Source: Streptomyces sp. 15-116A (GTDB lineage Bacteria; Actinomycetota; Actinomycetes; Streptomycetales; Streptomycetaceae). Taken from it: 47,340 nucleotides of DNA. The stretch's first letter is position 1; every line of letters starts with the position of its first letter. The notes below the pieces were generated by a model, which saw only the letters and a program-made list of their open reading frames with translations, did no database searches and was not told the DNA's origin. A program made the translations under genes and the position numbers. Positions 1 through 47,340 of this stretch are shown here, in pieces. The DNA lies in NCBI RefSeq assembly GCF_025290915.1, contig NZ_JAOCQE010000019.1:1-47340 (forward strand). Direction: 5' to 3'.

Positions 1-52
1 CCCGCCAGTCCCCCCTCGCACTCCGCACCGGCCCGCCGCACCCCGTAAGCCC

Positions 53-83
53 GGGCGGCCCCGGCACCACGCCGGGGCCGCCC
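53..83. terminator. Strong stem-loop, probable terminator
   Basis: A perfect 13-bp inverted repeat (53-65 with 71-83, loop ACCAC) lies at the window edge, before the first reading frame. No U-tract follows, which is usual in Streptomyces. It probably ends transcription of a gene left of the window. Confidence 0.6.
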
Positions 84-116
84 ACCGCCCCGCCGCCCGA
101 TTCCCCGGAGAAACCC

Positions 117-302
117 GTAGCAGAACGCACACCCGCACCGATCAGCCATCGGCTCAAACCCCGGCTCGCAACCGCCCTGTTCCGCCGCTATCTACGCGCC
201 TGCATCACGGCCGGCCCCGACCGCGCCTCCCCACTGGCCGGCGCCCGCCCGGACGCCGTCCCCACCGAGGCGCAACGCATCGGGCAGCGCCACCACCACT
301 GA
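117..302 (+). CDS. Small hypothetical protein, GTA start proposed
   Basis: A 61-residue basic protein (begins V/M-AERTPAPISHRLKPRL, ends QRIGQRHHH) of unknown function. The frame has no ATG, GTG or TTG anywhere. A ribosome binding site GGAGAAA (107-113) sits 6 bases before GTA at 117, one base from GTG. The first codons are less GC-biased at position 3 than the rest. It lies 22 bases before the next gene and is probably the first visible gene of the operon. The alternative is that this is a decayed gene whose start has been lost. I do not recognise the family. Confidence 0.4.
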   Translation, partial: VAERTPAPISHRLKPRLATALFRRYLRACITAGPDRASPLAGARPDAVPTEAQRIGQRHHH

Positions 303-324
303 CCGTCCACACACCCGGAGGAGC

Positions 325-708
325 ATGTCCCACCCCGCCCCCTACCCGGTGAGACTGGCCGACGAGATCACCCGCCAGCTCGGCCAGCTCTCCGACCACC
401 TCTCCCAGCTTCCCCCGCCCCAGGCAGCGCAGGTCATCGCCCGCGTCCTCGACCCGGACAACGGAGTCCTCGGCGGCGTCACTCACCTCGTCATCACCGG
501 CAGCCACTTCGCCAAGAGCGAGGCAGAACGAGGCGCCCTGCCAGCGGAGGTATGGCTCGCCTTGGGCCGTGCCGCCAACGAACTGCACGACATCAGCCTG
601 GACCTGGACGAGCACCAGGACCTCCTCCAGCACCTCGGCACCCGACCGGACACCAGCGCGGCGAAGCCTCCGGCTCCCGCCCCGCTCGTCGTACGGCGGC
701 GCCGGTGA
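325..708 (+). CDS. Small helical hypothetical protein paired with a DUF317 gene
   Basis: A 127-residue protein, mostly helical by composition, with a proline/arginine-rich tail. The start is ATG with GGAGGAG (316-322) directly upstream. Its TGA overlaps the GTG of the next gene (GTGA, 705-708), so the two are translationally coupled. It is the first member of a small-protein/DUF317 pair repeated three times in 4 kb. No known domain is recognised; a partner or chaperone of the DUF317 protein is inferred only from the coupling. Confidence 0.7.
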   Translation: MSHPAPYPVRLADEITRQLGQLSDHLSQLPPPQAAQVIARVLDPDNGVLGGVTHLVITGSHFAKSEAERGALPAEVWLALGRAANELHDISLDLDEHQDLLQHLGTRPDTSAAKPPAPAPLVVRRRR

Positions 709-1508
709 AGAAGAAGCAGTGGCAGGGCTGGGGGCCGGGCGAGCAGGCCGAGCAGCACTACCTCGTCCAGCCCCGTGCCCTGGCCGGCGGCGGTGACGTC
801 CGGCACGTCTCGGAGTTCCTGCGCGCCTCGGGCTGGCGGGAGAAGTCGAAGAAGGGCGGCCCGCTGCTCATGGAGAGCCCGGACCGCACCGTCCGCGTCG
901 CCTACGACCCCTACATCCTGCCGGGCGGATGGACCATCCACGGCCGGGCAGGCGGCGCGACCGGTGAATGGTCTGCGCACCTGGGCCGGCAGACTCCGGT
1001 GGAGATCGTCGCCGGTCTGACCGACGCCCTCACCCGCCCCCGCTCCGCACACGCCCCCAACGTCTGGGCACCTCTGCAGGAGCAGAACTGGCACACGCGG
1101 TTCGAGGGCCAAGACTATTCGGCGAGCAGCCCCGACGGCACCGCGTGGATGCAGTTCCGCCAGGGCGTCGATGGCTCGGCGATGTGGTGGACCGGAGCGC
1201 AGGACAAGCAGGGCAACGGCTGGACTGCCCACTTCACGCCGAACACGCCGATGCACCTGGTCCAAGCCTTCTCCACCGAACTTGCCGGCCCGGACCCGGT
1301 GATGCGCCCACGCGGACGTGTCCCGCACAGCGCCCAGATCCGGACCTGGTCGGTCTCCGTCAAGCCCTCCCAGCTCAGCGCCTGGCAGCAGGCCCGGATT
1401 ACAGCTGCCCGCGCCGCCACCTGGGCCCGCAACAGCGCCCGAAGCGCCCGGCCCCGCACCACCGCCCGTCCCTACGCCCCGGCCGGCGGTGCCCGGACCC
1501 GCCGCTGA
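705..1508 (+). CDS. DUF317 domain protein
   Basis: A 267-residue protein with two DUF317-like halves: near residues 15-105 (YLVQPRALAGGGDVRHVSEFL, then a Trp-rich segment and EIVAGLTDALT) and near 110-195 (WHTRFEGQDYSASSPDGTAWM to HLVQAFSTELA). The longer open frame upstream is ignored because GTG at 705 overlaps the preceding stop and the DUF317 homology begins there. The C-terminus is Ala/Arg-rich. DUF317 proteins are known mainly from Streptomyces plasmids and integrative elements and have no established function. Confidence 0.85.
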   Translation: MKKKQWQGWGPGEQAEQHYLVQPRALAGGGDVRHVSEFLRASGWREKSKKGGPLLMESPDRTVRVAYDPYILPGGWTIHGRAGGATGEWSAHLGRQTPVEIVAGLTDALTRPRSAHAPNVWAPLQEQNWHTRFEGQDYSASSPDGTAWMQFRQGVDGSAMWWTGAQDKQGNGWTAHFTPNTPMHLVQAFSTELAGPDPVMRPRGRVPHSAQIRTWSVSVKPSQLSAWQQARITAARAATWARNSARSARPRTTARPYAPAGGARTRR

Positions 1509-1534
1509 TCTCCATCCCCATCTGAAGGAGCCCG

Positions 1535-1888
1535 ATGCCTGCCCCCACCCCGGAAACCCTGCGCGCCCTGACTGAAACGCTGTCGGACGTCACCGAGTAC
1601 CTGCGCGAGAATCCCGACCCCGATGAAGCCCTCGCCCTCGTCGAGCCGCTCCTCGACGAGTACACGGGCCTGCCCGTCCAGCTCGCCGACACGCTGCGTG
1701 CCCTCGCCCGCACCATCCAGGAACACCAGGCCATCCCACGTACCGCGCACGTCAACGTCCTGATCGCCGAGCTGCGTTCAGCCGCCTGGGAACAGACCGA
1801 CCAGCACACCCTCCACTACGTCCTGGACGAGCTGCGTGCGCTGCACGACGACGCCGAGAGCGAGCAGGGGTGCAGCCGGTGCCGTTGA
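1535..1888 (+). CDS. Small helical hypothetical protein, second pair
   Basis: A 117-residue acidic helical protein (MPAPTPETLRALTETLSDV...) with GAAGGAG 5-11 bases before ATG. It ends in a short CSRCR tail that lies inside the overlap with the following DUF317 gene. The layout matches the 325-708 gene: small helical protein first, DUF317 second. No recognised domain. Confidence 0.7.
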   Translation: MPAPTPETLRALTETLSDVTEYLRENPDPDEALALVEPLLDEYTGLPVQLADTLRALARTIQEHQAIPRTAHVNVLIAELRSAAWEQTDQHTLHYVLDELRALHDDAESEQGCSRCR

Positions 1889-2700
1889 GCGAGCGCCAGC
1901 TCGACGCCTTCGCCGACAAGCACGCTGGGCAGATCCCCTTCGACACCAGCCCCCGCCACCTCGCCGGCCCGGGCGACGCCCGTCACGTCACCCACGGCCT
2001 GGCCGCGGCCGGATGGGCCACGGTCTCCGACCCGCTCAGCGCCGAGATCGTGATGGCCAGCCCCGATCACCGCTACCGCCTGCAGTTCGACCCGCAGTCC
2101 GCCACCTCCGCCTGGTGGCGGCTGCGGGCCGCCCCCGGCGACAACGACCATGGCTGGTACGCCGAGTTCGGTGAACTCGTGCCGGCCGAGGTCCTCGCCG
2201 GCCTCACCGACGCCCTCATCACACCGCCCTCATCGCAACCGGACCCCTGGCAGCCCGTGACCAGCGCAGGCTGGCAGTACGAGGATGCCGGGAGAGCGTT
2301 CTCTCCGGACTCGCTGTGCCGGATCGAGCACCGCCCCATGAGTGAGTTCCATGAACGGCCGTCCTGGCACATCGAGGTCAGGACAAGCAGCGACGAATCA
2401 TTCCCGGGCCCGCGGATCTGGCATGCCTTCCTCGACGAGCACGTTCCCGATCGCCTCGTAGGTGCCTTCCTGGGCGCGCTGGCCGACCAGAGCCCGCTGC
2501 AGCGCGGCATGTTCGACCGCACCGCCCACTACAGCGCCGTCCAAGAGCCGAGCCCGCTGCGCCCGCAGCAGGTAGTCGACGCGCACACCGCCCGGGTGAA
2601 GACGCTCCGCGCACAGGCCCGCGCCGTGCGCCGTCAGCAGACCACCCCCGCGACACCCCCGGCGCCCACGACCGCCGACCAGCCGGCCGCCCGCCGCTGA
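1870..2700 (+). CDS. DUF317 domain protein
   Basis: A 276-residue protein (273 if the GTG at 1879 is used). It shows the DUF317 signature twice: SPRHLAGPGDARHVTHGLAAAGW with SPDHRYRLQFDPQSATSAWWRL, and a second Trp-rich unit around residues 130-215 ending in DRLVGAFLGALAD. The C-terminal 60 residues are a basic, Pro/Ala-rich low-complexity tail. It overlaps the upstream gene by 19 bases. Function unknown. Confidence 0.85.
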   Translation: MQPVPLSERQLDAFADKHAGQIPFDTSPRHLAGPGDARHVTHGLAAAGWATVSDPLSAEIVMASPDHRYRLQFDPQSATSAWWRLRAAPGDNDHGWYAEFGELVPAEVLAGLTDALITPPSSQPDPWQPVTSAGWQYEDAGRAFSPDSLCRIEHRPMSEFHERPSWHIEVRTSSDESFPGPRIWHAFLDEHVPDRLVGAFLGALADQSPLQRGMFDRTAHYSAVQEPSPLRPQQVVDAHTARVKTLRAQARAVRRQQTTPATPPAPTTADQPAARR

Positions 2701-2717
2701 CCTCAAAGGATGCTCTC

Positions 2718-3299
2718 ATCTCCCGCACCACGAACCACGGCCGCCGCACCTCGCTGCGGCGCCTCAACCGCTACCTGCGCCACAGTGAACGGATCCTGGC
2801 GTCCTGGGACGCCTTCACCGCGTTCAACACGGACCTGGACGGCTGGCCCTTCGACCAGGACGCCTACGGCCGCCGGGCCGCCGTCCGTGACGCAGACACC
2901 GCCGCAGCGTTCGACGGCATCCGTCCTGGCGCCCGCCAATTGCTGGCCACCGCCCGGCTCCAGCTCCAGCACCTGCCCGCACACCTCACGCGGGACAGCT
3001 GGCCCGGGCAGCTGACCATCCTGGAGGAGGCACTGAGCCACCTCGACGCCCTGGACGCGCAGTGGCGCCAGACCCGGGCCCAGCTCCCCGAGGGTGCCGG
3101 TCCGGGCAGCGACGCGTACGTCGACGCGCTCGACGCGCACCACGCAGAGTGCTGGAGCTATCTGGACGACTGGACCTGCCACGGCCGCGTCATCCTCGAC
3201 ATCCAGGCCGCCGCACGCCGCGCACCGTCCCGGCCGAAGCGCCCGCAGCTCCCCGCCCTGACGTCCCGGCGCAGCGGACACGGCGCGAGGGGGCGGTGA
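2718..3299 (+). CDS. Helical hypothetical protein, third pair, ATC start proposed
   Basis: A 193-residue protein, helical and rich in Arg, His and Trp (ISRTTNHGRR..., DLDGWPFDQDAYGRRAAVRD, TARLQLQHLPAHLTRDSW). Codon use is fully Streptomyces-like from about 2718, but the first canonical start is TTG at 2940, which would delete a third of the protein and has no ribosome binding site. AAAGGA (2705-2710) sits 7 bases before ATC at 2718; CTC at 2715 is the other option. Its TGA overlaps the next GTG (3296). It takes the small-protein slot of the third DUF317 pair. Confidence 0.6.
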   Translation: MSRTTNHGRRTSLRRLNRYLRHSERILASWDAFTAFNTDLDGWPFDQDAYGRRAAVRDADTAAAFDGIRPGARQLLATARLQLQHLPAHLTRDSWPGQLTILEEALSHLDALDAQWRQTRAQLPEGAGPGSDAYVDALDAHHAECWSYLDDWTCHGRVILDIQAAARRAPSRPKRPQLPALTSRRSGHGARGR

Positions 3300-4078
3300 C
3301 CATGCCCGAGGTCCCCGTCAACGTCGACATCGACTACGTCGCCCCGCGCCACCTGGCCGGCGGCGGTGACCCCGCCTGGATCACCGTCCCCCTCCACCGT
3401 GCCTGCGGCTGGAGCTACGGTCACGACCCCCTGATGCCCCGCGTCCTGCTTTCCAGCCCCGACCAGAAGGCCCTCCTGCGGCTGGAGCCCGACCCCGACG
3501 GACGGTGGTGGACTCTGCAGCACGCCCCCGCGCCGGACCGGCCCGCCTGGTTCGCCAGCTTCGATGCCCGCACCCCCGTAGAAATGATCGCTGCGTTCAC
3601 CGACGTGCTGACCGATCCCACTGCCGATCAAGGAGACAACTGGGATCCGCAGGAGCCGCTTCTGACAGCGGGCTGGTCTCCGGCCTACCGCCACCACCGG
3701 CTGGCCTCACCCGACGGCACCGTCCGCGTCGAGGCCGACGAGGCAACCGGGGCCTGGTGGGTCGACACCACCCTCCGCGACTTCCGGGCTCTGCTGTGGC
3801 AAGCCCACTTCAGCGAGCACACCCCACCGCACCTGATCACCGCGTTCACCGCCGCGCTCACCGACCCCCGACCGGTGCCGCGCACCGCAGGCCCCTCCAG
3901 CCTCCCGACTCGCAGCCCGGACCTCATCACTCTCTCGCACCGGGAAGTACCCGCCACGCAGGTCGCCGGCGCCCTGGAGGAACGCGTCCGCTCCCTCGCC
4001 GCACGCCGCACTGGCCCGCCGGCGACGAGTACGCATCCTCCGCAACGGCCGCAGGCCGAGCGCCACCGCCTGCGCTGA
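3296..4078 (+). CDS. DUF317 domain protein
   Basis: A 260-residue protein with two clear DUF317 units: residues 14-105 (YVAPRHLAGGGDPAWITVPLH to EMIAAFTDVLTD) and 115-195 (LLTAGWSPAYRHHRLASPDG to HLITAFTAALTD). The GTG at 3296 overlaps the upstream stop; ATG at 3302 is a possible start two codons later. It is the best-preserved DUF317 copy of the window. It precedes the coupling-protein gene by 32 bases, which links these proteins to conjugation by position only. Confidence 0.88.
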   Translation: MTMPEVPVNVDIDYVAPRHLAGGGDPAWITVPLHRACGWSYGHDPLMPRVLLSSPDQKALLRLEPDPDGRWWTLQHAPAPDRPAWFASFDARTPVEMIAAFTDVLTDPTADQGDNWDPQEPLLTAGWSPAYRHHRLASPDGTVRVEADEATGAWWVDTTLRDFRALLWQAHFSEHTPPHLITAFTAALTDPRPVPRTAGPSSLPTRSPDLITLSHREVPATQVAGALEERVRSLAARRTGPPATSTHPPQRPQAERHRLR

Positions 4079-4110
4079 TCCCTCCGTCCCCGCCTGGAAG
4101 CACCTAGCCC

Positions 4111-5901
4111 TTGCCCCCCTCCTCCTCCAGCAGCAACACCGACGGATACGACCTCGTCCTGCGCCTCCTGCTCGGCGTGCTCGCCGTCGTCGTCCCCCTG
4201 TCCCACCTGGCCTGGCTGTGCGGCAATCTCACCGCCTCCCTCGCCGGAGGCAGCTGGGCCCCCTACCAGCCGACCAACGCCTTGCTCCACCCCGAGCAGG
4301 TCTGGCCCGAGGCCAGGGAGAACGCCCTGCTCATCGGGGCACGCATCGTTCCCGTTCTGCTCCTCCTGGCTCTCGGGGTAACGGCGGTCGCCCTGTGGCT
4401 CCGGCACAGGAACCGCGGCGGCAGCCGGAAGAAGATCACCGGCATGGCCAAGGCCCGGGACATCGAGCCCTTGATGGCCAAGGCGATCACCGACAAAGCC
4501 CGCTCGCTGCGCCCCAGCCTGAAAGACGCCAAGCACATCAAAGCCCGCGACACCGGCATCCTCCTGGGCAACCTGCAAAACACCCGGCACGAGGTACGCA
4601 TGGGCTACGAAGACGTGGCCGTCGCCATCATGGCGCCCCGCTCGGGCAAGACCACCTCGCTCGCCATCCCCTCCATGCTCGCCGCGCCCGGCCCCGTCCT
4701 GCTGACCTCGAACAAGGCCGCAGGCGACGCATTCACCGCCACATACGAGGCCCGCTCCCGCGTCGGGCAGGTGTGGACCATGGACCCCCAGCAGATCGCG
4801 CACGCCGCACGCGAGATGTGGTGGAACCCCCTCGCCAGCGCGAAAACCCTGGACGGAGCGAACCGGCTCGCCGGACACTTCCTCGCCGCCTCGGTGGACG
4901 CCTCCCAGCAGGGCGACTTCTGGTCCAAGGCCGGCAGCAACATCCTGTCCCAACTGCTGCTGGCCGCAGCGCTCGACGAGCGGCCCATCACCGACATCAT
5001 GCAGTGGCTCGCCTTCCCCGCCGACCGCACCCCGCTCGACATCCTCCGCGACCACGACTTCGCCGCCGTCGCAGCCCAGCTCAAGGGCACCGTCGAAGGA
5101 CCCCCGGAGACGCGCGACGGCATCTACGAGACTGCCCGCCAGTACGCCGCCGCCCTGCTGAACAACGAGATCGCCGCCTGGGTCACCCCGCAGAAGGACG
5201 TTCCCGAGTTCCGCCCGTCGGAGTTCGTCACCTCCACCGACACGCTGTACCTGCTGAGCAAGGACGGGGGAGGCGGGGCCTCGGCACTGATCGCCGCGTG
5301 CGCGGACTCCGTCATGCGCGCGGCCACCGCCCAGGCCGAACGCGCCGGCGGACGCCTGGACCCGCCCATGCTGGCGATCCTCGACGAGGCCGCCAACGTG
5401 TGCAAGATCAGCGACCTGCCGGACCTGTACTCCCACCTCGGCTCCCGCGGAATCATCCCGATCACCATCCTCCAGTCCTACCGCCAGGGCCAGAAGGTCT
5501 GGGGAGACGCGGGCATGGACGCCATGTGGTCCGCCTCGACCGTCAAGGTCATCGGCTCCGGCATCGACGACCCCGACTTCGCCGACAAGCTCTCCCGCCT
5601 GATCGGCGACCACGACGTCGAGACCACATCGACCTCGCACTCGGAGTCCGGCAAGAGCACGTCGGTGTCGATGCGGCAGGAACGGATCCTGCCCGCCGAC
5701 GCGATCCGAGCCCTGCCCAAGGGCACCGCCCTGTGCTTCGCCACCGGCATGCGCGCCGCCATGCTCGACCTGCGACCGTGGTACCGAGAGCCAGGAGCCG
5801 GGGAACTGTCCGCGGCGTCCGCCCGCGCGTCGAAGGCGATCACGGCTCGCGCCGTCGCGAAGCACGCGCCGACACAGTCCGACTTCGGGACGGCCGCGTG
5901 A
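4111..5901 (+). CDS. VirD4/TraG-like conjugative coupling ATPase
   Basis: A 596-residue membrane ATPase of the type IV coupling family, which couples transferred DNA to the export channel. Two N-terminal transmembrane segments are seen at about residues 12-35 and 71-96. Walker A is APRSGKTTS near 175-183 and Walker B is MLAILDEAAN near 420. The late segment ILQSYRQGQKVWG is typical of TraG/VirD4. An in-frame TAG at 4105 forces the start to TTG at 4111, with GGAAG about 10 bases upstream. It ends in a GTGA overlap with the next gene. No relaxase is next to it. Confidence 0.88.
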   Translation: MPPSSSSSNTDGYDLVLRLLLGVLAVVVPLSHLAWLCGNLTASLAGGSWAPYQPTNALLHPEQVWPEARENALLIGARIVPVLLLLALGVTAVALWLRHRNRGGSRKKITGMAKARDIEPLMAKAITDKARSLRPSLKDAKHIKARDTGILLGNLQNTRHEVRMGYEDVAVAIMAPRSGKTTSLAIPSMLAAPGPVLLTSNKAAGDAFTATYEARSRVGQVWTMDPQQIAHAAREMWWNPLASAKTLDGANRLAGHFLAASVDASQQGDFWSKAGSNILSQLLLAAALDERPITDIMQWLAFPADRTPLDILRDHDFAAVAAQLKGTVEGPPETRDGIYETARQYAAALLNNEIAAWVTPQKDVPEFRPSEFVTSTDTLYLLSKDGGGGASALIAACADSVMRAATAQAERAGGRLDPPMLAILDEAANVCKISDLPDLYSHLGSRGIIPITILQSYRQGQKVWGDAGMDAMWSASTVKVIGSGIDDPDFADKLSRLIGDHDVETTSTSHSESGKSTSVSMRQERILPADAIRALPKGTALCFATGMRAAMLDLRPWYREPGAGELSAASARASKAITARAVAKHAPTQSDFGTAA

Positions 5902-6356
5902 GCGACATACCGCTGCACCCGGTGCCGGTCCGCTCCCGTGAGGCGAAGGACTTCGTGCGCACCTGGCACCGTCACCACCCGCCGCCCGCAGGACAGATCT
6001 TCGCGGTCGGCGCCGCCGACGAGAGGGGCACGCTGCGCGCCGTGGCCATCGTCGGCAGGCCGGTGGCCCGGCACCTGGACGACGGCGCCACCCTCGAAGT
6101 CACCCGGACCGCCACCGACGGCACCCGCAACGCCAACTCACTGCTCTACGGGGCCGCGTGGCGGGCGGCGAAAGCCCTCGGCTACCGACGACTGGTCACC
6201 TACACGCAGGACGGCGAGAGCGGCGCATCCCTGCGCGGCGCCGGGTGGCGCGTGATCGCCAGCCGGCCGCCCCGCGCCGGATGGCACACCCCGTCCCGCC
6301 CACGAGCCGGCCACGGCAACGACCACGTCACCCGCCTGCTGTGGGAAGCCCTGTGA
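5898..6356 (+). CDS. XF1762-family protein, GNAT-like
   Basis: A 152-residue protein matching the XF1762 family known from actinobacterial mobile elements: REAKDFVRTWHRHHPPPAGQIFAVG, VGRPVARHLDDG, LEVTRTATDGTRNANSLLYGAAWRAAKALGY and SGASLRGAGWRVI. The pattern resembles an acyl-CoA N-acetyltransferase fold, but the substrate is unknown. The GTG overlaps the stop of the coupling-protein gene, and the stop overlaps the next GTG, so it is embedded in a tightly coupled operon. Confidence 0.8.
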   Translation: MSDIPLHPVPVRSREAKDFVRTWHRHHPPPAGQIFAVGAADERGTLRAVAIVGRPVARHLDDGATLEVTRTATDGTRNANSLLYGAAWRAAKALGYRRLVTYTQDGESGASLRGAGWRVIASRPPRAGWHTPSRPRAGHGNDHVTRLLWEAL

Positions 6357-6988
6357 CCGAGCCCGTTCCTGCACAGCAACGGACCGAACATCTCACCTTG
6401 CCCCGTACCGCCCCGCGTCCTCCCGGAGTTGTCCTGCACACCGTTGACCTGACCGAACACACCCGCCTTCTCGGCGAGGTGGCCCCCGCCCTGAAGGAGC
6501 TGTCCGTGGAGGCGGCACGCATCCGGGAGGGCGAGATCGCCAAGCCCGTCCGAGAGATCGCACCCCTGAGCCTGCGGGTGCACGAGCTGGCGATGAAGTG
6601 CACGCGGCAGGTGCACGACCTGTCGGTCAGCCAGTACCCCGCAATGAAGGACGGGGCCGACAACCTGGCGCTCCTCGCCGGCGCCTGCTCCCAGATCTCA
6701 CTGGCCGCCACCCTGTGCAACCTCGCCATCCATCACCGCACCGAAATCCTGCTGTACGAGGACGCCGATCCCACCCCGGCGACCAGTCGTGATCAGCTTC
6801 GCCGTGCCGGTGTCGAGATGCAGCAAGCGGCCACCACTTATCGCGCCGTAGCGCGACGGCTCTCCCGACGCCTCGCCTCATTCTCGGCGCGCGCTGAAGA
6901 CCGGCAACTCATCGCCGAGGCCCAAAGGCCCAGCCCGCAGAAGGCGCCCTCCACACCGCCCGTGCTCGCTGCCCGGCGCCGCGTATGA
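6353..6988 (+). CDS. Helical hypothetical protein
   Basis: A 211-residue protein, almost wholly helical (residues 30-175), with a basic Pro-rich C-terminus ending AARRRV. No enzyme motif, signal peptide or membrane segment is visible. It is coupled by GTGA and ATGA overlaps to its neighbours on both sides. I do not recognise a family; a structural or accessory role in the element is inferred from the operon. Confidence 0.65.
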   Translation: MTEPVPAQQRTEHLTLPRTAPRPPGVVLHTVDLTEHTRLLGEVAPALKELSVEAARIREGEIAKPVREIAPLSLRVHELAMKCTRQVHDLSVSQYPAMKDGADNLALLAGACSQISLAATLCNLAIHHRTEILLYEDADPTPATSRDQLRRAGVEMQQAATTYRAVARRLSRRLASFSARAEDRQLIAEAQRPSPQKAPSTPPVLAARRRV

Positions 6989-7457
6989 CGACGCCGCCCG
7001 AGGACTTCCTGTTCGACGTGGCCGCCCCGCCGACGCCGGTTGAGCGCCTGCTGCTGCTCGCAGACCAGTACGTGCAGCACAACGACATGCTCGACCGTCT
7101 CCTGCGGGCCCATCCGCCATCCGAGCCCAACGCCCACGCCGCCTCCGCCCAGCGACTCGCTTCTGCGACCCGCACCGCCCTCAAAGCGGTCACCGACGTA
7201 CGCCTCTTCCGCAGTCCCGACCTGTCGGACGCAGTGGTCCGCCTTGAGCAGCTCGCCTTCCTGAGCAGTGCCTCCGCGGACCAGCAGCTCCCGATGGCAC
7301 GCACTCTGACCGCCTTGGCACCCGAAGCCGCGATGGGCTGCGCCAACACCCTCGCCTACGAAATCCGACGCCGCCAGGGGACGGCAGCAGGCGACGGTCC
7401 GGAGCACACCCTGACCGCCGCTCACCACACCGCCCTGTGGGAGTCTCAATGACGAAG

Positions 7458-8660
7458 TCAAGCCGCCTGCGTGACTGGCGGGGCGGTCGTGAACATTCGT
7501 CCGTCACGAAGTAATGCCCACAACACGCTCGCTCGTCGGCGAGCCAGGGCGATGATGGCTTGGACGTGCTTGCACCCCTCGCCACGCTTCTTGAGGTAGA
7601 AGTCCCGATTAGGGCCCTCGCGGATGATGCTGGTCTGCGCGGACAGGTAGAACACCCTTCGCAGACGGCGGCTGTAACGCTTGGGCCGGTGCAGGTTCCC
7701 AGTCCGCCGGCCGGAGTCGCGTGGCACAGGTACAAGTCCGGCCGCTGACGCCAGGTGACCAGCGTCCGCGTAGGCGGTCAGGTCACCTGCCGCCACGACG
7801 AACTCGGCCCCGAGCATGGGCCCCATGCCGGGCAGCGACTCGATGATCTCCGCTTGTGGATGGCTGCGGAAGGTCTCGCGGATACGCTTCTCGATGCGCT
7901 TGAGCCGCTCATCCAGGGCCAGGATCTGTTCGGCTAGGTCAGCGACGATTTGGGCGGCGACCTCCTCGCCGGGCAGCGCGGTCTGCTGGGTCCGGGCAGC
8001 CTCGAGAGCAGTGACCGCGACGGCGTCAGCGCTGCGCACGCCCCGGTTGGCCAGCCAGGCCGTGAGCCGGGCTCGGCCGCGGCGGCGGATCGCGGCGGGG
8101 GTCTGGTAGCCGGTCAACAGCACCAGGGCACCTTTGTGAGCCGAGTAGTCGAAAGACCGTTCCAGAGCGGGAAAGACGCCGGTCAGGACATCGCGGAGAC
8201 GGTTGATCATTCTCACCCTGTCTGCAACCAGGTCAGAGCGATGGGCGGTCAACAGGGCTAGTTCGGCCGCCAGTTGGGCGGGCACATCGATGGTCGCAAA
8301 GTCCCGGCGGTGCCGGGCGGTCTCGGCGATGATGTAGGCGTCACGGGCATCGGTTTTCGCCTCGCCCCGGTAGGCCCCGGCCATCCGGTTGACCGTGCGG
8401 CCGGGAACGTAGACGGCCTGCTGGCCGTGCGCCGCGAGCAGGGCCAGAAGTAGCGCGGAGGCCGTGCCGGAGATGTCAACCGCCCAGCGGACCTCATCCG
8501 CCAGGTCCAGGATCTCGCCGAGCGCGCTCAGGATCGCCGACTCGTCATTGTCGACCTTCTTCGACCACAAGGTCGCCCCGGTCTCGTCGACCGCCGCAGT
8601 CCAGTGGTGGCCCTTACCCGCGTCGATGCCGGCCCAGACGCAGGCCCGTCGCTTGCTCAC
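7458..8660 (-). CDS. IS110-family DEDD transposase
   Basis: A 400-residue IS110-type recombinase. The N-terminal RuvC-like DEDD domain shows WAGIDAGKGHHW, DEVRWAVD and TDARDAYIIAETARH. The C-terminal Tnp_IS110 domain shows SLPGMGPMLGAEFV followed by HLASAAGLVPVPRDSG, which should carry the catalytic serine. The start is GTG at 8660 behind a strong GAGGAGGGG site; the open frame extends further but the family begins here. The gene appears intact, so the element may be active. Confidence 0.9.
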   Translation of the reverse strand: MSKRRACVWAGIDAGKGHHWTAAVDETGATLWSKKVDNDESAILSALGEILDLADEVRWAVDISGTASALLLALLAAHGQQAVYVPGRTVNRMAGAYRGEAKTDARDAYIIAETARHRRDFATIDVPAQLAAELALLTAHRSDLVADRVRMINRLRDVLTGVFPALERSFDYSAHKGALVLLTGYQTPAAIRRRGRARLTAWLANRGVRSADAVAVTALEAARTQQTALPGEEVAAQIVADLAEQILALDERLKRIEKRIRETFRSHPQAEIIESLPGMGPMLGAEFVVAAGDLTAYADAGHLASAAGLVPVPRDSGRRTGNLHRPKRYSRRLRRVFYLSAQTSIIREGPNRDFYLKKRGEGCKHVQAIIALARRRASVLWALLRDGRMFTTAPPVTQAA

Positions 8661-8744
8661 TTGCCCCTCCTCGTTCCACACGGCATGCCGTCGGCCCGAG
8701 GAACACCCCGCTGTCATCTCCGTAATCAGCGACCGAAGCGCACA
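8661..8744 (-). ncRNA. Candidate bridge-RNA region of the IS110 element
   Basis: This is the only long non-coding part of the element, about 85 bases upstream of the transposase. IS110-group elements are known to encode a bridge RNA in this position. It contains the perfect 12-base palindrome ACGGCATGCCGT (8680-8691), flanked by TTCCTCG/CGAGGA-type complementarity that would cover the transposase ribosome binding site. It is shorter than the well-studied bridge RNAs, so this is inference from position and structure. Confidence 0.35.
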
Positions 8745-9188
8745 TCTCAATCAGCAGCCAGGGCGCCCCGGAGGGCCGGGCGGCCACTCCCACAGAGCCA
8801 CTGCAGACAAGAACGCCTGTGCCACACCCAGCCCTCCCGGGCCACCCAACAACTTACGGAGATCGCCTGCGGGAACGTGGTGGTCACCAGCTCCCTGGGA
8901 CGGCAAAACATCCACTACCGCGACGAGCGCGTGCTCCTGGGCACACTGCGGGCGTTGGAGGCAAAGGGGCTCGCGGAGCGCGTTCCGCAGTCCGCGCCTG
9001 CCGCCTATGTGGGCGGCCCGCTCCAGGACCGAGTCCGCCTCACTCCCGCCGGCACCACCGCGCTGGCCACAGCCATCAGCATCCCGCCCACTCGCAGGGC
9101 GCCCGGCACGACGCCCGCGCCCGCACCCACCGCTGCGAAGACGGCCGCCCGCAGCCGTTAACTGACCCATCGGAGCCCACAGCAGCCT

Positions 9189-9356
9189 ATGACCTCGCAC
9201 AACCGCGCCCAACACCCGGATCCACCCCGCGCCCGGGTGGACGGATACGAGGCCCCGCCCGCACGCGTCCCAGACGTCTCCTGCACACCGGCACCGACGC
9301 GCTGCACCCGATCAGTCCTGGCCCACTGCCGCCTGCGGTACAAGGCCCGGCGGTGA
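9189..9356 (+). CDS. Small hypothetical protein, 55 residues
   Basis: ATG at 9189 opens a 55-codon frame (begins MTSHNRAQHPDPPRARV, ends CRLRYKARR) whose TGA overlaps the GTG of the following DUF317-like gene as GTGA. The only ribosome-binding-like sequence is GGAG at 9171-9174, rather far from the ATG. It has three cysteines and a basic tail. It fills the small-protein position of another small-protein/DUF317 pair, which is the main reason to believe it. Confidence 0.45.
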   Translation: MTSHNRAQHPDPPRARVDGYEAPPARVPDVSCTPAPTRCTRSVLAHCRLRYKARR

Positions 9357-10213
9357 GGCCCTTCGGGCCCCAGGACCGGGTCCTGGTCTCCCCGCGCTAT
9401 CTGGCGGGAGCGGGCATCGACCGGCTCGCCGATGCGATCGGCCCGCTGGTCCACCTCTTCGGCTGGCAGAGCGAGCACGATCGCGCAAGCGGACGCATCA
9501 GCGTCCACAGCCCCGACGGCAGCCTGTTCGTCAACTTCAACTCCCGGCATACCCTCCGCGAGCGCACTGCCATTCCTCCCGGCCTGCACTTCCGAATCCC
9601 TTGGACCACCGTGTCACTCCTGGACATCCCCGACGTATTCATCGGGTCCACCGACGACGGCCACACCTTCGTCATCCTCAACCGCCCCATCCGCGACGCC
9701 GACCGGCTGCTCACCGACGCCGGCTTCCTCCCTCGTGAACACCACGGCCGCAGGCTCCACCTGCTGCCTCCAGGCATCGCGCAGGACGTACACGAGCGCG
9801 CCGGCGTGGCGATGTACGGGCTCTTGGCCCACACCCACGACCTCGTCGACCTTTCCTGGACCACCCGCTGGAGTCCCGACCAGCCGGCAGGCGGCCCAGA
9901 CCTGCACTTCCAGGTCAGGGACGGCACGGTTGCCGTGACTGCCTCGACCACCGCCGCCCGGTTGCTGCTGGAGCAACACGGCTTCGTCCCCACAGCAGAC
10001 GGCGCGTCCTACCGCACTCGGGACGGGCTGGACGAGCGCCAACTGCTCAGCGCCGTCACCGCTGCCGAGGCACACGCGTACACCCACGGTCTCAGCGCGC
10101 GTGTCCACCTGGGCATCCCCACACCAGCCGACATCCCCGCCAGCACCCGCCGCCGCTCAGCTCCCGCCACCGGTCCACGAATCACACCATCAGCCCCTCG
10201 CCGCACCCGCTGA
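9353..10213 (+). CDS. Divergent DUF317 protein
   Basis: A 286-residue protein starting at the GTG that overlaps the previous stop. DUF317 features are VLVSPRYLAGAGIDRLADAIGPLVHLFGW with ISVHSPDGSLFVNF, and a second more distant unit around residues 100-180. The C-terminus (TPADIPASTRRRSAP) is basic and low in complexity. It lacks the dense Trp pattern of the other copies, so it is an outlying member. Function unknown. Confidence 0.65.
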   Translation: MRPFGPQDRVLVSPRYLAGAGIDRLADAIGPLVHLFGWQSEHDRASGRISVHSPDGSLFVNFNSRHTLRERTAIPPGLHFRIPWTTVSLLDIPDVFIGSTDDGHTFVILNRPIRDADRLLTDAGFLPREHHGRRLHLLPPGIAQDVHERAGVAMYGLLAHTHDLVDLSWTTRWSPDQPAGGPDLHFQVRDGTVAVTASTTAARLLLEQHGFVPTADGASYRTRDGLDERQLLSAVTAAEAHAYTHGLSARVHLGIPTPADIPASTRRRSAPATGPRITPSAPRRTR

Positions 10214-10253
10214 CCACCCCAACGCATCCGGCACCGCCATCCGAGGAGCTTCC

Positions 10254-10811
10254 ACGTCCGACACCCCCACCGTGCATGATCTCGCCCGTGCCCTCGCCGA
10301 CCAGCTCCACCCCGGTGCCGCTCCCCGGGACGTGACCGTCAGCTTCGGCGCCCGCCGGCAAGCCCCCATCGAGTACCGCAGCCGCGGTCGGGGCGGACCC
10401 GTGACGGTCTACGCCCAAGCACTGCACGCCGCCCTCTACGGCCTTCCCACGCCCGGCGAGTCGCTGCCCACCGCCCTGGACGCGCTTCTGCAAGCCACAC
10501 ACACCGCGACCGTCCCGGAACAGAAAACCGCCGTCCTGCGGCAGGTCGCCGAGCAGCTGCGCAACGCCGCCGAGATCATCCAGCGCTACCAGTACCGAGC
10601 CCAGTGGGACCGGTTCCCCACCGATGTTGCCGAGCAGCTCGCTACTGCTCACGACCAGGCCCGGCAGATCGCCCAGGCCCTCGACCGCGTGGCCCCCGCC
10701 TTCGGCCACCAGCCCACCACGGACACCACGCCCCGTGCCCGGGCCGCCCACGGCCAGAGCGCCACCACCCTCGTAACCTCCTCGCCTTCACCGGCCCCAC
10801 GCCACCGCTGA
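10254..10811 (+). CDS. Helical hypothetical protein, ACG start proposed
   Basis: A 185-residue protein (TSDTPTVHDLARALADQLHPGA..., IEYRSRGRGGPVTVYAQALHAALYGLP, then a long helix and a Ser/Pro tail). GAGGAG (10243-10248) is 5 bases before ACG at 10254. The first standard start, GTG at 10272, has only C-rich sequence upstream. The ACG call therefore rests on ribosome binding site spacing and on coding bias reaching back to it. The middle section from about residue 75 looks like a four-helix region. Family not recognised. Confidence 0.6.
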   Translation, partial: TSDTPTVHDLARALADQLHPGAAPRDVTVSFGARRQAPIEYRSRGRGGPVTVYAQALHAALYGLPTPGESLPTALDALLQATHTATVPEQKTAVLRQVAEQLRNAAEIIQRYQYRAQWDRFPTDVAEQLATAHDQARQIAQALDRVAPAFGHQPTTDTTPRARAAHGQSATTLVTSSPSPAPRHR

Positions 10812-10846
10812 CCTGCCGCGACAGCGCCCTCCGAGAAAGACATCTC

Positions 10847-11644
10847 CTGGCCACCACCGACTCCCTCCAAGCTCTCCTCGCCCAACCCCGCTGCGCGCTC
10901 GGCGTGTTCGTCCCCGCCGGACTGCATCCGGCCCGCGCCGAGCGCCGTCAGCTCGACCAGATCGCCCGAGCCGGCGCCGACCTGTTCGAGATCGGCCTCG
11001 CCCACCATGACGCCGGCCTCGACGGGCCCATCATCCAAGCCGCCTACCGCCGCGCCCTGAGCCGCGGAAACGTCCTCGCCCGCGCCCTGCGCGCGGTCGA
11101 GCACGCCGCTGGCCTTCGGCCGACCGTCGTTATGACCTACTGGGATCCAGTCCACCGGCACGGCCCCGAACGCCTGGCCCGGCTGCTCGCTGACGCGGGT
11201 GCCGCCGGGGCAATGGTCGTCGACCTGCCCGACGACCAGGCAGAGCGCTGGCAGGCCGCAGCGAAGGCCACGAACCTCTCCACCCCACGCCTCGTCCCGC
11301 GCCACCTCGCCGACACCGGTCTCGCCACCGTGGCCGCCGGTGCGTCGGGATGGCTCTACGCACCCGCCAGCACCGGCCCCACCGGCTACCGCGGCCCGCT
11401 CGACGTGCCCGCGCTCGCCGACTTCACGACACGCCTGCGTGCCGCGAGTCCCCTGCCCGTCGTGTCGGGCGTGGGGATCTCCACCCCGGCCCTCGCGGAA
11501 CGCGTGGCGCCACTGGTGGACGCCGTCGTCATCGGCACCCCCGTCGTCCGCGCCCTGATGGCCTCCCCCGAGCAGGCCCCAGTGCTCACCACCGCGTTCG
11601 CCCACGCCCTGTACCCGTACGCCACCACGGAGACCCGTGCCTGA
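10847..11644 (+). CDS. Stand-alone TrpA-like indole-glycerol-phosphate lyase, CTG start proposed
   Basis: A 265-residue (beta/alpha)8 protein related to the tryptophan synthase alpha subunit. With CTG at 10847 as residue 1, both catalytic acids are kept: Glu48 in AGADLFEIGLAHHDAG and Asp59 in LDGPIIQAA (E. coli Glu49 and Asp60). The loop-6 region APASTGPTGY and the phosphate strand VVSGVGISTPA also match. The TrpA segment PFSDP is replaced by AHHDA. There is no trpB nearby, so free indole release or a new role is possible. No ATG, GTG or TTG precedes the first strand; GAGAAAGA (10833-10840) is 6 bases before CTG. Confidence 0.75.
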   Translation: MATTDSLQALLAQPRCALGVFVPAGLHPARAERRQLDQIARAGADLFEIGLAHHDAGLDGPIIQAAYRRALSRGNVLARALRAVEHAAGLRPTVVMTYWDPVHRHGPERLARLLADAGAAGAMVVDLPDDQAERWQAAAKATNLSTPRLVPRHLADTGLATVAAGASGWLYAPASTGPTGYRGPLDVPALADFTTRLRAASPLPVVSGVGISTPALAERVAPLVDAVVIGTPVVRALMASPEQAPVLTTAFAHALYPYATTETRA

Positions 11645-12095
11645 CTCCGCCGACCCGGCCCCGGTCCTCGCCCGCATCTCGTCCGATGCGGCCTCGCTGC
11701 ACCAGGCCCTGTATTTCCTGCCCGCCGAACGAGGCGCATCCGCATCCACACTGGCCGCGCGCCTCACTGACGCCCAGGACCTCGCCGGCACCGCTTTGCG
11801 GCTGTTTCTCACCCTCAGCCGCCAGACGACGCGGCCCTCCCCTCCGGACCTGCTGCTCCTTCACCGCGTCGCGCAGATCGCCAAGGCCGCCCAGGACGCC
11901 GCCGCCGAACTGACGGCTGCTCTTGCCCGCGCCGTGGAGAACCAGCGCCGCCAGGCCGCCGCCACATCACGGCGGGTGGTTCTGATCGGGCCGACACCGC
12001 AGCAGTTCATCGAGTCGGCCACCGACCTCGTCGACCGCATCCCCGCCCTCTGCGACGCCGTATCCCGCGACCGGCCGCAATCCCCCTGCCGCTGA
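11637..12095 (+). CDS. Helical hypothetical protein
   Basis: A 152-residue protein with GTG start, overlapping the TrpA-like gene by 8 bases. It is Ala/Leu/Arg-rich and helical (residues 10-110), with no signal peptide, cysteine motif or recognised domain. The coupling suggests it is made together with the TrpA-like protein; nothing in the sequence shows a direct partnership. Confidence 0.65.
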   Translation: MPDSADPAPVLARISSDAASLHQALYFLPAERGASASTLAARLTDAQDLAGTALRLFLTLSRQTTRPSPPDLLLLHRVAQIAKAAQDAAAELTAALARAVENQRRQAAATSRRVVLIGPTPQQFIESATDLVDRIPALCDAVSRDRPQSPCR

Positions 12096-12147
12096 CGCGA
12101 CCGCGATTCGAGCACTCCCTCCCCTTTCCCTAAACCCAGGACAGACC

Positions 12148-13071
12148 ATTTCAGATCAGCCCCGATTCCGCGCCCTCTCCCTCGGTGCGGGAGTTCAATC
12201 CAGCACGCTCCTTGCCCTGTCAGCCGAGGGCATTCTCCCCAGGGTCGACTATGCGATTTTCGCCGACACCGGATGGGAACCCGAAGCGGTTTATGCACAC
12301 CTTGACCGCCTGGAAGAAGAGATAGCCGCCCCCGCCGGGATACCCGTACTGCGCGTGTCGGCCGGAAATATCCGAGACGACGCCCTGAACCCGGATCACC
12401 GGTTCGCCTCCATGCCGCTCCACATCCTCAATCAGGACGGGCGACCTGGGATGACCCGGCGGCAGTGCACCGGCGAATATAAGGTCAAGCCAATCAAGCA
12501 GAAGGTCCGCGAACTGCTCGGCTACCCCTATCCGGCACGCATCCCGAAGGGCGTTTTCGTCGAGCAGTGGGTAGGAATCTCCACGGATGAATTCCACCGC
12601 GCGAAGGACGCGGACGTCAAGTACATGCGTAACCGGCATCCCCTTCTAGACATGTCCTGGAGCAGGGCCGACTGTGCACGCTACCTGACTTCCCTCGGTC
12701 TTGCCGATACCCCGAAGTCGAGTTGCCTGGGATGCCCGTTCCATGGAAATGCGCAGTGGCGGCATATCAGGGACACATCTCCGTCCGAGTGGGCGGACGT
12801 CGTCGAATTCGACGCGGCCATCCGGCAGGGCAATGCCCGTGCCAACGCCACCGGCAACAGACTGCTCGGCGAGGCGTTCCTGCACCGCTCCCGCGTCCCG
12901 CTCAGCGAAGCCCCCATCGATCACGTCACCGCCGCCGAGCGGGCCGCCCTGCGGATCAGCGCGGAGGAGGCCGACGTCCTGGAGAACGGTGTCGAAGACG
13001 GCTGCTCGCCCTGGGCGTGCCGGGGCGACGCCGACGCGCTGACGCAGGACGACTTCGGGCTGGCCACGTGA
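12148..13071 (+). CDS. PP-loop PAPS-reductase-like protein, ATT start proposed
   Basis: A 307-residue PP-loop nucleotide-binding protein of the phosphoadenosine-phosphosulfate reductase superfamily, of the kind found in actinophages and mobile elements. The PP-loop LSLGAGVQSSTLL is at residues 10-22, IFADTGWEPEAVYAHL follows, and SSCLGCPFHGNAQW (near 191-204) gives two cysteines and a histidine. The next standard start, GTG 12355, would remove the PP-loop, so initiation must be earlier: AGGACAG (12138-12144) precedes ATT at 12148. The stop overlaps the methyltransferase GTG. The substrate is unknown; a link to DNA modification is inferred from the partner. Confidence 0.75.
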   Translation: MSDQPRFRALSLGAGVQSSTLLALSAEGILPRVDYAIFADTGWEPEAVYAHLDRLEEEIAAPAGIPVLRVSAGNIRDDALNPDHRFASMPLHILNQDGRPGMTRRQCTGEYKVKPIKQKVRELLGYPYPARIPKGVFVEQWVGISTDEFHRAKDADVKYMRNRHPLLDMSWSRADCARYLTSLGLADTPKSSCLGCPFHGNAQWRHIRDTSPSEWADVVEFDAAIRQGNARANATGNRLLGEAFLHRSRVPLSEAPIDHVTAAERAALRISAEEADVLENGVEDGCSPWACRGDADALTQDDFGLAT

Positions 13072-14339
13072 TACTCGACCTCTTCGCGGGGCCGGGCGGC
13101 TGGAGCAGGGCGCTGCACGTCCTGGGCGTGCGCGACGTCGGCCTGGAATGGGACCCGTGGGCATGTAAGACCCGTGCTGCGGCGGGTCAGTTGACCATCC
13201 GGTGCGACGTGGCGAGGTATCCGGTATGGCCGTTCGTCGGCCGCACCCGCGGTGTGATCGCTTCGCCGCCGTGTCAGGCGTGGAGCATGGCCGGCAAGCG
13301 CCTCGGCCTGGTCGACCAGCCGCTGGTGCACGCGGCGGTCGAGGATCTGGCCGCCGGTCGCGATACCCGCGAGCGCCTCCTCGCCGCCTGCTGTGACGAG
13401 CGCTCCCTGCTCGCCGCCGAGCCGATGCGCTACCTGTACGCGCTGCACGCGGTCGGCGAGCCCGACTGGGTGGCCATGGAGGAGGTACCGGACGTGCTGC
13501 CCTTGTGGAAGCAGTACGCGGCCGTCCTGCGCGGGTGGGGGTTCTCCGTCTGGTGCGGGATCCTCAACGCCGCCGACTTCGGCGTCCCGCAGACCAGGAA
13601 GCGGGCAATCCTTCTGGCCTCCCGCGTCCGCACGGCGCAGCCGCCCACGCCCACGCACGCCCAGCTCGGCGAGCCGGAATCGCTGTTCGGTCCGGGCCGT
13701 GCCCGCTGGGTCAGCATGGCCGAAGCTCTGGGGTGGGGCGCGACCGACCGGCCCGTCCCCACCGTCTGTGCAGGAGGTGGGCCTGGCGGCGGCCCCGAGC
13801 CGTTCCCGTCGGGCTCTCGCAAGACGCTGTCCGACGCGCGGGAGCGCGGCACCTGGATGCCGCGGCCGGACGGGGTGGTTCTGCAGTCCCGCCGGGAAGG
13901 CGCGGGGTGGGCGGCCCGGCACGGCATGCGCGAGAATCGTGCGGCCGACGCTCCGGCGCCCACGTTCACCGCCGAGGCGCACCGCTGGTCCTGGTCCCTG
14001 CGCAGCAACAACCAGGCCAACGCCACCGTCCGGTCCATCCAGGAGCCGGCTGGCACGCTGTTCTTCGGGCACCGCGCCAACGAGTGCACCTGGGTCGCCG
14101 AACCCGCCACACCCTCGGCCACGGACACCGATGCGCCGGCCGTTCCCGAACCGATCCGGATCACCGCCCGCGAGGCGGGCCTCCTGCAGACCTTTCCCGC
14201 CGACTACCCCTGGGCCGGCAACAAGGGCCAGCAGTTCTCCCAGATCGGCAACGCCGTTCCCCCGCTGCTCGCCGGCCACCTCCTCGCCCCGCACCTCGGC
14301 GTCACCCTCGACCCCGACGACTTCGCCCTCGCCGCCTGA
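13068..14339 (+). CDS. DNA cytosine-5 methyltransferase
   Basis: A 423-residue C5 methyltransferase that transfers methyl from SAM to cytosine in DNA. Motif I is LDLFAGPGGWS (residues 3-13), motif IV SPPCQAWS with the catalytic Cys (near 65-72), motif VI MEEVPDV (near 137; EEV instead of the usual ENV), motif VIII QTRKRAILLAS (near 175) and motif X QIGNAVPPLLAGHL (near 391). The target-recognition region is between VIII and X. No restriction enzyme is adjacent, so it is an orphan enzyme used for modification or host-restriction evasion. It overlaps the PP-loop gene (GTGA) and the next gene (TGATG). Confidence 0.92.
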   Translation: MILDLFAGPGGWSRALHVLGVRDVGLEWDPWACKTRAAAGQLTIRCDVARYPVWPFVGRTRGVIASPPCQAWSMAGKRLGLVDQPLVHAAVEDLAAGRDTRERLLAACCDERSLLAAEPMRYLYALHAVGEPDWVAMEEVPDVLPLWKQYAAVLRGWGFSVWCGILNAADFGVPQTRKRAILLASRVRTAQPPTPTHAQLGEPESLFGPGRARWVSMAEALGWGATDRPVPTVCAGGGPGGGPEPFPSGSRKTLSDARERGTWMPRPDGVVLQSRREGAGWAARHGMRENRAADAPAPTFTAEAHRWSWSLRSNNQANATVRSIQEPAGTLFFGHRANECTWVAEPATPSATDTDAPAVPEPIRITAREAGLLQTFPADYPWAGNKGQQFSQIGNAVPPLLAGHLLAPHLGVTLDPDDFALAA

Positions 14340-15454
14340 TGCCCCACACCCCCGAACCCGACGAAGACGACCTTGACGCCGTCCCACCGCCCCAGCCGGT
14401 GTTCCACGTCGAGCAGGCCCTCCTGGGGGCTCTCCTCCTCGACCCGCACCGCCTGGACGACGTGAACGGCATCGCCGCCGACTCGTTCTCCACCGCCGCG
14501 CACGCCGCCCTGTATGCCGCGATCAGTACCCTGCCGCGGCCCGATCCCGCCGAGCACGCGAAGAACACCACGTGGCTCGACCGCGTACTCGCTACCGCCC
14601 TGGAGGAGGCGCGCGGACTGACCGCTTCCTACCTGCACGCCCTCGTTCAGGTCTGCCCCTGGCCCCGCCACGCCCCCGCGTACGCCCGGATGGTCGAGGC
14701 CGAGCACGCCCGCCGTCGCCTGCTGACGGCCGCCGAACGCCTCGTCCACACCGTCCACGACGCCTCCGTCCCGCACCCTGTCCAGACAGCGCTCGCCGAG
14801 GCGGATGCACTTGCCGCGGTCGTGGACGACATCGCGAACCGCTTCCCCCCGCGCTCCGGTGTCCTTCCCCGCACCCCGGCACCTCCTCCCACCGCCGCCG
14901 ACGACACCGAGGCGGTCGAGGAGGAGCAGCTCCTGCTCGCGACCGCCACCGCCCGCCCGGACGACATCGACGCCGTCCGGTGGCTGCTCCCCGACGACCT
15001 CACCCTGCCCCTGCACGCCGGCCTGTGGCAGTGCCTGACCACCCTCGCCCGCCGCGACGAGCCCATCGACCCCGTCACCGTCCTGTGGGAAGCCCAGCAG
15101 CGCGGCCTGCTCGACTACGGCCGTGAACCAGGCGAGGTCCTGCGCATGCTGGCCGAACCCGCCGGATCCGTCGAGCACTGGGCCGAACGCGCCCTGCGGC
15201 GCTCCCTGCTGGCAACGGCCGAACACACCGGACGGCGCGTCGAGGCGTACGCCGGCGACTCGGCGAACACCCCCTTCCAGCTCGTCGCCGGGGCCCGTCG
15301 CGCTCTCGCTGACATCGCCGCCGTCCGCACCCGCTGGCAGCACGCCGCCGGAGCCACTCCGCCGCAGCAGCGGCGAGCGGCCCCTGCCACCCGCGCCGGC
15401 CCGCCGACCACCACGGCCGCACACGCCGCCCGGCCCACACGAGCAACCCGATAA
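14339..15454 (+). CDS. Protein with two DnaB N-terminal-like domains, no helicase motor
   Basis: A 371-residue protein. Residues 20-70 (FHVEQALLGALLLDPHRLDDVNGIAADSF) match the N-terminal domain of DnaB, which contacts primase. A second, weaker copy is at about 195-250 (EEEQLLLATATARPDDIDAVRWLL ... EPIDPVTVLWEAQQRGLL). There is no Walker A or RecA-like core. The Ala/Pro/Arg-rich tail is disordered. It may bind host DnaB or primase and influence replication of the element; this is inference. Confidence 0.7.
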   Translation: MPHTPEPDEDDLDAVPPPQPVFHVEQALLGALLLDPHRLDDVNGIAADSFSTAAHAALYAAISTLPRPDPAEHAKNTTWLDRVLATALEEARGLTASYLHALVQVCPWPRHAPAYARMVEAEHARRRLLTAAERLVHTVHDASVPHPVQTALAEADALAAVVDDIANRFPPRSGVLPRTPAPPPTAADDTEAVEEEQLLLATATARPDDIDAVRWLLPDDLTLPLHAGLWQCLTTLARRDEPIDPVTVLWEAQQRGLLDYGREPGEVLRMLAEPAGSVEHWAERALRRSLLATAEHTGRRVEAYAGDSANTPFQLVAGARRALADIAAVRTRWQHAAGATPPQQRRAAPATRAGPPTTTAAHAARPTRATR

Positions 15455-15466
15455 CTCCCGATTACG

Positions 15467-15498
15467 CCGGTGGCCGGGCCCGCGAGTCCGGCCACCGG
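15467..15498. terminator. Inverted repeat between genes
   Basis: A perfect 11-bp stem (15467-15477 with 15488-15498, 10-base loop) lies 13 bases after the stop of the DnaB-N protein gene and 21 bases before the next start. It could end the operon or partly attenuate reading into the last gene. Confidence 0.6.
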
Positions 15499-15519
15499 CA
15501 GAACGGATGAGACCCCCAC

Positions 15520-16887
15520 GTGACTGCCTCCATCGACGCCCATGTCCGCCTCGACACCCACCCCACTCACCCGAGCGCCGTGCAAGCCCACCTGACCGGC
15601 ACCCAGGCCCACGTCGCCTCCACGGCTCTGGAGGCTGCCGGCTGGAGTGCCGCCGCCACAAACGTCCTGGTCCTGGCCCGCATCGATCACGAGGAGCCCT
15701 ACTGGGCCGCCGACGCCGCCCAGCACCTGACCGCCGAAGGCATCACCGTCGAGATCACCCCACGGCTCCAGGAGGCCATCGACGAGGAATGGACCTGGCC
15801 GAACTACCCGATGCCCTGGTGCACGCGCAGCGAAATCCGCGAGGTCTCCAACCAGGCGCAGAAGATCCACGACGACATCCGCAACGGCCACCTCCTGATA
15901 CACGCCCACGCCCACGACGGCCACACCACCGTCGCGGTCGGCACATACCTCCACCAGGGCGGCAAGACCGTCTACCTCCACGGCGAGGACCATCTGCGTC
16001 AGATCGCCGACACCTTCGACTCACCCGCGGAAGCACTGGTGGCCTTCGAGAACGCCCACGCGGCCGAAATGCGCCCCGGCCCAGCGCCCCTGACCGACAC
16101 CGAACGCGCCGCCACCGCAGCGCGTTCCGTCTTCGACATCACCACAGCCAAGCCCGAACCGCCCCGCCCCCAGCCGGAGACCGTCCCTATCTACCTGGCC
16201 GATGCCGACGACCACGACGCCCTCCTCGACACCTTCCTCGACACGCACGGCGAGTTCGAAAAGTGGCGCACCTGGTCCGATGAAACGACCCACGCCATCC
16301 ACGAAACGCAGACCCTGCGCATCGAACGCGTCCACGAAACCCAGGCCCGCGAGACCGCCTGGACCGTAGCCGCCTACGAAACGCCTGTCTCCGACCGCAT
16401 GTGGCACCTCACCGCGAGCGGCGCCACCCCCGCCCCAGTACTGCAGAATCTGCTGAACCACCTCGCCGACGGAGACGGCTGGGACACGGTCATCGGCGTC
16501 CCAGTGGGCGAGAGGACGGTCACCACAGCAACGCAGCCGCTCACTGAGGCCGGGTGGAAGCACACACTGACAGGGCACGGGATCCGGTGGACGTCCCCCG
16601 ACGGGCAGGCAGGCGTCCGGTTTGACCCACTGACCGCGCAGGCCCCCCAGAGCCCAGCCACCTGGACCATCTGGGCCGGCCCCGACCCGGACCGGCCCAC
16701 CTGGGCCATCACCGCGTCCCCACACACCCCGAGTTCGCTACTGGCCGACCTCTCCGAAACTCTCGCCCACGAGACCGGCACACGCCAGCCCCAGCCGGGC
16801 CGCCGCGATCACAGGACCCGCCTCGCAGCCAGTGCGCCGGCGGCTCCGGCGGTCACGGCCGGCCGACCCGCCAGCCGTTCACGCTGA
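15520..16887 (+). CDS. Large DUF317-type protein
   Basis: A 455-residue protein. Residues 1-185 form a region of unknown type with a DHEEPYWAADAAQHLTAEGI segment and a helical WTWPNYPMPWCTRSEIREV block. Residues 215-300 are acidic and helical. The C-terminal 150 residues (LTEAGWKHTLTGHGIRWTSPDGQAGVRFDP ... WTIWAGPDPDRPTWAITAS ... LLADLSETLAHE) are a DUF317 unit. The start is GTG with GGATGAG about 10 bases upstream. It is the last rightward gene of the element segment. Confidence 0.75.
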   Translation: MTASIDAHVRLDTHPTHPSAVQAHLTGTQAHVASTALEAAGWSAAATNVLVLARIDHEEPYWAADAAQHLTAEGITVEITPRLQEAIDEEWTWPNYPMPWCTRSEIREVSNQAQKIHDDIRNGHLLIHAHAHDGHTTVAVGTYLHQGGKTVYLHGEDHLRQIADTFDSPAEALVAFENAHAAEMRPGPAPLTDTERAATAARSVFDITTAKPEPPRPQPETVPIYLADADDHDALLDTFLDTHGEFEKWRTWSDETTHAIHETQTLRIERVHETQARETAWTVAAYETPVSDRMWHLTASGATPAPVLQNLLNHLADGDGWDTVIGVPVGERTVTTATQPLTEAGWKHTLTGHGIRWTSPDGQAGVRFDPLTAQAPQSPATWTIWAGPDPDRPTWAITASPHTPSSLLADLSETLAHETGTRQPQPGRRDHRTRLAASAPAAPAVTAGRPASRSR

Positions 16888-16921
16888 TCATCACCCCCGC
16901 ACGAGCGGGGCAACATAGCTT

Positions 16922-16952
16922 GGGATCGCCGGTTGGCCAAACCGGCGATCCC
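16922..16952. terminator. Bidirectional terminator between convergent genes
   Basis: A perfect 13-bp stem (16922-16934 with 16940-16952) around the loop GGCCA. It lies between the rightward DUF317-type gene and the leftward DUF5655-type gene, as expected for a shared terminator. A smaller CCCCGC/GCGGGG hairpin is at 16895-16910. Confidence 0.75.
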
Positions 16953-17065
16953 ACGCACCATAGATAGTCCACCGCCACGCCCTGCCCGCACGTCGAGAGG
17001 CTCCTCCCACGACCGCAGACACCACACGTAGCGCAGCCCGTCACGAGGCCGGGAGCGCCGGGCGA

Positions 17066-17962
17066 TCACGCCGCCGCGTAGCTCGCCCGGAACAAGTCCT
17101 GCGCCCGCTCCACGTCCCTCAGCGTACGGAGCTGGACCTCCAGATCACCCGTGCCGTGGTGACCGAGACCGGACACGTCCCGAGTGAAGCCCGGAACAAG
17201 ATCGACGTTCTTCGGATCGACCTTCAGATAGACCAGCAGCTTGCTTCGCTGCGGCGGGCACAGGCAGGCAAAGTTGCGCAGCCGCTGATACGCCCGGTAG
17301 GTCTTGCGCTCCACCCGGTTCACACCATCCCCGAGCCCGAGCAGGACCTCGTCGACCGCACCCGCCAACTCGCGCATCGCCGCGCCCTGGACATCAGCCG
17401 CCGACTGGGCAACCGCCTGGCGCCGTGCCCGACGGGCCACCTGCACGCCGCCGCTCACGGAGGCCACGGTCTCAAGCCCGAGCAGGTCCCTGCCGAAGAG
17501 TCGGTAGCGAACCAGGTCGATCGACCTCCGGTGCTCGCGCACGGCATGCACGTCGTAGCGGGTGAAGTCGCCGGCGATGCAGATCAGGCGTGGTCCGCTC
17601 CACAGGACCTGGGACGCGGCCGTCACCCCGAGCCGGTCGCGGACCAGGTGCTCGAACTCCGCCCGGTGGTCCATCAGCCAGGCCAGGTAGAACAGGCCCT
17701 GGTTGATGACGCCGGCGTCCGTGCCGCGCTTGTACTCAATGATGACCGGCGATCCGTTCTCGTCCAGCCCGAGCGAGTCGATCCGGCCCCCGTGGGCGGG
17801 CCCCGTGCTGTACTCGCTCGCCAGGAAGCGGACGCCCAGCAGCGCCTCCATGTGCGCCTCGACGAGAGCCTGCACATCGGCCTCGATCTCAGCAAGACGC
17901 GGCATGACCTCCGTCATGCCGCTGTTCGTCGTGTCCGTGCGGAACAGCTTCAGGCCCGACAC
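17066..17962 (-). CDS. DUF5655-type protein with PD-(D/E)XK-like nuclease fold
   Basis: A 298-residue cytosolic protein. The segment MEALLGVRFLASEYSTG, then GGRIDSLGLDENGSPVIIEYKRG, gives the D...EYK pattern of PD-(D/E)XK nucleases, as in NucS-like and DUF91 relatives. A DUF5655 domain occupies the C-terminal third (RTYRAYQRLRNFACLCPPQRSKLLVYLKVDPK). The start is GTG at 17962 behind GAGGGGAAGG; the upstream open frame has no family support. Proteins of this kind are widespread and of unproved function, possibly defence or DNA repair. It is transcribed towards the element. Confidence 0.8.
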   Translation of the reverse strand: MSGLKLFRTDTTNSGMTEVMPRLAEIEADVQALVEAHMEALLGVRFLASEYSTGPAHGGRIDSLGLDENGSPVIIEYKRGTDAGVINQGLFYLAWLMDHRAEFEHLVRDRLGVTAASQVLWSGPRLICIAGDFTRYDVHAVREHRRSIDLVRYRLFGRDLLGLETVASVSGGVQVARRARRQAVAQSAADVQGAAMRELAGAVDEVLLGLGDGVNRVERKTYRAYQRLRNFACLCPPQRSKLLVYLKVDPKNVDLVPGFTRDVSGLGHHGTGDLEVQLRTLRDVERAQDLFRASYAAA

Positions 17963-18119
17963 CTTCCCCTCCTCGGCTCGGTGATCACCAACGCCGACGG
18001 GGTGCGGGATTGTTTCCGCGAGAGCCTTCGGGGGCGTGAAGATAGTGTGAGACCCTACGTACTGCTCGACCAGGGAGCTCGCGCCCCCCGGTGACCGGGA
18101 ATCCACGATTCCCCCATGT

Positions 18120-18140
18120 GTCCCCCGCGACCTGGGGGAC
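18120..18140. terminator. Small stem-loop upstream of the tRNA fragment
   Basis: GTCCCCC (18120-18126) pairs with GGGGGAC (18134-18140). It lies 30 bases before the tRNA fragment and about 160 bases upstream of the DUF5655-type gene, whose direction is away from it. Confidence 0.4.
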
Positions 18141-18170
18141 AGCTCCCGGAAGCTGCGTTTACGCAGGTCA

Positions 18171-18213
18171 GCCCCCGTAGCTCAGCGGATAGAGCACGTG
18201 CCTTCTAAGCGCC
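18171..18213 (+). pseudogene. 5' half of a tRNA-Arg (anticodon TCT), truncated
   Basis: Acceptor GCCCCCG (18171-18177), D-stem GCTC/GAGC with loop AGCGGATA, and anticodon loop CTTCTAA (18202-18208) follow the Streptomyces tRNA-Arg(TCT) layout. The anticodon stem CGTGC/GCGCC already has one mismatch. After 18213 there is no T-arm, no 3' acceptor strand and no match to the first seven bases. The gene is therefore broken and cannot make a tRNA. It probably marks an old integration or recombination junction. Confidence 0.75.
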
Positions 18214-18349
18214 TGCTCGACGGCAACGGCTCACCGCGTACACCTGCAGAGTGTGAGCTGTAGAGAAAGGTGGGCCGTCGGTCGTCCAGTAAGCCGTGCT
18301 CGGCCGAGCTGCTGTCGTCGCCGTTGCCGCAGCAGGATGCCAGGAAGCG

Positions 18350-18958
18350 TCACGTGCCCGCACCGGGTTCGGGCACCGGCCTGCCCGGCGGGGTGAAGGC
18401 GGCCAGCACCGTGGCGGTGATGTGGCCGGCGGCATGCTCGGAGGTGAGACGGCCCGCACGGATCTCGTCGGCGGCACTGTGCATGACCGAGTGCAGGACG
18501 TTGACCAGCCACGCGATCGGCAGGTCGGTGCGGAAGACCCCCTCAGAACGGCCACGGGCGATGAGCGTCTCGACCCGGGCGGCCGGGCCGCTGTGCAGCT
18601 CGCGGATGCGACCAGGAGGCAGTTCCCTCTGGGCAGCGACCAACAGCGCACGCGCCTGGTCCACCAGACGCCAGCTGGCCTCGACATAGCGCGCCAGCGC
18701 GAGCAGCGGATCACCGGCCAGATCGACCGCGTCCAGTGCCTGATTGCCCCGGTCCACTGCGCGGCTCATCGCCGCATCGACGACCTCCGCCCGGGAGGCG
18801 AAGTGCGCGTACAGCGTCACCCGGCCCACGCCCGCGGCGCGCGCGATCTCGCTGAGGCTCGCCTCCGGGTTCTGTCCCAGGCACTCGGCCGCGGCCTTGA
18901 CGATCGCGTCGATGCTCCGCAGGGCGTCGGCGCGTTTGACGGTGCTTCTACTGCCCAT
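18350..18958 (-). CDS. TetR-family repressor
   Basis: A 202-residue regulator. The N-terminal helix-turn-helix (ASLSEIARAAGVGRVTLYAHFASRAEVVDAAM, near residues 33-64) is typical of TetR, and the C-terminal ligand region is helical. ATG at 18958 is chosen; GTG at 18967 is possible. It is divergent from the MFS exporter gene, with 106 bases between the starts, the usual arrangement in which a TetR protein represses itself and its exporter. Confidence 0.88.
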   Translation of the reverse strand: MGSRSTVKRADALRSIDAIVKAAAECLGQNPEASLSEIARAAGVGRVTLYAHFASRAEVVDAAMSRAVDRGNQALDAVDLAGDPLLALARYVEASWRLVDQARALLVAAQRELPPGRIRELHSGPAARVETLIARGRSEGVFRTDLPIAWLVNVLHSVMHSAADEIRAGRLTSEHAAGHITATVLAAFTPPGRPVPEPGAGT

Positions 18959-18967
18959 GCCCCACAC

Positions 18968-19064
18968 CCTACCGGAATAAGTCGAACATAACTGTTTGGC
19001 TTAGGCGGGCTGCAGGTCTAACCTGAACAGCACTGTACGGATTATCCGTCGAGAGGTGAGCGTC
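18968..19064. promoter_or_regulatory. Divergent promoter region of TetR and MFS genes
   Basis: This AT-richer stretch separates the divergent pair. A small dyad ACAG-CA-CTGT at 19027-19036 lies inside an imperfect longer one (TAACC ... GGATTA) and is a candidate TetR operator. No convincing -10/-35 pair can be fixed. Confidence 0.4.
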
Positions 19065-20462
19065 ATGAGTGACACGGAAACCGCGAGCACACACACGCCG
19101 CAGACACCCCATCCACGGCGCTGGCCGGTCCTCGGCCTGCTGGGACTGGCCCAGCTGATGCTCATCCTCGACATCACCGTGGTCGCCATCGCACTGCCCC
19201 ACATGGGCACCGAACTGGACCTGGACCGCGCCGCCCTGACCTGGGTGGTCAGCGGCTACGCCCTCACCTTCGGCAGCCTGATGCTGCTCGGCGGCCGGGC
19301 CGCCGACCTGTTTGGCGCCAAGCGCGTCGTCCTGGCAGGGCTCACCCTGTTCACCGCCGCGTCCCTGGCCGCCGGACTGGCCACCGGCGCTCCCCTGCTG
19401 CTGGCCGCCCGGATCGCCCAGGGCGCGGGCGCCGCGATGCTCTCGCCGGCGGCCCTGTCGGTCGTGGTGAGACTGTTCGACGGCGACGAACGCAACAAGG
19501 CACTGGGTATCTGGTCGGCGCTCGGCGGCGGCGGCGCCGCCCTCGGCGTGCTGCTGGGCGGGCTGATCACCGCCGGGCCCGGCTGGGCCTGGGTCTTCTT
19601 CATCAACGTCCCCGTCGGCCTGGCCGTACTCGCCGCACTCGCCCGGATCCTGCCCACCCTGCCCAAGGCGGCCGCCGACTCCCTCGACGTGCCCGGCGCC
19701 GCCCTCGTCGCCGCGGCCACCGGTGCTCTCATCTACGCCCTGATCCGTGCCGGCGACCACGGCTGGCTCGACGCCCTCACCCTCGCCCTGTTCGCCGCCT
19801 CGGCAGCCGCATGCGCAGCTTTCACCGCCTGGCAGCGCCGGACGGCGGCACCGCTGATGGACCTTCGCCTGCTCAGCCGGCGCCCGGTACTGGCGGGCAT
19901 CTTCATCATCGCGGTGGCCACGGCCCTGATGGTGGGTGTCTTCTTCCTCGGCTCCTTCTACCTGCAGAACCACCAGGGCCATGGCGCCTTGATGACCGGG
20001 GTGCTGTTCCTGCCGGTGGCGCTGGTGACCATGGCTGCCGCCACTACGGCCGGCCGCGTGATCGGCCGCCTCGGGGCCCGACTGCTGGCAACGGCGGCCC
20101 TGGTCCTCGCGGCCGCCGGATTCCTCGTCCCAGTCCTCTGGTCCGGCACCGCCGCCATGGTCACCGGCGTGAGTATCGCCGCGGCCGGTCTGGGCACCCT
20201 GTTCGTGGTCGCCTCGGCCACCGCCCTCGGCAGCGTCGCCCCACACGAGGCCGGGGTGGCCTCAGGAATCATCAGCACCTTCCACGAGTTCGGCGCCTCC
20301 ACAGGCGCCGCCGCCGTATCCAGCGCCGCAGCCGCCAGCATCGCCACCCACACCCCCTCCGCCGCCGCGACCGGGTTCGACAACGCCTTCCTCGTCGCCA
20401 CAGGCATCGCCGCGGCCTCCGCCCTCATCTCCCTGTGGCTGATCCCAGTCCAAATGGCCTGA
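19065..20462 (+). CDS. MFS drug exporter, DHA2-like
   Basis: A 465-residue membrane transporter expected to export drugs by proton antiport. Seen are LDITVVAIALPHM in the first helix, WVVSGYALTFGSLMLLGGRAADLFG (motif A region), and 12-14 hydrophobic helices. GAGAGG (19051-19056) is well placed for ATG at 19065; the upstream in-frame GTG overlaps that site. It is divergent from the TetR repressor, which probably controls it. The exported compound is unknown. Confidence 0.88.
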   Translation: MSDTETASTHTPQTPHPRRWPVLGLLGLAQLMLILDITVVAIALPHMGTELDLDRAALTWVVSGYALTFGSLMLLGGRAADLFGAKRVVLAGLTLFTAASLAAGLATGAPLLLAARIAQGAGAAMLSPAALSVVVRLFDGDERNKALGIWSALGGGGAALGVLLGGLITAGPGWAWVFFINVPVGLAVLAALARILPTLPKAAADSLDVPGAALVAAATGALIYALIRAGDHGWLDALTLALFAASAAACAAFTAWQRRTAAPLMDLRLLSRRPVLAGIFIIAVATALMVGVFFLGSFYLQNHQGHGALMTGVLFLPVALVTMAAATTAGRVIGRLGARLLATAALVLAAAGFLVPVLWSGTAAMVTGVSIAAAGLGTLFVVASATALGSVAPHEAGVASGIISTFHEFGASTGAAAVSSAAAASIATHTPSAAATGFDNAFLVATGIAAASALISLWLIPVQMA

Positions 20463-20814
20463 GCCGAGCAGAATGCGGCTGCCAACCCGCGGCGGCCCCG
20501 ACCTGCCCGCGACGGCTGCGGAGGTTGGGGGTGGAGTGGGCGTAGCCAGCACGGCACGGCCTCGCCGCCGAAGGCGCCGGCCACCTCCACCATCGTGGTG
20601 CCAGCCACCATCCCGGGCGTGCTCATTAGCCGGGGCGCAGGGTGCCCGGCCCAGTGCGACGTCGTTGAACACGGCATCGCATGCATGCACGCCCGCCCCC
20701 GCGGAGTACCCGAGTGAGCCCCGGACCGCCTGGCGGCCCGGGGCGTGAAGCCTGTCGGTACACGAGACACTGGTCAGCCCGGTGATCACAGCCCACGGCC
20801 GGGTCTGCGGCACT
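20463..20814. other. Gene-free stretch with a short stem-loop
   Basis: No convincing gene is seen between the MFS exporter and the next, leftward MFS gene, which converge here. A 7-bp stem (20718-20724 with 20738-20744) could be a terminator. Fragments with protein-like composition occur on the minus strand but match no family I know. Confidence 0.5.
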
Positions 20815-22089
20815 TCACGCGGCCTTGGCCAGGGCGGACCGTTCTTTGCTGGGCACATGGCGGGCGGGAGTCGAGAGTCTCGTCATGGTTCCTCGTCCGT
20901 CGTGGCGCGGCCACAGGAGGAGGGCACCGATCGCTCCCGCTCCGGCAAGGATCGCGAGGACGGACCAGGCGAGGGGGAGGCCCGCGTTCGTTCCGAGCCA
21001 CCCCGCGATGGGATAGGTGATCAGCCAGGCCAGGTGCGACAGAGAGAATTGGGCGGCGAATGCCTCGGGGATCGCGTTCCGTCCGACGGAGGCACGCAGG
21101 ACCTTGCCGGTCGGAGTGATGATCAGCGCCATGCCGACACCGATCGCGGTCCAGGTGATCGCCGTACCGGTCCATGTGGCGAGCCCAGTCACGACGAGCG
21201 TCACCGCGGCACCCGTGGCGCCGACGAGGACTCCGGCGCCGGTCATCATGACGGTGCGGGCGGAGACCCGGTCGAGGACGCGGGGCAGTACGAGGGCGGC
21301 CAGGAGGGTTCCGGTGCCGGAGGCGGCGAGCATCCAGGCGACGTCCGGCTGCGAGCCGCCGAGCCGGTCGCGGACGTGGTTGACAGTGTTGACGACGACG
21401 ATCGACCCTGCCGCCGCAACCACGAGATTGAGTGCCATGAGGCCGCGCAGTCGAGGCGTGCGGAGGAAGGTCCTGATCCCCGCTGCCGCCTTGTCCCACG
21501 CCTTGGTGTGGGTACTGGGGCGGGCGTCGGGGACGCGTGCCGACAGGACGAGCAGGCCGGAGACGAGGAAGCCGGCGGAGGTTCCCAGGAACAGTCGGTC
21601 GAAGCTCATGAACGTCAGGGCGACGGCCGCCAGCACGGGGCTGAGCAGGCTCTCCATGGTGGAGGCGACTTGGGAGGCGGACAGGGCACGCGTGTAGGCG
21701 GACTCGTCGGTGACGATGTCGGGGATGACGGCTTGGAATGTCGGGGTGAAGGCCGCGGAGGCGGTCTGGAGCAGGCCAATCAGGACGTAGACGTGCCAGA
21801 CCTCGGTGACCAGCGGCAGTACCAGGACCACCGCACCGCGGACCACGTCGAGGAGGACCAGGAGCGTTCTTCTGGGAAGCCGGTCGACGTACGCGGCGGC
21901 CAGGGGCGCGATGACCACGTACATGACCATCTTGATGGTGAGGGCCGTACCGAGGACCATGCCGGCGTGCGGACCGGCGAGGTCGTAGGCGAGCAGGCCG
22001 AGGGCCACTGTGGTCAGCCCGGTGCCGAACAGGGCGATGACCTGGGCACTGAACAGGCGGCGATAGTCGCGGAGGGCGAACAGACGCAT
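20815..22089 (-). CDS. MFS transporter (MFS_3/enterobactin-exporter type)
   Basis: A 424-residue transporter with about 12 membrane helices, beginning MRLFALRDYRRLFSAQVIALFGTG as in MFS_3 exporters. The motif A region reads AAAYVDRLPRRTLLVLLDVVRG. GAAGGAAAACGCC precedes the ATG. It is 81 bases downstream of the AhpD-like gene and may be co-transcribed with it and the His-rich protein gene from the operator at 23647. Substrate unknown. Confidence 0.82.
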   Translation of the reverse strand: MRLFALRDYRRLFSAQVIALFGTGLTTVALGLLAYDLAGPHAGMVLGTALTIKMVMYVVIAPLAAAYVDRLPRRTLLVLLDVVRGAVVLVLPLVTEVWHVYVLIGLLQTASAAFTPTFQAVIPDIVTDESAYTRALSASQVASTMESLLSPVLAAVALTFMSFDRLFLGTSAGFLVSGLLVLSARVPDARPSTHTKAWDKAAAGIRTFLRTPRLRGLMALNLVVAAAGSIVVVNTVNHVRDRLGGSQPDVAWMLAASGTGTLLAALVLPRVLDRVSARTVMMTGAGVLVGATGAAVTLVVTGLATWTGTAITWTAIGVGMALIITPTGKVLRASVGRNAIPEAFAAQFSLSHLAWLITYPIAGWLGTNAGLPLAWSVLAILAGAGAIGALLLWPRHDGRGTMTRLSTPARHVPSKERSALAKAA

Positions 22090-22170
22090 GGCGTTTTCCT
22101 TCCGTGTCCATGCGGCGGGGCACGGCTCCGGAGCGGAGGCCGTGCCCCGCGGGTACAGGCGGGCAGGTCT

Positions 22171-22701
22171 CTAGGCACGGGCGGCGCTTTCCGGGGTGAG
22201 GCCGGCGAGCAGGTTGAAGGCGCCGGTGAGGATGTTGAGTGCGACGACGCCGACGACGTCGGCGATCGCGCGGTCGCTGTAGCCGTGCTCGCGCAGGGCG
22301 GTGACCTGGTCGTCGGTGATCGACGCCGGCTCGCGGTAGATCTGGGGGGCGAGGGTAATGACCGCGGCGATCGCGGGGTCGGCCGAGGTGCCCGCGCGGG
22401 CTCGCTCGATCTCCTCCTCGTCCACGCACAGGGCGCGGGCGGCGCTGACGTGCGCGTCGAGGCACAGTCCGCAGCCCTGCTGGGCCTGGACGGCGATCGA
22501 GACGCGTTCGCTGATCCGGCGGTTCAGCTTGGCGCGGCCCATGGCCCGGCTGAGTTGGAGGTAGCCGCCGAGCACGGCCGGGGAGTGCGCCATCGTGGCG
22601 ACCATGTCACCGACTTGGCCGTGGCGGGAGACCAGGTCGGCGAGGAGATCGCGGGAGGCGCCAACCGCCGTGTCGGGTGTGAGGCGGGTCAGGCGGGGCA
22701 T
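22171..22701 (-). CDS. AhpD/carboxymuconolactone decarboxylase-like protein
   Basis: A 176-residue helical protein of the AhpD-like superfamily. The active-site signature SERVSIAVQAQQGCGLCLDAHVSAAR (near residues 63-88) carries the CxxC pair and the following His that support alkylhydroperoxidase or thiol-disulfide chemistry. It lies 20 bases after the His-rich protein gene, so a role in oxidative stress linked to copper is plausible but inferred. AGGAGCGTC precedes the ATG. Confidence 0.85.
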   Translation of the reverse strand: MPRLTRLTPDTAVGASRDLLADLVSRHGQVGDMVATMAHSPAVLGGYLQLSRAMGRAKLNRRISERVSIAVQAQQGCGLCLDAHVSAARALCVDEEEIERARAGTSADPAIAAVITLAPQIYREPASITDDQVTALREHGYSDRAIADVVGVVALNILTGAFNLLAGLTPESAARA

Positions 22702-22721
22702 GACGCTCCTTCTGCTTATGG

Positions 22722-23582
22722 TCAGTGGTGGGCGTGGTGTGTGTGGTGGCCGTGGTCGTGGCCCGCGTGCCCGGGTGCGGTGACCGAGTTGACCGACGTG
22801 ACCGCGGCGGGCTCGGTGGTCCGCACGGTGAACTCGGCGGTCCGGACGATGTCGGCGTGCTGGAAGTCCAGGTACAGCCGGTAGGTGCCGGCCGTGGGCG
22901 CTACGGCCATGAAGGAGATGCCGGGTCCCGGCGCGGTGGTGCCGTCACCGGGCTCGCCCTCCGGGTGGACGTGGAGGTAGCCCAGGTCGCCGACCCGCAG
23001 CGCGACCAGGTGCCCGTACGCGGCCAGGTAGGGCTGCAGATCGGTGACGGGGCGGCCGTTCCGGCTGACGGTGAGGGTCAGCTCGCTCGCCTCGCCGGGC
23101 ACGAGCGTGCCGTCGAGCGCGACGGTGTACTCGCCGATCCGCGCGATGCCGGTGGCCTCGGGGAGCGGCTGTGGGGCGTACGGCCCGGCGACCGCGGCGT
23201 CGATCCCGAGCGTCAGGGTGCCGTCGTGGCCGACCGGGTGGATGTCGGCGAAGAACCTCCAGTCCCCCGGTTCCAGGGTCAGTTCGGTGCTCCAGGTGCC
23301 CTTCTCGTCCCGCACGGGGTGGACGTGCTGGAATCCGGCCGTGTCGCGCCGTACGGCGATGAAGTGCAGTTCCTTCTCGTGCTCAGGCACGAACTCGGTC
23401 ACCGCCCGCCCGTCGGGGCCGATCACCCGGAAGCTGACCGGCTGCACGCCGGCGGCGAGGATCGTCGAGTCGAGCTCGAGGGTGTACCCGTTCTCGGAGA
23501 CCGACAGCCCACCGGGCTGGGCCCCGCCGTGGACACCGTGGACACCGTGGCTGGTGTGGCCGTGGCCAGCGTGATTCGTCAT
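22722..23582 (-). CDS. His-rich copper-binding protein, apparently cytosolic
   Basis: A 286-residue protein with His-rich ends (MTNHAGHGHTSHGVHGVHGG; GHDHGHHTHHAHH). The core of beta-type segments carries EKELHFIAVRRDTAGFQHVHPV and YLAAYGHLVALRVGDLGYLHVHPEGEPGDG, both likely metal-binding. It is a paralogue of the exported protein at 45650-46606 but lacks a signal peptide. GGGAGATGCC supports ATG at 23582 rather than the in-frame ATG at 23594. A CsoR-type palindrome at 23647 lies in its promoter, so copper induction is expected. Likely a copper or other metal buffer. Confidence 0.75.
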   Translation of the reverse strand: MTNHAGHGHTSHGVHGVHGGAQPGGLSVSENGYTLELDSTILAAGVQPVSFRVIGPDGRAVTEFVPEHEKELHFIAVRRDTAGFQHVHPVRDEKGTWSTELTLEPGDWRFFADIHPVGHDGTLTLGIDAAVAGPYAPQPLPEATGIARIGEYTVALDGTLVPGEASELTLTVSRNGRPVTDLQPYLAAYGHLVALRVGDLGYLHVHPEGEPGDGTTAPGPGISFMAVAPTAGTYRLYLDFQHADIVRTAEFTVRTTEPAAVTSVNSVTAPGHAGHDHGHHTHHAHH

Positions 23583-24207
23583 GGCATCTCCCATGGTTGT
23601 GATGCGCCTTCGGGCGTTGTCCGTTCAGGACGTTGATCGCAACCATATACCCCCCCGGGGTATTCCGGTACCTCGATGATTGAAATCTCGCGAGAGGGCT
23701 TCGAGGCGGATCTGCCAGATGCACCCACCCACCTGTCCCGGCGCCGTGACGCCAGCGTGCCGGCACGGCTGGCTCTGCGGTGACTCCCGCGAACGGCAGC
23801 AGAACGACAGGGCACCTGGTGACGCGCGGCAGAGAAACTGGCGCCGCCTACGCGAACGCGGTCCATGCAGGGGGCAGGCGGGCAGCACCCGGTGCTCGGA
23901 CGACTTCGACGCATCGAGGGATGGGCGAGAGGCCAGGCAGGAGAATGGTGGAAGAGGGCACTCACTGGAGAGGAAAGTCTCCGGAGAAGACGCCCGCGTC
24001 GGCATCGAAGGCCACTTCCCGGTCCGTCTGAGGGCTCGCCGGGTCCTTCTCATCGAGGGAAGGTCTGCCCGGCGGCAGCGCAGTCGGCAGCGCTATCGGC
24101 GGGACGACAGGCTCCTCTTTCCGCACCCAGCCGTGGCGGCGCAGCGGCCGGTGTCCCCTGTCTGCAACCTCAGGGAGATGCCGACTTACGAAGGAGGCGC
24201 GGTTGCT
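23583..24207. other. Long non-coding stretch between the His-rich gene and nuoN
   Basis: About 620 bases. Apart from the CsoR-type operator at 23647-23663, nothing recognisable was found. Open frames in it have no family match and poor coding bias. Confidence 0.5.
23647..23663. promoter_or_regulatory. CsoR-type operator
   Basis: ATACCCCCCCGGGGTAT, matching the copper-repressor sites near 40, 42 and 45 kb. It overlaps a TATATG -10-like hexamer for the leftward His-rich protein gene, 65 bases from its start codon. Confidence 0.8.
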
Positions 24208-25629
24208 TCAGGGCAGCAGCGGTCCTTCGGCGATGGTGAGTACGGCTTGTCCGGCGATGCCGAGTGTGAGGGAAAGGGTGCCCGCTAGGTGAGCGGTGGC
24301 AGCGGACCAGCGTCGTGGGCCGGTCTGCGTATCGGTGGGTGCCGTGCCGGTGGTGAGGAACAGGGGGCCGAGCCAGCGCAGGTAGTAGAAGAGCGAGGCG
24401 ACGGTGTTGGCGACGGCGAGGGCGGCGAGCCAGGTGTAGCCGCCGTCGATGGTCGCGCTGAAGATCTCCAGTTTGCCGAGGAAGACGCCGGTAGGCGGCG
24501 TGCCGACCAGGCCCAGGAGACAGACGACGAGCACGGCCGCGAGGTCGGGGCGGCGGCGGGCGAGGCCGCGGTAGTCGGTGAGGGCACGGGCCCGCGGAAG
24601 TGTCGCAACGACCGCGAAGGCGCCGAGGTTGGTGACGGCGTAGGCGGCCAGGTAGAGCAGCAGGCTCCGCTGAACGGTGCCGCTGCGGGTGGTGACGGCC
24701 AGGGCCATGAGCAGGTAGCCGACCTGACTGATCGTGGAGTAGGCGAGCAGGCGTTTGACGGAGGTCTGGAAGAACGCCGCGAGATTGCCCAGGGTCATGG
24801 TGACCGCGGCGAGAATCGCGAGAAGCAGCGGCCAGTTGACGTCGCTGTCGGCGAGTGCCTGTTGCAGCAGCCGGTAACCGGCGATCAGACCACCGACTTT
24901 GGGCAGGGTGGTGACGTACGCGGCGACGGGTGCCGGCGCCCCGTCGGTGACGTCGGGCACCCAGAAGTGGGCCGGTACGGCGCCGATCTTGAAGAGCAGG
25001 CCGGCGAGGACGCCGACGAGTCCGACGGCGACGAGTCCGTAGGGCGCGGAGGGCAGGGTCTTGGCGAGTTCGCTGTAGTGGGTGGCGTGGCCGGCGCCGT
25101 AGAGGAGCGCGGTGCCGGCGAGCATGGTGATGCCCAGCAGGGCGCCCATAAGGTAGTACTTCAGGGCGGCTTCGGTGCCGGGGGCGTCCTTCGCGAACCC
25201 GGCGAGTGCGTAGGCGGGGACGCTGGCCAGCAGGTAGGCGGCGAAGAGCATCAGCAGGTCGTTCGCGCCGGTGAGGGCGAGGGTGCCGGCGCCGGTCATC
25301 AGGAGCAGCACCCAGTACTCGGCCTCGCGTTTGTGGCGCCGTACGGTCTCCACCGACATGCAGATGATCAGCAGCAGAGCGACGAGCACGATGAGCCGCC
25401 CGGTGTCGGTGGCGGCGTCGACGGCGAACGCGGCGGCGAAGACGGTCTGTTCGCGGTCGGTGACCATGGTGACGGCGGTGGCCGTCAGGCCGGTCGCGCA
25501 GGCGGCCGCGGCGAGTACGGCCACGAGCCACTGACGGCGGCGGGGCAGCCAGGAGCCGGCCAGGAGGCCGATGACGGCGGCGCCGAGGAGGGCGATTTCG
25601 GGGATGAGGGCGGCCAGGTTCTCGTTCAC
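24208..25629 (-). CDS. nuoN: Complex I subunit N-like antiporter subunit
   Basis: A 473-residue protein with about 14 membrane helices. LLFKIGAVPAHFWVPDVTDGAP (the channel lysine and following helix) and AFFQTSVKRLLAYSTISQVGYLLMAL are typical of NuoN. The helix-5 glutamate of canonical NuoN (GVELLSLPLYAL) is missing: here the segment reads FAAYLLASVPAYALAGF. GTG at 25629 overlaps the nuoM stop. It is the last gene of the eight-gene leftward operon. Confidence 0.88.
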   Translation of the reverse strand: MNENLAALIPEIALLGAAVIGLLAGSWLPRRRQWLVAVLAAAACATGLTATAVTMVTDREQTVFAAAFAVDAATDTGRLIVLVALLLIICMSVETVRRHKREAEYWVLLLMTGAGTLALTGANDLLMLFAAYLLASVPAYALAGFAKDAPGTEAALKYYLMGALLGITMLAGTALLYGAGHATHYSELAKTLPSAPYGLVAVGLVGVLAGLLFKIGAVPAHFWVPDVTDGAPAPVAAYVTTLPKVGGLIAGYRLLQQALADSDVNWPLLLAILAAVTMTLGNLAAFFQTSVKRLLAYSTISQVGYLLMALAVTTRSGTVQRSLLLYLAAYAVTNLGAFAVVATLPRARALTDYRGLARRRPDLAAVLVVCLLGLVGTPPTGVFLGKLEIFSATIDGGYTWLAALAVANTVASLFYYLRWLGPLFLTTGTAPTDTQTGPRRWSAATAHLAGTLSLTLGIAGQAVLTIAEGPLLP

Positions 25630-27131
25630 CGTGCGACCAGGCCCGTCAGGGTGCGGCTGGCGGGTTCGATGACGTCCAGCAGCCAGCGCGGTGCGATGCC
25701 GATCACCAGGGCCACCGCGAGCAGCGGCACCGTGGACAGCGCCTCGGCCTTTCTCAAGTCGCGGACAATGCCGGTGGGGATGGTTTCGGGAAGGCGCGGG
25801 GTACCGAGGAACATGCGCCGCAGTGCGGTCAGGAACAGGGCGGCGGTGATGAGGATGCCGGTCACGGCGATGGCGGTGGCAATGGCGTGGGAGGCCAGGC
25901 TGCCGGTGAAGATCTGGAATTCGGCGATGAAGCCGGAAAAGCCTGGAATGCCGAGGCTGGCGAACGCGGCGACGGCGGTGACCGCCGCGAAGCGCGGGGC
26001 ATGCGCGGCCAGGCCGGAGTACGAGTCCATCGTGTATGTGCGTCCGCGGTCGTAGAGCACCCCGGCGAGCAGGAACAGAGCGGCGGTGATCAGTCCGTGG
26101 CTGACCATCTGGGTGACGGCTCCGGTCACCGCCAGGGTGCGCGCCTGGGCGTCGCTGCCCGCGAGTGTCCCGGCGGCACCGACGGCCAGGACGACGTAGC
26201 CCATGTGGTTGACCGACGTGTAGGCGATCATGCGTTTGAAGTCCGTCTGCGCCAACGCTACCAAGGCCCCGTAGACGACGGACACGGCGCCGACGATCAC
26301 GATGACGAGCGCGTAGTGGCGCCAGCTGCCGGGCAGCAGGGGCATGGCGATGCGGACGAACCCGTAGGTGCCCATCTTCAGCAGGACTCCGGCGAGGATC
26401 GCCGAGCCGGTGGCGGGGGCGTCGGTGTGGGCGGGCGGCAGCCAGGTGTGGAAGGGCACGGTCGGCGTTTTGACCGCGAGACCGACGCCGATGGCCAGCA
26501 GTACGAGGCCCGCGTACAGGCCGCGTCCGGCGAGCGGGTTCGCGCGGGTGAGGTCGACGATGTCGAAGGTGTGCGGGTCGGCCGCCAGGTAGAGGCCGAT
26601 GAAGCCGAGGAGGAGGGCGAGCGAGCCGACGAAGGTGTACAGGAAGAACTTCAGCGCCGCGGCCCGGGCTCGTTCGCCGTGTCCCCATCCCGCGATGACG
26701 AAGAACATGCCGACGATCGACAGGTCGAAGAAGACGAAGAACAGAATGAGGTCGAGGGCGACGAACAGACCGATGCTGACGGTCTGCAGGAACAGGAAGA
26801 GGCAGACGTAGGAGCGTACGCGCCGCGTCTCGCGCAGGGAGTGGACCGCGACGGCCAGGAACAGCAGGCAGGTCAGGGCGACCAGGGGCAGGGACAGTCC
26901 GTCGACGCCCACGTGGTAGCCGACTCCCGCGCTGGGGATCCAGCGCACCCGCTGCTCGTACTGCATCCCGCCGTCGGTGTCGTAGCCGGTCCACACGCCG
27001 ACGACCAGGGCCAGGTCCACGGCAGCGGTGGTGATCCACACCCATACGTACGCCCGCTCGGGGAGAGTGCGCGGCAGGAGCAGCAGTACCGCGCACACCA
27101 GCAGCGGCAGGAACGTGACGACGGTCAGCAC
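25626..27131 (-). CDS. nuoM: Complex I subunit M-like antiporter subunit
   Basis: A 501-residue protein with about 14 membrane helices. It shows VKTPTVPFHTWLPPAHTDAPATGSAILAGVLLK (helix 7-8 lysine region) and TDFKRMIAYTSVNHMGYVVLA. The helix-5 acidic residue is Asp (FFDLSIVGMFFV) rather than the usual Glu. GTG at 27131 starts 5 bases after the nuoL stop; no better start lies upstream. It should translocate protons within a membrane arm. Confidence 0.88.
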   Translation of the reverse strand: MLTVVTFLPLLVCAVLLLLPRTLPERAYVWVWITTAAVDLALVVGVWTGYDTDGGMQYEQRVRWIPSAGVGYHVGVDGLSLPLVALTCLLFLAVAVHSLRETRRVRSYVCLFLFLQTVSIGLFVALDLILFFVFFDLSIVGMFFVIAGWGHGERARAAALKFFLYTFVGSLALLLGFIGLYLAADPHTFDIVDLTRANPLAGRGLYAGLVLLAIGVGLAVKTPTVPFHTWLPPAHTDAPATGSAILAGVLLKMGTYGFVRIAMPLLPGSWRHYALVIVIVGAVSVVYGALVALAQTDFKRMIAYTSVNHMGYVVLAVGAAGTLAGSDAQARTLAVTGAVTQMVSHGLITAALFLLAGVLYDRGRTYTMDSYSGLAAHAPRFAAVTAVAAFASLGIPGFSGFIAEFQIFTGSLASHAIATAIAVTGILITAALFLTALRRMFLGTPRLPETIPTGIVRDLRKAEALSTVPLLAVALVIGIAPRWLLDVIEPASRTLTGLVAR

Positions 27132-27136
27132 AGGGG

Positions 27137-29014
27137 TTACCTCACCAACAGGATGATCAGGACCAGTACGGCGAAGCCCGCGGCGGCCTGGGCGTAGTAC
27201 TGATGCAGCAGTCCGGTCTGCGGGCGGCGCGCCCACCGGCCCAGGCTCCGCGCACCGGTCGCAACGGCACGGACTCCGGCGTCGATGCCGCCGTCGTCCA
27301 GACGGCGTGCGAGCCGGGCCGCCGCGAGGCCGCCCCGGGCGGTCTGCCGTACGGCGCCGTCGACGACCCGATCGTCGAAGTCGGCCAGCGTGCGCGCGAG
27401 GCCCAGCACCGGGCGGACCACGACGAGCCGCGCGGCCCGCTCCAGGTACAGCCACCCGTGAGTCCATCGGACGGCCGCGCGCGACAGCCCTGCGGATGCA
27501 GGGCGGGAAGCCCACCGCCAGGCCAGGCCGACGGCGGCGAGCGCCACGGCGGCGGACAGTCCGAGTTCCCACGGCTCGGGGGACGGTTCGCCCTGGGCGC
27601 CGACCAGCCCCTTCAGCCAGGACGCCGGTCCCGGCAAGGCCAGTACTCCCAGTACCGCCGCGGCGAAGGTGAGGGCGAGGAGCGGGGCGGGTGTCGAACC
27701 GGCGACGCGACGGGTGCCGCGCTCCTCGGTGTCGTATCCGAGTTCCGCGTCGGCAGGGAGGGGACGGGTGACGTACCAGACGGCTTTGACGCTGTACACG
27801 GCGGCGACGGCAGCCGCCGCGAGGCCCACCGCGTACAGCGCGGTCGACTCGGTGCGGGCGGCGGCGAGGACCTCGTCCTTGGCCGCCCACAGGGACAGGG
27901 GCGGCAACCCGGCCAGGGTGAGCGCGCCCACCGCGAAGGCCACGCCGACCAGTGGGTGGACGCGGGCCGCCCCACGCAGTGCCGGCAGTTGCTTGGTGCC
28001 CAGCGCGGTCAGCCAGGCGCCCGCGGCGAGGAACAGAGCCGACTTGGTGGCGGCATGGGAGACGAGCTGGGTGGTGCCCGCGGCGACGCCGCCGCTGCCC
28101 GCGGCCAGCACCATGAAGCCGATCTGGGCGGAGGTGGAGGCCGCGAGGAGCTGCTTGAGGTCGGTCTGGGCCACCGCGACCAGCCCCAGGACGAGGGCGG
28201 TGGCCGCGCCGGTCCAGGCGACCAGCGGCCCGGCCCAGGCCGTGGCGTCCAGCAGCGAGACGAGTCGCAGCAGCAGGTAAGCGCCCGCGGCGACCATGGT
28301 CGCCGAGTGCAGCAGCGCCGAGACCGGGCTCGGACCCTGCATGGCGCGCGACAGCCAGAACGAGAACGGCAGTGCCGCAGACTTGCCGAGGGCGGCCACC
28401 ACCACGCCCGCGGTGATCACGTGCAGCCAGGGCGCGTCCGCGTCCGGGAGAGCGTCCAGGCGCAGCGAGCCGATGCCGCCGGCCATCGCGGCGCCGGCTG
28501 CCAGGTACAGGCCGAGGTCGGCGGCGCGGGTGGTGAGGAACGCGACGTCGGCGGCCTCCGCCCGCTCCGGCTGCCGCCACCAGTAGCCGATCAGTGCCCA
28601 GCTGGTGGCCCCCATCACTTCCCAGGCCATCAGCAGCAGCGGCAGGGTGGTCGCCGTGACGGTGACGAGCATGGCGCCGGCGAAGAGCAGCATGAGCCCG
28701 AAGAAGCGGCCCCGGTTCTCGTGGGCGGCGAACTCGCCCACGGCGAAGGCCAGCACGGCGGTGGTGACCGCGGCGACGGTGACCACCATCACCGCGGACA
28801 GGCCGTCCACCGCCAGTCCCGCCTCCATCCCGGCGAACAGCGGCGCGCTCGCTTTCGGCCGGGTCAGCGCGGCGGCGACCGCCGCACCGAGCGTGGCGAC
28901 AGCGGCCGCCACACCGGCGGCGGGGACCAGGCCGCCTCGGCGGGGTCCCGTGAGGGCGAGGACCGCTCCCCCGCCCAGGGGGAGAGCGATGAGCAGCCAG
29001 AGCACCGCGCTCAT
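27137..29014 (-). CDS. nuoL: Complex I subunit L-like antiporter subunit
   Basis: A 625-residue protein. Proton-path residues are kept: Glu in MAWEVMGATSWALIGYWW, Lys in ALGKSAALPFSFWLSRAMQGPSPVSALLHSATM, and Lys in HAATKSALFLAAGAWL. The C-terminus has the extra helices of NuoL, with a possible lateral helix in the region RTHGWLYLERAARLVVVRP and a final membrane segment (AAGFAVLVLIILLVR). ATG at 29014 overlaps the nuoK stop (ATGA). Confidence 0.9.
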   Translation of the reverse strand: MSAVLWLLIALPLGGGAVLALTGPRRGGLVPAAGVAAAVATLGAAVAAALTRPKASAPLFAGMEAGLAVDGLSAVMVVTVAAVTTAVLAFAVGEFAAHENRGRFFGLMLLFAGAMLVTVTATTLPLLLMAWEVMGATSWALIGYWWRQPERAEAADVAFLTTRAADLGLYLAAGAAMAGGIGSLRLDALPDADAPWLHVITAGVVVAALGKSAALPFSFWLSRAMQGPSPVSALLHSATMVAAGAYLLLRLVSLLDATAWAGPLVAWTGAATALVLGLVAVAQTDLKQLLAASTSAQIGFMVLAAGSGGVAAGTTQLVSHAATKSALFLAAGAWLTALGTKQLPALRGAARVHPLVGVAFAVGALTLAGLPPLSLWAAKDEVLAAARTESTALYAVGLAAAAVAAVYSVKAVWYVTRPLPADAELGYDTEERGTRRVAGSTPAPLLALTFAAAVLGVLALPGPASWLKGLVGAQGEPSPEPWELGLSAAVALAAVGLAWRWASRPASAGLSRAAVRWTHGWLYLERAARLVVVRPVLGLARTLADFDDRVVDGAVRQTARGGLAAARLARRLDDGGIDAGVRAVATGARSLGRWARRPQTGLLHQYYAQAAAGFAVLVLIILLVR

Positions 29015-29316
29015 CCCTTCAGGTCCTCGGCCATGTCGGTCATGTCGACCTGGCGGGCGCGGTAGATGGCGGTGGTGACGGCGAAGCCCATGGCCATCTC
29101 CACGGCCATCGCCACCACGGCCGCCACGATCACGACCTGGCCGCTGCCGGCGGCGGGGGCGAGGAAGTACCAGAAGTCGGCGGCGGCGACGATGACGCCG
29201 CCGATCATCAGCTCGATCCCCATCATGATCATGACGATGGACTGCTGGGAGAGGGCACCGAACAGGCCGGTGCAGAAGAGCCCGGCCGCGAGGACCAGCA
29301 GGAGTTCGAACGTCAT
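29011..29316 (-). CDS. nuoK: Complex I subunit K-like
   Basis: A 101-residue protein with three membrane helices. The conserved acidic residues of NuoK are present in SIVMIMMGIELMIGGVIVAA and VVAMAVEMAMGFAVTTAIY. ATG at 29316 overlaps the nuoJ stop (ATGA). Normal length for the family. Confidence 0.92.
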   Translation of the reverse strand: MTFELLLVLAAGLFCTGLFGALSQQSIVMIMMGIELMIGGVIVAAADFWYFLAPAAGSGQVVIVAAVVAMAVEMAMGFAVTTAIYRARQVDMTDMAEDLKG

Positions 29317-29882
29317 CGGCCCACTCCCCCGCCGGCCGAGTCGTTCGCAGGCCGCTGATCGAGGTCGTCTCCGAAACGGTCGTACCGGCCGCGGCGGGTG
29401 GCGAGGACGGTGGCACCCACCATGGTGGCCAGGAGTACGAATCCGAGCGTGACCATGGTCAGCATCTGGTCGCCCATCAACGACATCCCGACCTGGAACG
29501 TGGTGTCCTCGAGCCGCGCTCCCGTGCGGTCGGGCCACGGCACCAGGAAGATCCCCACGACCAGGGCGGCGAACACGAGGCCGCTGATGACCAGTGAGCC
29601 GCGCTTGTTGTGCAGCATCGACATCGGCATCAGACCGGCCGGATTCATCATGTACGCGATCATGAAAACCGCCATGATCACCATCTCCATGACCATCATC
29701 AGCACGATCACCACGCCGAGATACGGCAGCCGCAGCACGGTCACCACCCCGCCCACGCACACCAGGGAGCCCAGGAGGGCGAACGTGACCCGAGCCATGG
29801 AGTTCAAGGTGAAGACCAGGACGCCGCCGACCAGGGCGAGCACGCCCAGTACCCACAGCAGCACCGTGCTCGTCGTGCCCAT
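29313..29882 (-). CDS. nuoJ: Complex I subunit J-like
   Basis: A 189-residue membrane protein with about five helices; LPYLGVVIVLMMVMEMVIMAVFMIAYMMNP resembles the NuoJ helix-3 pi-bulge region. AGGAAAGGAACGC precedes the ATG. Only 14 bases separate it from nuoH, so no nuoI gene is present between them. The C-terminal 25 residues are charged and cytosolic. Confidence 0.85.
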   Translation of the reverse strand: MGTTSTVLLWVLGVLALVGGVLVFTLNSMARVTFALLGSLVCVGGVVTVLRLPYLGVVIVLMMVMEMVIMAVFMIAYMMNPAGLMPMSMLHNKRGSLVISGLVFAALVVGIFLVPWPDRTGARLEDTTFQVGMSLMGDQMLTMVTLGFVLLATMVGATVLATRRGRYDRFGDDLDQRPANDSAGGGVGR

Positions 29883-29896
29883 GACGCGTTCCTTTC

Positions 29897-30826
29897 CTAA
29901 CGGGTGAGACTGACCAGGGCCGGCACCAGGGCCTGGAGGACGGACAGCGGCAGGAGCACCACCCAGGCCAGTTCGACGTACCGGTCGGCGCGGAGCATGG
30001 GCAGCCGCCGCAGCGTCCACACCAGCACCGCCAGTACCAGCAGGGTCTTGACCAACGACCAGGCCCAGGCGGGCAGCCCCGGCCCGGCGCCGCCGCCCAG
30101 GAACAGCGGCACCGCCATCGCGGCCCCGGCCGCCAGCCACAGCCACCGCCCTGCCTGCAGCAGCAGCCGGTCCACCCCGCTCGTCTCCCCCAGTACGCCG
30201 TCGGCGACGTCCCGCCCGAGCGGATACGCGAACGGTCCCAGGAAGCTGAAGGCCAGAACTCCTGCCAGGTAGAGGACGAAGGCGAACGGCATCCACACCG
30301 CGTACCACAAGCCGTGCTGGGCGCCGACGATGTCGGTCACCCGCAGGGACTCGGCGCCCGTGGCGGCCGAGATCAGCGCGAACATCAGCGGCAGCTCGTA
30401 AGCCAGGCCCAAGGCGAGGAAGCGGTAGCCGCCGACCAGGGAGAAGGCGGCGTTCGGACCCCAGCCGGCCAGCCACAGCCCGGCCCAGGTCAGCACCTCC
30501 ATGGCGTTGAACCACACCACCCCGACCGACAGATCGGCGACGACGCGGTTGCCGAACGGGATGACCAGCGTGGCCAGTACCGCGGCCACCGGGACGGTGA
30601 TCACACCCGCCCGCCACAGCAACCGATCCGGTGCGGGCAACCGCCGCGGCTGCGCCAGCAGCGCCCGCGGCACGGCGAGAAGCGGCCGCACCGCAGTATG
30701 GGCGGTGATCCGACGGCCCGCGTTCCGGGCGTCCAGTGCCGCGTCGGCCGCCACTGCCAGCACCGCGAAGACGAGCAGCATCGCCGGGGCGGCCGGCAGC
30801 GCCCACCACGTCCCCGCCTCAGCCAC
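29897..30826 (-). CDS. nuoH: Complex I subunit H-like
   Basis: A 309-residue membrane protein with about eight helices. FSLVGGYRFLALGLAYELPLMFALI matches the NuoH core that forms the quinone chamber. The cytosolic loop that is normally acid-rich (DLPEAESEL) is here LGPFAYPLGRDVADGVLGE, so the usual glutamates are lost. GTG at 30826 overlaps the upstream gene by 8 bases. The contact with a redox arm may therefore differ from canonical complex I. Confidence 0.88.
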   Translation of the reverse strand: MAEAGTWWALPAAPAMLLVFAVLAVAADAALDARNAGRRITAHTAVRPLLAVPRALLAQPRRLPAPDRLLWRAGVITVPVAAVLATLVIPFGNRVVADLSVGVVWFNAMEVLTWAGLWLAGWGPNAAFSLVGGYRFLALGLAYELPLMFALISAATGAESLRVTDIVGAQHGLWYAVWMPFAFVLYLAGVLAFSFLGPFAYPLGRDVADGVLGETSGVDRLLLQAGRWLWLAAGAAMAVPLFLGGGAGPGLPAWAWSLVKTLLVLAVLVWTLRRLPMLRADRYVELAWVVLLPLSVLQALVPALVSLTR

Positions 30827-32207
30827 GGGCCACCTCCAGCCGACACGCGGTCAGTTCGTCCGGGTCCGGGTCGAGGCTGGCGACGACGAGACGGGCCGCG
30901 CCCAGTTCGGCCCCCACCAACAGGCGGGGAAGCAGCTTCACCAGGGCGGCCGACGGCGGGCGTTCGGCGTCCCACCGACCGCGCGGGCTCTCCTGCGCCA
31001 CCGGATTGAGCGGGGCGGTCGCGTCCAGCTGCCGTACGGCGTCCATGACCTCGGTGAGCCATTGGCGGTAGCGGGCCGGTACATCCCCGCCGGCCGCCCG
31101 TACGGCGGGACCGGTGACACTTGCGGCTCGTGCGTCGGCCGCGCTCAGCAGACCGACGCCTCGCGTCAGCCAGTACAGGGTGCGTGACCGCCCGACCCGC
31201 CGGGTGAAGCGCTCCGCCCGGGGCAGGATCGCCGAGGCGGGCGCCTCCTCCAGCAGGTCGTCGCGCAGCCGCCGGGCCGTCACCGCCTCGGCGGGCCAGC
31301 CGGCCACCGACAGCAGTCGGCCCAGGCTGTCCAGGTGCGCCGCGGCCCGCCGCCGGGCCGCCTCCCCCACGCACACCGGCTCGCCCGTGGTGGCTCGCAG
31401 CCACGGCCGGCTCCAGAAGGGGTCGGCTGGTCCGCCGGCGGGCGGATCGTCGAGGTCGGCACGTTGGACGACGTCGCCCTGAAGCACCACGCGAAGGGTC
31501 AGGCCGGCGGGCCAGTCGGCCAGAAAGGGCCCCAACGGCACGTGCAGGCGGTCCAGCGTCAGACCGTCGCGGTCCTCCCCCGGTTCGGCCATGGCCAGTC
31601 CGCCCGGCATCTCCATGCCACCATGCCCATGACCGTGACCGGTGTGTCCGTGACCGTCGTGACCATGACGGGCGTGGTCGTCATCGCCGTCCCCGTGACC
31701 GGTGCCGCCATGACCGGCGTGCTCACCGCCGTGGCCACTGGCCTCCGGGCCATCGTCGTGATGCCGCGCGTGTGCGCCGCCTTCGAAGCCGCGATCGTCT
31801 TTCGCGTGATCGGCTCGCACCGATTCCGCGTCGTGCTTTCCGGGCTCTCCGTGCCCGTGCTCTCCCGCGGTGCGGTCGGCCCCGCCCCGGTCGCCCTCTG
31901 GTGTGGCCAACCGAGCGCGGCCGGCTTCGAGGACCGATGCCACCTCGTCGGCCGTCACGGCTCGCACGCGCACGCGCGGCCGCGGCATGTCCTGCCACAA
32001 CCGTTCCAGCGCCGGACCCAGCCGCGAGCAGTCAGGACCCGCCACCAGCATCAAGTCGGCTCCGGCCGGGGTCGACGCCGACGGCCAGTCCCGGGACCGC
32101 AGTTCCTTCTCGGCGGCCAGCCGCACCGGCGTACCGCCCGGCGTGGTCACCAGCAGGACGCGTGGCCGGGCGGCCGCTGCGCGGGTCAGGGCGGCGGTCA
32201 GGCCCAC
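30819..32207 (-). CDS. NuoB/NuoD-like hybrid with His-rich insert, no Fe-S ligands
   Basis: A 462-residue soluble protein. Residues 14-85 (RPRVLLVTTPGG ... ADLMLVAGPDCSRLGPALERLWQDMPRPRVRVRA) resemble the NuoB fold but have a single Cys and none of the four cluster cysteines. Residues 117-195 are His/Gly/Asp-rich with 19 histidines. The C-terminus (RTLYWLTRGVGLLSAADARAASVTGPAVRAAGGDVPAR) resembles the end of NuoD. It may be a cofactor-free scaffold for the membrane arm that also binds metal. GTG at 32207 is inside the nuoA end; the exact start is uncertain. Confidence 0.65.
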   Translation of the reverse strand: MGLTAALTRAAAARPRVLLVTTPGGTPVRLAAEKELRSRDWPSASTPAGADLMLVAGPDCSRLGPALERLWQDMPRPRVRVRAVTADEVASVLEAGRARLATPEGDRGGADRTAGEHGHGEPGKHDAESVRADHAKDDRGFEGGAHARHHDDGPEASGHGGEHAGHGGTGHGDGDDDHARHGHDGHGHTGHGHGHGGMEMPGGLAMAEPGEDRDGLTLDRLHVPLGPFLADWPAGLTLRVVLQGDVVQRADLDDPPAGGPADPFWSRPWLRATTGEPVCVGEAARRRAAAHLDSLGRLLSVAGWPAEAVTARRLRDDLLEEAPASAILPRAERFTRRVGRSRTLYWLTRGVGLLSAADARAASVTGPAVRAAGGDVPARYRQWLTEVMDAVRQLDATAPLNPVAQESPRGRWDAERPPSAALVKLLPRLLVGAELGAARLVVASLDPDPDELTACRLEVARG

Positions 32208-32548
32208 CGCAGTGCTCCTTCCCGCCATGCGTAGATCACACCCGTGAGCAGGACGGCGAGGAAGACGAACATCTCGATCACCGCACTGGGTCCCATCGCG
32301 GAGATCACCAGTGTCCACGGGTACATGAAGACCATCTCCATGTCGAAGGCGAGGAAGAGCATCGTCACCGTGTACCAGCGCATGTGGAAACGGCTGACCG
32401 CGTGTTCCGTCGGCTCCAGTCCCGATCCGAACGGCTGCGCGGGCAGCGGACCGGACGAGAGCCGAAGCGCCCAGGCCGCTCCGTATGCTCCGGCCACCGC
32501 CAGCAGGGCCAGCCCCAGCAAGGACAGCGCGGCGGTGAAGCCACTCAC
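32198..32548 (-). CDS. nuoA: Complex I subunit A-like
   Basis: A 116-residue protein with three membrane helices. EPTEHAVSRFHMRWYTVTMLFLAFDMEMVFMYPW is the diagnostic NuoA segment, with the acidic residues of helix 2. GTG at 32548 gives the normal family length, but the ribosome binding site is weak. It is the first gene of the leftward operon A-(B/D)-H-J-K-L-M-N. Confidence 0.88.
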   Translation of the reverse strand: MSGFTAALSLLGLALLAVAGAYGAAWALRLSSGPLPAQPFGSGLEPTEHAVSRFHMRWYTVTMLFLAFDMEMVFMYPWTLVISAMGPSAVIEMFVFLAVLLTGVIYAWREGALRWA

Positions 32549-32684
32549 CGGATGCCACCACCCAGGAGGTCCCTCCCACGCCCCGCGACTTGTACGTCGA
32601 GGCGCCCGTCGGCGGGCGCTGTCCCGCCCGCACTCCGCGTCGAACCCATCTGTCGCTCCGTTCCCGCTGTGCCGGAAGCGTTGG

Positions 32685-32703
32685 GTACCCCCCGGAGGCA
32701 TAC
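32685..32703. promoter_or_regulatory. Weak CsoR-like site upstream of the complex I-like operon
   Basis: GTACCCCCCGGAGGCATAC keeps the left half (TACCCCCC) of the copper operator and part of the right half. It sits 140 bases upstream of nuoA in the only sizeable gap before the operon. It is less symmetrical than the eight clear sites and may not be functional. Confidence 0.35.
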
Positions 32704-32862
32704 GCAGTCCCGGAGGGCACGAGTCGTACGGCGGCGTGGGCCCCGAAGCCGCAGTCGGCACGCTCCACCGCCCGGCGTCGAGTGCTACGGCCACGGTGCC
32801 GGACGTCCACACACCGCGCGAGGCGGCCGGGTCCATCGGTGCCCCGAGGGGGTGTCCGTGCG

Positions 32863-34116
32863 TCAGGCGGGGGCGAGTGGCGCCTCTGCCCGCGCGATCA
32901 GGCGCTCGCTGCGGGCCAGGGCGGCGACGGATGCCGCGCAGGCCAGTCCGGTCGCGGCCAGGGAGCACCAGGTCAGCCAGAGGGCGTCCTCGTGTTCGGC
33001 GAAGTCCCACAGGGCTCCGGTGGTGAGGTTGCCGAGGGTGATGCCGAGGCCCGAGACGGTGTTGTACAGCCCGTAATGGGTCGCCACGAGCCGGTTGCCG
33101 GAGAGCGTGACGACGGTGTCCATTTCGAAGGGGTAGACGACGGCACCGCCGACAGCCAGGAGGACCACGGCCAGGACCAGGGCGGTCAGTACGGCGGCCG
33201 GGGCCTCAGGTGGTGCCAGGGCGAGCGGCACGAAGGCCGCCCCCATGGCGGTCAGTCCGCGGACGAGGGCCTGAGCGGGCGTCCAGCGTCGCTTCGCCCA
33301 GCCGGTAAGCCGCAATTGCCCCACCACGGCGACGGCAGCCGAGACGACGAAGAGTCCGCTGGTCACCCAGGTCCCCTTGTCCCCGAGGACGTCGGCTGCG
33401 GCCAGGGGCAGTGCCAGGTAGACCTGAAATGTGAGGACGTACGAGCCGGTCATCGCGAGGGCGAAGAGCAGGAAGGGCCGGTTGGCCACGACCGTGCGCC
33501 ACTGCGCCAGTACATTGCCCGGCGTCGCGCCGGGTGCCTCGCCACGGCGGGCGGGCAGGGCACGCCATTGCAGGACGGTCAGCAGGGTGAAGATCGCGGC
33601 AGCGACTGTGCAGACGAGCCGGAAGTCGGCAGCCAGCAGGGCCAGGCCCACCAGCGGGCCGAGGACCATTCCGGCCTGGTAGTAGACGTTGAAGGTGGCG
33701 AAGGCGTCCACGCGTCGTTCGCCGGCTTCGGCGGCCAGGTAGGCGCGTACGGCAGGGTTGAACAAGGCGCCCGCGAAGCCGGTGGCCGCTGACGCGGCAA
33801 TCAGGGCCGGGAGGTTGTCGACCCAGCCGAGCAGGCCGAAGCCGACGGTGCGGAGCAGGCAGCCAGCCATGATGGGGGCCTTGTAGCCGTAGCGGTCGGC
33901 GATGGTGCCTCCGATGAGGAACATGCCCTGCTGGGAGAAGTTGCGTACGCCCAGGACGAGTCCGACGGCCCATGCCGCCAGCCCGAGCCCGCCGGCCAGG
34001 TGGGCTGCCAGATAGGGCATGAGCATGTAGAAGGCGAGGTTGATGGCGAACTGGTTGGCCATCAACAGTCGGACCGGGGCTGGGAACGAGTGGGTCTGCT
34101 GCCACAGGTGCTTCAT
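32863..34116 (-). CDS. MFS transporter coupled to cysteine-synthase-like gene
   Basis: A 417-residue transporter with 12 predicted helices. Motif A region reads [24 protein letters not shown]. The ATG overlaps the stop of the PLP enzyme gene (ATGA), so the two are translated together. This suggests export of the enzyme product or a derivative. The gene ends 315 bases before the nuoA start. Confidence 0.85.
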
Positions 34117-35264
34117 CGTGCGACTCCTACGGTCTCGTCTCCCGCTCCCTGGGCGTCGGCGGTGGCCAGGGGGTCGATGACGTGGGTGCAGCGCGTCCAG
34201 CGGGTCACCACCCGCTCGTCCGGCCGGGCGATCTCCTCCGGATCGTCGGCGGGCGGGGCGTCGAGCAGTCCGTGCTCTTGGCAGTAGGCGTCGTCGAAGA
34301 CCGTGCCGATGTAGCGCTGCGGGCCATCAGGGAAGATGGCGACGATCCGGTTCGCGGCGGGCAGGGTGCGAGCCGCCCATCGGGCGACGAGGGCGACCGC
34401 GCCGACACTCCATCCCCCGGTTGTGTAGTGATCACGGGCCAGCCTGCGTGCCGACCACACCGCTTCCGGTGCGGCGACCCAGTGGACCTCGTCGAACAGG
34501 TGGTAGGCGACGTTGCGTGGGTGGATGCTGCTGCCCAGGCCCCGCATCAGACGGGGTGCGGCGGGCTGGCCGAAGATGGTCGAGCCGCAGGTGTCCACAC
34601 CGATGACCCGCAGGTGGGGGAAGAGCCCACGCAGGACGGAGGCGATCCCGGCGGAGTGGCCGCCCGTGCCGACGGACACGACGAGGGTGTCGATCCGGCC
34701 GAGCTGGTCGACGAGTTCGTGGGCGAGCGGAGCGTAGGCGGTCACGTTATCCGGGTTGTTGTACTGGTCGGGGCACCATGCGCCGGGATGGGCGGTGAGC
34801 AGCTCTTGCACCCGGTGCAGGCGGGCGCGCTGCCAGCCTCCACAGGCGTGCGGGGTGTCGACGCGGTCCACGGTGGCCCCGTACGCCGTGAGGAGTCCTG
34901 TCATCAGGGGTTCCATGCCGGGGTCGGTGACGACGGTGACCGGGTGGCCGTAGGTCGCGCCGGCGAGGGCAAGGCCGAGGCCGAGCGTGCCGGAGGAGGA
35001 CTCGACGATGCGTGCGCCGGGCAGGAGCTGTCCCCGCTCGCGGGCTGCACGGACCATGTGCAGGGCGGTGCGGTCCTTGATGCCGCCCGGGTTGTGGCCC
35101 TCGATCTTGGCCCAGAAGCCGCGCCCCGGGAGAGTGAAGGGGGCTCCGATCCGGAGGACAGGTGTGTTGCCGACCAGTCCGGCGGGAGTGTGCGTCAGTC
35201 GCTCGGTTTCGGGGAGAGGCTTCGCGGGCGCGGCCAGGACAGACGTGCAGGTCAGGTGATTCAT
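34113..35264 (-). CDS. PLP-dependent cysteine synthase-family enzyme
   Basis: A 383-residue fold-type II PLP enzyme. Lys63 in [14 protein letters not shown] should bind PLP, and [15 protein letters not shown] is the phosphate loop. The substrate loop reads [12 protein letters not shown], where CysK has TSGNTG, so the usual Asn is Thr; this is nearer to SbnA-type beta-replacement enzymes. The family uses O-acetyl- or O-phospho-serine with sulfide or another nucleophile; the true substrates are unknown. ATG at 35264 is chosen from the homology start. A C-terminal extension of about 50 residues follows the catalytic core. Confidence 0.85.
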
Positions 35265-35376
35265 GGCGTGGTTCTCCGGCAGCCGGTGTCTGAACAGCGA
35301 CGGGCCGCGTGTAGAGGGGGCGGAGGTGATCGGTTGCTGAGCCGCGGCCGGATACGGGGCCGCGGTGCTTGGTCGA

Positions 35377-35814
35377 TCAGGTCCGCCACACGCCGAGACG
35401 GGACCGCGTATGTCCGGTGGACGAGCAACCCGGGTCGAGAGCCGATGCCTGCGCGCCGGGCCGTGTGGGCGACGGCTGGGTGCCCTGCTCGACGCGGAGA
35501 ACATGGAGGGCCGGGCCGTCAGCAAGGGGGATGTCGCGGGAGGGCTGCACCGTGGGCTCGTCCAGATCACAGCAGTGCGACTGGTGGTCATGCGGCGGCG
35601 CGCTCTGCAGCGACGCCATCCCGTCGTCGGCCGGTCCCGGCGTATGTCCACAGAAGGCTCCCGCGCTGTGCGCGGCGTCTGCCCGTGCCGTCCCGGCCGT
35701 CACCGGTCCGTGAGCGCAGGCCAGCAGGTGCACCAGCACGGCGAGCAGCACGACCAGCGGCGCCGCGGTGCGCGCCGGGGGCCGAGTGCTCGGTAGTACT
35801 GACCAGGCAGACAT
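35377..35814 (-). CDS. Small secreted His/Cys-containing protein
   Basis: A 145-residue protein with an N-terminal hydrophobic segment ([22 protein letters not shown], near residues 17-38) that looks like a signal or anchor. It is followed by [10 protein letters not shown] and [17 protein letters not shown], possible metal ligands. It is divergent from the DUF6153 gene and lies in the copper island. No family name is secure. Confidence 0.55.
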
Positions 35815-36095
35815 CAGGACGGACTGTAATGAATCGCATGCGCAAGGTCATTGTGGGCGGATCTACCGTTCGACGGTTCTGCTGGCGTGCGCCAGGGCCG
35901 GACACGGCTGGGACGTCCGCGAATGCGACGTGCAGCGGCCTTGACTGCCCGTAAATGCCGGTTCCGCTGACCACCGGATCGGGTGAACGTCAGCACCAAC
36001 TGGTCGAGAGACGGGCACGGAGGCGTACGAGTGAGGACGGCCGCCGGTCGCGCCGTCACATCTGCGCTTTCGCGAAGGGCCCGTACGATGGGTGC
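35815..36095. other. Divergent intergenic region
   Basis: It separates the leftward secreted-protein gene from the DUF6153 gene. A short frame ending at 35954 is probably a remnant or chance. No CsoR-type palindrome was found in it. Confidence 0.4.
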
Positions 36096-36497
36096 GTGAC
36101 CAGGAGTACTCGATCAAGCAGCCGCCCTGCCGGGCGGCTGTTCGTGCTGCTGGTGATGGCGGTACTGGCCGGAGTGCTGGGCATGCACGGCCTCGCCCCC
36201 GGTGCGACAGTGGCGGTGCAGGCGGCTACCGGCCACGAGATGGTGATGGTCCCTGCGGACGGCGTGCCTCACGCGGGCGGGGGATGCACGCACACGGATG
36301 GCGGTTCGAGTCATCTCGATCATGCCGATGGGACGTGTGCGGCGGCCGGCATCGGTTCGGCGTACACGCCGCCCGCGCTGACCGGCACCCTGCTGAACGC
36401 GCCTGCGACCCCCGCGCCCGCTGCCGCGTTCCCAGGGGCATCGCATGGTGGCCGAGCACCGCCCGACCTGTCGGAACTGCAGCTCCTGCGCATATAG
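36096..36497 (+). CDS. DUF6153-family protein
   Basis: A 133-residue protein, N-terminal membrane segment (RLFVLLVMAVLAGVLGMHGLAPG, near residues 14-36), then a Gly/His/Cys-containing middle (GGGCTHTDGGSSHLDHADGTC) and the RAPPDLSELQLLRI end typical of DUF6153. GTG at 36096 is chosen over the longer open frame because the family begins about there. Function unknown; it occurs together with DUF305 genes in Streptomyces, as here. Confidence 0.75.
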   Translation: MTRSTRSSSRPAGRLFVLLVMAVLAGVLGMHGLAPGATVAVQAATGHEMVMVPADGVPHAGGGCTHTDGGSSHLDHADGTCAAAGIGSAYTPPALTGTLLNAPATPAPAAAFPGASHGGRAPPDLSELQLLRI

Positions 36498-36618
36498 AGC
36501 GGCCCGCTCGGCTCCCGTGCGCCCGGCCCTGCCGGTGACGGGTGCCGTGCTTCCGCACGCTCTACATCCGTTCCCACCGCGTGCCGCGAAACGGCGCGCG
36601 TCAAGGAGTTGCACCACC

Positions 36619-37254
36619 ATGATCCGCAAGCGTTCCCTCATGCGCCGTACTGCCGCCGTAGCCGCCGCAGGCGCGGCAGCACTGGTCCTGGCCGCCTGTG
36701 GCGGCAACGGTGACGATGACGGCTCGGCTGGACACGGCGGCCACGCCGCCACCGCTTCCTCGTCCGCCCCGGCGTCGGCGTCGCAGGGGCAGCACAACGC
36801 TGCCGATGTGGCCTTCGCGAAGGGGATGATCCCCCACCACCGCCAGGCCGTCGAGATGGCCGACCTGGCGCCCGACCGTGCGCAGTCGGCCGAGGTGAAA
36901 AAGCTCGCCGCCGACATCAAGAAGGCCCAGGACCCGGAGATCAAGACGCTCTCCGGGTGGCTGACGTCGTGGGGCGAGGACGTGCCCGCCGAGGGTGCCA
37001 TGGACCACTCCATGCACGACATGGGCGGCATGATGACGGCCGAGGAGATGACCGAGCTCGAGAACGCCTCGGGCAAGGCGTTCGACACCGCCTTCATGGA
37101 AATGATGATCAAGCACCACGAAGGCGCGGTCGACATGGCGAAGACCGAGCAGGCCGACGGCGCCTACGGACCGGCCAAGAAGATGGCCGGAGAGATCATC
37201 GACTCGCAGAGCGCGGAGATCGAGCAGATGAACCAACTGCTCGGCAAGGGCTGA
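36619..37254 (+). CDS. DUF305 lipoprotein
   Basis: A 211-residue lipoprotein. The lipobox LVLAAC places the acylated Cys at 27, followed by a Ser/Ala-rich linker with GHGGHAA. Two DUF305 repeats are marked by KGMIPHHRQAVEMADLA and EMMIKHHEGAVDMAKTE; the paired His suggest copper binding outside the membrane. AAGGAG (36603-36608) is 10 bases before ATG. It is followed by a strong terminator-like stem and then the BNR-type lipoprotein gene. Confidence 0.88.
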   Translation: MIRKRSLMRRTAAVAAAGAAALVLAACGGNGDDDGSAGHGGHAATASSSAPASASQGQHNAADVAFAKGMIPHHRQAVEMADLAPDRAQSAEVKKLAADIKKAQDPEIKTLSGWLTSWGEDVPAEGAMDHSMHDMGGMMTAEEMTELENASGKAFDTAFMEMMIKHHEGAVDMAKTEQADGAYGPAKKMAGEIIDSQSAEIEQMNQLLGKG

Positions 37255-37264
37255 TCACAGCACG

Positions 37265-37303
37265 CCGGGGCGGGTGGACACCGAAGGCGTCCACCCGCCC
37301 CGG
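37265..37303. terminator. Strong stem-loop after the DUF305 gene
   Basis: A perfect 15-bp stem (37265-37279 with 37289-37303) with a 9-base loop, starting 11 bases after the DUF305 stop. It may terminate, or attenuate transcription into the lipoprotein gene at 37348. Confidence 0.8.
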
Positions 37304-37347
37304 TCTCCCTCCCCTCGTCTCCCTTCTCGCTGCCTGGACCTCACACC

Positions 37348-38250
37348 ATGACTCGCATACCGCTGCCCCGTCCGCGTGCCCTGTTCCTGCTCGCGGCCGC
37401 CGGCCTGCTCCTCGCCTCGTGTTCCGCCACCGACACCACCACCGAATCCGGCAAGGAAGGGGCGCTTCCCGATCCGGGCACCGGACACCTGCACGGCCTG
37501 GGCGTCGACCCGGCCGACGGCACGGTCTATGCCGCCGGCCACCACGGCGTTTTTCGCCTGGAGGACGGGAGCGCGATCCGGGTCGCCGACCGCTACCAGG
37601 ACACCATGGGTTTCACCGTGACCGGCCCGTCCACGTTCTTGGCCAGCGGTCATCCCGGCCCTGCGGATACCGGCACTCGACCAGCTCACCTGGGCCTGAT
37701 CCGGAGCACGGACGCTGGCCGCACCTGGCAGGCTCTCTCCGCCGAAGGTGAGGCCGACTTCCACGCCTTGGAGGAGGCCGGTGATTCGCTGTACGGGTTC
37801 GACAGCCAGAGCAAAAGGGTGTGGGCCAGTACCGACGGGGGCCGCTCCTGGGACAAGGGCGCGAAGGTATCGGCGCTCGACCTCGCTTCCCATCCGAGCA
37901 GCGCGGCCACCGTGTGGGCGGCCACCGGCACGGGGCTGTCCCGCAGTGACGACGGTGCACGGACCTTCCACCCCGTCCCCTCGACGCCCGACCTGGTCGC
38001 GGTGGAGGAACCGGATCCGGGCAAGCTGCTGGCGCTCACGGCCGACGGCCGGGTCGTCGCCAGCCTCGATGGGCGGACATGGGCGGAGCAGGGCCGCTTG
38101 CCCGCGGGCGGAGAGGGCAGGGTGCTGACCGCGGTGACCACGCAGCACCTTCTGGCAGCAGACAGCGCGGACGCCGTCTACGAGTCGGTCGATAGCGGGC
38201 GAACCTGGATGTCCCTGCATCGCCCGGCAACGGATGCCGATCGCACCTAG
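37348..38250 (+). CDS. F510_1955-like BNR-repeat lipoprotein
   Basis: A 300-residue lipoprotein (lipobox LLASC, Cys25) of the glycosyl-hydrolase-like BNR type. Repeats with Asp-box motifs are visible (STDAGRTWQAL, STDGGRSWDKG, SDDGARTFHPV, SVDSGRTWMSL), which build a beta-propeller. GTGHLHGLGVDPADGTVYAAGHHGVF precedes the repeats. It is commonly found next to DUF305 genes in copper islands. No catalytic activity is shown. Start ATG at 37348 lacks a good ribosome binding site, so coupling or leaderless initiation is possible. Confidence 0.8.
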   Translation: MTRIPLPRPRALFLLAAAGLLLASCSATDTTTESGKEGALPDPGTGHLHGLGVDPADGTVYAAGHHGVFRLEDGSAIRVADRYQDTMGFTVTGPSTFLASGHPGPADTGTRPAHLGLIRSTDAGRTWQALSAEGEADFHALEEAGDSLYGFDSQSKRVWASTDGGRSWDKGAKVSALDLASHPSSAATVWAATGTGLSRSDDGARTFHPVPSTPDLVAVEEPDPGKLLALTADGRVVASLDGRTWAEQGRLPAGGEGRVLTAVTTQHLLAADSADAVYESVDSGRTWMSLHRPATDADRT

Positions 38251-38379
38251 CGGAGTCACCATTCGGGGAGCCATCGGTGCGATTCCGGCCCACCCCGCCC
38301 AGGTTCGGCCGGGCAGGTCCGGCGTATGTCGTTGACGATGGTGGTCGCCGTGCTGGACCGGCCCGTGCCAGGGCAGCGT

Positions 38380-38556
38380 TTAGGGGCGGCCGCTTCGGGC
38401 GTGATGGCGGGCACATGCGTCCGCGCAGGACGGACGGCCGAGACTCTGGTGGGAGAGATGGGACGCGAGGGCCTGAAGCAGCGCGACGACCGTCATCTTG
38501 ACGACGGGGTGTCCAGCTGCCCGGCGCATCGTGACGGTCCACGACGGTGTGGCCAT
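38380..38556 (-). CDS. Small hypothetical protein, 58 residues
   Basis: A 58-residue basic protein (MATPSWTVTMRRAAGHPVVKMTVVALLQALASH...). AGGAGGGA lies 8 bases before the ATG, a strong site that favours a real gene. No domain or signal peptide is recognised. It lies downstream of the MFS gene terminator, in the same direction. Confidence 0.5.
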   Translation of the reverse strand: MATPSWTVTMRRAAGHPVVKMTVVALLQALASHLSHQSLGRPSCADACARHHARSGRP

Positions 38557-38607
38557 GGGTGAAGTCCCTCCTGGGATTGCTTGCCGGTCATGGGTGTGGT
38601 GACAGGC

Positions 38608-38655
38608 GCCGGCGGTCCGCCAGTTCCGGGAACAGGGATCTGACGGACCGCCGGC
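38608..38655. terminator. Inverted repeat downstream of MFS gene
   Basis: A 12-bp perfect stem (38608-38619 with 38644-38655, 24-base loop) about 40 bases after the MFS stop codon (leftward transcription). Confidence 0.6.
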
Positions 38656-38692
38656 CGCGACATCGCTCCTTGGCGGCTTCACAGTCCACGGC

Positions 38693-40132
38693 TCACACCT
38701 CTGCCTTCTCACCCAGCGCGCTGGGCTGCTCCGCACTGGCGGCGGCCACGTCCTTCTCGGTGCGCATCACGAGGAGCGTGATGAGACCGCCGACGGCGGC
38801 GATGGCGGCGGCCGCGGTGAACGCCGCGCTGAAGCCGTCGGTCAGGGCAGGCAGGTCACCGAGTCGGCCTGCGCCCTGGGATGTGGCCAGGGCGGTGAGA
38901 GCGGCCAGGCCGAGGGCCGAACCGATCTGGTAGGTGGTGTTGACGATGCCGGAGGCCAGGCCCGCCTGCTCGGCCGGGGCGCCGGACATGGCCGCCATCA
39001 TCGCCGGGATGTACGCCAGCGACATGCCGAGGGCGGCCACCAGCGAGGCGGGCAGGACGTCGACGACGAAGGAGCCGCTCGGCTCGACGGCCGACAGCCA
39101 CAGCAGGCCGGCCGCGAGGACGAGCAGGCCGCCGCCGATCAGCGGCTTGGCACCGAGGCGGGCCAGCAGCCGCGCGGTGATGGCGGTCATGAAGACCATG
39201 AGGAGCACGGTCATCGGCAGCAGCGCCGCGCCGGAGGCGAAAGCACCGTAGCCGAGGACCTGCTGCAGGTAGAGGTTGAGGAAGTACCACATGGGAATCC
39301 ACGCGGCGCCCAGCAGTGCCATGGCCAGGTTGGCCGAGCCGAGCCTCGGCACGCGCCAGATACCCAGCGGCATCAGAGGTCGGCGCATCGTCTTCTGCAG
39401 TACGAAGAAGAGCGCCAGCAGAGCGGCGGCGCCGACGAGTTCGAGCACGGTCTGGGTGGCTCCCCAGCCGATCTCCGGTGCGCGGACCACGGCGAAGACT
39501 GCGAGGGCGAGGCCGGCCGTGACGGCGGCGGCACCGAGCACGTCGATCGCTCCGCGGCGGGGGGCCACGGCAGGGAGCAGCTTGGTCGCGGCCAGCGTGG
39601 CGGCGCCGATGGGGATGTAGATGATGAACACCCAGGGCCAGCTGAGCCATTCGGTGAAGACCCCGCCGAGGAAGACGCCCGCGGTGCCACCGGCCGGGGC
39701 CGCCGCACCGTAGAGGGCCATGGCCTTGCCGAGCTCCTTCGGGTCGTGGGCGAACAGCGTCATCAGCAGGGTCATCGCGGCGGGGGCGATCAGCGCGCCG
39801 CCGACGCCCTGGACGGCTCGGCCGGCGACTTCCACCCACGCGGTCTGAGCGGCTGCGGCGACGATCGATCCGCCGATGAGCACGGTCCAGCCGACGGTGA
39901 ACACCCGGCGTGCGCCGAGCAGGTCGGACAGGCGGCCGCCGAGGAGCAGGAGACCGCCGAAGGCGATGACGTAGGCGTTGAACACCCATTGCAGGTCGCC
40001 CTGAGAGAAGCCGAGGTCCTTCTGCATCTCGGGGAGTGCGACCCCGATGATCGAGGTGTCCATGATCACCATGAACTGGGCGGTGGCGAGCACGGCGAGC
40101 GCCCACCAGCGCTTGGGACTGACAGTTGGCAT
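38693..40132 (-). CDS. MFS exporter, DHA2-like, copper-operator controlled
   Basis: A 479-residue transporter with 14 predicted helices (LATAQFMVIMDTSIIGVALPEMQ; GGRLSDLLGARRVFTVGW as motif A). GGGGAAGG lies just before ATG at 40132. Two CsoR-type palindromes at 40162 and 40196 straddle a TATGTT -10-like hexamer, so copper induction is expected. It resembles the exporter at 40968-42416 in type and promoter design. The substrate is unknown: a metal complex, chelator or drug are all possible. Confidence 0.88.
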   Translation of the reverse strand: MPTVSPKRWWALAVLATAQFMVIMDTSIIGVALPEMQKDLGFSQGDLQWVFNAYVIAFGGLLLLGGRLSDLLGARRVFTVGWTVLIGGSIVAAAAQTAWVEVAGRAVQGVGGALIAPAAMTLLMTLFAHDPKELGKAMALYGAAAPAGGTAGVFLGGVFTEWLSWPWVFIIYIPIGAATLAATKLLPAVAPRRGAIDVLGAAAVTAGLALAVFAVVRAPEIGWGATQTVLELVGAAALLALFFVLQKTMRRPLMPLGIWRVPRLGSANLAMALLGAAWIPMWYFLNLYLQQVLGYGAFASGAALLPMTVLLMVFMTAITARLLARLGAKPLIGGGLLVLAAGLLWLSAVEPSGSFVVDVLPASLVAALGMSLAYIPAMMAAMSGAPAEQAGLASGIVNTTYQIGSALGLAALTALATSQGAGRLGDLPALTDGFSAAFTAAAAIAAVGGLITLLVMRTEKDVAAASAEQPSALGEKAEV

Positions 40133-40161
40133 TGCCTTCCCCTCTTCAGATACGGAGCTTC

Positions 40162-40177
40162 ATACCCCCTGGGGGTA
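40162..40177. promoter_or_regulatory. CsoR-type operator
   Basis: ATACCCCCTGGGGGTA, 30 bases upstream of the MFS start codon at 40132. Confidence 0.85.
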
Positions 40178-40195
40178 CCTGGCAGGGAACATAAC

Positions 40196-40212
40196 ATACC
40201 CCCTAGGGGTAT
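40196..40212. promoter_or_regulatory. CsoR-type operator
   Basis: Perfect palindrome ATACCCCCTAGGGGTAT. With the site at 40162 it brackets the presumed -10 element TATGTT of the MFS gene at 38693-40132. Confidence 0.88.
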
Positions 40213-40569
40213 GTAAGAAGTCTGCGTAACCCTGTCGAGGCAGTCGTGGCGACAGCCCCCGCCCCGCTGCTCATTGAGGAGGGCTCAGCCTGCAGGCGCG
40301 GTACCCGAGGGCGGCCGCAGCCCGCCCAGCCCTGCGTAGCCGGAAGGAGGTAACCGGATGAGCGGGGCCGTCCCGAGAGCCCTGCCGCTTCGCGGCCCAT
40401 GCCGACGACCCTCGGCCCGCGCGGGTTAGGTCGCTCGGATACCTCCAGGAGCTGCTCCTGGCGAGCCCTGTCCACGGCAGATCACGAAGCGCCGGACCCA
40501 CGAGGCTGCCGTGTACAGGGTCAGCCGGGTGGTGAAGAAGTCGAGGACCCGATCACGGGAGCCAGTACC

Positions 40570-40850
40570 GGCAGAATGGGGCCAAGCCGCGTGGACGCCG
40601 TACACCGTGATGGTGCCGCCCAGTCCCATGTCGCACAGCGCAGCTCGAGATGATCCAGCCGGGCGCCGACATCGTCGGTGTGCTGGGTCCAGGTGTGACG
40701 GGCGGAGTCGGTACACGTCGAGCAGCCGTGATCGCGGACGTCCGGCAGGATGACGGAGGAGCCGTCTGCGAGTAGGCGGGCGAGCGGCAGCAGGCTGCAG
40801 CGGTCCGGGTCGCCGCAGTGCAGCAGGACCAGCCCCCTTTCCTTGCCCCC
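40570..40850 (-). pseudogene. Broken alpha/beta-hydrolase remnant
   Basis: In one frame GLVLLHCGDPDRCSLLPLARLLADGSSVILPDVRDHGCSTCTDSARHTW matches an alpha/beta-hydrolase start (lvLLHG, VLPDvRGHG). The expected nucleophile-elbow region (LCDMGLGGTITVYGVHAAW) continues in another frame, so a frameshift has broken it; the elbow serine is not seen. No start codon with a ribosome binding site was found. It fills part of the gene-free interval 40213-40967, which otherwise holds nothing recognisable. Confidence 0.45.
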
Positions 40851-40967
40851 GTGTCGTGGTGTGCAGTCGGCAGTCGTCACTGCACGCGTTCGGACACACC
40901 GGCCAAGCCCGCGCACCGAGCCTTTCTGATCACTTCAGAGCGACTCCGGCGCGCGGGCAGTGTTCGG

Positions 40968-42416
40968 TCAGTTTCCTTGCGCGGTGCTCGTGCCTGCCGG
41001 CTCAGACGTGTCCTGTTCTGTGGCCGGGCGGGCGCTGAGGGTGGTGAGGGCGAGGAGGCCGGCGGCGAGGAGGACGCCCGCGGCGACGGTCAGGGCCGTG
41101 CCGTATCCGGCGACCAGTGCCTCGCCGGTGCCCAGCGCGGCCTTCTCCGGCCGCGCGGTGACGGTGGCGGCGACCCCGGCGAGCACGGCCAGGCCGAGGG
41201 CGACACCGATCTGCTGGGCGGAGTTGAGCAGGGCCGAGGCGATCCCGGCCTTGTCCGCGTCGACGCGGTAGACCGCGGCCTGGGTCAGGGCGAGCACGCC
41301 GAGACCGAAACCGAGCGCGAGGACGAACATCGCCGGCGCCAGGTGCAGCCAGTAGTCCGTGTCGACGGTGATCGTGGAGAACCAGAACGCGGCCAGCGCG
41401 CTCAGCAGCGCCCCGAGCGCGGCGACGGAGCGGGGGGCGGTCTTCAGCAGGAGCTTCGGGGCGGCTCCGGCTCCGAGCACGAGCCCGGCGGCGAACGGCA
41501 GCCACGCCGCCCCGGTGCGAAGGGGGCTGAACTGCTGCACCTGCTGGAGGTAGAGGGTGACGACGTAGAACGTGCCCATCGGGCCGATGGCCAGCAGCAG
41601 CATGGTCAGGTAGGCGCCGGAGCGGTTGCGGTCCCTGAACAGGCTCAGCGGCACCAGAGGGCTGCCGCTGCGGGCCTGGGTGAGGACGAACGCGACGAGC
41701 AGCACGGCGGCCGCCGCCAGGAGGACCAGCGCGACCGGGTCGGTGAAGCCGTCCTCGCCGAACCTCGTGATCGCGTAGACGAGCGCGACCATTCCGCCGG
41801 TGCCCAGCACCGCACCCACCGCGCCGACCCGGCCGGAGTGACGCCCGGCAGCGAGCAGAGTGCGGCTGCCGAGAAGAACAAGCAGGCCGAACGGGATGTT
41901 GATGAAGAACACCCACCGCCAGTCGAGGAGGTCGGTCAGCACACCGCCGAGGAGCAGTCCGACCACGATCCCGAGCGCGGACATCGCCCCGTAGAGGGAC
42001 AGCGCCAGGTCACGCAGCTTGCGGTCGGGGAACGTGGTCGCGATCAGCGCCAGCGCGTTCGGGGCGGTCAGCGCCGCTCCGACGCCCTGCACGGCACGGG
42101 CGACGATCAGCATGGTGACGTTCTGCCCCAGCCCGCCCGCCAGGGACGCGATCACGAAGACCGCGATCCCGAGCTGCAGGGTGCGGCGGCGCCCCCACAG
42201 ATCGCCGATCCGGCCACCGAGCAGGAGCAGCGCTCCGAACGCGAGGATGTAGGCGTTGACCACCCAGGGCAGGTGCTCCGCCGTCACGCCGAACTCACGC
42301 TGGATGCTCGGCAGCGCGATGTTCACGATCGAATCGTCGAGCACCAGCATCAGCTGGGCGGTCGCGATGACCAGCAGCGGAATCATCCCGGCCCGCTGCC
42401 TCGTCGTCGTTGTCAC
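40968..42416 (-). CDS. MFS exporter, DHA2-like, copper-operator controlled
   Basis: A 482-residue, 14-helix transporter (LVIATAQLMLVLDDSIVNIALPSIQ; GGRIGDLWGRRRTLQLGIAVF as motif A). GGAGACGAC precedes GTG at 42416. Two CsoR-type palindromes (42501, 42524) lie upstream on either side of TATGTT, the same layout as for the other MFS gene. It should be co-induced with copZ-copA. Substrate unknown; its C-terminus ends in a polar tail. Confidence 0.88.
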   Translation of the reverse strand: MTTTTRQRAGMIPLLVIATAQLMLVLDDSIVNIALPSIQREFGVTAEHLPWVVNAYILAFGALLLLGGRIGDLWGRRRTLQLGIAVFVIASLAGGLGQNVTMLIVARAVQGVGAALTAPNALALIATTFPDRKLRDLALSLYGAMSALGIVVGLLLGGVLTDLLDWRWVFFINIPFGLLVLLGSRTLLAAGRHSGRVGAVGAVLGTGGMVALVYAITRFGEDGFTDPVALVLLAAAAVLLVAFVLTQARSGSPLVPLSLFRDRNRSGAYLTMLLLAIGPMGTFYVVTLYLQQVQQFSPLRTGAAWLPFAAGLVLGAGAAPKLLLKTAPRSVAALGALLSALAAFWFSTITVDTDYWLHLAPAMFVLALGFGLGVLALTQAAVYRVDADKAGIASALLNSAQQIGVALGLAVLAGVAATVTARPEKAALGTGEALVAGYGTALTVAAGVLLAAGLLALTTLSARPATEQDTSEPAGTSTAQGN

Positions 42417-42500
42417 GTCGTCTCCTTCATTCGGTGCCCGCAAGTCTTCGGCTCCGGGTCAGCTTCACGAGGCCGAAACCACCGTCGACCTCGACCTCAG

Positions 42501-42517
42501 ATACCCCCCTCGGGTAT
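42501..42517. promoter_or_regulatory. CsoR-type operator
   Basis: ATACCCCCCTCGGGTAT, upstream of the MFS gene starting at 42416. Confidence 0.8.
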
Positions 42518-42523
42518 AAGAAC

Positions 42524-42540
42524 ATACCGGAGGGGGGTAT
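42524..42540. promoter_or_regulatory. CsoR-type operator
   Basis: ATACCGGAGGGGGGTAT, the reverse-oriented partner of the site at 42501, with 23 bp between centres. The interval contains a TATGTT -10-like hexamer (minus strand). Confidence 0.78.
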
Positions 42541-42790
42541 TCCAATCCGAGGGTGATGCAACGACGACCAGGCCCGACAAAGACGGCATGCGCCCTGAGC
42601 TCCCCACGCAAAGGGTGTCTGTTGCTCAGTCCTGACGAAACCCGAGCTGTGGGGACTCCGGTCGTCGAGTGGGCGCCGCATGCCGGCTGGGGTACCGGCA
42701 GGCCGTTCACCCGCCCGGAACAGCTGCGCACGCGGTCTCTCTCGTGAGTCATAACGGCAGCCCTCCCAGAGAGAGCACCGTGACGGACAA

Positions 42791-42820
42791 CGAGGGGCGG
42801 CCCCAGTGGCCCGCCCCTCG
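42791..42820. terminator. Terminator after copA
   Basis: A perfect 10-bp stem (CGAGGGGCGG with CCGCCCCTCG, 42811-42820), 27 bases after the copA stop (leftward). Confidence 0.75.
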
Positions 42821-42846
42821 TCCGCGCTGTGGAGGGGAAGCGGTTG

Positions 42847-45105
42847 TCAGTCCGCGGCCCTGAATCCGCGCAGTCGCAGGCTGTTGCCGACGACGAAGAC
42901 GGAGGAGAAGGCCATGGCCGCCCCCGCGATCATCGGGTTGAGGAGTCCGGCGGCGGCGAGCGGCAGCGCGGCGATGTTGTAGGCGAAGGCCCAGAAGAGG
43001 TTGGACCTGATCGTGCCGAGGGTCTTGCGGGCCAGCCGGATGGCGTCGGCGGCGGCGCGCAGGTCGCCCCGGACGAGGGTGAGGTCGCCGGCCTCGATGG
43101 CGGCGTCGGTGCCGGTGCCCATGGCCAGGCCGAGGTCGGCCTGGGCGAGGGCGGCGGCGTCGTTGACCCCGTCGCCGACCATCGCGACCGAACGGCCCTC
43201 GTCCTGGAGGCGCTTGACGACGTCGACCTTGTCCTCGGGCATGACCTCGGCGATGACGTGCTCCGGGTCGATGCCGACCTCGCGGGCGACGGAGGCGGCC
43301 ACGGCCTGGTTGTCGCCGGTCAGCAGGACCGGGGTGAGGCCCAGGGCGCGCAGCCGGGTGATGGCCTCGGCGCTGGTGTCCTTGACGGCGTCGGCGACCT
43401 CGAGGACCGCCCTGGCCTCGCCGTCCCAGGCGACGGCGATCGCGGTGCGGCCGGCCGTCTCCGCGTCGGCCTTGGCGCGGGCCAGGCCGACGGGCAGCTC
43501 CATGGCCCACTCGGCGAGCAGCTGCTCGCGGCCGACGAGGACGGCGTGGCCGTCGACGACGCCCTGGACGCCGAGGCCGGGGACGTTGGCGAAGTCCTCC
43601 GGAGCGGGCAGGGTGCCGACGCGGTCGGCTGCGCCCGTGGCCACGGCCTGTGCGATCGGGTGCTCGGAGGAGTGCTCCAGCGCGCCCGCCAGGCGCAGTA
43701 CCTCGGTCTCCTCGGTGCCGGCGGCGGTGTGCACGGCGAGCAGGGTCATGCGGCCGGTGGTGACGGTGCCGGTCTTGTCCAGGACGATGGTGTCGACCCT
43801 GCGAGTGGACTCCAGGACCTCGGGGCCCTTGATGAGGATGCCGAGCTGGGCGCCGCGCCCGGTGCCGACCATCAGCGCGGTCGGCGTGGCCAGACCCAGG
43901 GCGCAGGGGCAGGCGATGATCAGGACCGCGACGGCGGCGGTGAAGGCGGCCGTGATGCCGGCGCCGTTGCCCAGCCAGAAGCCGAGGGTGCCCAGCGCGA
44001 GGGCGATGACGACCGGGACGAAGATGCCGGAGATGCGGTCGGCGAGCCGCTGGGCGGCGGCCTTGCCGTTCTGCGCGTCCTCGACCAGCCTCGCCATCCG
44101 CGCCAGCTGCGTGTCGGCGCCGACCCGGGTGGCCTCGACCACCAGCCGGCCCCCGGCGTTCAGGGTGGCCCCGGTGACCGCGTCGCCCACGCCGACCTCG
44201 ACCGGCACCGACTCGCCGGTGAGCATCGAGGCGTCCACCGCCGAGGCGCCCTCCACGACCGTGCCGTCGGTGGCGACCTTCTCGCCGGGACGCACCAGGA
44301 AGCGGTCGCCGACCTTCAGCTCACCGACCGGGATCAGCTCCTCACGGCCCTCCCGGAGCACGGTGACGTCCTTCGCCCCCAGCTCCAGCAGGGCCTTCAG
44401 CGCGGCACCGGCCTTGCGCTTGGAGCGGGCCTCGAAGTAGCGGCCGGCCAGGATGAACGCCGTCACCCCGGCGGCGGCCTCCAGGTAGATGTTCCCCGAA
44501 CCGTCACCGCGGGCGATGGTCAGCTTGAAGGGGTGCGTCATGCCCGGCGTGCCCGCACTGCCGAGGAACAGCGCCCACAGCGACCACAGGAACGCCGCCG
44601 ACGTACCGACCGAGATCAGCGTGTCCATGGTCGCCGCGCCGTGCCGGGCGTTGGTGAACGCGGCCCGGTGGAACGGCCAGGCGGCGTAGGTGACCACGGG
44701 CGCCGCCAGGGTCAGCGACAGCCACTGCCAGTACTCGAACTGCAACGCCGGCACCATCGCCATCGCGATGACCGGAACGGCCAGCAGCACCGCGGTCACC
44801 AGCCGCTGCCGCAGCGGCCGCAGCCCGTCCGTCTCCTCGGCCCCCGCCGCCCCCGGCGCCTCATCGGCCCGTACCGGCTCGGGCTCGCGGGCGGTGTACC
44901 CGGTGGCCTCGACCGTGGCGATCAGCTCCGGGACGGACACCCCGTCCGTGAAGCTGACCCTGGCCTTCTCCGTCGCGTAGTTGACGGTCGCGGTGACCCC
45001 CTCCATCCGGTTCAGCTTCTTCTCGATCCGGGCGGCGCACGACGCGCAGGTCATCCCGCCGATGGCGAGTTCCACCTCGGCTGTGTCGGGGACCGTGGTA
45101 GCCAT
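42847..45105 (-). CDS. copA: Copper-exporting P-type ATPase
   Basis: A 752-residue P1B ATPase that pumps Cu(I) out of the cytosol. An N-terminal HMA domain has GGMTCASC (Cys20, Cys23). The membrane CPC motif is in [13 protein letters not shown] (near 401), the phosphorylation site is DKTGT (near 443), the P1B His-Pro is in SEHPIAQAV, and the hinge is GDGVND (near 643). AAGGAG supports ATG at 45105 rather than the in-frame GTG one codon before. It follows copZ with an intervening stem-loop and has no operator of its own, so it is probably transcribed from the copZ promoter. Confidence 0.95.
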
Positions 45106-45154
45106 CACTACTCCTTGGGCTGATCAAGGCAAAGGGAAAGTCAGGGAGGGAAGA

Positions 45155-45180
45155 GGCCGGGCCCGCGAGTGGGCCCGGCC
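45155..45180. terminator. Stem-loop between copZ and copA
   Basis: A perfect 10-bp stem (45155-45164 with 45171-45180, loop GCGAGT). Because copA has no promoter-like palindrome of its own, the stem is likely to attenuate copA relative to copZ rather than end the operon. Confidence 0.6.
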
Positions 45181-45194
45181 GAGGTGTGGGTCCT

Positions 45195-45473
45195 TCAGGC
45201 CGCGCGGCCGGTGAGCTCGTAGCCGGCGTCGTCGATGACCTTGGCCAGCAGCGCGTCGTCGGGTTCGTCCGCCGTGGTGACGGTGACCTGGCCGGATTCG
45301 AGGTCGACGTCGACCGCCTGTACACCGTCCAGCGCGCCGATCTCCTTGGTGAGCGTGGCCTTGCAGTGCCCGCAGGTCATCCCGGACACGTTGTAGACGG
45401 TGGTGGTGCCCGCAGTAGCCGTCGCCGTGGTGGTGCCGGTGGAGCAGCTTCCGTCAGGAGTGCAGCAGGACAT
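45195..45473 (-). CDS. copZ: Copper chaperone CopZ
   Basis: A 92-residue HMA-domain chaperone. GMTCGHCKATLTKEIGAL has the metal-binding Cys34 and Cys37. The N-terminal MSCCTPDGSCSTG adds three more cysteines and a flexible Thr/Ala linker, unlike a minimal CopZ. AGGAGGAACC precedes the ATG. It delivers Cu(I) to CopA and should be controlled by the operators at 45495 and 45534. Confidence 0.92.
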   Translation of the reverse strand: MSCCTPDGSCSTGTTTATATAGTTTVYNVSGMTCGHCKATLTKEIGALDGVQAVDVDLESGQVTVTTADEPDDALLAKVIDDAGYELTGRAA

Positions 45474-45494
45474 GGTTCCTCCTAGATGAGTTGT

Positions 45495-45511
45495 GTACCC
45501 CCAGGGGGTAC
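45495..45511. promoter_or_regulatory. CsoR-type operator
   Basis: Perfect palindrome GTACCCCCAGGGGGTAC, 22 bases upstream of the copZ start codon. Confidence 0.9.
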
Positions 45512-45533
45512 GCTGTCGCACACCCCACTAGAT

Positions 45534-45550
45534 ATACCCCCTCGGGGTAC
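45534..45550. promoter_or_regulatory. CsoR-type operator
   Basis: ATACCCCCTCGGGGTAC in the divergent region between copZ and the exported His-rich protein gene; it can serve either promoter. Confidence 0.85.
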
Positions 45551-45580
45551 CCTTGGCAAACGTCGACGGGCTACTTACCA

Positions 45581-45597
45581 ATACCCCCCTGGGGTAT
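45581..45597. promoter_or_regulatory. CsoR-type operator and rightward promoter
   Basis: ATACCCCCCTGGGGTAT. A TTGGCA hexamer (45553-45558), 18 bases, then TACCAAT (from 45577) overlaps its edge and may be the promoter of the gene at 45650. Confidence 0.88.
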
Positions 45598-45649
45598 ATA
45601 GTCGGCGCCAGGTCCAGCAGGAACGGCACCACCGAGGAGAGGGCACGTC

Positions 45650-46606
45650 ATGAACACCGGCGTAAAGATCACTGTGTTCGCTACCGCGCTAGCGGCCACC
45701 TTCGGCACTGCTTACGGTGTCGGCGGGGTAATCGGCCCCGTCGGCGGAGGCTCGGAACCGGCGGCTCACGCGGAGCACGACCGCTTGGCACCGTCCAGCC
45801 ACAGCGGACACACGGAGGCAGCTCCCGCGGGCCTGCAGGTCTCCGAGGCGGGATACACCCTGGACCTCAAGACCTCTCGCGTGACCGCAGGCGCGAAGAA
45901 CGAACTTCGCTTTGCCATCCGCGACCAGGACGGACGGCAGGTGACCTCCTACCGGCGCGAGCACGGAAAGGAACTCCACCTCATCCTCGCCTCACGCGAC
46001 CTGGTCACTTACCGCCACCTGCACCCCACGCGGGCAGCCGACGGCACCTGGAGCACCCCTGTCGACCTGCCCGCCGCCGGCACCTACCGCGTCTTCGCCG
46101 ACTTCACACCCGCCGCCGAGGGCGCCACCAACCTCACCCTGGGCGCGGACCTCGCGGCCTCCGGCACCTACCAGGCACCGCCTCTGCCCGAACCTGCCGC
46201 CACCACCACGATCGACGGCTACACGGTCACTCTGAAAGGCGACCTGCGCCCCGGCAAGGCGAGCGAGTTGACCCTCGGCGTCAGCCGTGACGGCCGGCCG
46301 GTCACCGACCTGGAGCCCTACCTGGGCGCCTACGGTCACCTGGTCGCCCTGCGCTCAGGAGACCTCGCCTACCTCCACGTCCACCCGAACGGCGAGCCCG
46401 GCGACGGCGCCACCAAGGCTGGCCCCGAGGTCTCTTTCACCGCCAGCGCACCCAGTGCCGGAACGTACCGCCTGTTCCTCGACTTCCAGCACAACGGCAC
46501 CGTGCGGACCGCGGCATTCACCGCCCACACCGGACAATCCGCACCCGACGATGCCCTGGAGCCGACGAAAGGCGAAGAGCACGCCGAGAGCAACCACCAG
46601 CACTGA
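45650..46606 (+). CDS. Exported His-rich copper-binding protein
   Basis: A 318-residue protein with an N-terminal export segment (VKITVFATALAATFGTAYGVG, residues 5-25), then HAEHDRLAPSSHSGHTEA. The core KELHLILASRDLVTYRHLHPT and YLGAYGHLVALRSGDLAYLHVHPNGEPGDG is shared with the cytosolic paralogue at 22722-23582. The end is acidic with EEHAESNHQH. GAGAGGGCAC precedes the ATG. It lies downstream of three CsoR-type sites and 27 bases before csoR, so the two are probably one transcript. Likely an extracytoplasmic copper binder. Confidence 0.82.
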   Translation: MNTGVKITVFATALAATFGTAYGVGGVIGPVGGGSEPAAHAEHDRLAPSSHSGHTEAAPAGLQVSEAGYTLDLKTSRVTAGAKNELRFAIRDQDGRQVTSYRREHGKELHLILASRDLVTYRHLHPTRAADGTWSTPVDLPAAGTYRVFADFTPAAEGATNLTLGADLAASGTYQAPPLPEPAATTTIDGYTVTLKGDLRPGKASELTLGVSRDGRPVTDLEPYLGAYGHLVALRSGDLAYLHVHPNGEPGDGATKAGPEVSFTASAPSAGTYRLFLDFQHNGTVRTAAFTAHTGQSAPDDALEPTKGEEHAESNHQH

Positions 46607-46633
46607 CCCATCGAAAGAAGTAGGGAGAGGCCC

Positions 46634-46915
46634 GTGGCCAGTTACAGCAACCGAAAAGAAGACGTACTCAAGCGACTGCGGCGAATCGAAGGACAAGTCC
46701 GAGGACTGCAGAGGCTGGTGGAAGAGGACACCTACTGCATCGACGTCCTCACCCAGGTCTCCGCCACCACACGCGCCCTGCAGTCCTTCGCCCTGCAGAT
46801 GCTCGACGAACACATGGACACCTGCGTACGCACCGCCGTAGCGGACGGCAGCGGCAACGGCGACATCAAGCTGAAGGAAGCCAGCGACGCCATCGCCCGC
46901 CTCGTGCGCTCCTGA
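46634..46915 (+). CDS. csoR: Copper-sensing repressor CsoR
   Basis: A 93-residue DUF156/CsoR-family repressor. The metal triad is Cys35 (EEDTYCIDVL), His60 and Cys64 (LDEHMDTCV), and the DNA-contact helix is DVLKRLRRIEGQVRGLQRLVEED. GGGAGAGG lies before GTG at 46634. It should bind the 17-bp palindromes in this window and release them with Cu(I). It is the only regulator of this type in the window. Confidence 0.93.
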   Translation: MASYSNRKEDVLKRLRRIEGQVRGLQRLVEEDTYCIDVLTQVSATTRALQSFALQMLDEHMDTCVRTAVADGSGNGDIKLKEASDAIARLVRS

Positions 46916-46959
46916 CGAATCGGGAGGAGGGCAGGTTCACTACCCGCTCCAGGTCCGGC

Positions 46960-47151
46960 GTTAAGAGTGCCCCAGGTTGCGGTGAAGGCGGCGGCCATGG
47001 CGATGATGACCAGGAGCACGAAGAGGTGACTGTACCCACTGAGTGGCACGGTGAGCACTGCTCCGGCGAAGGGAGCCACAGCAACCACCATGGCTGCCTG
47101 GGCCGCGAGCAGCGTGAACGAGCACTCCGTGCAGAGCGCCCCCGTCCCCAA
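46960..47151 (-). pseudogene. Fragment of an MFS transporter C-terminus
   Basis: The minus-strand frame gives LLAAQAAMVVAVAPFAGAVLTVPLSGYSHLFVLLVIIAMAAAFTATWGTL, two hydrophobic helices of an MFS end. It lies just after the stop of the next MFS gene, whose own end reads APFAGAALAAALGGYPALFWVLTG. It therefore looks like a relic of a second, related transporter. It has no start or stop of its own. Confidence 0.45.
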
Positions 47152-47158
47152 GCACCGA

Positions 47159-47340
47159 TCAGCGCCTGCTGGAAGCCGCTGCCAGTAGACCGGCGCCCAG
47201 GGACATCCCCGTGAGGACCCAGAAGAGGGCGGGATACCCGCCGAGGGCTGCCGCGAGGGCGGCGCCGGCGAAGGGGGCGAGGGCGCCGGCGATCGTGACC
47301 GGTGCGGCGAGGAGGCCGGACAGCGTGCCGTTGTGGGTGG
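47159..47340 (-). CDS. MFS transporter, C-terminal part
   Basis: Only the last 60 codons are in the window: THNGTLSGLLAAPVTIAGALAPFAGAALAAALGGYPALFWVLTGMSLGAGLLAAASSRR then TGA at 47159-47161. Hydrophobic helices and motif suggest an MFS protein; the start lies beyond the window. Confidence 0.65.
   Translation of the reverse strand, partial: THNGTLSGLLAAPVTIAGALAPFAGAALAAALGGYPALFWVLTGMSLGAGLLAAASSRR

Follow-up and report, generated by a model that had tools for sequence, protein, structure and literature searches.

A complex I-type operon without redox subunits as a possible proton-driven transporter of copper

What can the membrane arm of complex I do when its redox subunits are not encoded with it? 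The question is raised by an operon in the window, the 47,340-nucleotide stretch of DNA from Streptomyces sp. 15-116A analysed here (NZ_JAOCQE010000019.1). Eight adjacent genes, all on the minus strand (24208-32548), are arranged as A-BD-H-J-K-L-M-N. They encode homologues of NuoA (32198-32548; PF00507, E 1.3e-27), NuoH (29897-30826; PF00146, E 2.2e-39), a Met-rich NuoJ (29313-29882; PF00499, E 2.5e-12), NuoK (29011-29316; PF00420, E 2.2e-10), NuoL (27137-29014; NF005141, E 3.6e-95), NuoM (25626-27140; TIGR01972, E 1.4e-145, above the cut-off) and NuoN (24208-25629; TIGR01770, E 2.7e-98), together with one soluble subunit, BD (30819-32207). These family matches bear out the membrane subunits named in an earlier note on this DNA, and the 14 bases between the nuoH stop and nuoJ confirm its observation that nuoI is missing there. 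Neighbouring genes overlap or lie at most 14 bases apart throughout, and an Rfam scan of 24000-36500 returned no match. As the complete eight-gene order is kept in 77 of 79 named loci (the exceptions being L073, which ends at a contig end, and L075, which is without M and N), the cluster is not a chance array.

Judged by its sequence, the BD product derives from a fusion of NuoB with NuoD that has since degenerated, and its linker, at about residues 108-210, is rich in His and Met; the earlier note overlooked both the ancestry and the linker. Streptomyces lividans 1326 has a BD homologue, SLI_1033 (63% identity across 94% of the query), and a wider search reported 191 relatives. A tblastn search with the host's canonical NuoB found a 33-residue NuoB-like stretch inside the gene. 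Subunits B and D are thus not simply missing, so that the earlier gene inventory was right about C, E, F, G and I and incomplete in leaving B and D unlisted. NuoB carries the four Cys ligands of cluster N2, and the quinone head of NuoD uses the His of HPSTHG plus a Tyr. Among 59 BD homologues compared, no Cys is invariant or nearly so, in agreement with the claim that the soluble subunit has no iron-sulfur ligands. In the window's family the HPSTHG position reads GPxLxDWPxGL, and the MDY motif is absent from the consensus. In a distant BD member, GPLFPGLPGGL stands at the HPSTHG position and the canonical MDY Tyr aligns with a Pro. The single invariant His of the 59 (H222, not invariant in a wider set) sits ahead of the GPQHPSTHG position, not inside it. 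Metal-binding additions were also observed in distant members: HMBD (PF19335) matched the one that was scanned with E 8.3e-15, and the HMBD motif is present in 7/24.

The redox module is missing beyond this subunit as well. The host's canonical NuoB, C, D, E, F, G and I found nothing in the window by tblastn except the NuoB-like stretch in BD, and host NuoB, C, E, F, G and I queries found no counterpart near the operon at any of the 79 named loci (flanks up to 10 kb) or in any of 27 sampled operon windows, a result that includes the absence of NuoI from similar clusters, which the earlier note had suggested surveying. Canonical NuoB, C, D, E, F, G, H and I are encoded elsewhere in the host genome. 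With the Cys and the NuoD-motif His lost from BD, the evidence supports the earlier claim that the operon, as it stands, cannot accept electrons.

Comparison of pump residues (rows dropped: L 1/78, M 2/78, N 2/78) showed that NuoL and NuoM retain key residues of the proton path and that NuoN retains its lysines. NuoL keeps E132, K211, H236, H320, K324 and K379 and has lost several other charged residues; NuoM keeps D139, K224, K255 and E407; NuoN keeps K214, K244 and K386 and has Leu (L133) where the canonical subunit has a Glu. In NuoH, some of the acidic residues found in the loop of the canonical subunit have changed.

In complex I, the quinone site is connected with the pumps by acidic residues that lie in A, J and K. 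In the operon, conserved methionines adjoin these acidic residues: the small subunits have 24 Met columns, each with Met in 94% or more of the named loci (one of the 79 NuoJ was dropped by a length filter), a pattern that the earlier note passed over. M70, M72, M75 and M93 of NuoA are Met in 100% of the 79 named loci and the window, Met adjoins both conserved Glu of NuoK (E35, E73), and the third helix of NuoJ (modelled at 53-79) carries M62, M63, E66, M67, M70, M74, M78 and M79. At 11 of the 14 NuoJ Met columns, every one of 26 distant NuoJ sampled and of eight plasmid NuoJ has Met; both canonical NuoJ of the host have Met at 0/14. Confidence in the NuoJ model is moderate (pLDDT 69.7, pTM 0.54), and the helix limits alone were taken from it. 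A helical-wheel test, itself a weak one, placed M62-M78 on one side with E66 (P 0.014); with M79 included the result was not significant (P 0.09). Metal-binding additions vary by lineage: some members have a His/Met linker, others have a heavy-metal-binding domain fused on, and alphaproteobacteria have a His-rich NuoJ tail. His-rich stretches also bind Zn and Ni, and the operon's methionines could have a different role.

The operon of the window lies in a copper island, which the earlier note did not remark on. Just downstream of nuoN is a gene for a His-rich DUF4198-like protein (22722-23594, minus strand; weak PF10670, below cut-off) that is 52% identical to the product of 45650-46606, and 54 bases upstream of it is a predicted CsoR-type operator, TACCCCCCCGGGGTA (23648-23662), the site being defined as in part of PMC3902906. 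Directly upstream of nuoA, an MFS transporter gene (32863-34116, minus strand) recurs at 9/79 loci. Beyond it lie a PLP enzyme of the cysteine-synthase superfamily (34113-35651, minus strand, its true start falling within this ORF; PF00291, E 4.3e-55; 10/79 loci) and a DUF305 protein (36445-37254, plus strand; PF03713, E 1.5e-51; 12/79 loci). Further predicted CsoR-type operators lie upstream of two MFS genes, two of them (at 40163 and 40197, spanning 40163-40211) upstream of 38693-40132 and one (42502-42516) upstream of 40968-42443. A copA-like heavy-metal P-type ATPase with an HMA domain (42847-45108, minus strand) and a copZ-like chaperone (45195-45473, minus strand; GMTCGHC; PF00403, E 1.2e-17) complete the island, with three more predicted operators (45496, 45535 and 45582, spanning 45496-45596) between copZA and the divergent 45650-46606 gene. 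In all, the 47-kb window holds seven such operators, versus one in 660 kb of control windows. None is immediately upstream of nuoA in the window; the site lies 39 bases ahead of nuoA in L097, 74 in L102 and 76 in L081. Within 300-400 bases of nuoA, CsoR-type sites are few (3/79 named loci, 2/26 sampled loci and 4/8 plasmids), and the more distant of them may serve neighbouring genes.

Copper genes recur beside the operon elsewhere. We counted operon places at E <= 2.1e-9, which gave 27 genomes, host genome included; a tally of 236/396 genomes at E <= 0.001 was discarded because it includes many short matches covering residues 42-84, and these we take to be canonical NuoB. In a phylum-wide sample of 27 operon windows chosen by BD profile alone, a core copper family was found in 16, versus 0/33 control windows (Fisher 8.7e-8), where the protein panel was drawn from the window and plasmid operons, the controls came from seven of 26 genomes at spaced positions chosen by hand, not at random, and windows averaged 16.5 kb (operon) versus 20 kb (control). 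Considering the seven control genomes alone, 7/8 operon windows were positive. A copper gene lies within 1 kb of the operon in 10/27 sampled windows, and the core family occurs at 24/79 named loci; it was not found in 11/27 sampled windows, several of them truncated at the end of a contig, or at 55/79 named loci. Copper genes were present on 8 of the 12 plasmid records examined from a first search (H4, H6, H8 and H19 being outside the 12), amounting to about six independent cases because H5/H7 and H14/H15 are near copies; H2, H3 and H13 had no core copper family. On further plasmids, from Roseivivax and Acuticoccus, the operon has cueR and genes for a P-type ATPase and a multicopper oxidase nearby. 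A CueR-type dyad was sought on the two alphaproteobacterial plasmids and not found ahead of nuoA.

As the clusters often lie among copper-resistance genes and methionines are strictly conserved in the small subunits, copper would be what is moved, not electrons. We propose that the complex is a pmf-driven transporter of Cu(I) or a similar soft metal, and consider this about equally likely to be right or wrong. The earlier suggestion of a cation/proton antiporter holds to the extent that proton-coupled cation transport fits the evidence best; we rank Na+ antiport lower as a main explanation, given the metal signatures it leaves unexplained. BD would act as a scaffold on the cytoplasmic side, its linker gathering copper and passing it on to a route through H-A-J-K that is lined with Met and Glu, and protons entering via L, M and N would pay for copper export. 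Somewhat more tentatively, this may be a new class of metal pump, in which Cu(I) replaces quinone chemistry in a Met-relined acidic channel and L/M/N protons drive export. With the same slight reserve, it may have spread on copper-resistance islands and plasmids across Actinomycetota and Proteobacteria and been mistaken for a salt-adaptation operon.

An unlikely alternative is a copper-gated proton or cation leak via L, M and N, with copper bound at the Met and His sites, which would make the complex a metal-sensing valve or pmf stress regulator and not a carrier of copper. The metal signatures and copper neighbourhood fit it equally, the lost NuoN Glu may mean changed coupling, and a metal path cannot be demonstrated by sequence; however, a pure sensor would hardly need the proton-path residues mostly kept in three antiporter-type subunits. 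Slightly less probable is Na+ (K+)/H+ exchange in marine adaptation, although operon subunits match Mrp-type subunit models and many gammaproteobacterial carriers are halophiles. Published accounts favour this reading (PMC3314556, PMC6002675, PMC4018334, PMC6676996), but in the portions available they rest on gene presence or absence and whole-strain growth, and one of them (PMC6676996) itself mentions a strain with the operon that came from mine fluid rich in copper. Salt exchange also leaves the Met columns, HMBD/His additions and copper neighbours unexplained. That the operon and copper genes merely share mobile islands, with no joint function, we regard as improbable: the window does encode a TraG/D-type coupling protein and an IS110-type transposase, and some plasmids have the operon without nearby copper genes, but the pattern spans three bacterial classes, copper genes come within 1 kb as above, CsoR-type sites stand directly ahead of nuoA in three loci, and a metal-binding domain is fused onto BD itself. 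An oxidoreductase using an unknown donor or redox subunits borrowed from host complex I, as the earlier note had suggested, is very improbable even though the host encodes them elsewhere, and the borrowed module was rejected, since BD has lost its Cys, HPSTHG and, in the distant member, the MDY Tyr, and none of the 79 + 27 loci has a redox subunit gene nearby.

The coupling between quinone chemistry and the distant proton channels of complex I is an old puzzle. If copper transport is correct, the pumps have been kept while the redox driver was swapped for apparent metal binding, making coupling directly testable; bacteria would have a further energy source for handling copper, beside those of RND pumps and pumps driven by ATP, and genes described as 'marine adaptation' genes would be re-read as copper genes.

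Among known systems, complex I/NDH-1 shares A, H, J, K, L, M and N in order, BD derives from its NuoB and NuoD, and the best solved relatives of the operon's NuoJ are those of NDH-1 and complex I. The operon differs in being without C, E, F, G, I, Cys ligands and the quinone-site motif, in its Met-rich NuoJ third helix and acidic sites of A and K, and in its copper neighbourhood. As far as described synteny goes, it belongs to the same family as the Salinispora-type second partial NDH-1 operon, given in part of PMC6676996 as nuoA, a hypothetical protein and nuoHJKLMN, an order that matches the window's. In the parts seen of PMC3314556 and PMC6676996, nuoAHJKLMN is read as marine or osmotic adaptation and the hypothetical protein is left unnamed; the sections of a complex I survey on fusions and partial clusters (PMC12361115) hold nothing on this operon, and PMC13011467, in the portion seen, concerns the canonical 14-gene nuo cluster. 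Mrp cation/proton antiporters likewise have antiporter-type subunits without a redox module, but the operon includes H, A and BD as a scaffold and leaves no space for MrpE/F/G; its L matches NuoL models better than MrpA models, and we rejected Mrp identity since no operon gene, and none of the neighbours scanned, best-matches MrpE/F/G or MrpA. The large subunit of Ech/Hyc/Mbh has NiFe CxxC pairs, and this identity was rejected as BD has no conserved Cys. The DAB inorganic-carbon transporter has DabA (DUF2309) as partner, and it was rejected as no DUF2309 Pfam match was found in the operon genes and neighbours scanned. The Cu(I) exporters CopA (a P1B ATPase) and Cus resemble the operon in their HMBD or His/Met metal-binding additions, which occur in CusB and ATPases, and CopA genes share its islands; unlike them, the operon would run on protons through complex I-type subunits, not on ATP or an RND pump.

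The A-BD-H-J-K-L-M-N operon is quite likely linked to copper, and we regard the chances as evenly balanced that its complex is a proton-driven transporter of Cu(I) or a soft metal. It lies at 32548-24208 on the minus strand, where eight overlapping or nearly overlapping genes encode NuoA, a 462-residue protein (BD, 30819-32207, a degenerate NuoB-NuoD fusion that has lost its redox residues), NuoH, J, K, L, M and N. The earlier note had described the operon as being without NuoC, E, F, G or I, and this was borne out when the window was searched with the canonical subunits of the host: for B, C, D, E, F, G and I, the sole match was a 33-residue NuoB-like stretch inside the 462-residue protein. 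Its claim that NuoI is missing between nuoH and nuoJ also stands, as only 14 bases separate these genes and there was no NuoI match in the window. Canonical nuo genes are present elsewhere in the host genome (7.26 Mb, 559 contigs), which has three NuoH matches (including one from this operon), two NuoB, NuoD on two contigs other than the operon's, and canonical NuoC, E, F, G and I as well. The genome of one other locus (L084) contains, on contig C95, a second nuo cluster that is partial, with H, I, J, K, L and M, and in which J and K are normal and Met-poor.

Within the genus, BD was found in 22 of 150 genomes (E <= 1e-9), and across the phylum in 27 of 396 (E <= 2.1e-9), the source genome included in both. 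At E <= 0.001, the window BD matched 882 proteins and a Halomonas BD matched 719, with carriers in Actinomycetota, Alphaproteobacteria and Gammaproteobacteria among the matches listed (120 per query). The gene order was the same in 77 of the 79 loci from named records and in the sampled windows uncut by contig ends. Among named records, Streptomyces sp. CCM_MD2014 is the closest, with all eight proteins identical in the best tblastn segments. There were some special cases: in loci L112 and L116, the BD gene was matched by profile and missed by tblastn with the window protein, and a Streptomyces locus (L075) has A, BD, H, J, K and L, with M and N missing from the following 7 kb, and is probably a partial or decaying copy.

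Considering the genomic neighborhood, at least one core copper family was present in 16/27 operon windows from 26 Actinomycetota genomes, and at least two in 13/27. Seven of these genomes also supplied control windows, of which 0/33 contained a core copper family, compared with 7/8 of their operon windows. A copper gene lay less than 1 kb from the operon in 10/27 sampled windows; for the named loci, 24/79 had a core copper family and 8 had a copper gene within 1 kb. A plasmid search with one protein query (P0002) matched 15 records, and 8 of the 12 examined carried genes annotated for copper or heavy metals (P1B ATPase, CsoR-type regulator, multicopper oxidase or CopC/D). On the Halomonas plasmid, these are located ~5-12 kb upstream of the operon. 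Plasmid H1 had BlaI/CopY-type and M56 genes only and a broken operon, and records H2, H3 and H13 had no annotated copper or heavy-metal genes. A second search with a Halomonas subunit matched 5 records, one being the same Halomonas plasmid, and three others were examined. Near the operon, both Roseivivax and Acuticoccus encode a multicopper oxidase and a P-type ATPase along with cueR. In the Vreelandella record, nearly all annotations are hypothetical proteins.

The window has its own copper island, including copZ and copA (45473-42847), a DUF305 protein, and two His-rich DUF4198-like proteins that are possibly copper-binding (22722-23594 and 45650-46606; 52% identical over 279 residues). Both DUF4198-like genes are preceded by CsoR-type operators (TAC-N9-GTA with G-tracts, as given in an excerpt of PMC3902906), of which there are seven in the window, compared with 1 in control windows totalling 660 kb. 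As such operators also stand just upstream (40163, 40197, 42502) of two MFS transporter genes (38693-40132 and 40968-42443), their position suggests that these putative exporters are under copper control. No CsoR-type site directly precedes nuoA in the window. In loci L097, L102 and L081, a site precedes nuoA by 39, 74 and 76 bases, respectively. Sites within 300-400 bases of nuoA were found in 3/79 named loci, 2/26 sampled windows and 4/8 plasmids, with a modest excess for the named loci (P 0.018) and the sampled windows (P 0.023). Directly upstream of nuoA, a cysteine-synthase-superfamily PLP enzyme and an MFS transporter (32863-35651) recur in Streptomyces and Actinomadura loci. The island seems to be in or beside a mobile element, because 1870-8750 encodes SPDY (DUF317) proteins together with an IS110-type transposase and, at 4111-5901, a TraG/D-type coupling protein for conjugation.

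In print, excerpts of four papers ascribe the operon to salt, osmotic or marine adaptation (PMC3314556, PMC6002675, PMC4018334, PMC6676996); one strain came from copper-rich mine fluid, yet the operon was ascribed to osmotic stress (excerpt of PMC6676996). Full-text searches aimed at both copper and the operon found no link between the two in titles and abstracts among the matches listed, with most subscription journals outside their coverage. The salt reading is hard to reconcile with the different metal-binding parts that were added to the same complex. The window BD has a His-rich linker that ends in GMEMPGG, and the Halomonas BD has GMMGG...PMAMNM in place of that linker. In another actinobacterial lineage, BD carries the heavy-metal-binding domain PF19335 (E 8.3e-15, one BD scanned), whose CPMHP...CGMxL motif occurs in 7/24 phylum-sample BD versus 0/79 named loci. 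In Roseivivax and Acuticoccus, a His-rich stretch forms a tail on NuoJ, which holds 31/35 and 16/19 His, respectively. On a Pseudonocardia plasmid (L099, 14995-15633), the gene annotated as BD encodes just 212 aa, lacks the NuoB half, and may be misannotated or genuinely shorter.

For a proton-driven metal transporter, the subunits would assemble into one complex, with BD gathering metal on the cytoplasmic side and export coupled to protons. Residue conservation in NuoL, M, N and H, scored over the named loci and six plasmid operons, shows that the proton side is largely kept, judging from residues of NuoL, M and N that are relevant to pumping. NuoL retains E132, K211, H236, H320, K324 and K379, with other canonical charged residues altered (e.g., D283 to Trp, K306 to Gln). 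In NuoM, K224, K255 and E407 are retained, as is D139, where the host's canonical NuoM has Glu. NuoN (24208-25629) retains lysines K214, K244 and K386, with a canonical Glu replaced by Leu in 99% of sequences, and NuoH retains E144, D206 and E214, but the canonical loop residues D239 and E242 are mostly lost. The metal itself may follow a Met/Glu path via H, A, J and K. Across the named loci, 24 columns are at least 94% Met (4 in NuoA, 14 in NuoJ, 6 in NuoK; 80 rows for A and K and 79 for J, window included). Eleven of the 14 NuoJ columns hold Met without exception in the 26 phylum-sample NuoJ, in six plasmid operons and in two alphaproteobacterial ones. NuoJ methionines are concentrated in the third helix (53-79, limits from a middling-confidence model) beside E66, and those of NuoK adjoin E35 and E73; such acidic residues are part of the complex I link between the quinone site and the pumps. 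Mean Met content is 9.9% for NuoJ, 9.0% for NuoK and 5.9% for NuoA, and 1.7-2.5% for the H, L, M and N subunits encoded alongside them. At the Met columns, the host's canonical subunits have Met at 0/14 in both NuoJ, 1/4 in NuoA and 2/6 in each of two NuoK.
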